Source of the DNA: Hyaloperonospora brassicae
Taxonomy: Eukaryota; Oomycota; Peronosporomycetes; Peronosporales; Peronosporaceae
Assembly: GCA_947650285.1 (NCBI GenBank)
Contig: CANTFL010000457.1
Location: 1-64,000, forward strand
Direction of reading: 5' to 3'
DNA length: 64,000 bases
The notes under the pieces are model-generated. The model worked only from the letters and a program-made list of their open reading frames with translations, was not told the origin of the DNA and searched no databases. Of the stretch, positions 1-64,000 are shown piece by piece. Within the stretch, counting starts at the first letter, position 1. Each line of letters opens with the position of its first letter. The translations under genes and the position numbers were made by a program.

Positions 1-3000
1 TTCTGTGTGCGAAAGGATTCAGGAGGATGGCGGATAGTGCACGCATTCAACAAATTGAATGCTGCAACGGTACCGGCTCAGACGCCGATGCCGAGGAAGG
101 ACGTCATCATAGATGGTATGTCAAAGAGTACCATCTTTTCGTCCATGGATCTGATGGATGGGTTCTATCAGATCCTCATGCGTGAACGGGACATCCCGTA
201 CACAGCAGTGAGCACCCCCAGCGGGATGCTGTGGGAGTGGCTAGTGATGCCACAGGGGCTGAGCAATGCCCCTGCAACATTCAACAGATGAGTTACAAAT
301 CTGTTGAGACCGGTGCGAGACTTCGCACCGAGTTACTTTGACGATGTGTTCGTCCATAGCCGGGCTATGGACAGAAAGACGGACGTTGAAGTTCACAGAA
401 CTCACGTTTGTCAAGTCCTTCAACTTATGCGCAAGCATAAGTTGTACGACAACCTCAAGAAGTGTATATTCGCGGCTAGTGAAATACCACTTTTCGGGTG
501 CATCGTGGGTAAACACGGCGTACGCCCTGAACCCGAAAAGATCAAGGCGATCACCGACTGGTCCGTGCCATTCGATGTCAAGGGACTAAGGAAGTTCCTT
601 GGGCTAGCGGCGTACTTGCACAAGTACTCGCGCAACTACGCCGAGATGACTGTTCATCTTTCTTGCTTGCTCAAGAAAAATGTCAAGTGGTCATGGAACG
701 CTGAGTGCCAGCGTTCCTTTGAGGGTATCAAGCAAAGCCTGATGCAATCGCCGATCTTGGCGATTGCAGATCAGGTTAGACCATTTCATGGGGTCTGTGA
801 CGCCAGCGATTTTGCGATCGGCTGTGCGTTAATGCAGTTCGATGCAGATGGCGCGGAGCGCGTCATCTGCTATCATTTGCGAAAGCTGCAATCACCTGAG
901 CTTAATCACCCAGTGCATGACACAAAACTCCTTGCCATGAACTATGCACTGGATAAGTTTCGTGTCTATCTCTTAAGATATAGACCGTTCATCGTGTATA
1001 CCGACCATGCGTCACTACGCACGGCCGTAAACAGCCCACACCTCTCGCAAAGGATGGCGAGGTGGCTGTCTTTCTTCGCGGATTAAAATTCTCCGTGGAG
1101 TATAAACCAGGACGACTCAATGTCGTCGCTGATGCGCTTTCGCGCCGGCCCGATTTCGAGCCGGACTCACAAATCAACAGTGAGGATTAGCCCACTGTTG
1201 CGACACTGTCAGTCAGTGTCCCGTCGTCAAGTTTACTTGACGACGTACGAAAGGCAAACGCGGAAGATAAAGATCTTCTGCGATTGATGGATCTTCTGGT
1301 GAATCCATCCAGTAAATCCATGGAAGGATTTACCGGCTTTGTACCGATCCTCATCGGATCGGTATAGTACACGCAACGGATTGCTGTACTATACAGCTGT
1401 TGCCGACGACACGTCTCGTGTCGTCGTACCCGCTCATCATGATTTGCGTTTACGCATCATGTATGAGTGTCACGATGTCCCAACAGGTCGCCATCGTGGG
1501 AGAGAAAAGACTTACCTCACGGTAAGTCGTGACTTTTACTGGCCACGCCAGTATCAGTTTGTACGCAAGTACATACGTGCTTGCGAGGTTTGTCAACGGG
1601 TGAAGCCTAGTACTTCATCCCGTGCGCCATTGCAGCCTCTGCCTGTTCCGACAGAGTGCCGGCAGTCCGTTTCAATGGACTTCGTCTTCGGTTTTCCCGA
1701 AGACGCTCACAAGAATAATGGCATTCTTGTGTTTGTTACCGATTCAGCAAAATGGTGCATCTTGCTGCAGTGCCCGAGTCCATCACGACAACCGGCTGTG
1801 CTCGTGTCTTTCTTGACACGATCTTCCGACTCCACGGGTTGCCCCGTGAACTCGTATCCGACCGTGATCCCCGGTTCACGGCGGAGTTTTGGCAATCCGT
1901 GTTCCGCACATTGGGAACACGATTGAAGATGTCTACTTCTGACCACCCGGAAACAGATGGTCAGACGGAACGTGCGAACCGTGTCCTCGAAGAGATCCTT
2001 CGAGGATATGTCCACTCGTTTTCGAGTTGGATCGAATTTCTTCCAATGGTGGAATTCGCCATCAATAATTCGGTGCATGCCTCAACCCAGCACACACCGT
2101 TTTACGTGAATGGTTCACGCCATATGCGTATTTTTCGCCCTTATACAGAGTGACTCTTGGATAAGGGGGGGAGGGAATCGCTCGAGCAAAAACCGTTTTG
2201 GCTCTTCCTCATCACCTGTCGACGCTAAAGTCGTCACGTATGATGCCGATGTCGATCAAGTCGACATCGATGAAGAAGATCATCTCAATAATAGCGGCGA
2301 CGCTATTACTGACTCGGATGATGATGACGATGCTGGTATATTCAGCATCGTCAACGATTATACCAGCGAGGAAGAAGACAACCTCGCTGAAGAAGAGAAC
2401 AATTTCTTAGCAGTGCGCACGAAGCGCACTGAAAGACAAAACAACGAGTCAGCAGAGAACTTCCTGCTGACTCGAGAAGCGGTAGTCCGTTTTGTTCAGG
2501 ACTTCATCGCAAATGCGGTGGACCATTAGAAACGGAACGCAGACAAGAATGGAAGAGCAAATGTTCTTTCATTCAAAGTTAACGACCTAGTACTACTGTC
2601 TACGGTAAACCTGCCTGGACACGCAGTCACTAGTGTCGACGGTAGTAAACTAATGCCAAAGTACACCGGGCCATTTCGAGTGTTGCATCGCAAGGGCAAT
2701 GCATACACACTCGAATTTCCGCGTAAGATGCGCACGCATCCTACGTTTTACCTGGGGCGACTCAGGCCGTACTGTCAGAGCGAGCCTTCCTTTTCCGATG
2801 AAGATAGCCCCCACGTTCAAGAACATCCATCAAGTACTTGCGTTCGCGCTCCAGACGATCCATCTGGTCGCGCAGATACGATACCTCGGAACTCAACCGA
2901 GATATCTCCCCGCGAGCTGTCGCCAGCTCGCCGAATAGGGAGCGGACATCCCGCTCGACCTGAAGCTGCGCTGTGGCGTAATCGGCGCGGTCTCTCGCCC

Positions 3001-3390
3001 GATCAGCCTCGTGATCCTTGCGGTTCTTCCGCACGGTATCAGTCAAAGCGTAGCGCCGGTCGCGCTCGTGCTTCAAGTCATCGCTCAATTCATCGATTGC
3101 GCGATCCATCTCGTAAGGGTCGAGATGGTGGGCCTGGGGTTCTGTAGGAGGTCTTTCCTTCTCCACCACATCCATTGGTGGATTCTCACGGTGGTCAACG
3201 CTTTCTAGTGAAGCGTATCTTGAATCACCGTGACGATTCAGGATCAAGGACGAGCTACCTCGTCCAGTGGCGGGGGTATCCAACCTCTTGGAACAGCTGG
3301 GAGCCCCGCTCTCATCTGTTGATGGATGTTGAAGGTCTCGTCCGCCCGTATGACGAGACTCATCCGATTGGTCCGACGGCCCATCGGTAA
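1..3390 (+). pseudogene. Element A pol pseudogene (RT-RNase H-IN-chromodomain)
   Basis: The frame shows reverse transcriptase with the YFDD catalytic motif near 330, RNase H with a DASDFAIGC motif near 800, integrase with an HHCC zinc finger (about 1468-1610) and a DDE core (SMDFVF, SDRDPRF, DGQTERAN), a GPF module near 2670 and a chromodomain at about 3175-3370 (SYLVQWRGY). In-frame stops include TGA 289-291, TAA near 1084, TAG 1188-1190, TAG 2527-2529 and TAG 3145-3147, with a frameshift near 1750. TGA 289 and TAG 1188 recur in other copies. At the integrase tail this copy has seven Gs (about 2165-2171) where the other elements have six, so here the two pol frames are joined directly. Confidence 0.9.
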
Positions 3391-4462
3391 ACACGCGCCC
3401 TAGGCGCTTGTAGACAGATTGCAAGTTTGCAATCGCGTCACGCATCTCCTCCAAGATGTGTGCCCTTCCCCAGAGCGAACTTAGGGAATACACGTCCCTA
3501 TGTGCACGCTGCGAGTTGTCAACACAACTCGCACAAGGGTCTCCCCATGTGAGGCAAGGAATGCCTTCCTCACTCGACAAACAGTGCAACCGGTACCTGG
3601 CACCGGTTGGCGTTCGCTTTTCGAGCCTGAGGCGTGTCGCCTCAAGTTTCTTGAGCCACCCTTCTCGTCCAAAATTCTTTACGTTTTGGACGAACGCGTT
3701 CCACGCAGCCAAAAGCGAGTCTTTGTCACGCTTTTGGTTGCCATTGTACCATCGACGTCTAAGGAAGACATCGGGATAAAAGTCTTCCTCAGCGCGAAAG
3801 TTGCTCGCGCTAGGAGTCAAGCCGTGAAGCTCAGTCGCATCGAATAATGGTAGTCGATGGTGTTGGCTTGTCTCGTGAGACAAGCTATTGATGAGCCGTC
3901 CAGGCAAACGCCACGGCTTCAGCTCATCACGCTTCACAGTGGTTGACGAGTTGACGATGGTGCAATCCATCGTCATACTGACAACCGTGGTACCCTTGTC
4001 AGTACCACGGTTGTCATTATGACGATGGATTGCACCATCGTCAACTCGCTCGTGCGAAGGAGCACGAGCTGATCTCGGTGATGAACAAACATACTCATCA
4101 TCAGATTCGTCATCACTGCCGAACAGACTGTGTTTTAACTCACGAATCCGTTCGTCCGGCAAGGGCCTTGGCGAACACTGAGGCGTCGCCGGTGAGCGAG
4201 ACGCCTCTGCAGCATTGCCCGAGTCAGACGTGTCTGACTCGCCAGAGTAGATGACCTCAATGTTGGGGTCATCATGCGCACGCGGTGCTGTACTGCGTGC
4301 ACCTGCAGCACCTCTTGCTGCAGGCGAAGAACGAGCAGCAGACGACGAATCGTCTGCCGCAGAAGCTGGCACAGGCACAGACACTGTGTGCCTTGAGTCA
4401 CCCCGCATAGACATGTTAACTATGCGAGGTCGAGCGGAAAGTGAATGGAACGGACCCAACAA
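2762..4462 (-). CDS. Antisense ORF of element A (566 aa), intact
   Basis: This is a long uninterrupted ORF on the strand opposite to pol. It starts just inside the 3' LTR and runs back across the chromodomain and integrase tail. A second start at about 4414 (MSMRG) matches the start used in element B. The N-terminal third is Ser/Ala-rich and acidic. The middle carries a CX6CX2CX7H motif (CLTWGDPCASCVDNSQRAH) and the C-terminal 120 residues form a charged coiled coil ending in a basic stretch (RKRKAR). I recognise no named family. It stays open although pol in the same copy has at least five stops. Possible roles, all inference, are an accessory nucleic-acid-binding or structural protein. Confidence 0.75.
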   Translation of the reverse strand: MLGPFHSLSARPRIVNMSMRGDSRHTVSVPVPASAADDSSSAARSSPAARGAAGARSTAPRAHDDPNIEVIYSGESDTSDSGNAAEASRSPATPQCSPRPLPDERIRELKHSLFGSDDESDDEYVCSSPRSARAPSHERVDDGAIHRHNDNRGTDKGTTVVSMTMDCTIVNSSTTVKRDELKPWRLPGRLINSLSHETSQHHRLPLFDATELHGLTPSASNFRAEEDFYPDVFLRRRWYNGNQKRDKDSLLAAWNAFVQNVKNFGREGWLKKLEATRLRLEKRTPTGARYRLHCLSSEEGIPCLTWGDPCASCVDNSQRAHRDVYSLSSLWGRAHILEEMRDAIANLQSVYKRLGRVFTDGPSDQSDESRHTGGRDLQHPSTDESGAPSCSKRLDTPATGRGSSSLILNRHGDSRYASLESVDHRENPPMDVVEKERPPTEPQAHHLDPYEMDRAIDELSDDLKHERDRRYALTDTVRKNRKDHEADRARDRADYATAQLQVERDVRSLFGELATARGEISRLSSEVSYLRDQMDRLERERKYLMDVLERGGYLHRKRKARSDSTA

Positions 4463-4530
4463 GTGCTCCCTGTCCCAATGGTGACCAACGGGTGGCCGCC
4501 ATATTTTCGATAGTCACACGTTGACTATCA

Positions 4531-4545
4531 GTTAAGGGGGGGTGA
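4531..4545 (+). promoter_or_regulatory. Polypurine tract of element A
   Basis: A run of A and seven Gs ends in GTGA immediately before the 3' LTR, the expected place of the plus-strand primer. It is preceded by a short hairpin (GATAGTCA / TGACTATC). Confidence 0.75.
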
Positions 4546-4935
4546 TGTAACGGGGCAGCCCGTTACATGGAATTGTCACTTTAAGAAAAGTGACAATAAA
4601 GAATATTATGCTGAATATTCTTTGAACAATATCACCGAAGCGGTGATATTGAAGGGTCGACCAAGGAGTCTGCTCATTGGTTGATATCTTGATGATATCA
4701 ACCCACGAATCGCCGCAAGACGCGGGCAATGAGTGGTGACGAGACGTCACCATACACTCAGTTATACTAACATAATTAAGTCAGGTTAAACAGAGAGACA
4801 GTAGTTAAAAGACTTAATTATATTAATATAACTGTTTTACTTTTCCCTTATCTACGCTTCCTCGTTTGCCTCGTGTACGCTTGTCGGGGCACGATACCCT
4901 TGCGTTAAGCTCACGCAAGGGTGTGCCCCGTTACA
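4546..4935 (+). repeat. 3' LTR of element A (390 bp)
   Basis: The LTR is bounded by TGTAACGGGG and CCCCGTTACA. It consists largely of consecutive short hairpins, for example CAATATCACCG / CGGTGATATTG at 4627-4651 and ATTGTCACTTT / AAAGTGACAAT at 4572-4597. It shares diagnostic variants with the solo LTR at 22575-22962. Confidence 0.92.
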
Positions 4936-5975
4936 CTTACACATAACATACCACGCTTACGCTGACCCCTCATGACCGATAACGGCTCTCACATTGTACT
5001 TTTGTGCCTATTTGTGATTCAATGCGGCCTCATCTGACCGCCTGTGCCAAAACGAGAGTAAGCGAGGGACGTCCGCACATTGAAGCAGAAGATGTTGATA
5101 GGTACGACGAATGAAGAAATAGACCCGCTTATTGAACGCAGGCAAGTCTAAAGCAAGCAATCAGTAGCCAAACACATCGCGCTGGATGGTAGGAGCTTCT
5201 TGCCGTACGAGTAGATGACGCAGATTGTGATTTAGAGGAAGCGCGCGGGTATTCTCGCTGCTTACTCGCCCTTAGACTGATGTCATTACATGCCGACGCA
5301 CTTCCCTATTTAAACTCATCGAGCAACAACGAACAGAGGCGAAGATCTCCGAAGAGAAAGTCATCTGGCCCCCTTACCTTGGACGGGAAGTCCCCCTTAG
5401 TGGGGCCAAGGTTAAAGGGGGAGGCCTTTTCTCCGCTGCGCGTGCTACGGGAGGCATCGCAGCGTGCGATTCGAGAGGGAAGCAATCCTCCGTCATCCTG
5501 TGGCACGGGGAAGGACGACAGAGATCGGCATCCCCGTGCCTTCGTTAGTTCCTGGTTTTCATGAAGTGCCTCCCCTCGCGCCGACTCGTTCGCTGCGCGA
5601 GATACCCACTCCCACGAAGTGAACTCTCCTAAGAAACTGATGACCTGTTGAGATTTAGTACCGGTCGTTTATGTAGAGTAATCACCAGGCCACGATACTC
5701 TTCGTCTCGTTGTGCGCCTGGGCACGTCTGCACTAGATTGTGCAATGGGATCGGTCCGAAGAGCAGAGCAAGTCGATCACCACGGAAGCGGCCAGGGATT
5801 ACACAGAGATGGCACGCTAGGACTTCCTAAGTGGAACAGGCCTCTTTGCCATGCGTCCTCTGTCCATTGAAGCAGATGAAGCGCGAAGCGACGCGCAGCC
5901 CAGCCATCCGTCCAAGAGTGCGCACAAAGTTTTAACCCTGTACTTGGTCAACAGTCATTATTACTTGGCCTTTCG
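4936..5975. repeat. Left arm of inverted duplication, outer part
   Basis: This stretch is, by eye, a near-perfect reverse complement of about 21536-22574. No gene of its own is evident. It ends at TTTCG (5971-5975), the target duplication of element B. The arm resumes at 13957 on the other side of B. Confidence 0.9.
5971..5975 (+). repeat. Target site duplication of element B, left copy (TTTCG)
   Basis: TTTCG precedes the 5' LTR. The right copy at 13952-13956 reads TTTTG, one C-to-T change. The uninterrupted site is visible in reverse complement at 21535-21539 and 62408-62412. Confidence 0.85.
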
Positions 5976-6363
5976 TGTAACGGGGCAGCCCGTTACATGA
6001 TATTGTCACTTAAGGAAAGTGACAATAAAGAATATAAGATGGATATTCTTTAAACAATATCACCAAAGTGGTGATATTGAAGGGTCGACCAAAGGGGCTG
6101 TTCATTGGTTGATATCGTGATGATATCAACCCACCAATCGCCGCAAGACGCGCGCAATGAGTGGTGACGAGACGTCACCATACATGCAGTTATATTAGTA
6201 TAATTAAATTAAGTCAAACGAAGAGACAGTAGTTTAAAGACTTAATTTATTAATATAACAGTTCTACTTTTACCCTACCTACGCTTCCTCGCTCGCCACG
6301 TGTACGTCCGTCGGGGCACCCAAATCCCTTGCGTTAAGTTACGCAAGGGTGTGCCCCGTTACA
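5976..6363 (+). repeat. 5' LTR of element B (388 bp)
   Basis: The LTR starts TGTAACGGGG and ends CCCCGTTACA. Seven perfect hairpins follow one another: 5976-5997, 6002-6026, 6028-6050, 6055-6079, 6107-6131, 6162-6180 and 6326-6349. They have arms of 7-11 bp and loops of 3-7 nt. The promoter should lie here, but I could not place a TATA box or initiator with confidence. Confidence 0.95.
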
Positions 6364-6365
6364 CC

Positions 6366-6373
6366 TGGTAGCA
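6366..6373 (+). promoter_or_regulatory. Primer binding site, element B
   Basis: TGGTAGCA begins two bases after the 5' LTR. It is complementary to a tRNA 3' end TGCTACCA, as in many initiator-methionine tRNAs. The same eight bases follow the 5' LTR of element D (44343-44350), and TGGTAGCC follows that of C. Confidence 0.6.
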
Positions 6374-6407
6374 CTTTGTAGTCCTTCCAAGGACCACATC
6401 ATCCAAC

Positions 6408-7562
6408 ATGAACATGTTGGATGAAGAAGACACCTTTCACGCCACGCGTGAAGGGTTTACCCATTTGAGTGACATCGAATGGGGTGCGGTAGAACGAATG
6501 AGTTCTACCGTAGGCGAACTCGTCGTCAGCACCATGTTGGAGTCTCTAGACAGAGACCAACAACATGCTGCTATCGCCAAGTTCATTCACAATGAACTTG
6601 CTCTCGAGAGGGAGAAAGTAGCCTTGCTTCACCAGCAAGGCTCTCAACAGGCCGAGCAGTTGAGAGAACTCGGTGCTCAACAGACGGAGCTGTTGAGACA
6701 GCAGCAATTCCATGCTGCTGTGGGCGGGACGGCGCATGCGCGTCGTCCCGAAGTGATGAAAGTCGACATCTCCAAGTACAGTGGAGTCCCGGAGGACTCC
6801 CTGTTACTATGGTTTGTCGAACTCGACAGAGCCCTAAGGGCTCGTCGCGTCGAAGATGAGCAAATGAAACTCACATTTGCTCAGACCCACTTGGCAGGGC
6901 GTGCCAAAACTTGGTCCCTGGGACTCGAGAGTAGCGACCCAAATGTGTTTAGGTCGCTAGATGACTTCAAGTCCCGGCTCAGACAAACGTTTGAGCCGCC
7001 ACGTGCTGAGTTCAGGGCTCGTTCAGAGCTCCTGAAACTCAAGCAGGGTAAGCGTGATGTGCACGCTTACGCACAACATATACGACTCCTTGCGAGTAGT
7101 ATAACTGCAAACCCAGTTCATGAACACACGTTGATTACGGTGTTCATGCAAGGGCTCGCAGAAGGGCCCGTCAGGAGCCACCTGTTCCGCCTTGAGCTGA
7201 ATACGCTTGAAGAAGCGATATCAGCCGCGGAACAGGAAGACTTTAGCATGAGACAGGCTCATGCTAGCTCAAACTCTTACCGTCCACCGAGACGACAAGA
7301 GATCGGAGGTCCAGAACCAATGGACCTCTGTTATGTTGAGAGCGAGAGACCTCGCTCTACAAGCAACAAGCGATTGCAGAGGTGCAATCGCTGTCAGAAG
7401 TTAGGGCACTACGCATACGAGTGTAGTGCTCCGCGCCCAGTACCAAACAGTACTGAGCGAAATGGACGACCATTCGCCAGAAAGGGCAATGGGCGTGGGT
7501 CCAGCGCTGTTGCGAAGCCGCAACAGCGAGACGGGCCATCAAAAAATGGTCGGGGTCAGTAG
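6408..7562 (+). CDS. gag: Gag polyprotein, element B (384 aa)
   Basis: The structural protein is expected to assemble the virus-like particle and bind genomic RNA. Residues about 65-100 form a Gln/Glu-rich coiled coil, residues about 115-270 match the retrotransposon gag core (LLLWFVELDRAL, FKSRLRQTFEPP, LLASSITANPVHEHTLITVF), and a CCHC knuckle CNRCQKLGHYAYEC lies at about 326-339, followed by a basic tail. The start ATG lies inside an 11-bp hairpin (CATCCAACATG / CATGTTGGATG, 6400-6423). The ORF ends at TAG 7560-7562, thirteen bases after an A6 slippery run. Confidence 0.92.
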   Translation: MNMLDEEDTFHATREGFTHLSDIEWGAVERMSSTVGELVVSTMLESLDRDQQHAAIAKFIHNELALEREKVALLHQQGSQQAEQLRELGAQQTELLRQQQFHAAVGGTAHARRPEVMKVDISKYSGVPEDSLLLWFVELDRALRARRVEDEQMKLTFAQTHLAGRAKTWSLGLESSDPNVFRSLDDFKSRLRQTFEPPRAEFRARSELLKLKQGKRDVHAYAQHIRLLASSITANPVHEHTLITVFMQGLAEGPVRSHLFRLELNTLEEAISAAEQEDFSMRQAHASSNSYRPPRRQEIGGPEPMDLCYVESERPRSTSNKRLQRCNRCQKLGHYAYECSAPRPVPNSTERNGRPFARKGNGRGSSAVAKPQQRDGPSKNGRGQ

Positions 7563-7580
7563 GGGCGGAGCGCCCTACTG
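7541..7580 (+). promoter_or_regulatory. Predicted -1 ribosomal frameshift signal between gag and pol
   Basis: In the gag frame the sequence reads A AAA AAT (7541-7547), a canonical X XXY YYZ heptamer. Nine bases downstream is a hairpin with an 8-bp stem CAGTAGGG / CCCTACTG (7557-7564 and 7573-7580). The pol frame is the -1 frame and is open from 7547. The signal is identical in element D (45521-45560). Element C keeps the A6 run and hairpin, with a one-base change of context. Confidence 0.75.
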
Positions 7581-10500
7581 ATCCAGCAACCTCAAGAGAA
7601 TTTGCAAACCTCTTGACGAAAGTTGCTCCAGATACACAATCATTGTGTGTCTCTGCACCTGGTGATGACGTTTCGCTCATCACCTTGAAGTTGGAAGCGA
7701 CAAATGATTTGTCGCTTCGTGCCCTAGTAGACTGTGGGGCGTCGAACAACTTTGTTCGTCGCCAGTCACTAGAGGGTCGTAGGCTCAAGTTCGTTGAGCG
7801 CGACATTCCCCTCACAAGGATGACGGTGCGCCTTGCAACAGGCGCATCGATAACCGTTGAGAAACGTGTAGTAGGAATCCACTACACGTTAGAGGGCGAG
7901 CAGTACGATGATGATTTCATCGTACTAGATCTGGATGACAAATTTGATGTCATCCTGGGATTACCTTGGCTCAGAAAATACGAGCCAAGGGTGAGCTGGC
8001 AGCATCGATCCGTGAAGATGCCTGCTGCTTGTTCATCAGATGGCCATCTGATGAACATCTTGGAGCGTCCACAAGCGTGTGGATGTTCTGCGAGTGAGTG
8101 CGATGGCCTCACTTGCGGTACGGTCGTTAGCACGACTGCACAAGGTCACAGTGTAGTTGATCACTACACTGTGGAGCAAGCTCCCGGCGGCTGTACAGAA
8201 GTACAGGCTGCGCCGAAGGTCCACCACTCGAATAAGTCGAGTGGACCGGGACATGGATGCATGCCTAGCGGGCAGCATCTTAGAAGAAAGAAATCTGTTG
8301 CCCCCAAGGGGCAACATGAAAATCCTAGGTCGACTGGAGAGTCGACCGTAGAGGATCGGTTCCTGACTGTGGTTGCACAGCCACAGTCGGAAGACGTCGA
8401 GGGAATAAGTCCCCACGTACTTGAGGAAGGAGTTCCTCAAGAGTTGCTTGCTGAGGGATCAGGCCCTCAGCAACCTGTGGAAGCAAGATCCCAGGAAGAA
8501 ACCGAGACGTTGAACGTCTTGGTTAATGACGGATCAAGCGTAGGCGCTTATACGCTTGATCTGATTGTGCCTCCGAAGTTGACTTCGGAGATAACTCAGT
8601 TGCCAACGCTAGAACCGAAACGGTTCTTGCGTGATCTGCGTAGTGGCAAAGTCAAGCAGATCTGCGTACTCGTCACAGAGGACGAGTATGTGACCGACAT
8701 TCGGTCGGCAACAGTATTTGCTGAGAACGAACGGGTTCTCAGCAGCTCATCGATGGACGAAAGTGTCCTCGATGAGAAGACTCGGATTGAGCGATACGCG
8801 TCCCAATCCTGGGAGTCACTTCAGGCAAATCCTTTGTATAAGGATTTGATCGAATTCAGGGATGTGTTCCCTGAATCCGTACCTTGCGAGTTGCCTAAGG
8901 ACAAAGGCACTCGACACGAGATCGAGCTCAAACCGGGCTCGAAATACTGTGTCATGAAGCAGTGGCCACTGCCTCGTGAACAAGTGATAGCGATCGACAA
9001 GTTCTTTGCCGATCGCTTAGCAGCGGGCCATGTGAGGGAATCAACATCCCCTCACAGCTCTCCGACCTTCTGTGTGCGAAAGGCCACAGGAGGGTGGCGG
9101 ATAGTGCACGCATTCAACAAGTTGAATGCTGCAACGGTACCGGCTCAGACGCCGATACCGAGGAAGGACGTAATCATAGATGGTATGTCAAAGAGTACCA
9201 TCTTTTCGTCCATGGATCTGATGGATGGATTCTATCAGATCCTGATGCGTGAACGGGACGTCCCGTTCACAGCAGTGAGTACCCCCAGCGGGATGCTGTG
9301 GGAGTGGCTAGTGATGCCACAGGGGCTGAGTAATGCCCCTGCAACATTCAACAGATGTGTAACAAATCTGTTGAGACCGGTGCGAGACTTCGCACCGAGT
9401 TACTTCGACGATGTGTTCGTCCATAGCCGGGCTATGGACGGAAAGACGGACGTTGAAGTTCACAGAACTCACGTTCGTCAGGTTCTTCAACTTATGCGCA
9501 AGCATAAGTTGTACGCCAACCTCAAGAAGTGTATATTCGCGGCTAGCGAAATACCACTTCTTGGGTGCATCGTGGGTAAACACGGCGTACGCCCTGATCC
9601 CGAAAAGATCAAGGCGATCACCGACTGGCCAGTGCCAGTCGATGTCAAGGGACTTCGAAAGTTCCTTGGTCTTGCGGCGTACTTGCACAAGTACTCGCGC
9701 AACTACGCCGAGATGACGGTACATCTTTCTTGCTTGCTCAAGAAAAATGTCAAGTGGTCATGGAACGCTGAGTGCCAGCGTTCCTTTGAAGGTATCAAGC
9801 AAAGCTTGATGCAATCGCCGATCTTGGCGATTGCAGATCAGGACAGACCATTTCATGTGGTCTGTGACGCCAGCGATTTCGCAATCGGCTGTGCGTTAAT
9901 GCAGTTCGATGCAGATGGCGCGGAGCGCGTCATCTGTTATCAATCGCGTCAGCTGCAAGCAGCTGAGCGTAATTACCCAGTGCATGACAAGGAACTCCTT
10001 GCCATGAAATACGCACTGGCTAAATTTCGCGTCTATCTCTTGGGAGATAGACCGTTTGTTGTCTACACGGACCATGCGTCATTACGCACGGCCGTAAACA
10101 GCCCACACCTCTCGCAAAGAATGGCGAGGTGGCTGTCTTTCTTCGCGGAGTATAACTTCTCCGTGGAGTATAAACCGGGACGACTCAATGTCGTCGCGGA
10201 TGCTCTTTCGCGCCGGCCCGATTTCGAGCCGGACGCGCAATCCAACAGTGAGGACAAGCCCACTGTTGCGACACTGTCAGTCAGTGTCCCGTCGTCAAGT
10301 TTACTTGACGACGTACGAAAGGCATACGCGGAAGATAAGGATCTTCTGCGATTGATGGATCATCTGGTGAATCCATCCAGTAAATCCATGAGGGATTTAC
10401 CGGCTTTGTACCGATCCTCATCGGATCGGTATAGTACACGCAACGGATTGCTGTACTATACAGCTGTTGCCGACGACACGCCTCGTGTCGTCGTACCCGC

Positions 10501-11476
10501 TCATCATGATTTGCGATTGCGCATCATGTATGAGTGTCACGATGCCCCAACAAGCGGCCATCGTGGTAGAGAAAAGACTTACCTCACGGTAAGTCGCGAC
10601 TTTTACTGGCCCCGCCAGTATCAGTTTGTTCGCAAGTACATCCGTGCTTGCGAAGTATGTCAACGGGTGAAGCCTAGTCCTTCATCCCGTGCGCCATTGC
10701 AGCCTCTGCCTGTTCCGACAGAGTGCTGGCAGTCCGTTTCAATGGACTTCGTCTTCGGGTTTCCCGAAGACGCTCACAAGAATAATGGTATTCTTGTGTT
10801 TGTGGACCGATTCAGCAAGATGGTCCATCTTGCTGCTGTCCCTGAGTCAATCAAGGCTCAAGGTTGTGCTCGTGTCTTTCTAGACACGGTCTTTAGACTC
10901 CACGGGTTACCCCGTGAACTCGTATCCGACCGTGACCCTCGGTTCACGGCGGAATTTTGGAAAACCGTGTTCCGTACTCTCGGAACACGATTGAAGATGT
11001 CCACTTCTGACCATCCAGAAACAGATGGTCAGACGGAACGTGCGAACCGTGTCCTCGAAGAGATTCTTCGAGGATATGTCCACTCGTTTCCGAGTTGGAG
11101 CGAATTCCTACCCATGGTGGAATTCGCCATCAATAATTCGGTGCATGCTTCAACACAGCACACACCGTTTTACGTGAATGGCCTACGCCATCCACGTGTG
11201 CCCACCCTTCTAGAGTGTGACTCTTGGATAAGGGGGGAGGGACTCGCTCGAGCAAAAACCGTTTTGGCTCTTGCTCATCACGTGTCGACGCAAACGTCGT
11301 CACGTATGATGCCGATGTCGATCAAGTCGACATCGATGAAGAAGATCATCTCAATAATAGCGAAGACGCTATTATTGATTCGGATGATGATGACGATGCT
11401 GGTATATTCAGCATCGCCAACGATTATGCCAGCGAGGAAGAAGACAACCTCGCTGAAGAAGAGAGCAATCTCTTAG
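7547..11476 (+). CDS. pol: Pol polyprotein, element B: protease-RT-RNase H-integrase core
   Basis: The frame is open from the slippery site to 11476 and has no ATG at its beginning, which fits translation by frameshifting from gag. Counting from 7613: aspartic protease with DCGAS at about residue 40; RT from about 430 with SYFDDVF at about 596; RNase H with VVCDASDFAIGC at about 750 and YTDHASLR; integrase HHCC finger at about 975-1015 (GHRGREK, CEVCQRVKP); DDE core with SMDFVFGF, VSDRDPRF and DGQTERAN up to about 1138. Downstream of a G6 run (11232-11237) the frame carries about 80 residues without integrase-tail features and stops. The real tail continues in the -1 frame. Confidence 0.93.
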   Translation, partial: WSGSVGAERPTDPATSREFANLLTKVAPDTQSLCVSAPGDDVSLITLKLEATNDLSLRALVDCGASNNFVRRQSLEGRRLKFVERDIPLTRMTVRLATGASITVEKRVVGIHYTLEGEQYDDDFIVLDLDDKFDVILGLPWLRKYEPRVSWQHRSVKMPAACSSDGHLMNILERPQACGCSASECDGLTCGTVVSTTAQGHSVVDHYTVEQAPGGCTEVQAAPKVHHSNKSSGPGHGCMPSGQHLRRKKSVAPKGQHENPRSTGESTVEDRFLTVVAQPQSEDVEGISPHVLEEGVPQELLAEGSGPQQPVEARSQEETETLNVLVNDGSSVGAYTLDLIVPPKLTSEITQLPTLEPKRFLRDLRSGKVKQICVLVTEDEYVTDIRSATVFAENERVLSSSSMDESVLDEKTRIERYASQSWESLQANPLYKDLIEFRDVFPESVPCELPKDKGTRHEIELKPGSKYCVMKQWPLPREQVIAIDKFFADRLAAGHVRESTSPHSSPTFCVRKATGGWRIVHAFNKLNAATVPAQTPIPRKDVIIDGMSKSTIFSSMDLMDGFYQILMRERDVPFTAVSTPSGMLWEWLVMPQGLSNAPATFNRCVTNLLRPVRDFAPSYFDDVFVHSRAMDGKTDVEVHRTHVRQVLQLMRKHKLYANLKKCIFAASEIPLLGCIVGKHGVRPDPEKIKAITDWPVPVDVKGLRKFLGLAAYLHKYSRNYAEMTVHLSCLLKKNVKWSWNAECQRSFEGIKQSLMQSPILAIADQDRPFHVVCDASDFAIGCALMQFDADGAERVICYQSRQLQAAERNYPVHDKELLAMKYALAKFRVYLLGDRPFVVYTDHASLRTAVNSPHLSQRMARWLSFFAEYNFSVEYKPGRLNVVADALSRRPDFEPDAQSNSEDKPTVATLSVSVPSSSLLDDVRKAYAEDKDLLRLMDHLVNPSSKSMRDLPALYRSSSDRYSTRNGLLYYTAVADDTPRVVVPAHHDLRLRIMYECHDAPTSGHRGREKTYLTVSRDFYWPRQYQFVRKYIRACEVCQRVKPSPSSRAPLQPLPVPTECWQSVSMDFVFGFPEDAHKNNGILVFVDRFSKMVHLAAVPESIKAQGCARVFLDTVFRLHGLPRELVSDRDPRFTAEFWKTVFRTLGTRLKMSTSDHPETDGQTERANRVLEEILRGYVHSFPSWSEFLPMVEFAINNSVHASTQHTPFYVNGLRHPRVPTLLECDSWIRGEGLARAKTVLALAHHVSTQTSSRMMPMSIKSTSMKKIISIIAKTLLLIRMMMTMLVYSASPTIMPARKKTTSLKKRAIS

Positions 11477-12456
11477 CAGTGCGCACGAAGCGCACTGCTA
11501 GACAAAACAAAGAGTCAGCAGAGAACTTCCTGCTGACTCGAGAAGCGGTAGTCCGTTTCGTTCAGGACTCCATCGCAAATGCGGTGGACCGTCAGAAACG
11601 GAACGCAGACAAGAATGGAAGAGCAAATGTTCTTTCATTTAAGGTTAATGACCTAGTACTACTGTCAACGGTAAACCTACCTGGACATGCAGTCACTAGT
11701 GTCGGCAGTAGTAAACTACTGCCGAAATACATTGGGCCATTTCGAGTGTTGCATCGCAAGGGCAATGCATACACACTCGAATTGCCACGTAGGATGCGCA
11801 CGCATCCTACGTTTTACGTGGGGAGGCTTAGGTCGTACTGTCAGTACGAGCCTTCTTCTTCCGATGAAGATAGCCCCCACGTTCAAGAACATCCATCAAG
11901 TTCTTGCGTTCGCGCTCCAGACGATCCGTCTGGTCGCGCAGATATGATACCTCGGTATTCAACCGAGTTATCTCTCCGCGAGCTGTCGCCAGCTCGCCGA
12001 AAAGGGAGCGGACATCCCGCTCGACCTGAAGCTGCGCCGTGGCATAATCGGCGCGATCCCTCGCCCGATCAGCCTCGTGACCCTTGCGGTTCTTCCGCAC
12101 GGTGTCGGTCAAAGCGTAGCGTCGGTCGCGCTCGTGCTTCAAGTCATCGCGCAATTCATCGATTGCGCGATCCATCTCGTGAGGGTCGAGATGGTGGGCC
12201 TGGGGTTCTGGAGGAGGTCTTTCCTCCTCCACCACATCCTTTGGTGGATGCTCACGGTGATCAACGCTTTCTAGTGGAGCGTATCTTGAATCACCGTGAC
12301 GATTCAGGATCAAGGACGAGCTACCTCGTCCAGTGGCGGGGGTATCCACCCTCTTGGAACAGCTGGGAGCCCCGCTCTCAGCTGTTAATGGATGTTGAAG
12401 GTCTCGTCCACCAGTATGACGAGACCCATCCGATGAGTCCTGTGGCCCATCGGTAA
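11224..12456 (+). CDS. pol: Integrase C-terminal tail and chromodomain, element B
   Basis: The integrase tail continues here, one base back (-1) from the preceding pol frame; the two overlap over 11224-11476. Order of parts: a very acidic linker (DSDDDDDAG), the GPF module (YIGPFRVLHRKGNAYTLELP at about 11724-11785), a Pro/Ser/Arg-rich spacer, then a chromodomain (about 12247-12440, [18 protein letters not shown]) expected to target integration to modified histones. The spacer and chromodomain are encoded opposite the antisense ORF. Joining requires a programmed -1 shift, slippage on G6, or acceptance that B is frameshifted. Element A has G7 and reads through. Confidence 0.85.
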   Translation: MDKGGGTRSSKNRFGSCSSRVDANVVTYDADVDQVDIDEEDHLNNSEDAIIDSDDDDDAGIFSIANDYASEEEDNLAEEESNLLAVRTKRTARQNKESAENFLLTREAVVRFVQDSIANAVDRQKRNADKNGRANVLSFKVNDLVLLSTVNLPGHAVTSVGSSKLLPKYIGPFRVLHRKGNAYTLELPRRMRTHPTFYVGRLRSYCQYEPSSSDEDSPHVQEHPSSSCVRAPDDPSGRADMIPRYSTELSLRELSPARRKGSGHPARPEAAPWHNRRDPSPDQPRDPCGSSARCRSKRSVGRARASSHRAIHRLRDPSREGRDGGPGVLEEVFPPPPHPLVDAHGDQRFLVERILNHRDDSGSRTSYLVQWRGYPPSWNSWEPRSQLLMDVEGLVHQYDETHPMSPVAHR

Positions 12457-13432
12457 ACACGCGCCCTAGGCGCTTGTAGACGGATTGCAAGTTTGCAATC
12501 GCGTCACGCATCTCGTCCGAGAGATGTGCCCTTCCCCAGGGCGAATTTAGGGAGTACACATCCCTATGTGCACGCTGCGAGTTGTCAACACAACTCGCAC
12601 AAGGGTCTCCCCATGTGAGGCAAGGAATGCCTGCCTCACTCGATAAACAATGCAACCGGTACCTAGCACCGGTTGGCGTTCGCCGTTCGAACCTGAGGCG
12701 TGTTGCCTCAAGTTTCTTGAGCCACCCTTCTCGTCCAAAATTCTTTACGTTTTGGACGAACGCGTTCCACGCAGCCAAAAGCGATGTTTTGTCACGCTTT
12801 TGGTTGCTATTGTACCATCGATGTCTAAGGAAGACATCGAGATAAAAGTCTTCTTCAGCGCGAAAGTTCTTCGCGCTGGGATCCAAGCCGTGAAGCTCAG
12901 TCGCATCGAATAAGGGTATTCGATGGTGTTGGCCTGTCTCGTGAGACAGGCTATTGATGAGTTGTTCGGGCAAACGCCACGGCTTCAACTCATCACGCTT
13001 CACAGTGGTACCCTTGTCGGTACCACGGCTCCCAGATTGACGACGGCTCGCGCCATCGTCATCACGCTCGTGCGAAGACGCACGAGCCGGCGGTGGTGAA
13101 GAATAGAACTCACCACCCTGATCATCGTCATCACTGCCGAACAGACTGTGATGCGAATCACGAGTCCGTTCGTTCGGCAGTGGCCTTGGCGAATACTGAG
13201 GCGTCGCCGGTGAGCGAGACGCCTCTGGAGCATTGCCCGAGTCAGACACGTCTGACTCGCCAGAGTAGATGACCTCCACATCGGGGTCATCGTACGCACG
13301 CGGCGTGATACCGCGTGCACCTGCAGCACCTGTTGCTGCAGGCGAAGAAGGGGCGGCAGACGACGAAGCGTCTGCCGCAGAGGCTTGCACAGCACCAGGC
13401 TGTGTGGGTCTTGAGTCACCTCGCATAGACAT
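11828..13432 (-). CDS. Antisense ORF of element B (534 aa)
   Basis: This intact ORF runs opposite to pol from just inside the 3' LTR and overlaps the integrase tail and chromodomain for 629 bp. An in-frame TGA just upstream fixes the start at MSMRG. Residues 1-130 are low-complexity, Ser/Ala/Pro-rich and acidic. The central part has conserved blocks (NFGREGWLKKLEATRLRFE, CLTWGDPCASCVDNSQRAH, MRDAIANLQSVYKRLGRVF); the CX6CX2CX7H pattern at about 265-290 could bind zinc. Residues about 418-520 form a highly charged coiled coil, and the C-terminus is basic (RKKKAR). Homologous ORFs occur in A, C and D. Antisense ORFs downstream of pol are known in some plant gypsy elements, but I do not recognise this protein. 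Function is unknown. Confidence 0.8.
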   Translation of the reverse strand: MSMRGDSRPTQPGAVQASAADASSSAAPSSPAATGAAGARGITPRAYDDPDVEVIYSGESDVSDSGNAPEASRSPATPQYSPRPLPNERTRDSHHSLFGSDDDDQGGEFYSSPPPARASSHERDDDGASRRQSGSRGTDKGTTVKRDELKPWRLPEQLINSLSHETGQHHRIPLFDATELHGLDPSAKNFRAEEDFYLDVFLRHRWYNSNQKRDKTSLLAAWNAFVQNVKNFGREGWLKKLEATRLRFERRTPTGARYRLHCLSSEAGIPCLTWGDPCASCVDNSQRAHRDVYSLNSPWGRAHLSDEMRDAIANLQSVYKRLGRVFTDGPQDSSDGSRHTGGRDLQHPLTAESGAPSCSKRVDTPATGRGSSSLILNRHGDSRYAPLESVDHREHPPKDVVEEERPPPEPQAHHLDPHEMDRAIDELRDDLKHERDRRYALTDTVRKNRKGHEADRARDRADYATAQLQVERDVRSLFGELATARGEITRLNTEVSYLRDQTDRLERERKNLMDVLERGGYLHRKKKARTDSTT

Positions 13433-13548
13433 GTTAGCTATGCGAGGTCAAGCGGAAAGTGAGTGGAACGGACCAAACAAGTACTCCCTGTCCCAATGGT
13501 GGCCAACGGGTGGCCTCCATATTTCGATAGTCATACGGTGACTATCAG

Positions 13549-13563
13549 TTAAGGGGGGGGTGA
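13549..13563 (+). promoter_or_regulatory. Polypurine tract of element B
   Basis: AA and eight Gs followed by TGA lie directly before the 3' LTR. Upstream is a hairpin GATAGTCA / TGACTATC, which also sits before the polypurine tract of A. Confidence 0.75.
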
Positions 13564-13951
13564 TGTAACGGGGCAGCCCGTTACATGATATTGTCACTTA
13601 AGGAAAGTGACAATAAAGAATATAAGATGGATATTCTTTAAACAATATCACCAAAGTGGTGATATTGAAGGGTCGACCAAAGGGGCTGTTCATTGGTTGA
13701 TATCGTGATGATATCAACCCACCAATCGCCGCAAGACGCGCGCAATGAGTGGTGACGAGACGTCACCATACATGCAGTTATATTAGTATAATTAAATTAA
13801 GTCAAACGAAGAGACAGTAGTTTAAAGACTTAATTTATTAATATAACAGTTCTACTTTTACCCTACCTACGCTTCCTCGCTCGCCACGTGTACGTCCGTC
13901 GGGGCACCCAAATCCCTTGCGTTAAGTTACGCAAGGGTGTGCCCCGTTACA
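13564..13951 (+). repeat. 3' LTR of element B (388 bp)
   Basis: By eye it is identical base for base to 5976-6363. It is followed by TTTTG (13952-13956), the slightly changed target duplication. Confidence 0.95.
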
Positions 13952-14687
13952 TTTTGAGAGTGTCCCCCGTGACGTCTTGAGCATCGAGCCAGCCGAATGA
14001 GGAACGTGGTAGGAGAAAGTTCGTGTCATGGTAGATGACCGAGGTAGTTTCCACACAAGAGACATCTGACGAGTGATAAGTAGCTCTAATAGACGATTTG
14101 ACCTCTCTCTCTCGTCATTACATGCCGACGCGCTGATTTCTTCGTCGTATGCGACACTACTGCACCAGAAAATTGTGGCCGACGGATCTGCAATTTTCTT
14201 GCGTAAAAGATTGTTATCGTAAATGACTCCGTACCACCTAGCAGCAAGACGAGAGATCTCGTTTAACAGTTCGCATACCATACTAGCATTGACGCTTTTA
14301 CAAGCTTTTTCATTAGAAATCAATTGGCGAACTTCCGATATCCAAGCAAAATTGACCACAATAGCGCGGAGCACCGTGTTGTGATTGTATTCCAGCAGTC
14401 TCATTTAGCGCCTATCCTGTTGCTCAGCCTCCCGGAATTTGTTCGAAGGCTAACGTTGTCAGTCCATTTGATACTACGAAGATTGCGCGTACACCAACGT
14501 GAATAAACGGGGCGCGATTGCTCGCAGCCGATTGTGCCTGATTGGTTTTTACGCTAAAAAAATGAAGGGAGGGCTGACCTCAGCAACTATCGGCCTGGGA
14601 ACTGTCAGGATCGAGCCCACGTTACTGCGAGTGTGGAGTCTATTGCTCTGCCATCCCATGAAAGCGAACCGGAAGGCCGATTCTTAG

Positions 14688-15960
14688 GGGAGAGGCTAAA
14701 TACACCTAGCATTATGGCTAAGTACACCGCGCCTATCCATTAGACTTAATGTTTATATGACAACCGTTGTATCACATTCAGGCCACGTCACTTTGAATAT
14801 TACAGGATAAGCGAAGTAGGAAGGCACCTGTTACATAGCCACGTCAATTCAAAAAGGAAATCCTCGTTGTCTAGCGCATGATGATGAGCCCTTCATCCAC
14901 ATTCACTAGTGCTGCTGCCACTGCTACGATCGTTCATACTGATACAAATTCTGTCCACATCCACTACTTCTGCTGCCACTGCTACGGTTGTTAATGCTGA
15001 TACTAATACTGTCGTCGCTGACAATCAGGTTAAGATCTGAGTTGATACTGGCCTTAATCCTACCGCCGCTGATCTCTCATGGATCTGTGAAGAATCTCCA
15101 CCGGTCGGGCCTTTTAAAAGTCCAAAGGCGGCTGTAGAGGCTTTAAAGCAGGACGCCGTACGCTAAAACGTTGCTATTAGTGTATCCCGCGGCTGTTCGA
15201 TTGGTCCCAAGCGCAGTTTTCTCACATGTTGGCAGAAAAAACATCATAGGAGATCCTACAGTCGGCACACGTCAATGCGGGATCGCGGAACAAAAAAGGT
15301 CGGCTGTTCATGCGAGCTCGTGATCATGTATGACAAGCACGCCACTGAAGAAATTGCCTGGTCAAAGATTTTAGTGGACAACAGGCACACCGGCCACTCT
15401 CGTTGTATCAGCAAGACCATGCTCTCAACGCCACCGGCGGCGCGACGTGCGATGCTATACATTGACGATATTAGTTCTAAGGTCGTTCAGATGCATCAGG
15501 ATGGAGCTGCTCCACGAGTATGTGTGCATGTCGAAGTCATATACAGCAGGCCATTATCTGTTTTTTGTCTGTATGTGATTATTATAGGTTATTTTAAACC
15601 AGTTTAAGGAGGCGTGTGTCCTTTTAAATGTCAATGATGTCCACAATATCGTTCAGAAGGCAAAGAGAAAGAAACTTGGTGGAAAATTACACTTGGAAGC
15701 TTTGCTGCAGCACATGAAAGACGAGCATAATAAATCTACGGTTGCAGTGCTAGTCGGGTGCATTTTAATTACCTTATTCTGTAATTCATATGAATTAGCG
15801 TGGCCTGGCTCCGTTACAGGTGCCGTTTTACTTAGCTTTTCTGTAATATTCAAAGTGACGTGGCCTGAATGTGATACAACGGTTGCCATATCGATATTAA
15901 GTCTAATGGATAGGCGCGCGGTGTATTTAGCCATCCTGCTATGTGTATTTAGCCTCTCCC
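14688..15960 (+). mobile_element. Non-autonomous MULE, left-arm copy (1273 bp)
   Basis: The element has imperfect terminal inverted repeats of roughly 180 bp starting GGGAGAGGCTAAATACAC and a perfect 9-bp target duplication GATTCTTAG (14679-14687 and 15961-15969), the length typical of Mutator-like elements. The interior encodes, in broken form, what resembles the N-terminal region of a MULE transposase (AVEALKQDAVR; KVGCSCELVIMYDKHA; WSKILVDNRHTGHSR). The catalytic and SWIM domains are missing, so it would need a transposase in trans. Confidence 0.85.
15275..15607 (+). pseudogene. MULE transposase N-terminal fragment (left arm)
   Basis: An open stretch of 110 codons contains KVGCSCELVIMYDKHATEE and WSKILVDNRHTGHSRCISK, resembling the N-terminal Cys/His DNA-binding region of FAR1/MULE transposases. 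Upstream codons from about 15045 read in the same style but contain stops. The DDE domain does not follow. A near-identical copy sits at 19884-20216 on the opposite strand. Confidence 0.5.
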
Positions 15961-16315
15961 GATTCTTAGGTGTACTTCGAAGAGTAAATCTCAAAACCAG
16001 TACCACAAATGCACGAAAGTCCCAAAACCAGTACTATGCTCAACTCAAGTATAAAAACACGCTAAATAGTGTCAATCACATTATACTGGACTGCAACATG
16101 GGACAAGAAACTGCTTGATTGCTAACGAGTCTATCCATTAAATAGACAACTGTCACGCATGGTCCCGAACGCTCCATTTTCTACCAATGTGCGTTCACTT
16201 ATCAATGAGCGCCCACGCGCCGAAGTGCCAACTCGCAGTGTGCACATTGCATGTGGGCCCGTCATTGGCATATGAACTAGTGGTCGTGGGGGTCCTGTTA
16301 GGACACGATGCCGCT

Positions 16316-16546
16316 CGTGAGCAGTGGCAGCAACAGGTAAGTACTTATTGTGGATGACGATTGTGTTGTTTAACGATTGCGTGTTATGTCAGTGTGTATG
16401 TATTGTAGTGTGAGGACCAAGAATGATAGAAGCACATAAAGCTGATGACTGGTTCAAGTGGTGCGCACCCGTGAAGCTCGCGAGCAGTGGCAGCAACAGG
16501 TAAGTACTTACTATGGATGACGATTGTGTTGTTTAACGATTGCGTT
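16316..16546 (+). repeat. 64-bp direct repeat carrying a splice-donor-like CAG/GTAAGT
   Basis: A segment beginning GAGCAGTGGCAGCAACAG followed by GTAAGTACTTA occurs at 16319-16382 and again at 16482-16545. The first copy follows an ATG at about 16309 and is followed by an intron-like stretch ending TGTATTGTAG near 16411. The right arm has only the outer copy. It may be the first exon and intron start of the central MULE gene. Confidence 0.5.
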
Positions 16547-17183
16547 GGTGTGTATTTCGCGTTTTAGGGTGCTGGATTTGGTAAGACATATCTAATAATA
16601 TAACCGATGATCAAATACATCTTGCAGGAAGTGGTGAAGACTCCCTTGGATTTCCCTATTACTTCGATAATCATTGCCGCAACGTTATACTTGCAGCATG
16701 TCAACACCGAAACTGCGCAGCATAAATTGAATGTGTAGAGTATGTATTTAATATATTATTTAAAGAAAATGTCGGTGCTAGATGTAATTGTGTATTCGAT
16801 CGATGAGACGATCTGTTGATCGAAATCCCTACACCTTAAGTTTAGTATAAATGCAATCGATCCTTTTCCGTGGCCCCCATAAGGAGGGATAGTGGGTACA
16901 TCAGTACTTGACGTGACTTGTGGCCCTGGTATTGTAGAACCCAACATGTTTCCAAGTCGATTGGCTGTGCAATAAAGACATCGTTTCTCTCGGTGGTCGA
17001 ATTCTCATGGCGGCGGCATTTATCTCTGTTGTTCCCCGCTTGCATACACGACCGGCACTTGTACGTAGCTCCAGATTTTGTATCACCTGAGCTACCAATT
17101 CTTCGCTTTTGTGGTCGCCCAGTCTGCTCAAAGTACGGAGGTGGGTTTATACATTCTGCTGGGGGGTTTGTGCTGACAGCAAC
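16438..17183. other. Core of inverted duplication, left flank of MULE gene
   Basis: This sequence is not shared with the arms apart from the second copy of the 64-bp repeat. Short ORFs are unconvincing. It probably represents the 3' non-coding part of the central MULE. Confidence 0.4.
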
Positions 17184-18922
17184 CTAAATGGTCCTCACTA
17201 AAAATCCTTGCTTGAACTTCTTCACAAGGTACGACGGATAAAAAGCTGATGTCACGTCAATTATGGACCCAATAGTATGCATTACGGCGACGATGTGGCG
17301 ACAAGGCAATCCCGTTTGGATAAAGGTAGAACATGAACACTTTAAATCTTCAGTCTCGACACGCCGGCATGTTGCATATCCTTGCTTTGAGGCGAACCAA
17401 ATCCCAGGAGCAGATCGTGACACTTCATAATTGATCGCAGCCTTTTGTTCTATCTTCCAAAGCGCTCGCTCACGAGGAGTAACTGACAGGTCTTGTGCTG
17501 TCCATTTCTTGATCTGATATTAGCGCATATTAAATTTGTTCATAGCCGTCATCATCAAAATTTTAATTGCCTCCAGAGGCGTTGCATCACGAATACCATT
17601 GACGAGGATCGTATTGTTGTCACTTTCAACAACATTGGTTGTGCGCCATTCGAAAAGTGGACACGGTGTCATCAATGGCATGTTGTTATCGACAGAAATG
17701 TATCTCGTGAGACTGTGGGTGTTATCACTAGTATTTCTACTCAAAATCGTGCTTGTCACATTACTACTAGCATACTTTGGCATATTGGCAAATACTATCC
17801 GTTATATTGGATCGATCTCTTTGAGTTACGTGGCCAAATCGTCTCCGTAACCTGACCGAATTGCCGTGAACCAACATTGTACTCAACCTCTGTCTCTGTA
17901 GACTGAAGTCTCCACACCGCATTCTCCAATTCGCGTCCAGAGCAGCCAAAGTTGCGCTTGACATTACGTAATATGTGAATCGTGCAAAAACGAATTTAGA
18001 CGCTGGCACCCGTCCTAATCCACACTAGTTTCACAGCTTATTGAATTTTTCCACGATCACACATGACAAAGACATATGTAAAATTAATTCCACCATTGAT
18101 ACATTGAATGAAAAACCACGCAATGTTGTCCTTGTTCTACACATGAACAAACGCTGACGCAAGCTTCACGTTTTGTACATTTCCATATCTTCCAACAAGA
18201 GAAAGTATTACACCATTATACTTCCCGTGACGAGAATGGGTGCCATCAAAGCCTACCACCGGGATGTTGAAATGATGACTTTCGACGGCGACTCCGAATG
18301 CCACAAAAAATAAAGAAAAAATGATCATGATAATTCACATCAAGTGCCACAGTTCGCCTGGATTGACGCGCTTTAACTCCACCAAGTGTGAGGAAAGGAT
18401 TGGGAAAGATATTTTTCATTCTCCTTCCATGTCATCAACCACCGCATCCTTGGTCCTATGATTCTTGTTTCGGTACTGCTGTAGATTAGTGCCATCACGA
18501 GTTTGTTCAAGCGGCACAATTGACTTACGCTTGATGCCCTTGTCGCCCTTAACGGCAGCATCGTAAGTTGACATCAGCTGAATTTGCCGAGCTGAAGGTT
18601 TGGCAATAGCTGTGCACACATCGGAGTGGATATCAATAAACGTAGATTCGTAAAACTCAAAAGTTCCATCCATCTGGTATCGCTTCGTCACACGTACCTC
18701 CCACGTGCATCAATTTTTTGGTCATACATATGTCTTGCTTCTGCCACTACTCTTCTTCACCTTGCAGTGTTGAAGTTGATTAAAACAGTAATTTTTTACA
18801 TACGCGGTAGCAGCAACGCCGGATGGAAAGGTTAGTCCATACGTCAGGTCAGTAGTACCGTAGGGAGCTCTCGACTTGGTCGCCGCAGTTTCTTTAGACA
18901 TCTTAAAAATACGTTTACGCAA
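17184..18922 (-). pseudogene. Autonomous-type MULE transposase, decayed
   Basis: Reading the minus strand through several stops and frameshifts gives the full order of a Mutator-like transposase: N-terminal region (18922-18416), DDE core start FDGTHSRHGKYNGV (about 18240), a WRTTNVVESDN block (about 17640), and a C-terminal SWIM zinc finger CSCSTFIQTGLPCRH (about 17310). The total is about 580 residues. It sits in the centre of the inverted duplication, whose innermost arm sequences probably are its terminal inverted repeats. At least five interruptions make it inactive. It could be the source family of the 1273-bp elements, but the TIRs look different. Confidence 0.85.
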
Positions 18923-19530
18923 ATGGGCTCACACAAACCATTCAAAAAAATAGCAATTTGATAAAGTAAAACAACTAATTAATTATATATATGGGCCACT
19001 TCGACTTTACAGGTTGATTAACAAATATATCCTTCAGTACACTCAATATCGTGATGTGCGTCTATCGTTATTGGTCCTTGCACTACAATACATACACACT
19101 GACATAACACGCAATCGTTAAACAACACAATCGTCATCCACAATAAGTACTTACCTGTTGCTGCCGCTGCTCACGAGCGGCATCGTGTCCTAACAGGACC
19201 CCCACGACCACTAGTTCATATACCAATGACGGGCCCACATGCAATGTGCACACTGCGAGTTGGCACTTCGGCGCGTGGGCGCTCATTGATAAGTGAACGC
19301 ACATTGGTAGAAAATGGAGCGTTCGGGACCATGCGTGACAGTTGTCTATTTAATGGATAGACTCGTTAGCAATCAAGCAGTTTCTTGTCCCATGTTGCAG
19401 TCCAGTATAATGTGATTGACACTATTTAGCGTGTTTTTATACTTGAGTTGAGCATAGTACTGGTTTTGGGACTTTCGTGCATTTGTGGTACTGGTTTTGA
19501 GATTTACTCTTCGAAGTACACCTAAGAATC

Positions 19531-20803
19531 GGGAGAGGCTAAATACACATAGCAGGATGGCTAAATACACCGCGCGCCTATCCATTAGGCTTAATATCGA
19601 TATGGCAACCGTTGTATCACATTCAGGCCACGTCACTTTGAATATTACAGAAAAGCTAAGTAAAACGGCACCTGTAACGGAGCCAGGCCACGCTAATTCA
19701 TATGAATTACAGAATAAGGTAATTAAAATGCACCCGACTAGCACTGCAACCGTAGATTTATTATTCTCGTCTTTCATGTGCTGCAGCAAAGCTTCCAAGT
19801 GTAATTTTCCACCAAGTTTCTTTCTCTTTGCCTTCTGAACGATATTGTGGACATCATTGACATTTAAAAGGACACACGCCTCCTTAAACTGGTTTAAAAT
19901 AACCTATAATAATCACATACAGACAAAAAACAGATAATGGCCTGCTGTATATGACTTCGACATGCACACATACTCGTGGAGCAGCTCCATCCTGATGCAT
20001 CTGAACGACCTTAGAACTAATATCGTCAATGTATAGCATCGCACGTCGCGCCGCCGGTGGCGTTGAGAGCATGGTCTTGCTGATACAACGAGAGTGGCCG
20101 GTGTGCCTGTTGTCCACTAAAATCTTTGACCAGGCAATTTCTTCAGTGGCGTGCTTGTCATACATGATCACGAGCTCGCATGAACAGCCGACCTTTTTTG
20201 TTCCGCGATCCCGCATTGACGTGTGCCGACTGTAGGATCTCCTATGATGTTTTTTCTGCCAACATGTGAGAAAACTGCGCTTGGGACCAATCGAACAGCC
20301 GCGGGATACACTAATAGCAACGTTTTAGCGTACGGCGTCCTGCTTTAAAGCCTCTACAGCCGCCTTTGGACTTTTAAAAGGCCCGACCGGTGGAGATTCT
20401 TCACAGATCCATGAGAGATCAGCGGCGGTAGGATTAAGGCCAGTATCAACTCAGATCTTAACCTGATTGTCAGCGACGACAGTATTAGTATCAGCATTAA
20501 CAACCGTAGCAGTGGCAGCAGAAGTAGTGGATGTGGACAGAATTTGTATCAGTATGAACGATCGTAGCAGTGGCAGCAGCACTAGTGAATGTGGATGAAG
20601 GGCTCATCATCATGCGCTAGACAACGAGGATTTCCTTTTTGAATTGACGTGGCTATGTAACAGGTGCCTTTCTACTTCGCTTATCCTGTAATATTCAAAG
20701 TGACGTGGCCTGAATGTGATACAACGGTTGTCATATAAACATTAAGTCTAATGGATAGGCGCGGTGTACTTAGCCATAATGCTAGGTGTATTTAGCCTCT
20801 CCC
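19531..20803 (-). mobile_element. Non-autonomous MULE, right-arm copy (1273 bp)
   Basis: It has the same length and termini as 14688-15960, in inverse orientation. The 9-bp target duplication CTAAGAATC is perfect (19522-19530 and 20804-20812). The third copy carries a single CTAAGAATC at 61680-61688 with no element, proving insertion at this point. The same site on both arms shows it inserted before the inverted duplication. Confidence 0.88.
19884..20216 (-). pseudogene. MULE transposase N-terminal fragment (right arm)
   Basis: This is the mirror copy of 15275-15607 with the same 110 codons. It begins MRDRGTKKVGCSCEL. Only the N-terminal region of a transposase can be recognised. Confidence 0.5.
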
Positions 20804-21086
20804 CTAAGAATCGGCCTTCCGGTTCGCTTTCATGGGATGGCAGAGCAATAGAATCCACACTCGCAGTAACGTGGGCTCGATCCTGACAGTTCCCAGGCCG
20901 ATAGTTGCTGAGGTCAGCCCTCCCTTCATTTTTTTAGCGTAAAAACCAATCAGGCACAATCGGCTGCGAGCAATCGCGCCCCGTTTATTCACGTTGGTGT
21001 ACGCGCAATCTTCGTAGTATCAAATGGACTGACAACGTTAGCCTTCGAACGAATTCCGGGAGGCTGAGCAACAGGATAGGCGCTAA

Positions 21087-21440
21087 ATGAGACTGCTGGA
21101 ATACAATCACAACACGGTGCTCCGCGCTATTGTGGTCAATTTTGCTTGGATATCGGAAGTTCGCCAATTGATTTCTAATGAAAAAGCTTGTAAAAGCGTC
21201 AATGCTAGTATGGTATGCGAACTGTTAAACGAGATCTCTCGTCTTGCTGCTAGGTGGTACGGAGTCATTTACGATAACAATCTTTTACGCAAGAAAATTG
21301 CAGATCCGTCGGCCACAATTTTCTGGTGCAGTAGTGTCGCATACGACGAAGAAATCAGCGCGTCGGCATGTAATGACGAGAGAGAGAGGTCAAATCGTCT
21401 ATCAGAGCTACTTATCACCCGTCAGATGTATGTTGTGTAA
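21087..21440 (+). pseudogene. Unrecognised ORF in right arm (117 codons)
   Basis: The ORF begins MRLLEYNHNTVLRAIVVNFA. It is mirrored on the minus strand of the left arm (about 14404-14050). In the third copy the homologous frame is interrupted by TAA near 62056 (TCTAATTAA). I see no domain, and its last third overlaps the 18-bp repeat and the R1 end. It is probably a decayed piece of an older coding sequence. Confidence 0.3.
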
Positions 21441-22210
21441 AAACTACCTCGGTCATCTACCATGACACGAACTTTCTCCTACCACGTTCCTCATTCGGCT
21501 GGCTCGATGCTCAAGACGTCACGGGGGACACTCTCGAAAGGCCAAGTAATAATGACTGTTGACCAAGTACAGGGTTAAAACTTTGTGCGCACTCTTGGAC
21601 GGATGGCTGGGCTGCGCGTCGCTTCGCGCTTCATCTGCTTCAATGGACAGAGGACGCATGGCTAAGAGGCCTGTTCCACTTAGGAAGTCCTAGCGTGCCA
21701 TCTCGGTGTAATCCCTGGCCGCTTCCGTGGTGATCGACTTGCTCTGCTCTTCGGACCGATCCCATTGCACAATCTAGTGCAGACGTGCCCAGGCGCACCA
21801 CGAGACGAAGAGTATCGTGGCCTGGTGATTACTCTACATAAACGACCGGTACTAAATCTCAACAGGTCATCAGTTTCTTAGGAGAGTTCACTTCGTGGGA
21901 GTGGGTATCTCGCGCAGCGAACGAGTCGGCGCGAGGGGAGGCACTTCATGAAAACCAGGAACTAACGAAGGCACGGGGATGCCGATCTCTGTCGTCCTTC
22001 CCCGTGCCACAGGATGACGGAGGATTGCTTCCCTCTCGAATCGCACGCTGCGATGCCTCCCGTAGCACGCGCAGCGGAGAAAAGGCCTCCCCCTTTAACC
22101 TTGGCCCCACTAAGGGGGACTTCCCGTCCAAGGTAAGGGGGCCAGATGACTTTCTCTTCGGAGATCTTCGCCTCTGTTCGTTGTTGCTCGATGAGTTTAA
22201 ATAGGGAAGT
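21378..22210 (-). mobile_element. Possible retroposon R1, right-arm copy (833 bp)
   Basis: This is the uninterrupted R1 segment. It is flanked by perfect 18-bp direct repeats GCGTCGGCATGTAATGAC at 21360-21377 and 22211-22228. The boundary near 21378 coincides with the end of similarity to the copy inside the hAT element. Confidence 0.45.
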
Positions 22211-22574
22211 GCGTCGGCATGTAATGACATCAGTCTAAGGGCGAGCAAGCAGCGAGAATACCCGCGCGCTTCCTCTAAATCACAATCTGCGTCATCTACT
22301 CGTACGGCAAGAAGCTCCTACCATCCAGCGCGATGTGTTTGGCTACTGATTGCTTGCTTTAGACTTGCCTGCGTTCAATAAGCGGGTCTATTTCTTCATT
22401 CGTCGTACCTATCAACATCTTCTGCTTCAATGTGCGGACGTCCCTCGCTTACTCTCGTTTTGGCACAGGCGGTCAGATGAGGCCGCATTGAATCACAAAT
22501 AGGCACAAAAGTACAATGTGAGAGCCGTTATCGGTCATGAGGGGTCAGCGTAAGCGTGGTATGTTATGTGTAAG

Positions 22575-22962
22575 TGTAACGGGGCACACCCTTGCGTGAG
22601 CTTAACGCAAGGGTATCGTGCCCCGACAAGCGTACACGAGGCAAACGAGGAAGCGTAGATGAGGGAAAAGTAAAACAGTTATATTAATAAATTAAGTCTT
22701 TTAACTATTGTCTCTCTGTTTAACCTGACTTAATTATGTTAGTATAACTGAGTGTATGGTGACGTCTCGTCACCACTCATTGCCCGCGTCTTGCGGCGAT
22801 TCGTGGGTTGATATCATCAAGATATCAACCAATGAGCAGACCCTTGGTCGACCCTTCAATATCACCGCTTCGGTGATATTGTTTAAAGAACATTCAGCAT
22901 AATATTCTTTATTGTCACTTTTCTTATAGTGACAATTCCATGTAACGGGCTGCCCCGTTACA
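22575..22962 (-). repeat. Solo LTR of the Ty3/gypsy family (388 bp)
   Basis: A complete LTR in reverse orientation lies between perfect 5-bp duplications GTAAG (22570-22574 and 22963-22967). It shares rare variants with the element A 3' LTR (GACGCGGGCAATGAG, TACTAACATAATTAAGTCAGG). The third copy lacks it at about 63446. It probably arose by LTR-LTR recombination of the mirror copy of element A. Confidence 0.93.
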
Positions 22963-22967
22963 GTAAG

Positions 22968-23442
22968 CGTCACTTACAGCGTACGTCATTAGCCACTTCA
23001 TGTGAATGAAGTTTTCGTTTGAAAACGATCAGAGCTGCGCTCAAAAGTATCACAGCGTGGCCACCCGCCGTATAATGTGAATCCTGGCTCGGGGCACAAT
23101 GCTGGTTTTACAGACTGTCGTAAATCATCCGGGTCTTTGTGCCTAACATTGTTTGGCACCCAAGACACCGGTGCCCCAGTCCTTCACTGCACCCTCAACA
23201 TGCGCATCGATCTTCAGTAACACCTCTTCGACAAACTTGCTTCGACTTGTTCGAATTCTCGTCGAGACGTCGAGCGCTACAAGCATCAGCACGAATTGAG
23301 ACCTACACACTTTGACGCAGGCAGTTTTTCGCTCTTGGCGAGCTAGTCTTTGTGAAGTCACGACTGGAAGAAAGCGCTGAGATCCGTCGGAAAGGTACAA
23401 AACGTTTCGTGATATGTTCACGCGGAAACGTGCAGTACTTCT
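22968..23442. other. Sequence between solo LTR and WD40 pseudogene, shared with third copy
   Basis: This stretch is colinear with about 63450-63921. A minus-strand frame of about 90 codons (23143-23421) follows the WD40 stop codon, but no domain is recognisable. It may be downstream non-coding sequence of that gene. Confidence 0.5.
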
Positions 23443-24057
23443 CTAAGCCACCGAAAACGCTGATATCTCCTTGGACACGTCTGCCACTACAATGAAGCTC
23501 TGTTGAGTCGTGGTGACGACGGCGTTTGGGCTGCGACCCAGCGCGATCTCCTTTATCACCAACGCATTTGACGCTTCGCAGTTGTCGTTATCGACGAGCG
23601 TATCCAGCGAAACTGCTGCACGATTATCCCATATACAAACCTTCGCATCGTTGCCGGCAGATAGCAGTCGACCTTGATAATTATAAGGCGAGAAAGTGAA
23701 CCTGAGAAACCATGGCTTTGTGGTGCTTTAACCGACGCACTATCTGCTTCAACCCGATATCGACAACCGCAACATTAGCATCTCCCAGACTAACCTCCAT
23801 AGACTTTCCATTAGGCGCGCAAGCGAGCGAGTGCACCAATAGCGGGTTAAACATCTGCTGGGTGCCGTGTCCGTCATACTCATTTGCAGTGTTACACGGG
23901 TAGGGCTGGGCAAATCGAATCTTCGACTCGAGGATTTGACTCGAATATTCGAGACCTCTAAATCAATCGAACAATTCGATTGTCGAATATTCGAGTGGTC
24001 TAGTCGAACATTAATTTGAAAGCGACGGTCACTTTCCAATTTAAACTCTTCGACCTA

Positions 24058-24716
24058 CAACGGTAAGAGATGGAGATCACCTGAGTGGCCTTATCTTCTC
24101 TGTGAGTGCTACGAGAGGCTACGCAGCGTGCAACCCGAAGGTAGAGTAATATTTCGGTATCCCGCAAAACAAGGTAAGTTACAGAGATTGATAGACCCGT
24201 GCCAATGTTCGTTTGTACTCACGAAATGCTTTGACTCGCGCCAACCTGTTTGCTGTGTATCAGGTCTTTTATGCATAGCAAGTACCAGGCCAAAATATTC
24301 TTCGTCGTGTGGAACGCCAGGGAAGTCCGCGCTAGTTGTGCAAATGTATATGCGTGATGAGCAGAGAAAGTCAAGTACCACGGAAGCGGTCAGGAATCAC
24401 GTCAAGATGGCACGCTGGGACTTCAAACTGTATCAGGCCTCCTAGCCAATGCTTTATCTACCTCTTGAAGCTGATGCAAGCGCGACGCGACGCGTCGTCC
24501 AGCCATCCGGCCAAGAGTGAGCACAAAGTTTGAATATCGGATTTGGTCAGCATTAATGATCACGTGCCTTTCGAGTGTGTCCCCGTGACTACTGTAGCAC
24601 CAAGCAAGCATAACGTGGAACGTGGAAGGAGAATGTTCGTGTCATGATTGATGACAGAGGTGGTTTCCACTCTACGTATGTATCAAAAGTGATAAATAGC
24701 TCTAATAAAGACAATG
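24058..24716 (+). repeat. Diverged R1 copy inside the hAT element
   Basis: This block aligns colinearly with the left arm (about 5385-5975 continuing 13957-14110). Shared blocks include ACCACGGAAGCGG, GATGGCACGCT, CCAGCCATCC and TTCGTGTCATG. It lies between the transposase 3' end and the hAT terminus. Similarity stops near the place where the arm segment meets its 18-bp flanking repeat. Confidence 0.6.
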
Positions 24717-24798
24717 TAACCTTATAAAAAGCAACTCTTGAACTGTTACCGATGAATTGATTTTTAGCGTACTACGTGCCTCCCATTTAAGCCAATTT

Positions 24799-26540
24799 CT
24801 AAGGCAGCAACTTGCGCGAATGGTGCAAGCCCCAGTAAACATCATTCGTCAATAAATAACAGGCTTGCCGCGGAGAAAGCTCCTTCCCGATGATGTCGAG
24901 GTACCAGGAAGGGCCAGGTAGTCCATTGCCATTTTTGCCAATGTTGAAAACGTTTTCTTGTGACTGCCAACACAAAGGTAATAGTGTCATATGAGCTTCT
25001 TGTGCACTCCGCAAATATATGTCGAGTTCATCAATGGATGTCACAAGGGATGTCCTTGGCTTCTTAAACATTCGGCTCCCAAACTTATTCGATAACAGCT
25101 CTGTAATTCTGTGTTGGCGGCATTCAATTCACTCGAATTATAGCTTGTGGTGTATATATGTCGCGCAGTTCGGAGTATATCCTCTAATTCTTCGTTTTTA
25201 TAATGGTTCTCATCATACCGTACAGAGTAGTAGCCAAGACGAATTCGTGAGTGAAGCAGAGTCGCTATTGTGCAGCTATGGCTTGTAATGTCGTAGTCGC
25301 GTTCAAGAGTGTCCTTGCATTTCTTAATCGATCCTTTCATCTCGTTTGTGATCGTCGAATTCTCCGAAACTAAATCAATGTGATCCAATAGCTCGGTGTA
25401 GAGCGGTACCACTTTCGATAGCGTAACGTACGTGTCACCGTATGTCATTTCCGTAGCGATCTTGATGGCCAATATAAATTCGTGAAGATTCTTTACAGTG
25501 TCCCACTCTGTGACCGACAGCTTAAACTTTAAAAAAGTAATATTCTGGTGCTGCAATACCATCTCAAGCTGCGCATCGTTGTTGTCTTTGCATTCGTTCT
25601 TCTTCATCGTCGGCCAGATCGTGCATATGCTTAGTCAAAGGCTTGCGTAACTTCAACGCCTGGTCCAACATGTCGTACGCCGAATTTCAACGCGTATTAA
25701 CGTCCATCACGGGTTTAATTGCTTTATTGCATCACTCTGGCCGTTTTCATCTTTATGTGCCTTGCAGTAATCTTCCAGCTGATTTATTTTGCGAGGTGCG
25801 TGTCGAGTAGCATGGGCGGTGTCTCTAATGGCGGTATTACTGCCTTTAATCAATTGCATGATGTTCTGTACCGCTAAGTTCTAAACATGCGCAAAGCAAC
25901 GAAGGTGCATGTCTGGAGACAGCTTCACATCAGGTCTATCCTGTAGCTGCTTAAGCATCGTTCCGTTGTTTCCGGCATTGTCAACAATAAATCTTAAGGT
26001 CTTGTGTAAAAGACCCATATCGTCTAATGATTTTTTGACCACCTCTACCATGTTCATTTCTGTGTGTGAAACAGACACGTGCACAAAATCAATCATCAGC
26101 GATTGAAGTTTCCAGTCGGCAATAAAATGCACTGTTATAGCCATGAACGGATTACCATTTGGCGATGTCCAAACATCCATTGTAAAAGAAAGCTTTGATT
26201 GAGGCTTCGTGAGAAATTCGGCTATCTTCTTCCGTTTTTCTTCAAACGCGGCCTTGATACAGCGGGTCAAAGTTGTTCTTGAATAGATATTTACGCGGGT
26301 ATTCAGTACCTTCACCAACTTCCTGAACTTTCACTCTCGATCAAAGCAAAAGGCTGATCAGTTAGTTCAAGAATTTCCAAAAGTGCTGCCTCAAATTTAT
26401 TATGAACATTGACGCTGAGCAATTGCAGAACTCAGGGCAAGTTTTACCGCCTAAGCGTCGTTGTGAGTCGTGGAGAGGCACCACCAGCTTGGTCGGATGT
26501 TTGTCTTGGACGTGCTTAGTAAATTCGTTTCGTGGTATTG
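24799..26540 (-). pseudogene. hAT transposase, decayed
   Basis: Minus-strand pieces in order: a BED-type zinc-finger remnant (about 26540-26400); the catalytic core start LSFTMDVWTSPNGNPFMAIT and FIVDNAGNNGTMLKQL (26318-25881); the middle region (25607-25041); and the C-terminal hAT dimerisation domain with LLPLCWQSQENVF and CYLLTNDVYWGLHHSRKLL (about 25030-24799). Stops and frameshifts separate the pieces, including a break between 25881 and 25607. Confidence 0.85.
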
Positions 26541-27743
26541 TTCACCCTGTACGTTCTTTAGCTATGAATGCAATTGGCTGAGCAGGCAGCTTTGTCAACT
26601 ATAAAGTGATCATCAACTTTTACATAAATGTCCAAGGTCGCTAACTCTGAACTGGCCAAAGCTTGAGCCTCTTTATCAGGAATATCCATTGAGGGGACTA
26701 CCGCGGCAGTCGAGTTTAATGATGTGATGGCTGCACTCGATCTTGGGGCTATCGCGGCGGTCGAGCTTAAGCTTACGTTATGGACGGTATGCATTTTGAA
26801 TTGAGTATTTGTATTGGCTTTATACAACGTATACATAGATGCAGTCAGCAATTCTGCTCTAATGATAATGATTGGTTCTCGAATTGGTCCAAATAAATAA
26901 TCTACTCCAAATCTGTTAATATAAACTGGCCACCTTATCAAACGGTTTGTTTTGATGTATTTGTCTATAATTATTAAGTCGAATATTCGACTTGAAGATT
27001 ATAAGCGGCTCGAATATTCGATGCTGTCAAATGTTCGAGTCGAATTATTCGAAAGGACCTCAATGTTCGACGAATATTTGATTTGCCCAGCCCTAGGCAC
27101 AGGTGACCACTCCAGTCGCATCACTGTTGAAGTCGATACATAACTTTACTCGACCACGAATAAAGTCCCCAAAGAGCAAGAAACCGTCCATACTACATGG
27201 TACTAGATCTTACGCTGCGTTTACACGGAAACGTGCAGCGCTTCAGATGTTAGTGTGCTTACCGCACAGCGTCTTAAAAAAGCGATGTAATTCGAGATCG
27301 TACACACGAATACTGCCGGTATCGTCCGGAACGGACAGATACCTGCCGTGCTTACCGGGGTGGCGCGACAGCACATCGATCTCGTCCTCACTTTCTTGAA
27401 AGACCTCTCGGGCCACACAATCTACAACTAGTGTCGACTACCGCACGTCAAAAGTGGGCACCTTTCTGCTTGCTGCCACGTAGAGGTAAGCACTCTCTGC
27501 TCCTGTCGTCGCCTTCCCAAAGGCAAGCGAGTTAACAGCACTCTCGTCCTCTTCATCAGCGTCCAGTGCCTTCTTCACGTTCAGACACTTCGTTACTCGC
27601 GCGGTTCGGACGTCCCATAGACGGCATGTGCCGTCGTCACTGCCTGAGACCAGCATATTCGGGTGCAATGCCTCCTCACAGAGCAGCGCGTTGACCGACT
27701 TGCGGTGGCCACGAAACGTAAGGACCCGAGAAGGCTGAGCCAT

Positions 27744-28738
27744 GTTGATTTAGTGTCAGCCTTTCAAATGTTTACTTTTGTACGATACAATTTTACCACT
27801 TGACTTGAGCATGGACGATATTTACCTTAAATACGAACCGAATCTACAAGAGAACATCCACAAGCCAATTGAATACTAAAACTTGACCTTTTATCCATCA
27901 GCGTCGAAAGCAGATCATTTTATGCTTGTACATTGACACAATCCAATATCAAGCGTCGACACCAGTCCGGAACCTTACTAAAAGCGTTTGCAGCAACAGC
28001 GCTCGGAATGGATGCCCGCTGCACAATAAGCATAAAGTATGGGCTAAGTTTTGCTCCTGGAACTTCAGTCTCGAGCGTGGTCAGTAAGGTAACTTGTGGC
28101 AAAAGTGTCGAACTCGTCCAAGTTCCGAAGCCGGGCCACAACCCATGATAGACCGCGCGTCGGAATTTAAGGCCTTCCTGTTGACGTGTGTTAATCGAAT
28201 TCCTATCTACCAAATGAGCGTGACATTATAGCGCTTGGGCTATTGCGACTACGTGTTGTCTGACGATGTGTACCTTGCAAACAGCTATAATTTACAACGC
28301 AAAAATGAGTGTAACAATTGAACTCGAAAGCGTAATCGTAGGCAGATGCTAATTATATGCAATGCTAATGCTTGTGAAAAAAGTGCAGATTTGCCGGATA
28401 TAAGCCTAAACTACCGCAAGCTGGATGGCGGGAACTGTAGCGATCGGTACTTGATAATCCGAAGACCCATTGCAAAGCATACACTTTAGTGACCTCTATT
28501 TTTTTACAATGCACCCAATCATTATTCTGGCGCTAGGTAGGCATATCAAGACGAGCGTGCTGCACATCAATAAAGCGTAATCTCAATCCATCTGACGTGG
28601 CTTGCGAATGAGACAATAAAAATGTTGCATTGTTCGACGCAATAGACAATTTTTTTCGATTTCGTATTGCTCGAATTCTTGATCAAGACCCAATTATATC
28701 TAGAGACCACGCAGTTCCATGTATTATGAATGCAAAGA
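27744..28738. other. Upstream of WD40 pseudogene; no gene recognised
   Basis: The sequence upstream of the WD40 start contains two overlapping short frames (27920-28213 minus and 27933-28148 plus) without domains. 28214-28738 is AT-rich with nothing recognisable. It ends at the LTR of element C. Confidence 0.4.
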
Positions 28739-29179
28739 TGTAACGGGGAACTGGTGACAACGTACCGGTTGAACAGTACGGAGCTCACTTCCACTGGCAA
28801 CAGTGATAGTCAGTGCGCTGCTATGTGTTGCACTAACACAGAGGAAGGAAAGGAGACTAAGTGAACAAGCTAGTCTCTTGTAAACGTAATACTGATTTTA
28901 ATATAATTAAGTCCTATCGATCTTATGTCACTGTGTATCCTGATTAATTATATTAATCTAACTAAACGTATGATGACGTCTACTCACCACCCATTGCGCG
29001 CGTCTAGCAGCGATTGGTGGGTTGATATAATCACGATATCAACCAATGAGTAGACCCTTGGATCATCTTCAACTATGTCATCATGCTCTGTGATATTGTT
29101 GAAAGAATATTGAACGTACTTTTATTTATTGTCACTGAATCCTTAGTGACGATATCATGTAACGAGCTACCCCGTTACA
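28739..29179 (-). repeat. 3' LTR of element C (441 bp)
   Basis: The LTR reads, in window orientation, TGTAACGGGGAACTGG to CCCCGTTACA. It belongs to a subfamily with a longer, different U5-side part than A, B and D. A polypurine-like AAGTGGGATGA (minus strand) adjoins at 29180-29191. Confidence 0.9.
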
Positions 29180-29310
29180 TCATCCCACTTAACTGATAGT
29201 CACTATTTGACTATCAATTCTTTTGTGTGTACCCGTTGGATGCCAATGGGGACGGGAGGCACTTGTTCGTCAGATCCATTCATTCTGACGTTTCCTCGCG
29301 TAATTACCAT

Positions 29311-30790
29311 GTCGATGCGGGAATATTCAACGACGACACAGTCTGCTACCGAGCCAGTCTCTGCAGCAGACGATTTGTCGTCTTATGCTCGTTCTCGGCC
29401 TGCAGCAAGTGTTGCTGCAGGCGCATGGTATCGTACCTCATGCACATAGCGACCTCGAGATTGGGGTCATCTACTCTAGTGAGTCAGATTTATCTGACCC
29501 GGAAAAGTCTTTAGAGGAATCGCGCTCACTTGCGGTGCCTCGTTCATCAAGAGATCTGTCGAACGAACGGACTCGCTACATGCGTCACAGTCTGTTTGGC
29601 AGTGATGATGGATACATTGATGATTAGGATAATTCATCGAAATAGTAAACTTGTGCGTCTTTGCACGAGCGCGTTGACGATGTCGAGAACCGTTGTCATA
29701 CTGATAATCGTGGTATTGGCAAAGGAACTACGTCGAAGTATGATATGATAAAGCCGTGGCGATTGCTCGACTCGATCATCAATAGCTTGTCTCGCGTGAC
29801 AAGCCAACACCATCGAATTCTCTTATTAATTGCGAGCTAACTCCATGGCTTGAACTTCAAAAACGAAGAACTTTTGCGCTAAATAATACTTTTATCTTGA
29901 TGCTTTCTTGTATAATTGATGTAACAATGTACTCAAAAGCGAGGCCTTGTGATAAAGTACGCCTTAAGTTTGAAAAGAGAACGCAAACCGGATCTAAGGT
30001 ACCGATTGCATCGTTATTCGAGAAAGACAGGCATTCCTTGCCTTATTTATGGTGATCATTGTGCGAGTTGTGCTGCAAAATCGCAACGTGCACATAGGGA
30101 CGTCGATTACCTAATTTCACACTGGGGAAAGGCTCACATCTCGGCTAAGATGAGGGACGCGATTAAAAACTTGCAATACGTCTACAAGCACCAAAAGCGC
30201 GTGTTTAACAATGGACCCGGAGACCAAATAGATGTGTCTCGTCGTACAGGTGGACGAGAACCTCAACGTCAGCCATCAGCTGGGATTGAGGTTCCCATCT
30301 ATCATAAGATGGTGGAAACCCCCGCCAGCGGACCAGGTAACTTGTCCGCTCCCCGTTCTTCACGCGGTGGCTCTAAACACGACCCACATAAAAGCGTCGA
30401 CTACCGTGATAATCTACTAGTGGCTCCGTTGGTGGTGGAAAAACAAATTCCGGCTCAGCTGCCAGGCCTGCATAAAACTTTAAGTAACCATTAACGTTAC
30501 CTGACCTGGTTGAGGGCGGACGTTGACAAGAACACGATCAACGCCTTGACTTGTTGACGACCATGCAACGTCTCCGTGCCGATCGGGAGAAAGACTGATC
30601 GGATTTTGCGTTCGCTCAGCGTGAGAACGAACGCGGGAGGCGCCATTTGCGCAACGAGCGAGGGGCGGATCATCGCGAGACTGCTTTGCTGAAGGACCAA
30701 CAGGACTGTTTGGTCCGTGATCACAAGAATTTGTCGGTGACCTTTAGCGTGCTGGTCACCTCTGCTCACGGAAGAGGTCTCGTACTGATT
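29311..30790 (+). pseudogene. Antisense ORF of element C, decayed and divergent
   Basis: This is homologous to the antisense ORFs of A and B, here on the window plus strand because C is inverted. The region 29949-30494 keeps YRLHRYSRKTGIPCLIYGD, CASCAAKSQRAHRDV, MRDAIKNLQYVYKHQKRVF and SRRTGGRE, and so the CX6CX2CX7H pattern. The tail (about 30560-30780) still reads as a charged coiled coil (QRENERGRRHLRNERGADH) despite low sequence identity. Stops and shifts disrupt the N-terminal half. Confidence 0.75.
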
Positions 30791-33700
30791 ATTATGGGCG
30801 GAGACTACTAACAAAAAACGTAGGATGCGTGTGCATCCTGGGTGGCAATTCGATCGTGTATGCATTGCCTTTGCGATGCAACACTCGAAATGACCTAACG
30901 TATTTCGGCAGTAGTTTACTACTGCCGACACTAGTGACTGCATGTCCAGGTAAGTTTACCGTAGATAGTAGTACCAAGTCATTAACCTTAAATGAAAGAA
31001 CATTTGCTCTTCCATTCTTGTCTGCGTTCCGTTTCTGGCGGTCCACCGCATTTGCGATGGATTCCTGAACGAAACGGACTACCGCCTCTTGAGTCAGCAG
31101 GAAGTTCTCTGCTGACTCGTTGTTTTTTCTTTCAGTGCGCTTCGTGCGCACTGCTAAGAGATTGCTCTCTTCTTCAGCGAGGTTGTCGTTTTCCTCGCTG
31201 GTATAATCGTTGACGATGCTGAATATACCAGCATCGTCATCGTCATCCGAGTCAGTAATAGCGTCGCCGCTATTATTGAGGTGGTTTTCTTCATCGATGT
31301 CGACCTGATCGACATCGGCATCATACGTGACGACGTTCGAGTCGACAGGTGATGAGCAAGAGCCAGAACGGTTTTTGCTCGAGCGAGTCCCTCCCCCCTT
31401 ATCCAAGAGTCACTCTGTATAAGGGCGAAAAATACGCATATGGCGTGAACCATTCACGTAAAACGGTGTGTGCTGTGTGGAAGCATGCACCGAATTATTG
31501 ATGGCGAATTCCACCATTGGAAGAAATTCGATCCAACTTAAAAACGAGTGGACATATCCTCGAAGAATCTCTTCGAGGACACGGTTCGCACGTTCCGTCT
31601 GACCATCTGTTTCCGGATGGTCAGAAGTAGACATCTCAAATCATGTTCCCAAAGTGCGGAACACGGATAGCCAAAATTCCGCCGCAAACCGGGGATCACG
31701 GTCGGATACGAGTTCACGGGGCAACCCGTGGAGTCTAAAGACAGTGTCAAGAAAGACACGAGCACAGCCGGGTGTCGTGATGGACTCAGGGCACTGCAGC
31801 AAGATGCACCATTTTGCTGAACCGATCAAGGAACACAACAATGCCATTATTCTTGTGAGCGTCTTCGGGAAAACCGAAGACGAAGTCCATTGAAACGGAC
31901 TGCCAGCACTCTGCCAGGACAGATAGAGGCTGCAGTGGTGCACTGGATGAAGGACTAGGCTTCACCCGTTGACAAACCTCGCAAGCACGTATGTACTTGC
32001 GTACAAACTGATACTGGCGGGGCCAGTAAAAGTCACGACTTACCGTGAGGTAAGTCTTTTCTCTCCCACGATGGCGACCTGTTGGGGCATAGTGACAATC
32101 ATACATGATGCATAATCGCAAATCATGATGAGTGGGGGAGACGATACGAGGCGTGTCGCCGTCAAATGCTGTTTAATATAACAGTCCGTTACGCGTTGTG
32201 TACCGATCCGATGAAGATCGGTACAAAGCCGGTAAATCCTTCCATGATTTACTGGATGGATTTGACAGATGATCTATGAAGCGCAGACGATCTTTATCTT
32301 CCGCGTTTGCCTTTCGAACGTCGTCAAGTAATACTTGACGACGGGACACTGCCTGAAAGTGTCGCAACAGTGGGCTAATCCTCATTGTTGATTTGTGCGT
32401 CCGGCTCGAAATTGGGCCGGCGTGAAAGGCATCAGCGACGACATTGAGTCGTCCTGGTTTATACTCCGCGGAGAAGTTATACATCTGCGAAGAAAGACAG
32501 CCACCTCGCCATCCTTTGCGAGAGGTGTAGGCTGTTTACGGCCGTGCGTAGTGATGCATGGTCGGTATACACGATGAACGGTCTATCTCCCAAGAGATAG
32601 ACACGAAACTTTAGCCAGTGCATACTTCATGGCAAGGAGTTGTTGTGTCATGCACTGGGTTATTAAGCTCAGGTGATTGCAGCTGACGCAAATGATAGCA
32701 GATGACGCGCGTTGTGCCAACAGCATCAAATTGCATCAACGCACAGCCGATTGCAAAATCGCTGGCGTCACAGACCACATGAAATGATCTGTCCTGATCT
32801 GCAATCGCCAAGATCGGCGATTGCATCAAGCTTTGCTTGATACCGTCAAAGGAACGCTTGCACTCAGCGTTCCATGACCACTTGACATTTTTCTTGAGCA
32901 AGCAAGAAAGATGAACAGTCATCTCGGCGTAGTTGCGCGAGTACTTGAGCAAGTACGCCGCTAGCCCAAGGAACTTCCTTAGTACCATGACATCGACTGT
33001 CCAGTGCCAGTCGGTGATTGCCTTGATCTTTTCGGGTTCAGGGCGTACACCGTGTTTACCCACGATGCACCCAAGCCGTGGTATTTCGCTAGCCTCGAAG
33101 ATACACTTCTTGAGGTTGTGCGTACAACTTATGCTTGCGCATAAGTTGAAGGACTTGACGAACGTGAGTTCTATGAACTTCAATGTCGGTCTTTCCGTCC
33201 ATAGCCTGGCTACGGCCAAACACATCGTCGAAGTAACTCGGTGCGAAGTCTCGCACCGGTCTCAACAGATTCGTGACACATATGTTGAATGTTGTAGGGG
33301 CATTGCTCAGCCCCTGTGGCATCACTAGCCACTCCCACAGCATCCCGCTGGGGGTTGTCACTACTGTGTACGGGATGTCCCGTTCACGTATGAGGATCTG
33401 ATAGAACCCATCCATCAGATCCATGGACGAAAAGATGGTACTCTTTGACATACCATCTATGATGACGTCCTTCCTCGGCATCGGCGTCTGAACCGGTACC
33501 GTTGCAGCATTCGAATTGTTGAATACGTGCACTCTCCGCTATCCTTCTGTGGTCCTTTTGCACACAGAAGGTCGGAGAGCTGTGAGGGGAAGTTGATTCC
33601 GTCACATGGCCCGCTGCTAAGCGATCGGCAAAGAACTTGTCGATCGCTAGTACTTGTTCACGAGGCAGTGGCCACTGCTTCATGACACAGTACTTCGAGC

Positions 33701-34790
33701 CCGGTTTGAGCTGGATCTCGTGTCGAGTGCCTTAAACCTTGAGCAACTCGCACCGCACGGATTCAGGAAACACATTCTTGAATTCGATCAAATCCTTAAA
33801 CAAATGATTTGCTAAAAGCGACTCCCAGGATTGGGACGTGTATCGCTCAGTCCGAGTCTTCTCATCGAGGACGCTTTCGTCCATCAATGAGCTGCTGAGA
33901 ACCCGTTCGATCTCAGTAAAATCTATTGTCGATCGAATATTGATGACGTATTCGTCTTCCCCGACGAGTATGCGGATCTGCTTGACTTTGCCACTACGCA
34001 GATCACGTAAGACCCATTTAGGTTCTAGCGATGGATATCAGGTTATCTCCGTGATTAACTATGGAGGCAGTATATGATATATGTGTAAGCGCCTACGTTT
34101 GATCCGTCACATAACAAGATATTTACTGTCTCGATTACTTCCTGAAAAATTGATTCCACAGGGTCCAGGAGAGCTGTCTCCACAATCTAAGGATCATCTA
34201 CATTGTGTTCTTGTACATTCGTACTAACGACCTTACCCGCAAGTGAGGCCATCACACTCATCTCAGTGCACCCACATGAATTTTGGCGTTCCAAGACATC
34301 GATACTGATCGATGCTGCTTGCTCACCCCTGGCTCGTATCTCCTGAGCCAAAAGTAGTCCGAGGATGACATATAACTTTTTTATCCAGGTCGAGTACGAT
34401 GAAGTCATCATCTTACTGTTCATCTTTCAACGTGTAGTGGATTCTGACTACACGTTCCTTCACAGTGATTGATGCGCCTGTCGCAAGGCGCACCGTCATC
34501 TTCGTTAGAGGGATCTCCCGCTCCACGAAGTTAAAACTTCCAGCCTCTAGTAATTGGCGACGAACAAATTTGTTTGACGCCCCACAGTCAACTAGGGCGC
34601 GAAGTGACAAGTCCTTCATGACTTTTAATGTCAAGGTGATGAGAGACACCTCATCACCAAGTGCAGAGAGGCACAGTGACTGTGTGTAGGGAGCAACCTT
34701 CTTTAAAAGATTTTTAAATTCTCTCAATGTTGCTGGATCAGTAGGGCGCTCCGCCCCTACTGAAACCGACCTTTTTTGATGTTCCACTTC
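30230..34790 (-). pseudogene. Element C pol pseudogene
   Basis: The minus strand encodes protease (LVDCGASNKFVRRQ, about 34600), RT with SYFDDVF (about 33235), RNase H (VVCDASDFAIGCAL, about 32770), integrase (about 32120-31410), the GPF-type module and a chromodomain opposite the antisense ORF (about 30420-30230, RTSYLVRWRGF). There are many frameshifts and stops, including TAG at 32377-32375, shared with A and D. The TGA shared by A and D in RT is absent here. Confidence 0.85.
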
Positions 34791-36019
34791 GCTGTTGCAG
34801 CTTTGCAACAGCATCAGACCCTCGTCCTCCAATTTCTACTGGTAGACGGTAACTGCGCTCAGCACCCCTGTGGTGCTGAGCGGAGGATACTGCATTCGTA
34901 TGCATAGTGTACCAGCTTACGGATGCGACGTCATCTTACCATTCGCTTTCATTCACAGGGCGAAGTTTCTCGTCCTCAACATGACAGAGGTCCATTGCTT
35001 CTGGGCCTCCGATCGCTCATCGTCTTTGTGGACGACTATGGTATAACAGTAGTGTGAGTCTGTCTTACACTTAAGTCTTCCTGTTTCGTAGCGTAGATAG
35101 CTCCGGAGAGCGTCTTTAGCTCCCCGCGAAACAGATGGTCGCTGACAGAATCATCTACAAGACGTTGAATGAATATTGTGATCTTTACAAATTCACTCAA
35201 AAGCTTCACCACCATGCAACTAGCAAGGTAGCGTACATACTGAGCGTAAGCGTGAAACTTACACTTGCCCTGTTTGATTTCAAGAAATTCAGAGAGGGTC
35301 TATAACTCTGACTTGGGAGGGTCGAACGTCTCACCGAGCTAGGGACTTGAAGACGTCTTACTTGAGATTTGGGGACCAATTCCTGGCGTCCCCTGCCAAT
35401 TAAGACTGACCGTATGCGACTTGCATTCGCTCGTTGTCGATGCGACGGGCCTCGATGGCACCGTCGGTCTCGACGAATCAATTTAACAGATAGTCTTCCT
35501 CGAATCCCCAATACTTGTATATATCTAACGTAAGAGACTCCTGTCGAGCTTGCGGACTGAGACTGACGCTGTATCAGTTCTTCCATCCGTTGGTGATCTT
35601 GTTGTTGCAACACGGTCACCTTCGCTCACGACTGGTCAAGTTCTCGCTGCAAGATCTGGCTAATGCCGAAATAGTCCTGGTCTATATCCCTTTGAATAGC
35701 ATAAGGGTGGTCCCCTGGTGTAGTGGTTTAGTACGCTAACGATAAAGACTCTGATTGCCGGTTCGAGCCCCCCGGGGACAGAAATCGAGTAATTCGGAAT
35801 CGACGAATAGCCGAACTATCCAACCGAATCACCTCTGGGGATGATGTCCAAACAGTATAATGAGACGAATTCACCCTTTGAATACCATGGCCCAGATAGC
35901 TTCCTCGCCAACGGTCGAACTCATTCGTGTGATCGCACTCCATTCGACATCGCTCAAATGGGAGTGGCTTTCACGATGTCGTGAAATCTGTCGCATTTGA
36001 CTTCATCCAACATGTTCAT
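34760..36019 (-). pseudogene. Element C gag pseudogene
   Basis: The start region (ATGAACATGTTGGATGAAG, minus strand, from 36019) is conserved. The rest is heavily decayed, with only fragments of the gag core. The A6 run (34777-34772) and the downstream CAGTAGGG hairpin of the frameshift site remain, but one base has been lost between them relative to B. A tRNA-like sequence lies within it on the other strand. Confidence 0.65.
35710..35780 (+). tRNA. tRNA-like sequence (probable tRNA pseudogene or SINE head)
   Basis: The ends GTCCCC and GGGGAC pair, followed by a discriminator A. An A-box-like TGGTGTAGTGG and a B-box GGTTCGAGCCC are well placed. The T-stem has mismatches and no convincing 5-bp anticodon stem forms, so I cannot assign an anticodon. 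It lies inside the decayed gag of element C. It is most likely a pseudogene or a tRNA-derived insertion. Confidence 0.35.
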
Positions 36020-36070
36020 GTTGAATGATGCGAGTAGTGGTCCTTAGACGGAGTAAAAAGGGCTACCAGG

Positions 36071-36512
36071 TGTAATGGGGCACTGGTGACAACGTACTGG
36101 TTGAACAGTACGGAGCTCACTTCCACTAGCAACAGTGATAGTCAGTGCGCTGCTATGTGTTGCACTAACACAGAGGAAGGAAAGGAGACTAAGTGAACAA
36201 GCTAGTCTCTTGTAAGCGTAATACTGATTTTAATATAATTAAGTCCTATCGATCTTATGTCACTGTGTATCCTGATTAATTATATTAATCTAACTAAACG
36301 TATGATGACGTCTACTCACCACCCATTGCGCGCGTCTAGCAGCGATTGGTGGGTTGATATAATCACGATATCAACCAATGAGTAGACCCTTGGATCATCT
36401 TCAACTATGTCATCATGCTCTGTGATATTGTTGAAAGAATTTTGAATCGTACTTTTCTTTATTGTCACTGAATCCTTAGTGACGATATCTTGTAACGGGC
36501 CACCCCGTTACA
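36071..36512 (-). repeat. 5' LTR of element C (442 bp)
   Basis: The LTR reads TGTAATGGGGCACTGG to CCCCGTTACA in window orientation. Adjacent CCTGGTAGCC (minus strand, 36070-36061) is the primer-binding region. Confidence 0.9.
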
Positions 36513-36775
36513 AACGGTACGTGCGATTAAGTATGGAGTTGTTGGTAAAGAGAACCGAGTACGGGATCGAGTCATTCCCACTTCCGATGGGTCGCTGACT
36601 GCATCAAGGTTTTCTGGATTCTAATTGATTCCAATTAACCAATCTACATCGAAAACATAGTTGCGCTGTATGTATACAAGGGACTGTTAGCGTGTACTGT
36701 GTCTTTGTGCCGTAAGTAGACATGGAGAGCGTAAAGAGTTTACAGACAGTGTATCGGAAAACGCTTTCATCATTT

Positions 36776-37205
36776 AACTGGTAAGACCTTGTTCTGATAG
36801 AACACAAGGCTGCGTACTTCCGACGTCACGTACACGTGGCGTAAGGAAGCGGTCCATAATAAACAGAGCATGGAAAGCGTTGTCGAATGAAAAAAGTAGA
36901 ACAGTATTCAATACTCTGTCTTTCTTTTTCAAACCATATTCGTCTTCATCCACCTTGAGTAAAATACTGTCTCCAATGTGTTTTTTTTGCTCGCCACCCG
37001 TTGCGTCCGCCTCGCGGCGATTTGTGATGACGCTTGGTTGATGTAGCACCTACCTTAAACCTTTAAATGGGTACCCAAGAATGTTACCCCCGAGGGCAAC
37101 ATTCCGCCAACATTATCTTGTCTCGAGACATGTTGATTCAATATTATGAAAATGAATAATATATTATAAGATGGATACGTTCGTATTAATTTTATGTAGC
37201 AGAGT
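36776..37205 (-). repeat. Type II LTR, decayed copy
   Basis: Aligned with 57421-57864, it shares TCCGACGTCACGTACACGTG, a GCGCGC/GCGGCGATTTGTG block and GATACGTTCGTAT near the inner end. The ends are eroded. It is related to the A/B/C/D LTRs in overall arrangement but not in most bases. Confidence 0.6.
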
Positions 37206-37800
37206 TTTATGAAGTTGACATCATGAATGACAATATGCATATTATATTATCAGAAAATGTCATATAACCCGAATGTAACACAAATAAGCACTTTTCCGTG
37301 ACTTGTGTTTATTGGTTTATTTAGGCCATTGTGGAGAGGTGCAGAAGAATAATGATGTAAAGTGTGGATCGCGCCTAGTATATTAAGTGCGAGATCGATT
37401 TAATAGGTAGATAGCTCTTGAAGATGGGCCCGTTGCCACGAATGATGGTGTCACACGACTGAGTAACAGGAAATGACTGTCAGAATTATGCAGATTGATC
37501 TACCTAACGTTCAAGAAGGTGTACAGTCAAGGATCGACGATTGACCGATCGCGATCCGCGATCAAACGTATGGACCACCAAGGTACAAGAATTGGATCAC
37601 TCAAAGGGTGAAACATCAACTGGAGTACTGGATCGCTAATGAAAATGGGATATAAGTGAATATGGAAGCGAGCTGGAAGAGTGGATTGTCCACATAATCA
37701 AGTATCGAAGTTTTGAACGTGACGGAGATCCGACCTTGAATGCCCGATCGAAGATGCAACCGATCGATCACGATCTATCCTGGGTGTGCACTGCTGATTT
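37206..37800. other. No gene recognised
   Basis: This is AT-rich sequence passing into GATC-rich sequence from about 37530. There is no ORF with recognisable content. Confidence 0.4.
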
Positions 37801-38220
37801 GTGTGGATCACATACCGCGATCCATTACATCGCGATCCGCGGTACTGCCATCCACTGTGCCGCGACCCACCGCACCGCGTATCACTATAGAGAGATCCAC
37901 TATGGAGCGATCCATGGGAAACATGACCGGCGTGGACACATGATCGAGGTGGATCGCATAATTGTGTCGATCACATACCACGATCCACTGCGCGGCGATC
38001 CACTGTACCACGATCCACCGCACCGCGTATCACTATAGAGCGATCCACTATGGAGAGATTTACGGGAGACATGACCGGCGTGGACACATGGTCGAGATGG
38101 ATCACATAATCGTGTCAATCACATACCACGATCGATTGCACTGCGATCCGCGGCACCGCGATCCACTGTACCGCGATCCACGGCACCGCGATCCTCTATA
38201 CTGCGATCCACTATGGAGCG
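37801..38220. repeat. GATC-rich nested tandem repeat
   Basis: A short unit of about 16 bp (GCGATCCACTGTACC and variants) is repeated many times. Over it lies a longer unit with a period of about 148 bp (GACCGGCGTGGACACATG at 37925 and 38073). GATC occurs roughly every 15-20 bp. Frames through it give only repetitive peptides and are not considered coding. Confidence 0.8.
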
Positions 38221-38334
38221 AATTAGTACGGAGTGTCTGCTGTGAACCACATGAGGCAAGAAGTGAATAACATAGACAGGCGGTGCACAACAGTTGACCC
38301 AGCGAATAAGTAGACATAGTCATAGGTTTTACAT

Positions 38335-38885
38335 TTGGTTGGTGAACATTAAAGAGAATTGAATTTGCATCGAAAGACACGCGTCGACTTCTCCCGGGCA
38401 GGAGCTTTGGCCCCCCATTGAATAGAGAGTCACCCACGTCTCTACAAGCTTTACCCTTGGATTTTTTGTCCAGGCAGAAAATCAGTTCTCAGACCCCAAC
38501 TGCGATGGGTTGCAGGGAACCTAACGGTTCAGATTAGAGATTGCGAGACGGCTCAAGTAGCTAGAAGGCTCGCGGATCAAGAATCACCCTCGGCAAAGGC
38601 GACTATGTAAGAGCGCTCAAGTATACACGCGATCGAGTGAAGAGTTTCCACTCGATCCGAAACCACGTTTACCGGGTGAAGAACCTCGATCCGATCAACC
38701 CCATTCACTGAAGCTGTCAAGGTCAGCTTTGACTCAAAATTAATCAAGAAGAGCGCAACCCGCCCCACCGACGGGTCCACAAGGTGCGCAAGAAATCTTA
38801 GAGCACGTAATTCGGGTCCCCCCCTCCGTTCTTCGGTCGTTATGGCGCCAGTGAAGCGTCGGAATTAGAAGGAATTTGTGATCAT
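38335..38885. repeat. Dispersed repeat, old retroelement fragment (copy 1)
   Basis: It is homologous to 55570-56110 (same orientation) and, over 38580-38880, to 42510-42730 in reverse. In reverse complement it contains TGGCGCCATAACGACCGAAG, which resembles a primer binding site next to an LTR end. I infer 5' ends of an older LTR retrotransposon family. No protein domain is seen. Confidence 0.5.
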
Positions 38886-39737
38886 TACTCCACCACACCT
38901 TTATATTAGCCAATAAAATATCCAGTCATTGGTGGGCGCACGCAATGGGTATTGAACGGGACGTTTCGATTGTAATGAAGGCAGCATGATACTGCGTGGA
39001 CCTATGAAAGCGTAATCAGGTGCCGATCATCCCCGTACGTTTTTGTACTTGTACGCGAAGCGAGTAGACTAACGCAAAAGACGCAAATGTGAGGTAAAAA
39101 ATTACTTAATAAAGCATAATTAGTCACGTTAAATAGATTAATTGATAAATTTAGCAAAGCCTTCCTTAAGTATACATCAATACCGATTCACTACGAAACT
39201 GTCGCTAGCCACACAATTCATGCGTCATTTATGATTTGGAAACTTTGCTGATTCGATAAAAAGCAACCCATATTACCAATGCTGTTTAATCGTTTTATGA
39301 AAGCCTTTGAGTAATATTGTATCACATTCTCTAAATCAAATATAACTACTTCGACAATTACATATGTCAATGCAATGCAACTGAGTGGCTTTGTATCATC
39401 ACTTCCTGTTTCCAATTTTTACATTGATGACTGAATGTTGATAAATTGAGTCGGGTCACTCCTAGATAGAGAGATCACTTGTCAGTCGCATATACTAATA
39501 TGAACGAATCCGATTGTTTTGTTAGCAAAATTATGCGGCGTGTGGCGGAAGCTGCTAAGGCAACGACGTTATGACTCGTTGCGGCCACCCAAGAGTGACA
39601 TAATCCTTAACCGACAGACGATTGGTCTTCTTCTTCATATGTAGCTCCAATTACGGCGTCCATGACTGGAGATTTGTGCGGCGCATTCCCAGGTATGCAA
39701 ATATCTTTATAGCCAGGATTTTTCATTTTGGCTATCA
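38886..39737. other. No gene recognised
   Basis: This is AT-rich intergenic sequence with only short frames (one of 65 codons at 39218-39415 minus) and no domains. Confidence 0.4.
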
Positions 39738-39975
39738 CGGGGTACCCTATTACATGATATTGCCATTTTGAGATATGGTAATAGAATATATAATGTTAAA
39801 ATATTCTTACCACAATATTACTAAGTTCAATAATTGTGTCGCTGTGACCCAAAAGTCTATTCATTGGTTTTTTAACAATTATGTCAACCCACTAATCGAT
39901 ACTAGACGCGTGAAATGAGTTGTGGGCAGAACTCATTATACATGCTTTAAATTTTAATAAAGATAAGTTACGAGT
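39738..39975 (+). repeat. Old LTR remnant of the Ty3/gypsy family
   Basis: CACGGGGTACCCTATTACATGATATTG aligns, in two blocks, with the LTR start CGGGGCAGCCCGTTACATGA. It is followed by recognisable GTCAACCCACTAATCG and GCGTGAAATGAGT blocks. It is heavily mutated and lacks its 3' part. Confidence 0.6.
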
Positions 39976-41790
39976 ATCTGGAGAAGGCAAATTTATGAAC
40001 TGAAATACATATGAACGGTTTTTCTTTTCAATAATGAAGCTTAAACCGTAAAAAAGTAAGTCTTCCTCGACAGCGAACCGTTAAAAAGATAAAACCGGGC
40101 AAAAGTTTACACGGTAGTCATATAGAACTTGATACGCACTGGTGTCACTGCGCAACTATCCGTGCCCGATTACGATTCGCCGGGTAGCCAAAATTTATAA
40201 CTCGCAACGAACGACGAAGATGAGACGCAAAATGGCTTAGCCCATCCCAAATACTAATGTGACGTAAACTTGCGTTATCTTTTTTTGAGCAACACATGAT
40301 CGCGACGAACGTGAACTGATTATTTCTTGTGACACCCTGCAAAATAAACCGCAATTAATGTTTCTTTATAAAAAAGACAAGCCGTGATTGCCACGACGGC
40401 GACTAATTAATCTCTCTACGGTATTGACAAGCGTTAGACACCAAACACCATCGTCCATGGGTATAGGTTTTACGCTATTGCTCCAAAGCATGTAATTTAC
40501 AATATATCGAGATACTCACACCAATTTAATAGATATAAACTGATGAAGAAGTGATTTTTAACATTGTTTTGATGCACGTAACCAAGAAAGAAACGTATGT
40601 GCTAGCAATGGCGAGGACTTTCGACAAGAAGCGTGTTAATAACTAACGGCAGTAAAAATACGTTATAAATGGGACTTGATGTATAAGGATAAATGATATA
40701 GTCTGAAATAGAAGTGCCAGACAAAGAGAGTTCTTCGCGGGTGTGCATAGTTGCTTTATCTACGGATAATAGAATCTTAAGATGGGTAGAATTAAGATGG
40801 AAGAATACGTCTTTTAACTGATCGAAGATAAGCCTTTATTATCTTCCAATTTCTTGTAAAAAATCCCGTGGATTGATAAAGGAAGCGGATTCCGCTGATT
40901 TTAAAGGTGGCGAAGATAGCTTATTAGGAATAATTTAATGTGGTACTAGAGATGGTCAAACTTGAAATGTCCTTCTTCAACGCACCAACACGATAATATA
41001 TTGCTAGGTCGAAGATGGCTCGTGAATGGGCTGCGTCATAATTAAATAATTTTCGAAGCCTTCGCCACTTCAGGTTGGAATTTATTTGGCCGGTTACTCG
41101 CGCCCTACTTCTTAAGAAGATTCTAGAATTTTTACAATTTTTTCGATCTGTACCCATTGTAAATCTACACCAAAGGGTAAGATCTGACTAGTTAAGCAAA
41201 TTCACAGACCACAGGGAGCAGTGTACGCCCGGCTTCAAGAACTTGAGTACTCTAATCTAAAGCATACTGTCTTGTCACTTCGAAAAATCTACATACAGCA
41301 ATTTATTCCAAGATTTACCCATGAGAAGGCGCTGTTTTCAATGCCTATATAAGTGACACGACGTTAAGTCTCGAATGATTTTGCGTATGATCTTCGTCGA
41401 AACAGCTTGAGATGATTATTTTGATTAAATTTATACGGCTCGAAGTCGATGGGACCAAAGAGATTTATTTGACTACGATTTATCCGCTTTACGTCGAAAA
41501 GGCTTATTTCTTTTGCTAGTCTCAAGCGTTACCCAATCCAAACCTTCTGAATTTTTGAACGCTACAAATCGGCCTCTAATCAGCTGGTTCTTTCAAAGGC
41601 TATAACATGTAAATTCTTGTCCACCCATGGGCTTGCCGAAAGTACACGTGTGTTTGTATTAGAATATTATGAATTATATTGATCATTATCTTTCGCCATA
41701 TGACTGAGCCATTTGAATAGCTCTCCGTTCTTCTCCTACCATGCACTTCTTTTTGTCAAGTACGGACGCCCGGTCATTCAGAGTTTTTTT
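39976..41790. other. No gene recognised
   Basis: This is about 1.8 kb of AT-rich sequence. The longest frame is 77 codons (40924-41157 minus), basic and without a recognisable domain. I see no repeat shared with the rest of the window. Confidence 0.4.
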
Positions 41791-42190
41791 GTAACGGGTA
41801 CCGGCAGTTACGTAATGGACTCACTAACAACAGTGAAGGTCGGCACCCTACTACCTCTACTCACTACACAGAGAAACATTTTTAAAAATTAAGACTTAGT
41901 ACGTAGTATAAAGAAATGTGTCATTTCATTACTAATTTAATATAACGTCATCTATTTTTTGATGTCCTACCTTAATATAATTTAGTATTACGAGATCAAC
42001 GATGGCATCTACTCACTACCCATTTCGTGCCCCTATCAGGGATTGGTGGGTTACAAGAAACAATATAAATCGATGAGTAAACCATTGAGCCATTTCTACT
42101 CTATAAAATATTATATAAACTGTTAAAATGATATTTAACATAATATTTTCTATTGCCATTTCTCATAATGACAGTTTATGTAACCGGCAA
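41791..42190 (-). repeat. Old LTR remnant, element C subfamily
   Basis: TGTAACGGGTACCGG, CTCACTA..., TGGCATCTACTCACTACCCAT and GATTGGTGGGTT align with the element C LTR in reverse orientation. The far end is TTATGTAACCGGC. Confidence 0.6.
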
Positions 42191-42499
42191 ACTCGTTCAT
42201 TTGCACCTAAAACGCGTCACTCTCTAACACCCTGTTCATCGAAACATAGTTTGACGACATCCATCTCACTTAAAGTTTTTGGTAGACAACCTGTTCGACA
42301 GCGCCAATTTTGTCAAGGCTCGCTCGCCACCAGTCAACTAAGGCAAGCATGCTCATACGAAAATTGTCTATATTACAAGTACCCCGGTCGCGAGACGAAC
42401 CTAACGGAAAGTGCATAGACCAATCAGTAGGCGTTCGACACATTTTCCCTTTTCATCTTGACTAATTTATCTTGTCACGCGTTCGACAAACTATTTTAC

Positions 42500-42730
42500 G
42501 GCCCGATATTCCTGGGGTAGAGTGGTGATCGGACTTAAATGGAGTCGATACCAACTTTCGACTGGCGCCCGAGCGACCGAAGAACAGACGGGTACTTCGA
42601 TTCCGTGATCTTGATTGCCTACTTCACCTTGTGTATCTGTCGGTTGGGCGGGTTGCAATCTTCCAGGTGGACTCGTGTCAATGAAAAACTTGACCGAGTT
42701 TGCGATGGGGTCGAGGTTTGATTTCGGTGT
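42500..42730. repeat. Dispersed repeat, old retroelement fragment (copy 2, inverted)
   Basis: GACTGGCGCC, GACCGAAGAACAGACGGG, TCGGTTGGGCGGGTTGC and GATGGGGTCGAGGTTT match the reverse complement of 38580-38880. The PBS-like TGGCGCC lies at about 42563. Confidence 0.45.
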
Positions 42731-43945
42731 TAAAGACTATACACGATTGGGGTTGACGTGATCTAGTGGAATTATTCAGTGGATAACTTGTTTCCTTGGA
42801 AGGTGCTCGATATGAGTCACCCTAATCTATAACAGATCGCCTTGTCCAAATGTAGACCTTGATCCGCGAGTCTTTTGATTACTTGACCCGTCTCACGACC
42901 GTGTGTCTTCAACCTCAATATGTTACCTGCGTCTGATCGCACTTTAGGGGGTGGTTACGAGTCCTTAAACGTTTCTGGGCAAACAATGTTGGTGCGACAC
43001 TTGTAAAGATGTAGCGTGATCTTTGACGTCGGGTGGCCAAACAATGCAACCTCGGAAGAGAATACGCGTGTCCTTAAGCAAATTGAACTCTGTTTGATAT
43101 TAACGAATCAAACCCATCATATCTATCCATATCCTCACTTCTTAGATACCGCGCGCCACGCATCTCTCTCTCCCAAAGGTTGACTCTTAATCTTGGGTGG
43201 CATACCTGACATACTTGTCTAATCACGAGTATCATGGTGTGGTACACACTCCTCCGATCGCGATCGCTTTTCGTGGCCCACACCACTCCGATCGCGATTA
43301 CATAACTGTCTGCCGATCACGACCGATCGCCTTCTTGGTCGCCATTGGTTTGCTGATCGTGACTTCGTTCTTGATCAACTAATCACCAGCGATCGTCCTC
43401 ATGCCAGTAACTCCATCTCCACAACTCGCGCCCTTAGTTCTTCGTACTATAACCCAATATTGCAGGTCATATTCTGTCTGATCTGATGTTCAGTTTTTTC
43501 CAATTGATCAGTAGGCGCGATTCGACCAGTTGTAGGACCGGCGTTGCCAACTGTCCGCCAAATCTAATGCAAGTAGAGCGTGATCCATCCTCGTATTGCC
43601 TATTCCACTTGTCGCTTTACAACGTTACGCTCGTGTTAGATTTTCCGTTTCAAACTATTGACTTTTGATCATTCATGACGCTATGTTATCGTTCTATTTG
43701 TAGTCCTCCAACTATTTTACTTAGACAATTTTGATGCGTCACTTAGCCTTGGCTACACGTCGTCGACATCCGCCTCTACTTCGTCGACTTCTTCTGCGTT
43801 CACGATCATCGGTCTTCTAGCGGGTTTATTATTAGATGCGATAGTTCTTGACAGGTAACAAGGTCCTGCATATCAAGTGGAAGACTCGTAAAAGGTAAGT
43901 TCCGACCTCACCTTATTGATTGATATGTGACAGGTTGATACATGG
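42731..43945. other. No gene recognised; GATCGCGATC-rich patch
   Basis: 43250-43370 contains repeated CGATCGCGAT and CGATCACGAC motifs, reminiscent of the 37.8-kb tandem repeat in opposite sense. The remainder has only short frames. Confidence 0.4.
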
Positions 43946-44340
43946 TGTAACGGGGCAAACCCGTTACATGGATATTGTCATTTAGAAGGAAATGACAATA
44001 GAGAATATTATGTTGAACATTTTTTTTAACAATATCACCGAAGTGGTGATATTGATGGGTCGACCAAAGAACCTGCTTATTGGTTGTTATCTTGATGATA
44101 TCAACCCACCAATCGCCGCAAGAAGCGCGCAATGAGTGGTGACGAGACGTCATCATACACTCAGTTAGATTAGTATAATTAATTTAAGTCAAACAGAGAG
44201 ACAGTGGTTAAAGACTTAATTATATTAATACAACAGTTTTACTTTTTCCTTATCCTACGCTTCCTCGTTCGCCTCGTGTACGTCTGTCGGGGCACCCAAA
44301 ACCCTTTCGTTAAGTTCACGCAAGGGTGTGCCCCGTTACA
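43946..44340 (+). repeat. 5' LTR of element D (395 bp)
   Basis: The LTR runs TGTAACGGGG to CCCCGTTACA. The second hairpin reads TATTGTCATTT / AAATGACAATA (43973-44000), with T-A where A, B and the D 3' LTR have C-G. The fourth hairpin has G opposite T at its innermost pair (44040 and 44044). Confidence 0.92.
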
Positions 44341-44384
44341 CCTGGTAGCACTTTGTAGTCCTTCCAAGGACCACAGCATCCAAC

Positions 44385-45542
44385 ATGAACATGTTGGATG
44401 ATGAAGAGACCTTTCACGCCACGCGTGAAGGGTTTACCCATTTGAGTGACATCGAATGGGGTGCGGTAGAACGAATGAGTTCTACCGTAGGCGAGTTCGC
44501 CATTAGCGCCATGTTGGAGTCTCTAGACATAGACCAACAACATGCCTCTATTGCCAAGTTCATCCAAAATGGACTTGTCGCCGAAAGGGAGAAAGTAGCC
44601 TTGCTTCACTAGCAAGGCTCTCAACAGGCCGAGCAGTTGAGAGAACTCGGTGCTCAACAGACAGAGCTGTTGAGACAGCAGCAATTCCATGCTGCTGTGG
44701 GCGGGACAACACACACGCGTCGTCCCGAGGTCATGAAGGTCAATATCTCCAACTACAGAGGAGTCGAGAAAGACTCCCTGTTGTTATGGTTCGCCGGAAT
44801 CGACAGAGACACAAAGGCAAGTCGTATCGACGATTAGAAAATGGAACTCACATTTGCTCAAAACCACTTGGCGGGACGTGTTAAGACTTGGGTCTTAGGA
44901 CTGGAGATTAGCGATCCATCTGCTTTTTTAGTCGCTCAAATCCTTCAAGACCCGGCTCAAACACACGTTTGAACCGCCACGGGTTGAGTTCAGGGCTATA
45001 TCAGAGCTCCTGAAACTCAAGCAGGGTAAGCTTGATGTGCACGCTTATGCTTAGCATATACGACTCCTCGCGAGTAGTATAATTGCCAACCCAGTACATG
45101 AACACACGTTGATTACTGTGTTCATGCAAGGGCTCGCAGACGGGCCTGTCAGGAATCGCCTGTACCACTTAGAGCTGGATACGCTTGGACAAGCACTTTC
45201 GGCTGCAAAACAGGAGGACTTTAGCATGATACAGTCTCATGCTTGCTCAAACTCTTATCACCCACCGAGACGACATGAGAATCAGAGGTCCAGAAATGAT
45301 AGACCTCTATTATGCTGGGAGCAAGAGACCTCGCTCTTCAAACAAAAAGCTGATGGCAGAGGTGCAATCGCTGTCAGAAGTTAGGGCACTACGCATACGA
45401 GTGTAGTGCTCCACGCCCAGTACCAAACAGTACTGAGCGAAATGGACGACCATTCGCCAGAAAGGGCAATGGGCGTGGGTCCAGCGCTGTTGCGAAGCCG
45501 CAACAGCGAAACCGTCCATCAAAAAATGGTCGGGGTCAGTAG
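44385..45542 (+). pseudogene. Element D gag pseudogene
   Basis: The start and first 75 codons match B Gag (MNMLDDEETFHATREGFTHL). A TAG at 44610-44612, another at about 44836, and frameshifts in the middle destroy the frame. From about 45340 the sequence becomes nearly identical to B, including part of the CCHC region and the complete A6/hairpin frameshift site (45521-45560). Confidence 0.85.
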
Positions 45543-48500
45543 GGGCGGAGCGCCCTACTGATCCAGCAACCTCAAGAGAATTTGCAAATCTCTTGACGAA
45601 AGTTGCTCCAGATACACAATCATTGTGTGTCTCTGCACCTAGTGATGACGTTTCGCTCATCACCTTGAAGTTGGAAGCGACAAATGATTTGTCGCTTCGT
45701 GCCCTAGTAGACTGTGGGGCGTCGAACAACTTTGTTCGTCGCCAGTCACTAGAGGGTCGTAGGCTGAAGTTCGTTGAGCGCGACATTCCCCTCACGAGGA
45801 TGACGGTGCGCCTTGCAACAGGCGCATCGATTACCGTTAAGAAATGTGTAGTAGGAATCCACTACACGTTAGAGGGCGAACAGTACGATGATGATTTCAT
45901 CGTACTAGATCTGGATGACAAATTTGATGTCATCCTGGGATTACCTTGGCTCAGAAAGTACGAGCCAAGGGTGAGCTGGCAGCATCGGTCCGTGAAGATG
46001 CCTGCCACTTGTTCATCAGATGGCCATCTGATGAACATCTTGGAGCGTCCACAAGCGTGTGGATGTTCTGCGAGTGAGTGAAATGGCCTCACTTGCGGTA
46101 AGGTCGTTAGCACGACTGCACAAGATCACAGTGTAGTTGATCACTACACTGTGGAGCAAGCTCCCGGCGGCTGTACTGATGTACAGGCTGCGCCGAAGGT
46201 CCACTACTCGAAGAAGTCGAGTGGACCGGGACATGGATGCATGCCTAGCGGACAGCATCTTAGACAGAAGAAATCTGTTGCCCCCAAAGGGCAACATGGA
46301 AATCCTAGGTCGACTGGAGAGTCGACCGTAGAGGATCGGTCCTTGAAAGTGGCTGCACAGCCACAGTCAGAAGACGTCGAGGGAATAAGTCCCCACGTAA
46401 TTGAGGAAGGAGTTCCTCAAGAGTCACTTGCTGAAGGATTAGGCCTTCAGCAACCTGTGGAAGCAAGTTCCCAGAAAGAAACCGAGACGTTGAACGTCTT
46501 GGTTAATGACGGATCAAGCGTAGGCGCTTATACGCTTGATCTGATTGTGCCTCCGAAGTTAACTTCGGAGATAACTCAGTTGCCAACTCTAGAACCGAAG
46601 CGGTTCTTGCGTGATCTGCGTAGTGGCAAAGTCAAGCAGATCCGCATACTCGTCACAGAGGATGAGTATGTGGCCGATATTCGGTCGGCGACAGTATTTG
46701 CTGAGAACGAACGGGTTGTCAGCAGCTCATTGATGGACGAAAGTGTCCTCGATGAGAAGACTCGGACTGAGCGATACAAGTCCCAATCCTGGGAGTCGCT
46801 TTTAGGCAAATCCTTTGTTTAAGGATTTGATCGAATTCAAGAATGTGTTTCCTGAATCCGTGCGGTGCGAGTTGCTCAAGGTTTAAGGCACTCGACACGA
46901 GATCCAGCTCAAACCGGGCTCGAAGTACTGTGTCATGAAGCAGTGGCCACTGCCTCGTGAACAAGTACTAGCGATCGACAAGTTCTTTGCCGATCGCTTA
47001 GCAGCGGGCCATGTGAGGGAATCAACTTCCCCTCACAGCTCTCCGACCTTCTGTGTGCGAAAGGCCACAGAAGGATGGCGGATAGTGCACGCATTCAACA
47101 AGTTCGAATGCTGCAACGGTACCGGTTCAGACGCCGATGCCGAGGAAGGACGTCATCATAGATGGTATGTCAAAGAGTACCATCTTTTCGTCCATGGATC
47201 TGATGGATGGGTTCTATCAGATCCTCATACGTGAACGGGACATCCCGTACACAGCAGTGAGCACCCCCAGCGGGATGCTGTGGGAGTGGCTAGTGATGCC
47301 ACAGGGGCTGAGCAATGCCCCTGCAACATTCAACAGATGAGTTACAAATCTGTTGAGACCGGTGCGAGACTTCGCACCGTGTTCCTTTGACGATGTGTTT
47401 GTCCGTAGCCGGGCTATGGACGGAAAGACCGACATTGAAGTTCATAGAACTCACGTTTGTCAAGTCCTTCAACTTATGCGCAAGCATAAGTTGTACGCAA
47501 ACCTCAAGAAGTGTATCTTCGAGGCTAGCGAAATACCACGGCTTGGGTGCATCGTGGGTAAACACGGTGTACGCCCTGAACCCGAAAAGATCAAGGCGAT
47601 CACCGACTGGCACTGGACAGTCGATGTCATGGGACTAAGGAAGTTCCTTGGGCTAGCGGCGTACTTGCTCAAGTACTCGCGCAACTACGCCGAGATGACT
47701 GTTCATCTTTCTTGCTTGCTCAAGAAAAATGTCAAGTGGTCATGGAACGCTGAGTGCCAGCGTTCCTTTGACGGTATCAAGCAAAGCTTGATGCAATCGC
47801 CGATCTTGGCGATTGCAGATCAGGACAGACCATTTCATGTGGTCTGTGACGCCAGCGATTTTGCAATCGGCTGTGCGTTGATGCAATTTGATGCTGTTGG
47901 CACAACGCACGTCATCTGCTATCATTTGCGTCAGCTGCAATCACCTGAGCTTAATCACCCAGTGCATGACACAAAACTCCTTGCCATGAACTACGCACTG
48001 GCTAAGTTTTGCGTCTATCTCTTGGGAGATAGACCGTTCATCGTGTATACCGACCATGCGTCACTACGCACGGCCGTAAACAGCCTACACCTCTCGCAAA
48101 GGATGGCGAGGTGGCTGTCTTTCTTCGCGGAGTATAACTTCTCCGCGGAGTATAAACCAGGACGACTCAATGTCGTCGCTGATGCGCTTTCACGCCGGCC
48201 CGATTTCGAGCCGGACGCACAAATCAACAATGAGGATTAGCCCACTGTTGCGACACTTTCAGTCAGTGTCCCGTCGTCAAGTTTACTTGACGACGTTCGA
48301 AAGGCAAACGCGGAAGATAAAGATCGTCTGCGCTTCATAGATCATCTGGCAAATCCATCCAGTAAATCATGGAAGGATTTACCGGCTTTGTACCGATCTT
48401 CATCGGATCGGTACACAACGCGTAACGGACTGTTATATTAAACAGCCTTTGACGGCGACACGCCTCGTATCGTCTCCCCACTCATCATGATTTGCGATTA

Positions 48501-50444
48501 TGCATCATGTATGATTGTCACGATGCCCCAACAGGTCGCCATCGTGGGAGAGAAAAGACTTACCTCACGGTAAGTCGTGACTTTTACTGGCCCCGCCAGT
48601 ATCAGTTTGTACGCAAGTACATACGTGCTTGCGAGGTTTGTCAACGGGTGAAGCCTAGTCCTTCATCCAGTGCACCACTGCAGCCTCTATCTGTCCCGGC
48701 AGAGTGCTGGCAGTCCGTTTCAATGGACTTCGTCTTCGGTTTTCCCGAAGACGCTCACAAGAATAATGGCATTGTTGTGTTCCTTGATCGGTTCAGCAAA
48801 ATGGTGCATCTTGCTGCAGTGCCCTAGTCCATCACGACACCCGGCTGTGCTCGTGTCTTTCTTGACACTGTCTTTAGACTCCACGGGTTGCCCCGTGAAC
48901 TCGTATCCAACCGTGATCCCCGGTTTGCGGCGGAGTTTTGGCTATCCGTGTTCCGCACTTTGGGAACATGATTTGAGATGTCTACTTCTGACCATCCGGA
49001 AACAGATGGTCAGACGGAACGTGCGAACCGTGTCCTCGAAGAGATCCTTCGAGGATATGTCCACTCGTTTTTAAGTTATATCGAATTTCTTCCAATGGTG
49101 GAATTCGCCATCAATAATTCGGTGCATGCTTCCACACAGCACACACCGTTTTACGTGAATGGTTCACGCCATCCGCGTATTCCCGCCCTTATACAGAGTG
49201 ACTCTTGGATAAGGGGGGAGGGACTCGCTCGAGCAAAAACCGTTCTGGCTCTTGCTCATCACCTGTCGACTCGAACGTCGTCACGTATGATGCCGATGTC
49301 GATCAGGTCGACATCGATGAAGAAAACCACCTCAATAATAGCGACGACGCTTTTACTGACTCGGATGACGATGACGATGCTGGTATATTCAGCATCGTCA
49401 ACGATTATACCAGCGAGGAAAACGACAACCTCGCTGAAGAAGAGAGCAATCTCTTAGCAGTGCGCACGAAGCGCACTGAAAGAAAAAACAACGAGTCAGC
49501 AGAGAACTTCCTGCTGACTCAAGAGAGCAGCAGTCCGTTTCTTTCAGGAATCCATCGCAAATGCGGTGGACCGCCAGAAACGGAACGCAGACAAGAATGG
49601 AAGAGCAAATGTTCTTTCATTTAAATTTAAGGTTAACGACCTAGTACTACTGTCTACGGTAAACTTACCTGGACATGTAGTCCCTAATGTCGGCAGTAGT
49701 AAACTACTGCCGAAGTACATTGGGTCATTTCGAGTGTTGAATCGCAAGGGCAATGCATACACACTCGAATTGCCACGTAAGATGCGCACGCATCCTACGT
49801 TTTACCTGGGGCGACTCAGGCCGTACTGTCAGAACGAGCCTTCCTTTTCCGATGAAGATAGCCCCCACATTCAAGAACATCCATCAAGTTCTTGCGTTCG
49901 CGCTCCAGACGATCCGTCTGGTCGCGCAGATACGATACCTCGGAACTCAACCGAGGTATCTCCCCACGAGCTGTCGCCAGCTCTCCGAATAGGGAGCGGA
50001 CATCCCGCTCGACCTGAAGCTGCGCTGTGGCGTAATCGGCGCGGTCTCTCGCCCGATCAGCCTCGCGATCCTTGCGGTTCTTCCGCACGGTATCAGTCAA
50101 AGCGTAGCGCCGGTCGCGCTCGTGCTTCAAGTCATCGCGCAATTCATCGATTGCGCGATCCATCTCGTAAGGGTCGAGATGGTGGGCCTGGGGTTCTGTA
50201 GGAGGTCTTTCCTCCTACACCACATCCACTGGTGGATTCTCACGGTGGTCAACGCTTTCTAGTGGAGCGTATCTTGAACCACCGTGACAATTTAGGATCA
50301 AGGACGAGCTACCTCGTCCAGTGGCGGGGGTATCCACCCTCTTGGAACAGCTGGGAGCCCCGCTCTCAGCTGTTGATGGACGTTGAAGGTCTCGTCCGCC
50401 AGTATGACGAGACTCATCCGATTGGTCCGACGGCCCATCGGTAA
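45527..50444 (+). pseudogene. Element D pol pseudogene
   Basis: The protease part (45593-46081, LVDCGASNNFVRRQ) is nearly identical to B. After about 46790 the sequence follows element C. RT starts near 46900. TGA 47338-47340 is the same stop as in element A, as are TAG 48238-48240 and TAG 50199-50201. RNase H (47830-48060), integrase (48490-49150), the G6 run (about 49212), the GPF module (about 49720) and the chromodomain (50232-50430) are recognisable. TAG near 48825 and other lesions add to this. Confidence 0.88.
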
Positions 50445-51513
50445 ACACGCGCCCTATGCGCTTGTACACGGATTGCAAGTTTGCAATCGCGTCACGCATC
50501 TCAGCCGAGATGTGTGCCCTTCCCCAGGGCGAATTTACGGAATACACGTCCCTATATGCACGCTGCGAGTTGTCAACACAACTCGCACAAGGGTCTCCCC
50601 ATGTGAGGCAAGGAATGCCTGCCCCACTCGATAAACAGCGCAACCGGTACCTGGCACCGGTTGGCGTTCGCTTTTCGAACCTGAGGCGTGTCGCCTTAAG
50701 TTTCTTGAGCCACCCTTCTCGTCCAAAATTCTTTACGTTTTGGACGAACGCGTTCCACGCAGCCAAAAGCGAGGCTTTGTCACGCTTTTAAATGCTGTTG
50801 TACCATCGATGTCTAAGAAAGACATCGAGATAAAAGTCTTCTTCAGCGCGAAAGTTGCTCGCGCTGGGAGATAAGCCGTGAATCTCAGTCGCATCGAATA
50901 AATGTATTCGATGGTGTTGGCTTGTCTCGTGAGACAAGCTATTGATGAGCCGTCCAGGCAAACGCCACGGCTTCAGCTCATCACGCTTCACTGTGGTACC
51001 CTTGTCGGTACCACGGTTGTCACTATGACGATGGCTTGCACCATCGTCAACTCGCTCGTGCGAAGGAGCACGAGCTGATCGCGGTGATGAGCAAACATAC
51101 TCATCATCAGACTCATCATCACTGCCGAACAGACTTTGACGCAGGCCACGAGTCCGTACGTACGGCAGTGTCGTGGATGAATGAGGCACCGCAGGTGAAC
51201 GTGATGCCTCCAAAGGCTTTTCCGAGTCAGACACGTCTGACTCGCCAGAGTAGATGACCTCAATGTCGGGGTCATCATGCGCACGCGGTGCTGTACCGCG
51301 TGCACCTGCAGCACCTCTTGCTGCAGGCGAAGAACGAGCATCAGACGACGAATCGTCTGCCGCAGAAGCTGACACAGGCACAGACACTGTGTGCCTTGAG
51401 TCACCCCGCATAGACATGTTAACTATGCGAGGTCGAGCGGAAAGTGAATGGAACGGACCCATCAAGTGCTCCCTGTCCCAATGGTGACCAACGGGTGGCC
51501 GCCATATTTTCAA
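49816..51513 (-). pseudogene. Antisense ORF of element D, broken
   Basis: This is homologous to the 534/566-aa antisense ORFs of B and A. The N-terminal part (51513-50788) is open and extends upstream to within 36 bp of the 3' LTR. A lesion at about 50770-50790 separates it from the central Cys motif part (50766-50215). A stop opposite the CTGTAGGAG variant region separates the coiled coil (50163-49816). All three parts are closely similar to A. Confidence 0.8.
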
Positions 51514-51548
51514 TAGTCACACGTTGACTATCAGTTAAGGGGGGGTGA

Positions 51549-51938
51549 TGTAACGGGGCAGCCCGTTACATGGAATTGTCACTATAAGAAAAGTGACAAT
51601 AAAGAATATTATGCTGAATATTCTTTAAACAATATCACCGAAGCGGTGATAATGAAGGGTCGACCAAAGAGTCTGTTTATTGGTTGATATCTTGATGATA
51701 TCAACCCACGAATCGCCGCAAGACGCGCGCAATGAGTGGTGACGAGACGTCACCATACACTCAGTTATATTAGCATTATTTAGTTAAGTCAAACGAAGAG
51801 ACAGTGGTTAAAAGACTTAATTATATTAATATAACAGTTTTACTTTTACCTTATCTACGCTTCCTCGTTTGCCTCGTGTACGCTAGTCGGGGACCTAAAA
51901 CCTTGCGTTAAGTTCACGCAAGGGTGTGCCCCGTTACA
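51549..51938 (+). repeat. 3' LTR of element D (390 bp)
   Basis: The LTR begins TGTAACGGGGCAGCCC after a polypurine tract (51537-51548) and ends CCCCGTTACA. It is followed by the CATGG duplication. It resembles the element A LTR more than its own 5' LTR. Confidence 0.92.
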
Positions 51939-51943
51939 CATGG

Positions 51944-54900
51944 GATGATAGGGGGCGGACGCGATGTGACAGGGAGAGATGGAGACCATGAGAAACTTGA
52001 CGTGGTCTAATTGAAGTTCCGTTTAGGCAAATGCATTACGTAGTGTTCACAGGAGAAATACTTAACACTGAATGGATTTACTTTTACTCTCATTTTTTAC
52101 ACAAGTGCAACTATCACACCTACGTCTAATATTTGTCATCTACACCAAGCGCGTTACCCGTCTATTTGTCTAGCTTAGATAGTAGGCCATATTGTCAGTC
52201 GATGTCGACTTGCCTGGAAATTGATGAAATCGATGCGGGTCTGTCTTACGCTCTTAAAGGTTCTTACTACCTTGGTCATATTCTTCGTGAGATCAATTAA
52301 TACGTTGGATACAAACCTCCTTATACGAAGTCTAGACGAGCTCATGCAACGATGCGAGTTTGCGCTGATGCGAAGGTAGCAACCGTGTTGAAGTCACCTC
52401 TATCTCTGTCAATGCTTCCTAATAAAAATAGTGTTCCAAGAGCGAACGCTTGCTCACCTAAATCCTAGACGTCAGCCATATGCGTTCCTCAAACTGACCA
52501 CTAGGCGGGTTTCACGTATGACGTGTCGCTTTCTACCATCCTCATCGCGAGGTTGCGTCGCTTCGTCGACGCATACAAGTTGCTGTCGCAGAATCGACGG
52601 ATGGGAGGTTCGAGTTTCGACGAACAATAAAGAGTGGAAGCCTTTTAAACTGCCTCTCCAAGATCACTGAATGAATCATCTTGGTGCACAAATTACTTTA
52701 TAGACTAATCTTCGTCCCTTCAGACCGCCAAGCACCGTGACGACCGCCTTGAGTCGTCGAATCGTTCGGACTATAATCTGATGTCTCTAATGCGTATCGT
52801 GATCGGCTGGTTCATGAACTCTTGCGGCAATTGTACGAAGCGAAAGCTCGTCACATCATTGTCCAAGGTACGGCCGCTTTTTATTTTGGCAGCTTCAGAA
52901 GGCTGAGATCGCTCTGTGCAACGGAAATACAACGCTGTCATGCTCGCGCAAAGCACGGGTTTTCAGTCAGCAGCAACTTATTCGGCAGCAAATCGTTCTC
53001 CTGCGTCGTGGGAACATTTGGTAACTGCTAGGTTCTAGCCTCGCTGTGGCTGCGCCGATCAGCGCGGACGCTCTTGGGCCAATCAGCGTGACTTGTACTT
53101 ATATTCTCGACTGTAAACAATTGATGCAATTCGCTTCCCTGAAGCAATTGGGTTTGGTGGATCGTCACCCTTCTTTGACTTGGGTATGCAGCAAGAGCCT
53201 TTGTCTCCCTCTTCACTTATTCTAAATTCTCCTAGCTCGTGCGGCGTTGTTGGGCTCGCCCCTACTCTTGCGTCATTGGCTTCGTCGAGACACGATGCGT
53301 CAACTTCCGGTGGGTTTTCCGCTTCGTTGTCTTATTTGTTAACTAATACGTTGTTGACACCCACTTCATTGTCTGCTGCGCCCGTAGGAATGGTCCCTAT
53401 GTCAACAACGAAGCCAATACTTCATTTAATAAGGGCTTTTAACCTGGATATCTTCGAGCCTCGCACTAACTACATATTCCGTAACTTTTATCGGATCGCC
53501 CAAGTCTCGTCGTTTGTTCCTCATTGTAGGCTAATATGGTTTCAATTGCATGTCTTCTCTTTCGTCTGGATCGCTGCCTCTATACGTAGATGGGTGTCTC
53601 TTTTCACGTCGCATCTTTATAATTGATCATGGTGTGTAACTATTTTTACGTGAAGTCATACCAATTTGCTTGCAGAGGATCAGTAACATAAACTCACAAT
53701 GTTGTCTTTACACTTCGTTCTACTTTTCCGTTTTATTTTGAATGATAGGTCAGAGTCTCTTTGAGTGTACTCTGGTCATCAGATTCCGATTGGATGATCG
53801 TTTGCTCGTGCTAAGTACCTTAATGCAATTCTTGACTTCACCTGCACCATCCCCGCAAACATTTAAAATCGTCGCTAATATACCTGGGATACCTAACGAC
53901 GCCAATGAGGGTAAAAAATTTGCGCCGAAGTGGAAGCCGATATATTCATAATGCGTTCGCTTCTACGGCTGACCCTTTTCTCATGGCTTTATTTATGAAC
54001 GTACCCACAACTGGGTCTTATGACTATGGTTTTTCTGGCCTTGTCCTCGGGAGACGTATGGCAAAATTCACCGATGCATTTAAACAATTGCTGCGACTAC
54101 ATATTCGACGTCCAATGCGCTATTATCATTTGTTCAATATGATATTTTAACAATCCTCACACGATAATTCGTGTACCAGTACGCCTGCATTTATTCCATT
54201 CTAATAATAGTAAAACTTGACTTTATGATTTGTTTGTAATATTATTAAATGCCCACCTTTCATCAGATCGTGAAAAAATGAAGCTTTGTCTACTAGAGAT
54301 GTCATGATTACTGCTCGCAGCCAATTGTCACCCTCTTGTAACTCTTGCGACTCTTGACGTCGAATCACATTTTAAAGAAGCATGTCTCGACTTAGTAAGA
54401 ATTTAAATGGTATATTTTTGAAGCACCTTCCTCATAATTTGTTGGCTTGTTGAATTCATCTCGTAGATTATTTGCAATGTGGCCGCTTCGTCTATTCTTT
54501 CTGCGCGATTGGCTCACTTTATTTGCTCAATTTGCAACATAACTGGGTCAATTTCGTCCATGTATACTAAATATCATTCTTTGAAAGATTAATGCGTCTC
54601 TGATTGTCGCAAGGTCTTCTCAAATAGTCTACTTGCTAACAATAAAATTGGTTTACACTAATAAAGCCCATTGCTGGGCTTGTCGTACAATTTACGAAGA
54701 TAAATTCACTCCGTGTGGTCGCTAACATCACTGGTATTTCACCACTGTGTCCAACGGGGTATTTTGTGCACGACTTCCCGTGTATCCAGATCAGGCTGCT
54801 TAAATTGGTATTACGTTTTTTCCCTAGTTGTGACTGTTAAATTTACGCTTTTTAGTCTGCACTTGTGCTGAAAACTTAAGGAGTAAGAGTAACTTATATT

Positions 54901-55569
54901 GATATTGACTACAGTCTTTTACTGAATTTAAGAGATACCCTTGACCAGCACTAAAACTTGACCAGGTCATTTTACACCTGGCACCCATCTGGCTTAATCA
55001 CCACCGCGTACCAGTCCTTACTCGTTTGTTTATCTCTGCCTCACCCATAATCTCCTCCTAATGGTCCAAATGACGACCTTCTTCACGTGTACCATATACC
55101 TGTCACGTCTTTAGCCTATCGGTAATTCTATTTTTCAATCAGATTAAATCGCAACGTACCTAGAGAGGTCTTTTGTGGAGAAGGGGGTCAAAGAAAGGTT
55201 AAATGTGCACCCGGTCTATGTAAGAAGTGCGGATGGGTGAATCACGTCTACCATACACTATTTGGGTCTAGATCTAGTCAGTAAGAGCCGATTCTATTCA
55301 GAAGGGGATTAAACCCGAGAGTGGATCTGGTCGTATCGGGATTCCGGTCCAAGGGTGGGTCCGATCTAAGAGAGGGTCGAATCCGAAAGTGATTACGATA
55401 GCAGAATGGATACGAGACAAGAGTTGAGCGATCCTAGATCAGATCCGAATCGAAGTCAGGTGTATGAAATAAATTTGAAGTCTAGAATGTACAAGGCACC
55501 GAATGATTCATTGAAAGACGCGTTGTGAGTACAATTTGCATAGATGGGCAAAATTATAGGATTCTTAAC
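51944..55569. other. No gene recognised (about 3.6 kb)
   Basis: Several frames of 60-150 codons exist on the plus strand (52431-52670, 52822-53031, 53180-53626, 53742-53951). None shows a motif I recognise. The 148-codon frame at 53180 is Ser/Leu-rich at its start. The style suggests a decayed retroelement, but this is not supported by a domain. 54150-55180 is AT-rich and empty. 55200-55450 has repeated GGGTC/GGATC-like purine-rich motifs. Confidence 0.35.
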
Positions 55570-56110
55570 ATGGTTGGCTAACATTAAACAGATTTTCATT
55601 TCTATTAAAAGACACGCGTCATCTGTTCCAAGCTGGATCTTTGGCCTCCCCACGAAAGAAAGTCTTGCGTCGTTGGTCTTTACAAGTTTCGCACCTGGAT
55701 ATTCTAGCCAGGTTTGATTAGGGATCTCACAAACATCTAGACAAGCGCGATTGGTGTCAGCAAGAAATTGAGGGTGATCAAGATCGCGAGAAGGCTCAAG
55801 TAATCAGAAGGTTTAGCAGATAAAGATCTACGTTTTGGACAAGGATATCTCGTTGAGATCTTGTTAACTCATATCGAGTTTTTACAAGTAATCTGTGATG
55901 GTATGGAGATTTTCACACGATAGTTTCGTCCCAAACAATTATTTAAGCATCGGCAAGGGCTCATGAGAAGAGTGCAGCCCGCCCAACCGGCGATTACACA
56001 AGGTGAGGAAGGCATTAAGCATAAAAACGAAATATCCCCTCCGATATTCGGTCGTCTGGTCATCAGCAGAGAGACTGAATCACATCAACAAATTTATGAG
56101 CCCCGCTCCA
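55570..56110. repeat. Dispersed repeat, old retroelement fragment (copy 3)
   Basis: AAAAGACACGCGTC, TTTGGCCTCCCC, GTCTTTACAAG, GAAGGCTCAAGTA and TTCGGTCGT match 38335-38885 in order, with substantial divergence between blocks. No coding sequence is recognised. Confidence 0.5.
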
Positions 56111-56634
56111 CACCACTCTTGCATCGAAACGCACGATTGTCGATTTTATGTCATAACCAGTATTCAATTAAAATGATTTTCCATGCGGGACGTTCGGAGC
56201 TACGTATAGACAATAGTGTTCGGCAAACTCTTACTATTAACAGCCTCGGCCAGCGCCTTGTCACCCTACGACTACAGTACAGATAAAGGTAGAATTTTAA
56301 AGACATTGGGACAAGGTAGTGTCAAATGATGATTTGTAATTAATAATTTAGTTCGATATCCATTTTTGATTTTGATTTCAAACTCGATTTATAAATATAT
56401 GTTTAGGTATTCTAACGTCAACGCAAATTTTTATTGAGCGCGCCAAGTAGCGACCGTTGTGATTACATCATTCCATTTACTGACCAACGAGTAGATTATA
56501 TATTCTTCATGAGGATATCGCCTTGTGTTGTGAAATTACACGAGGAACATCAATTAAAATCTGTCGGTAAACTTTTTCCTGAATGAATTTATCGCTTATT
56601 TGAGTGAACCCGTAACAACCACGCTTAAACTATA
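56111..56634. other. No gene recognised
   Basis: This is AT-rich sequence between the dispersed repeat and a truncated LTR, with only short frames. Confidence 0.4.
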
Positions 56635-56855
56635 TAACTGAATGTATGGTGACGTCTCGTCACCACTCATTGCGCGCGTCTTGCGGCGATTGGTGGGTTA
56701 ATATCATTACGATATCACCCAATGAGCAGACTCTTCGGTCGACCCATCGATATCACCACCAATGGTGATTTTGTTAAAAGAATATTCAACATAATATTCT
56801 TTATTGTCATTATCTTCTAAATGACAATTTCCCTGTAACGGGCTGCCCCGTTACA
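56635..56855 (-). repeat. Truncated LTR of the Ty3/gypsy family
   Basis: The U3-side 220 bp of an LTR in reverse orientation are present, from CCCCGTTACA at 56846-56855 back to GTATGGTGACGTCTCGTCACC. The other end is missing. The second hairpin carries the T-A version (ATTGTCATT / AATGACAAT). Confidence 0.75.
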
Positions 56856-57420
56856 TTCGGTGACTCCTTCTATCTGGGAATGATATTGTGTTATGTGAAT
56901 GGTCGTATGTGCGTTACTCTGTTTGCATGGCTTGTAAAGGCATTTGTCTATGTAATGCTTGTTACGTATAGAACTGGGAAGCTACTGTCACCTTTTTTGC
57001 TTGGCGTTAGAGAGATCTTAGCCACTTTCTTCGCACCAACCAACTTCAGTCTTCGTCATATAGTGATTGTGGTCTTATAATACGATCCGGCGTCGTCACC
57101 ATCCCTTCATTCATCGTCTGAACACAACAGTAATACCTGATGGATTCCTTATCACGCAACATTACTGCCACACAGCAAACAATTAATCCCTGATCCCAAT
57201 CTCAATCACCGGAAATGAGATCGTGAATACCTATTTTAAAATTTGTCCTCGACGCTGAATTTTTGATATTAAAAAGGAGGCCCCGGAGCCTCCTTTTAAC
57301 ATTTTTCTGATTACGGTCGCACCATCTATTTCGTCGCTTACTGTAAACATGAAATATTGTACAAATCAATCGAACATTGCCTCTGCGATCTTGACTGGCA
57401 CCATCTATAACGAGGCACGC
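56856..57420. other. No gene recognised
   Basis: A 66-codon frame (56880-57080 plus) has a hydrophobic, possibly membrane-spanning stretch but no family. Near 57272-57297 a GGAGGC / GCCTCC inverted repeat is followed by TTTT, a hairpin without assigned function. Confidence 0.35.
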
Positions 57421-57864
57421 TCTTACCAGATGACTGGTAAGACCTAGTGTTACCCTAACACAAAGCTGCGTGCTTCCGACGTCACGTACACGTGGCGTGA
57501 GGAAGCGCGATGAGGTAAACAGAATTTAAAAGCTCTGTTACAGGGAAAAAGTAGAACTTTAAGTAAGGTAGTTTAGTTCTTAATAAACCATCTTTGTCTT
57601 TATATAACTATACTAAACTACAATCTTATATGTGGGTTTGGATCACTACCCATTGCGCGCGTCCAGCAGCGATTTGTGGTTAATCTGGTTGATGTACCGG
57701 GTACATCAACCAAGAAATGGAACACCCAGAATATCACTCTCGGGGATAATTCTCCGCCAATATTACATCTTATCAAGCAATGTTAATTGAATATTGTCTT
57801 ATGGATAATGTTTAAAAATTGATACATTCGTATCAATTATATGTAACGAAGTCACCCCGTTACA
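57421..57864 (-). repeat. Type II LTR, better preserved copy
   Basis: In minus orientation it begins TGTAACGGGGTGACTTCG (57864) and runs to a terminal hairpin TCTTACCAG / CTGGTAAGA (57421-57442). It keeps the same arrangement of hairpins as the type I LTRs with different bases: AATTGATAC / GTATCAATT (57817-57838) and GGTTGATGTACC / GGTACATCAACC (57687-57711). No internal region is attached, so it could be a solo LTR. Confidence 0.65.
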
Positions 57865-59005
57865 CGATCCGTCTTGTGTCCGTGACTATTCGCAATCAGC
57901 GAAACGTGTAACGGCAAACTGAACCGGAAACACCACCACAAATTGGCCGCTCACGTATCAATTCTCCTTCAATATCGACGTGCCATCCGGATTTCTGTCG
58001 CTGCGTCGAGCGACGTCTGGCGGCGGCGGCAAGTCCACTGCTTTTGCCTCAAATTTTGTCGTCTTTACATTGCAACTATACGCGTTCCGCCTTCTACATT
58101 ACAGTGCCATCTTTTGCAAACGCCTGCGCCCTACCCTAAAAAAGCCAGGTGGGAGAGTTTGACAAAGACTTCCTGTGACGAGACACTCACAATAAAATAA
58201 AACCGTCGTCGTGATGTAATATACAAATGCGCGAGCCAAGTATACGTATAGATTTTTGTTAGGTACGAAAGAGTACGAATCATCTGAGCATTAATACTGA
58301 GCCCTGTCATGCTTATGTACACATATTAATCGGCTTCTTCGTACTCCCCGCCGACCCACACACACACTCCATACAACTATCTGGCAACAAGAATGAGTAT
58401 GACTGCAGCAGCCCAGCACCGTAAGTGTAAGCGAAGAGTGCTTCTCGCCTACTTAATCAGTCCGCGATTTCGGACGACATTTACAACCGCGGGACTGATG
58501 TTCAGCTTAAGGGAATGAGGTTGTTGCCTTCCCCGCACTTGGTTATTCGATGTAAATTGCTGATGTAGTGGTATGCAAAGTGGCTTGTCCGATGAATATT
58601 TACTACATTCGCTGCGGCTGTCCGATATTTCCAAAAACATACGAGGGCAAAGCGAACGGTTCGCGTGCTCAGAACATAAGCGAAGGAGCTGCACGACAAC
58701 GGTTAGGGTCGCGATTGCAGACGGCAACAGATTCGCTCTCTCTCTCGTCTGCATATCGCGTCTGCTTGAACGACCTCTCGATTTGTACACGTAAGGCGCA
58801 GGCCAGAAACGAGACGACAATGGCCGTAGTTGGCCACCAACTACCCCCACACGGCGACAATGCAATCCCGGACCCTGCCCTCGATTGAAGCAGCCAAAGG
58901 TTCAGATGAGATCATTATGGTGCATAGCGGACGATGTGTTTGCTTTGTATTTCAAAGGCACTATCGCTAATAAATATGTAGCCGCGACGTGCGACTGCGG
59001 AACGT
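57865..59005. other. No gene recognised with confidence
   Basis: Overlapping frames on both strands (57943-58200 plus; 58449-58865 minus, 138 codons; 58568-58888 plus) lack known motifs. The base composition is higher in GC than the repeats to the left, so this may be the edge of a genic island. Confidence 0.35.
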
Positions 59006-59515
59006 CTACAGCAGCTTAGGGTCGAGCACAGCCAATCGCCGCCGCACGAGGTCGAAGACGCCATTGCGACGAAAGAGGGAGCAGATCTCGTATCGGGTTT
59101 TGACCAGCAGCAGACGCTCTTGCTCGAGCGCGACCGATCGACAGTGAAGCTGCTCGAACTGATGCTCGTGACTCGCGCGCGCATCGCCCAGCACCCTCAA
59201 CAGCTTCTGCTCTTCGTTGCGCTCCTCGGACATCTCCAAGAGCGCTGCTGCCACGTCGCTCACCGTGCGCACGGTACCGCCCTCGAGCTCCCGCACGAAC
59301 TCGTTAATGTCCTCGATGCGGTCGTGGCAGTCGTCGATGTCGTCGCTGTAAGACTCTACCTCCTCTTGCTCGTCCTCGAGCGCCAGCTCCAGGTCGCCCA
59401 GCTCCATTTCAACCTTACGCAAGCGCATGACTGTGGCCTTGAGCACTTGCACCAGCGCGTAGTTAGTCACCTTGACGAGACGCCTCGACGTCTGCTTGTC
59501 CATCGGGGCCTGCAT
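59006..59515 (-). CDS. Coiled-coil protein of unknown function (169 aa)
   Basis: An intact single ORF begins MQAPMDKQTSRRLVKVTNYA and ends VRRRLAVLDPKLL. Residues about 25-85 form an acidic heptad-rich coiled coil (LRKVEMELGDLELALEDEQ). Residues about 88-150 form a second, mixed-charge one (LLEMSEERNEEQKLLRVLG). There is no signal peptide or membrane segment. Its GC-rich codons and lack of lesions set it apart from the surrounding repeats, and it is the best candidate for a functioning host gene here. I do not recognise the family. An upstream G-rich tract and an initiator-like element support transcription. Confidence 0.7.
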   Translation of the reverse strand: MQAPMDKQTSRRLVKVTNYALVQVLKATVMRLRKVEMELGDLELALEDEQEEVESYSDDIDDCHDRIEDINEFVRELEGGTVRTVSDVAAALLEMSEERNEEQKLLRVLGDARASHEHQFEQLHCRSVALEQERLLLVKTRYEICSLFRRNGVFDLVRRRLAVLDPKLL

Positions 59516-59579
59516 CTTGACGTTGAGACGGAGTTTGTTGTTGTGGGCGGGGGCAGTCGCTGACGGCTTCTTGTGGAGT

Positions 59580-59594
59580 GGGTGGGTGGGTGGG
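59580..59594 (+). promoter_or_regulatory. G-quadruplex motif upstream of the coiled-coil gene
   Basis: GGGTGGGTGGGTGGG is a canonical four-run motif with 1-nt loops, the most stable class. It is followed by further G runs up to 59622. It lies 65-79 bases upstream of the start codon of the minus-strand gene, on the template strand. Confidence 0.6.
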
Positions 59595-59657
59595 TATGAA
59601 TGTGGGTGGGGTGGGTGATGGGTGCGCTGGTCAATATTTCAACGTTGTTTGCTCTTT

Positions 59658-59687
59658 GGAGGAAAACCGAAAATGAAACCAAAAGAC
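59658..59687 (-). promoter_or_regulatory. Possible oomycete-type initiator
   Basis: On the minus strand the sequence reads TTTCATTTTCGGTTTTCC, which fits the oomycete initiator core TCATTTY with a flanking pyrimidine-rich TTTNC element. It lies about 150 bases before the coiled-coil gene start. The match is short and could be chance. Confidence 0.35.
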
Positions 59688-61664
59688 GCGCTGCTCGTCT
59701 GGGTCCAATTCGTTGGAGTGGCGCCACGGATGGGCTGAATTCGTAACCACCCCGTCCCTCTACGTACTACTACTACATTATGAAGGGTAGGGCAGAGAAA
59801 GACTTTGCTGGCGATACAAACACAGCACGATGGACATTGAACAGATCGAAGATTTCGAAGGCTGCGGCGTCTACTGGATATTCTCCACCACGACGGACGT
59901 GATGATGGTTCGACTACCCTAACCTGTACTCTTCCTGCCAAGAGCGCCGAGGTGCTGGCGGCGTGCTGCGAACTCTCCGCTACGACAAGCGAAAAACCAC
60001 TGTTGGGTCTGCATCTGATTTCTCCTGCGCGTCACAATGGTAGTGTCTGAGATTCGACTTCGAGCACTGACTATGGCCGACAAGAACGGCAGAAAAGACT
60101 GGACTTGCTCTGTATTGCATCACTATCCCGCACCGGGCGGCGGCCCGACCCATTTCTGGACCAGATAGTCTATCGCGTTTGATGACAGCTTGGGACATAA
60201 AACGGCGAATCCTCGACTGCCTGCCGAACGACCCTCACAACTTCGTGACCAGCTGCCATCCACTTCCTGCCCGATCCCTTTACTTGATCGCCTACAGGGC
60301 ATGATTCGAGCGCATCGGCAGGTGCTTAATGTTTTGTCCACGGCCGACGCACTTATCGGACGGTCGGGTGCGCCATGTGGAGAGGCAGTGACCGCTCCTC
60401 TTGCGGTAGGCAACTTTGGTGACTTCCTCCTCGGCAGAAACGTGGCGATTTCGCCATATTGGACACGCACGTCACCGAAAGGCGCACGTTATGCAGCACG
60501 TTGCGACCGCCCCGAATAGGTAGGGTAGGGGCCTGTCAAAACAGAGAGTGGTTCCGATCTTCAGGATCGGGCGGCGACACGGCAACGATCGGTCGAAGGC
60601 GGGACCTTTGAGCCGTGCATGCACCTTGGGTCGGGTCCGTGCCCTCACGAGTCCTTCGCAGAGTGTCCCCGTGAAGCCCAACGTCTTAAGCTAGCAGTAT
60701 GAGGCAGCCAGGAGGAGAACAATGCAGCATCACGATAGAAAGTCGAGGCAAATTTCCATGTACACACGCAAAATGCATGCTCAACGAACAGCCTGGTCCT
60801 CTCTCGCTCTCTGGTGAAGGCGGCGACCGCATAGCAGGGCGATGAACAAGACCCTTTCTGGCTCTAAGTATGGTCTGCTTTGCCAAACTTGCAGCATGTG
60901 CGTGCAGCGCACCATCACTGGCTCTGAACATGGATAGGGCACGCGTTCGCTCACCCAACCTTTAATCATACCCGCAGTGGCGCCATAGCCTCATTGCTGC
61001 GTGTTAAACTAACCATTTCGGTACATCGTTACTCTCGACCGGACGAAGTGGACACCCATCCACCTTTGCTCGCACGTTACGGTGTTTCGGTACAATTGCT
61101 GCTGCAAGGCGTAGCGCGTGCGTTCCCTTAAGCAACTTCGGATTGCTGAGCGTACAGACCGTATGTCTTCCACCATTCTTATGGACTGCAGTCTGTCTAG
61201 ACTGTCACTACAGCTACATCGTTGATGCTCGTACGATGCCATGAAACGCTGCAATACACCCTGATTTCACACAAACGATCACACGCCACGCATGCGCAAC
61301 GTAGCAACTCGATCGTCAAGCGGACGCGTTTCTTGAAGCAAGTGCGCCAGCTTCTTCGCTGCTTCGCCGCCGACGAAGGCTGCACAGTGAGCGTCTGCAC
61401 GAGGGCGGAAGATTGGTCAGGATCCTTCGCCTTGAAGAACGGCGGAAGTCGGCAGGTTTCAAGTGGCGCATGACGCTGCATCGAAAGCAAAGCGGGCTTT
61501 GCCGGTTGCGTCATCTCATTGGTACGAGCTGCATCTGCTGGCAATCGCTTGGCTTGAACGTGCTGACGTACTGAAGCACTCATCGTATGGCGACACGGAA
61601 TGGAAGGTTAGAACAGAAAACGGTGCACTGGACAACTGTAGTCACGTGCACAAAGCAGCCTGAC
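59688..61664. other. No gene recognised with confidence
   Basis: Frames of 60-128 codons occur on both strands (60123-60470 minus; 60190-60519 plus; 61197-61583 minus), GC-rich but without recognised domains. A short plus frame at 59830-59922 begins MDIEQIEDFEGCGVYWIF and could be a first exon divergent from the coiled-coil gene. This is speculative. Confidence 0.3.
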
Positions 61665-62254
61665 TTATTCGAAGTACACCTAAGAATCGGCCTTCCGGTA
61701 CGCTATCACGGTATGGCAGAGCAATAGACTCCACACGCGCATCTACGTGGGCTCGATCCTGACAGTTCCCAGGCCGATAGTTGCTAAGGTCAGCCCTCTC
61801 TTCATTTGTTTTAGCGTAAGAACCAATCAGGCACAATCGGCTGCGAGCAATCGCGCCCCGTTTATTCACGTTGGTGTACGCGCAATCTTCGTAGTATCAA
61901 ACGGACTGACAACGTTAGCCTTCGAACGGATTCCGGGAGGCTGAGCAACAGGATAGGCGCTAAATGAGACTGCTGGAACACAATCACAACACGGTGCTGC
62001 ACGCTATTGTGGTCAATATTGCTTGGATATCGGAAGTTCGCCAATTGCTTTCTAATTAAAAAGCTTGTCAAAGCGTCAATGCTAGTATGGTATGCGAACT
62101 GTTAACCGAGCTCTCTCGTCTTGCTGCTAGGTGGTACGGAGTCATTTACTATAATGATATTTTACGCAAGAAAATTGCAGATCCGTCGGCCACAATTTTA
62201 TGGTGCAGTAGTATCGCATACGACGAAAAAATCAGCGCGTCGGCATGTAATGAC

Positions 62255-63082
62255 GAGAGAGGTCAAATCGTCTATTAGAGCTACTTATCACTCGTCAGAT
62301 GTCTGTTGTGTGGAAACCACCTCGGTCATCTACCATGACACGAACTTTCTCATACCACGTTCCTCATTCGGCTGGCTCGATGCTCCAGACGTCACGGGGG
62401 ACACTCTCGAAAGGCCACGTAATAATGACTGTTGACCAAGTCCGGGGTTAAACTTTGTGCGCACTCTTGGCCGGATGGCTGGGCTGCGCGTCGCTTCGCG
62501 CTTCATCTGCTTCAGGGGACAGAGGACGCATGGCTAGGAGGCCTGTTCCACTTAGGAAGTCCTAGCGTGCCATCTTGACGTAATCCCTGGCCGCTTCCGT
62601 GGTGATCGACTTGCTCTGCTCTTCGGACCGATCCCATTGCACAATCTAGTGCAGACGTGCCCAGGCGCACCACGAGACGAAGAGTATCGTGGCCTGGTGC
62701 TTACTCTACATAAACGACCGGTACTAAATCTCAACAGGTCATCAGTTTCTTAGGAGAGTTCACTTCGTGGGAGTGGGCATCTCGCGCAGCGAACGAGTCG
62801 GCGCGAGGGGAGGTACTTCGTGAAAACCAGGAAATAACGAAGGCACGGGGATGCCGATCTCTGTCGTCCTTCCCCGTGCCGCAGGATGCCGGAGGATTGC
62901 TTCCCTCTCGGGTCGCCGCTGCGATGCCTCCCGTAGCACGCGCAGCGGAGAAAAGGCCTCCCCCAATTAACCTTGGCCCCACTAAGGGGGACTTCCCGTC
63001 CAAGGTAAGGGGGCCAGATGACTGACTCTTCGGAGGTCTTTGCCTCTGTCCGTTGTTGCTCGATGAGTTTGAATTGGGAAGT
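62255..63082 (-). mobile_element. Possible retroposon R1, third copy
   Basis: The segment is bounded by GCGTCGGCATGTAATGAC (62237-62254) and GCGTCGGCATTTAATGAC (63083-63100), one mismatch. Content matches 21378-22210. Confidence 0.4.
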
Positions 63083-63921
63083 GCGTCGGCATTTAATGAC
63101 ATCAGTCTAAGGGCGAGCAAGCAGCGAGAATACCCGCGCGCTTACTCTAAATCACAATCTGCGACATCTCATCGTACGGCAAGAAGCTCCTACCATCTAG
63201 CGCGATGTGTTTGGCTACTGATTGCTTGCTTTAGCCTTGCCTGCGTTCACCAAGCGGGTCTATTTCTTCATTCGTCGTACCTATCAACATCTTCTGCTTC
63301 ATTATGCAGACGTCCCGCGCTTACTCTCCTTTTGGCACAGGCGGTCAGATGAGGGCGCAATGAATCACAAATGAGCACAAAAGTACGATGTGAGAGCCGT
63401 TATCGGTCATGAGGGGTCAGCGTAAGCGTGGTCTGTTATGTGTAAAGGTCACTTACAGCGTACGTCATCAGCCACTTCATGTGAATGAAGTTTTCGCTCG
63501 AAAACGATCAGAGCTGCGCTCAAAAGTATTACAGCGCGGCCGAGCGCCATATATTGTGAATCCTGGCTCGGGGCACAATTCTGGTTTCACAGACTGTCGT
63601 AAATTATCCGGGTCTTTGTGCCTAACATTGTTTGGCACCCAAAACACCGGTGCCCCAGTCCTTCACTGCACCCTCAACATGCGCATCGATCTTCAGTAAC
63701 ACCTCTTCGACAAACTTGCTTCGACTTGTTCAAATTCTCGTCGAGACGTCGAGCGCTACAAGCATCAACACGATTCGAGACCTGCACAATTTGACGCAGG
63801 CAGTTTTTATCTCTTGGCGAGCTAGTCTTTGTGAAGTCACGACTGGAAGAAGGCGCTGAGATCCGTCGAAAAGGTACAAAACTTTTCGTGATATGTTCAC
63901 GCGGAAACGTGCAGTACTTCG

Positions 63922-64000
63922 CTAAGCCACCGAAAACGCTGATATCTCCTTGGACACGTCTGCCACTACAATGAAGCTCTGTTGAGTCGTGGTGACGACG
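63922..64000 (-). pseudogene. 3' end of a second WDR53-like gene copy (partial)
   Basis: The last 26 codons of the WD40 protein read, on the minus strand, VVTTTQQSFIVVADVSKEIS and end at TAG 63924-63922. They are the same as the end of the split copy at 23443. Whether the rest is intact lies beyond the window, so calling it a pseudogene is provisional. Confidence 0.6.

Follow-up and report, generated by a model that had tools for sequence, protein, structure and literature searches.

A Ty3/gypsy element of an oomycete genome is saturated with short perfect hairpins

We found that element B, a Ty3/gypsy retrotransposon in the 64,000-nucleotide stretch of Hyaloperonospora brassicae DNA analysed here (the window), contains 111 non-overlapping perfect hairpins, defined by perfect arms of at least 8 bp and a loop of at most 12 nt. 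Dinucleotide shuffles of B (n = 20) contain a mean of 1.70, so that the observed number is ~65 times that expected by chance. The arms are 8–14 bp long, and the loop length has its mode at 5 nt. The first-pass annotation had described B as saturated with perfect hairpins; all 18 of those it listed are in place with perfect arms, and the effect is larger than it claimed. We tentatively favour snap-back arm copying in nascent cDNA, which would perfect quasi-palindromes, as the origin of the hairpins. This reading is unproven, and the data do not cleanly separate it from its close rival, a constraint that acts on DNA or on the two strands.

The Ty3/gypsy clade to which B belongs, as a young member, has a high copy number in this oomycete genome and carries a chromodomain and an antisense ORF. 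Two 388-bp LTRs with TG...CA ends enclose its internal region, as in Ty3/gypsy elements, and the Pfam domains of pol follow the Ty3/gypsy (Metaviridae-type) order protease–RT–RNase H–integrase. Downstream of the integrase, the SH3/chromo ORF carries a PF00385 chromodomain (E = 1.1e-13), the arrangement of chromovirus-like elements. A putative primer-binding site, TGGTAGCACTTTG, lies near the 5' LTR, and a putative polypurine tract, AAGGGGGGGG, precedes the 3' LTR. The target-site duplication reads TTTCG and TTTTG on the two sides (one of five bases differs), and the empty site has one TTTCG. A search of viral and GTDB contigs with one 267-aa RT–RNase H query found no relative.

Table 1. Features of element B and related elements in the window. 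Hairpin counts for ORFs are compared with the mean (maximum) in codon-preserving shuffles, 200 per ORF.
Feature	Position	Strand	Remarks
Element A	1–4936	+	3' part of a relative, 90.7% identical; 52 hairpins vs 0.85 in shuffles
5' LTR of B	5976–6363	+	TG...CA; 7 perfect hairpins with arm at least 7
gag ORF	6408–7562	+	Retrotrans_gag, Ty3_capsid; zinc knuckle below its cut-off; 14 perfect hairpins vs 0.54 (3)
pol ORF	7613–11476	+	protease, RT, RNase H, integrase (Pfam); 49 perfect hairpins, counted within 7613–11218, vs 1.14 (4)
Longest perfect hairpin of B	8030–8057		14-bp arms, loop 0
Hairpin with fixed compensatory change between subfamilies	8147–8173		both sides nonsynonymous
SH3/chromo ORF	11224–12456	+	Tf2-1-like SH3 and chromodomain; frame other than pol; 14 perfect hairpins vs 0.81 (4)
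Antisense ORF	11828–13432	-	534 aa; no Pfam family matched; 24 perfect hairpins vs 0.70 (4)
3' LTR of B	13564–13951	+	388 bases, all identical to 5' LTR
Element C	28736–36512	-	subfamily-2 ends, D-like middle; 33 hairpins vs 1.25 in shuffles
Element D	43946–51938	+	90.9% identical to B; 73 hairpins vs 1.15 in shuffles

Hairpin density in all four ORFs of B far exceeds that in codon-preserving shuffles (Table 1), the control that the first-pass annotation had proposed. Densities per kb are 15.5 in the LTR, 12.1 in gag, 13.6 in pol, 11.4 in the SH3/chromo ORF and 15.0 in the antisense ORF, with lower values in two short stretches, the 44-nt leader (0) and 13433–13563 (7.6). In 2-kb bins over 6001–14000, 110 hairpins were counted where about 1.6 are expected. 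Their spacing along B is random (CV 0.67 vs 0.64), and regular spacing was therefore rejected.

Hairpin saturation extends to elements A, C and D (Table 1), in agreement with the first-pass annotation, and to all 30 close copies fetched (29 besides B) across many contigs. It does not extend to the unrelated DNA that was counted. Window DNA that belongs neither to the elements nor to related LTRs (34.2 kb, with the hAT, MULE and coiled-coil genes counted only as part of this pool) holds 9 hairpins vs 5.8, and 30 Copia loci of the same genome hold 37 vs 22.6, both near chance; a host-wide process as the cause is rejected or weakened on this evidence. Among the Ty3/gypsy sequences sampled, one clade is fully hairpin-rich, and three other groups have a weak folding excess. 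A Ty3 relative that is 58% identical in RNase H–integrase (L083) is hairpin-poor, and the property must therefore have been gained or lost.

Predicted RNA folding likewise set B far apart from shuffled controls. In each strand, 39 of 39 windows of 200 nt have z < -2, and the folding energy lies below that of shuffles by 50% (sense) and 47% (antisense); the mean z is -0.05 for four Copia loci and 0.03 and 0.11 for two other stretches of the window. The sense strand folds no better than the antisense strand (z -7.11 vs -7.28, p = 0.67), a symmetry seen both within the antisense-ORF part and in 5976–11827. Allowing G-U pairs yields 139 helices in B and allowing A-C pairs 142; the 20 one-mismatch helices that persist include five of each type. 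Arm variants common to several copies number 15 GU vs 12 AC, and in the LTRs 3 vs 1. Thus, RNA-type pairing, in which G-U is tolerated over A-C and the transcript strand is favoured, was looked for in B and is absent. Perfect Watson-Crick arms without strand preference are instead what template switching and quasi-palindrome correction produce.

In snap-back arm copying, nascent cDNA would fold back at a quasi-palindrome during reverse transcription, and the polymerase would use one arm as the template for the other over up to about 10 nt before resuming its original template, so that a mutation in a single arm would either disappear or become a paired change. The results would be filtered by purifying selection on the proteins, and stem length would be capped through the loss of hairpins that are too stable to melt back. 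On this view, the hairpins would be attractors of a replication process particular to the clade, not signals. Such copying is favoured by the Watson-Crick symmetry and equal folding of both strands, by the similar density across B with random spacing and unrelated arm sequences, and by the near-chance Copia loci and the weak excess in other sampled Ty3 elements. Upkeep of some 110 redundant hairpins would also seem easier by local copying than by selection on one global function. The hairpin-poor L083 and the persisting one-mismatch helices speak against it.

Comparison of copies provided further support. Hairpins occupy conserved positions in different subfamilies, with compensatory changes in their arms, and each of the nine fixed compensatory pairs in gag-protease changes at least one amino acid. 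In the young set, single-copy synonymous variants per 100 sites are as frequent in arms as outside hairpins (2.69 vs 2.59), whereas shared ones are depleted (0.16 vs 1.36; 1 arm vs 22 outside sites, Fisher p = 0.017). Synonymous variants of the B clade behave alike (arms vs outside: shared 9 vs 74, single 49 vs 125; p = 0.002). This depletion of shared but not single-copy variants favours arm copying, as do the amino-acid-changing pairs together with the higher nonsynonymous share of shared arm variants over all 43 copies (32/24 vs 79/150, p = 0.002), as though protein change had followed in the wake of pairing.

Other features of the same comparisons count against copying. One-sided fixed differences between subfamilies outnumber compensatory pairs (19 vs 11), nine other B-clade copies have 0–2 compensatory pairs vs 4–37 one-sided, and the close copies contain a single pair altered on both sides, confined to one copy. 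A directional footprint sought in the one-sided differences (12 left, 7 right; 12:4 in gag-protease, 0:3 in protease-RT) was not clear. Of the 17 hairpins broken in the compared relatives, 6 fall in sequence absent from those relatives; 10 of the remaining 11 carry differences at 1–5 arm bases. Multi-base rewriting of one arm is rare among them, with 2–3 changes confined to one arm in only four single comparisons (identical rows of one hairpin counted once). Unbiased copying also predicts frequent paired changes in the noncoding LTRs, yet 5 of 12 shared arm variants there are paired, and LTR arms show no clear depletion of shared variants, both in a small, indel-rich set.

The stems appear to have a stability set-point, which again favours copying. 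GC-rich stems are shorter (rho between stem length and GC -0.29 in B, arm at least 7, and -0.63 in L070), and with RNA parameters the spread of hairpin energies is below that of 300 of 300 random controls. The set-point weakens under DNA parameters, where 7 of 300 controls are as narrow in B and 0 of 300 in L070; this tells against copying. Arm length (about 9 bp) is steadier than span across loop sizes, and a fixed span ruler led nowhere.

Purifying selection may instead act on hairpins in single-stranded cDNA or in transcripts of both strands, each of which would stay self-folded, a broken pair lowering transposition and so not being transmitted. We regard this as a serious possibility. It accounts for Watson-Crick pairing with strand symmetry and for the depletion of shared arm variants and the set-point; the antisense ORF suits it, and the scarce paired LTR changes suit it better than copying. 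However, selection would have to see some 1000 pairs spread over about 110 redundant hairpins. Perfect hairpins leave 66% of B uncovered, with gaps of up to 190 nt, and the symmetry holds away from the antisense ORF. The first-pass annotation had proposed selection for folded RNA or DNA, or snap-back copying, and it is partly supported. Snap-back copying fits, as does a constraint acting on DNA or on the two strands; folded sense RNA is disfavoured as a target of selection.

Selection for a folded sense RNA genome, as genome-scale ordered structure serving packaging or stability, is improbable in our estimation. The sense folding energy (z about -7), the compensatory evolution of arms and a set-point in B tighter with RNA than with DNA parameters agree with it, but G-U is not preferred over A-C in helices, shared arm variants or LTRs, and both strands fold alike; as the sole cause, RNA-structure selection is rejected or at least weakened by these two observations. 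Nor do the loops lend support to a signal: between B and D, they diverge about as fast as the rest (12.6 vs 10.4% for B's hairpins, 10.3 vs 10.7% for D's), which rejects or weakens loop-motif packaging signals. Small comparisons with C gave 28 vs 30%, 13 vs 30% (31 loop sites) and 33 vs 31%.

Escape from small-RNA silencing, in which segments of Dicer-product size would be self-complementary on both strands so that guides and targets self-fold, is unlikelier still. The hairpin span has its mode at 23 nt, a size that matches Dicer products, excess pairing is near background beyond about 28 nt, and the strands are alike; however, only about one-third of B is covered, arm length is steadier than span, and Copia in the same host lacks a hairpin excess. 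Inserted hairpin elements (MITE-like or double-hairpin) or an assembly artefact, suggested by the hairpins being many and short, can be dismissed with near certainty, as the arms share 26 7-mers vs 35.1 expected, with no excess over random stretches and hence no repeated copies of one hairpin sequence, and the hairpins sit inside open frames and recur in every close copy.

Snap-back copying, if taken to its full extent, would mean that the clade's RT writes and maintains its own inverted repeats, one arm being copied onto the other at each replication, as a local error-correcting duplicate in about one-third of the length that is strong enough to force amino-acid replacements; judged from sequence, this is conceivable but rather doubtful. 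Should the finding be upheld, perfect foldbacks would be imposed on a whole coding genome, over its codon and amino-acid choice, by either a replication enzyme or an unknown constraint, and the clade would offer a natural system in which to measure snap-back template switching in reverse transcription. The finding also carries a warning: functional RNA structure need not follow from strong folding energy and covariation.

Several known systems resemble B in part. Double-hairpin elements and other mobile short palindromes consist of many short perfect hairpins, as B does, but the arms of B are unrelated in sequence, lie inside frames and keep their positions. Genome-scale ordered RNA structure (GORS) of RNA viruses is a genome-wide folding-energy excess inside coding sequence. 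B likewise folds well below shuffles across its length, including its coding sequence, but differs in the size of the excess (about 50%), in its perfect short stems and in having neither G-U nor strand preference. Template-switch mutation, or quasi-palindrome correction, perfects short inverted repeats by sporadic events that are Watson-Crick only and strand-neutral; B shares these properties of the repeats, but it is saturated over an entire coding element, and a clear single-event footprint was not found. With chromovirus-like Ty3/gypsy elements, B shares LTRs, gag, protease–RT–RNase H–integrase, SH3 and chromodomain, and it stands apart from other Ty3/gypsy elements in being saturated with perfect hairpins and in carrying a long antisense ORF close to its 3' end.

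We counted as hairpins perfect arms of at least 8 bp separated by a loop of 0–12 nt, without overlap. By this definition the Ty3/gypsy element B contains 111 hairpins (114 when an overlap of up to 4 nt is permitted), against a mean of 1.70 over 20 shuffles, close to the one or two expected by chance in the first-pass annotation, whose 18 listed hairpins were all exact. Codon-preserving shuffles yielded few hairpins in any reading frame: 0.54 vs 14 in gag, 1.14 vs 49 in pol, 0.81 vs 14 in the SH3/chromo ORF and 0.70 vs 24 in the antisense ORF. The relatives A, C and D are likewise hairpin-rich, as had been claimed (52, 33 and 73 perfect hairpins), and the window minus elements and related LTRs held 9 hairpins, with 5.8 expected.

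Element B, of the Ty3/gypsy type, encodes gag, pol, an SH3 domain and a chromodomain between two identical LTRs of 388 bp. A Pfam search with its antisense ORF product (534 aa) found no match, and differences between B and A by codon position (44/45/63) suggest that this frame is under weak constraint at most. An empty site without B survives in an inverted duplicate of the flanks located at ~21.5 kb; the copies of the target duplication differ at 1 of 5 bases. In the 100.6-Mb host assembly, scored matches to the RT-RNase H stretch of B were 98–100% identical (best 144 of 5701 candidates). The 29 Elicitin matches suggest an oomycete host, this family not being known outside oomycetes. Relative C, at 28736-36512, is a mosaic, with ends ~72% like B and a middle 95% like D.

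Features in the window
Feature	Coordinates	Strand	Remarks
Antisense ORF	11828-13432 in B; 2762-4462 in A	-	open in both, 85% protein identity
Inverted duplicate	4546-5975, 13952-16437 and 19054-22962		99.2% identity; site without element B preserved
Middle of C	30815-34162		
Solo-LTR-like, sister family	57412-57848		own perfect hairpins, one with 13-bp arms placed similarly to a B LTR hairpin
69% relative	36761-37198		no hairpin with arms of at least 8
Tandem repeat	37801-38236		period 148 bp

Within this one genome, to which the survey was confined, 30 close copies (L014 being B itself), totalling 114 kb, carried 1505 hairpins where 23.6 were expected; 30 Copia loci, totalling 111 kb, carried 37, with 22.6 expected. 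Three Copia loci (L032-L034) had 5 perfect hairpins each, more than the others. Subfamily 2 (L070, L071, L074 and L066-L069), 75–80% identical to B in gag-protease, had 19–36 per 3.3–3.4 kb, with at most 0.6 expected, and L065, a decayed C copy 69% identical to B, had 11, with 1.2 expected. In eight subfamily-2 copies compared, identity switches at one common place (B 8183/8474), and the intervening 290 bp of B are missing. Among other Ty3 elements, L061 and L063, one family as judged by gag, had 3 and 2 hairpins per 3 kb, L083 had 1 per kb and L084 had 0 per kb; mean folding z was -2.2 for L061/L063, -1.2 for L083 and -3.5 for L084 (5 windows each for the last two), and -7.1 for B 5976-11827. 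These four showed a weaker folding excess, with strands not significantly different (L061/L063 p=0.075). In this sample, with many Ty3 families of the genome outside it, the strength of the trait varies by degrees among Ty3 elements and peaks sharply in one clade. Since L083, whose protein is 58% identical to that of B, has complementary bases in 43 of 98 pairs at B's hairpin sites (15–27% in slid controls, with shifted positions), either these sites were already partly palindromic earlier, or codons common to L083 and B favour complementarity.

Pairing is of the Watson-Crick type. B has 111 helices with Watson-Crick pairs alone, and 139, 142, 122 and 128 when G-U, A-C, A-G or C-T, respectively, is allowed; for the first pair beyond the stem, the counts match chance (GU 19, AC 17, AG 17, CT 13 and like pairs 47 of 113). 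RNA folding, the check proposed in the first-pass annotation, gave strong values for both strands (z -7.11 sense, -7.28 antisense, p=0.67), as in the antisense ORF region (-6.07 and -6.60, p=0.80). Stem length peaks at 8–10 bp, with few above 11, and stems are shorter where GC-rich (rho -0.29, p=0.002 for B, arm at least 7; -0.63 for L070). With RNA parameters, stem energy spread was tighter than in 300/300 random controls; under DNA parameters, controls were as narrow in 7/300 for B and 0/300 for L070. By codon phase, pol hairpins numbered 23, 20 and 6, the rare phase being that of wobble opposite wobble, where synonymous freedom is least; when an arm change is synonymous, its mate is synonymous too in only 12% of cases.

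We surveyed variants in pol 7613-10046 across 43 copies (young set, 32; B clade, 40). Single-copy synonymous variants had equal density in arms and outside hairpins, whereas shared ones were depleted in arms (1 vs 22 sites outside in the young set, p=0.017; 9 vs 74 in the B clade, p=0.002). In the young set, arms held no shared nonsynonymous variant, against 10 outside; in the wider sets such variants were equally dense (arms vs outside per 100 sites: 2.37 vs 2.71 in the B clade and 5.06 vs 4.87 over all copies). In the 30 close copies, the stretch 7601-11401 had single-copy variants at 42/954 arm and 156/2847 other sites, and shared variants at 4 and 56 (p=0.011). Given the relatedness of the copies, the sites counted do not represent independent events, and some shared variants, pooled here, may stem from segmental duplication instead of transposition. 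Single and shared counts together indicate that arms mutate normally after insertion, whereas inherited multi-copy variants avoid them. In the LTRs this depletion is unclear (arms 12 shared and 46 single; elsewhere 41 and 126).

Between B and D, arms diverge by 4.7%, loops by 12.6% and the rest by 10.4%. In an alignment of 13 copies that omitted L067, L072, L076 and L078-L080, 237 pairs present in at least 3 copies were formed in 90.6% of cells (31–40% slid), a measure biased towards itself because the pair structure derives from the same copies; both sides had changed in 19 pairs (1–10 slid) and 73 cells (1–19 slid). Against shuffles, the excess of pairs changed on both sides was modest (19 vs 14.5, reached in 18/500), while 0/500 reached the observed share of paired cells (90.6%, against 89.2% in shuffles) and 0/500 the observed number of cells with changes on both sides (73, against 30.2); further pair types went the opposite way (66 observed, 78.4 shuffled). 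Fixed inter-group differences in gag-protease comprised 9 compensatory, 16 one-sided (GU 4, AC 5, transversion 7) and 1 double non-pairing among the 237 pairs (171 same, 40 undetermined), and in protease-RT 2 compensatory and 3 one-sided (all AC) among 414 (273 same, 136 undetermined). All nine gag-protease compensatory pairs alter at least one amino acid, judged in B codon context; for two of them, in which L070 lacks letters on one or both sides, the pair types were translated with the standard code.

Together, the pairing, strand, stability and variant data point to Watson-Crick self-complementarity itself as what matters, on either strand, within ~28 nt, up to a stability limit and renewed at replication. 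Of the causes put forward in the first-pass annotation, we tentatively favour snap-back: nascent cDNA would fold back and one arm would serve as copy source, so that one local process would renew self-complementarity and selection on ~110 redundant hairpins would be unnecessary. Against this stand few one-arm rewriting footprints, 20 uncorrected one-mismatch helices in B, 0–2 compensatory vs 4–37 one-sided pairs per B-clade copy, and the scarcity of paired changes in LTRs (5/12 shared arm variants paired); one-sided fixed differences showed no clear snap-back polarity. Almost as likely as snap-back copying is selection for hairpins in both strands or in cDNA. The known systems for comparison with this hairpin saturation are GORS, template-switch mutation and hairpin elements.
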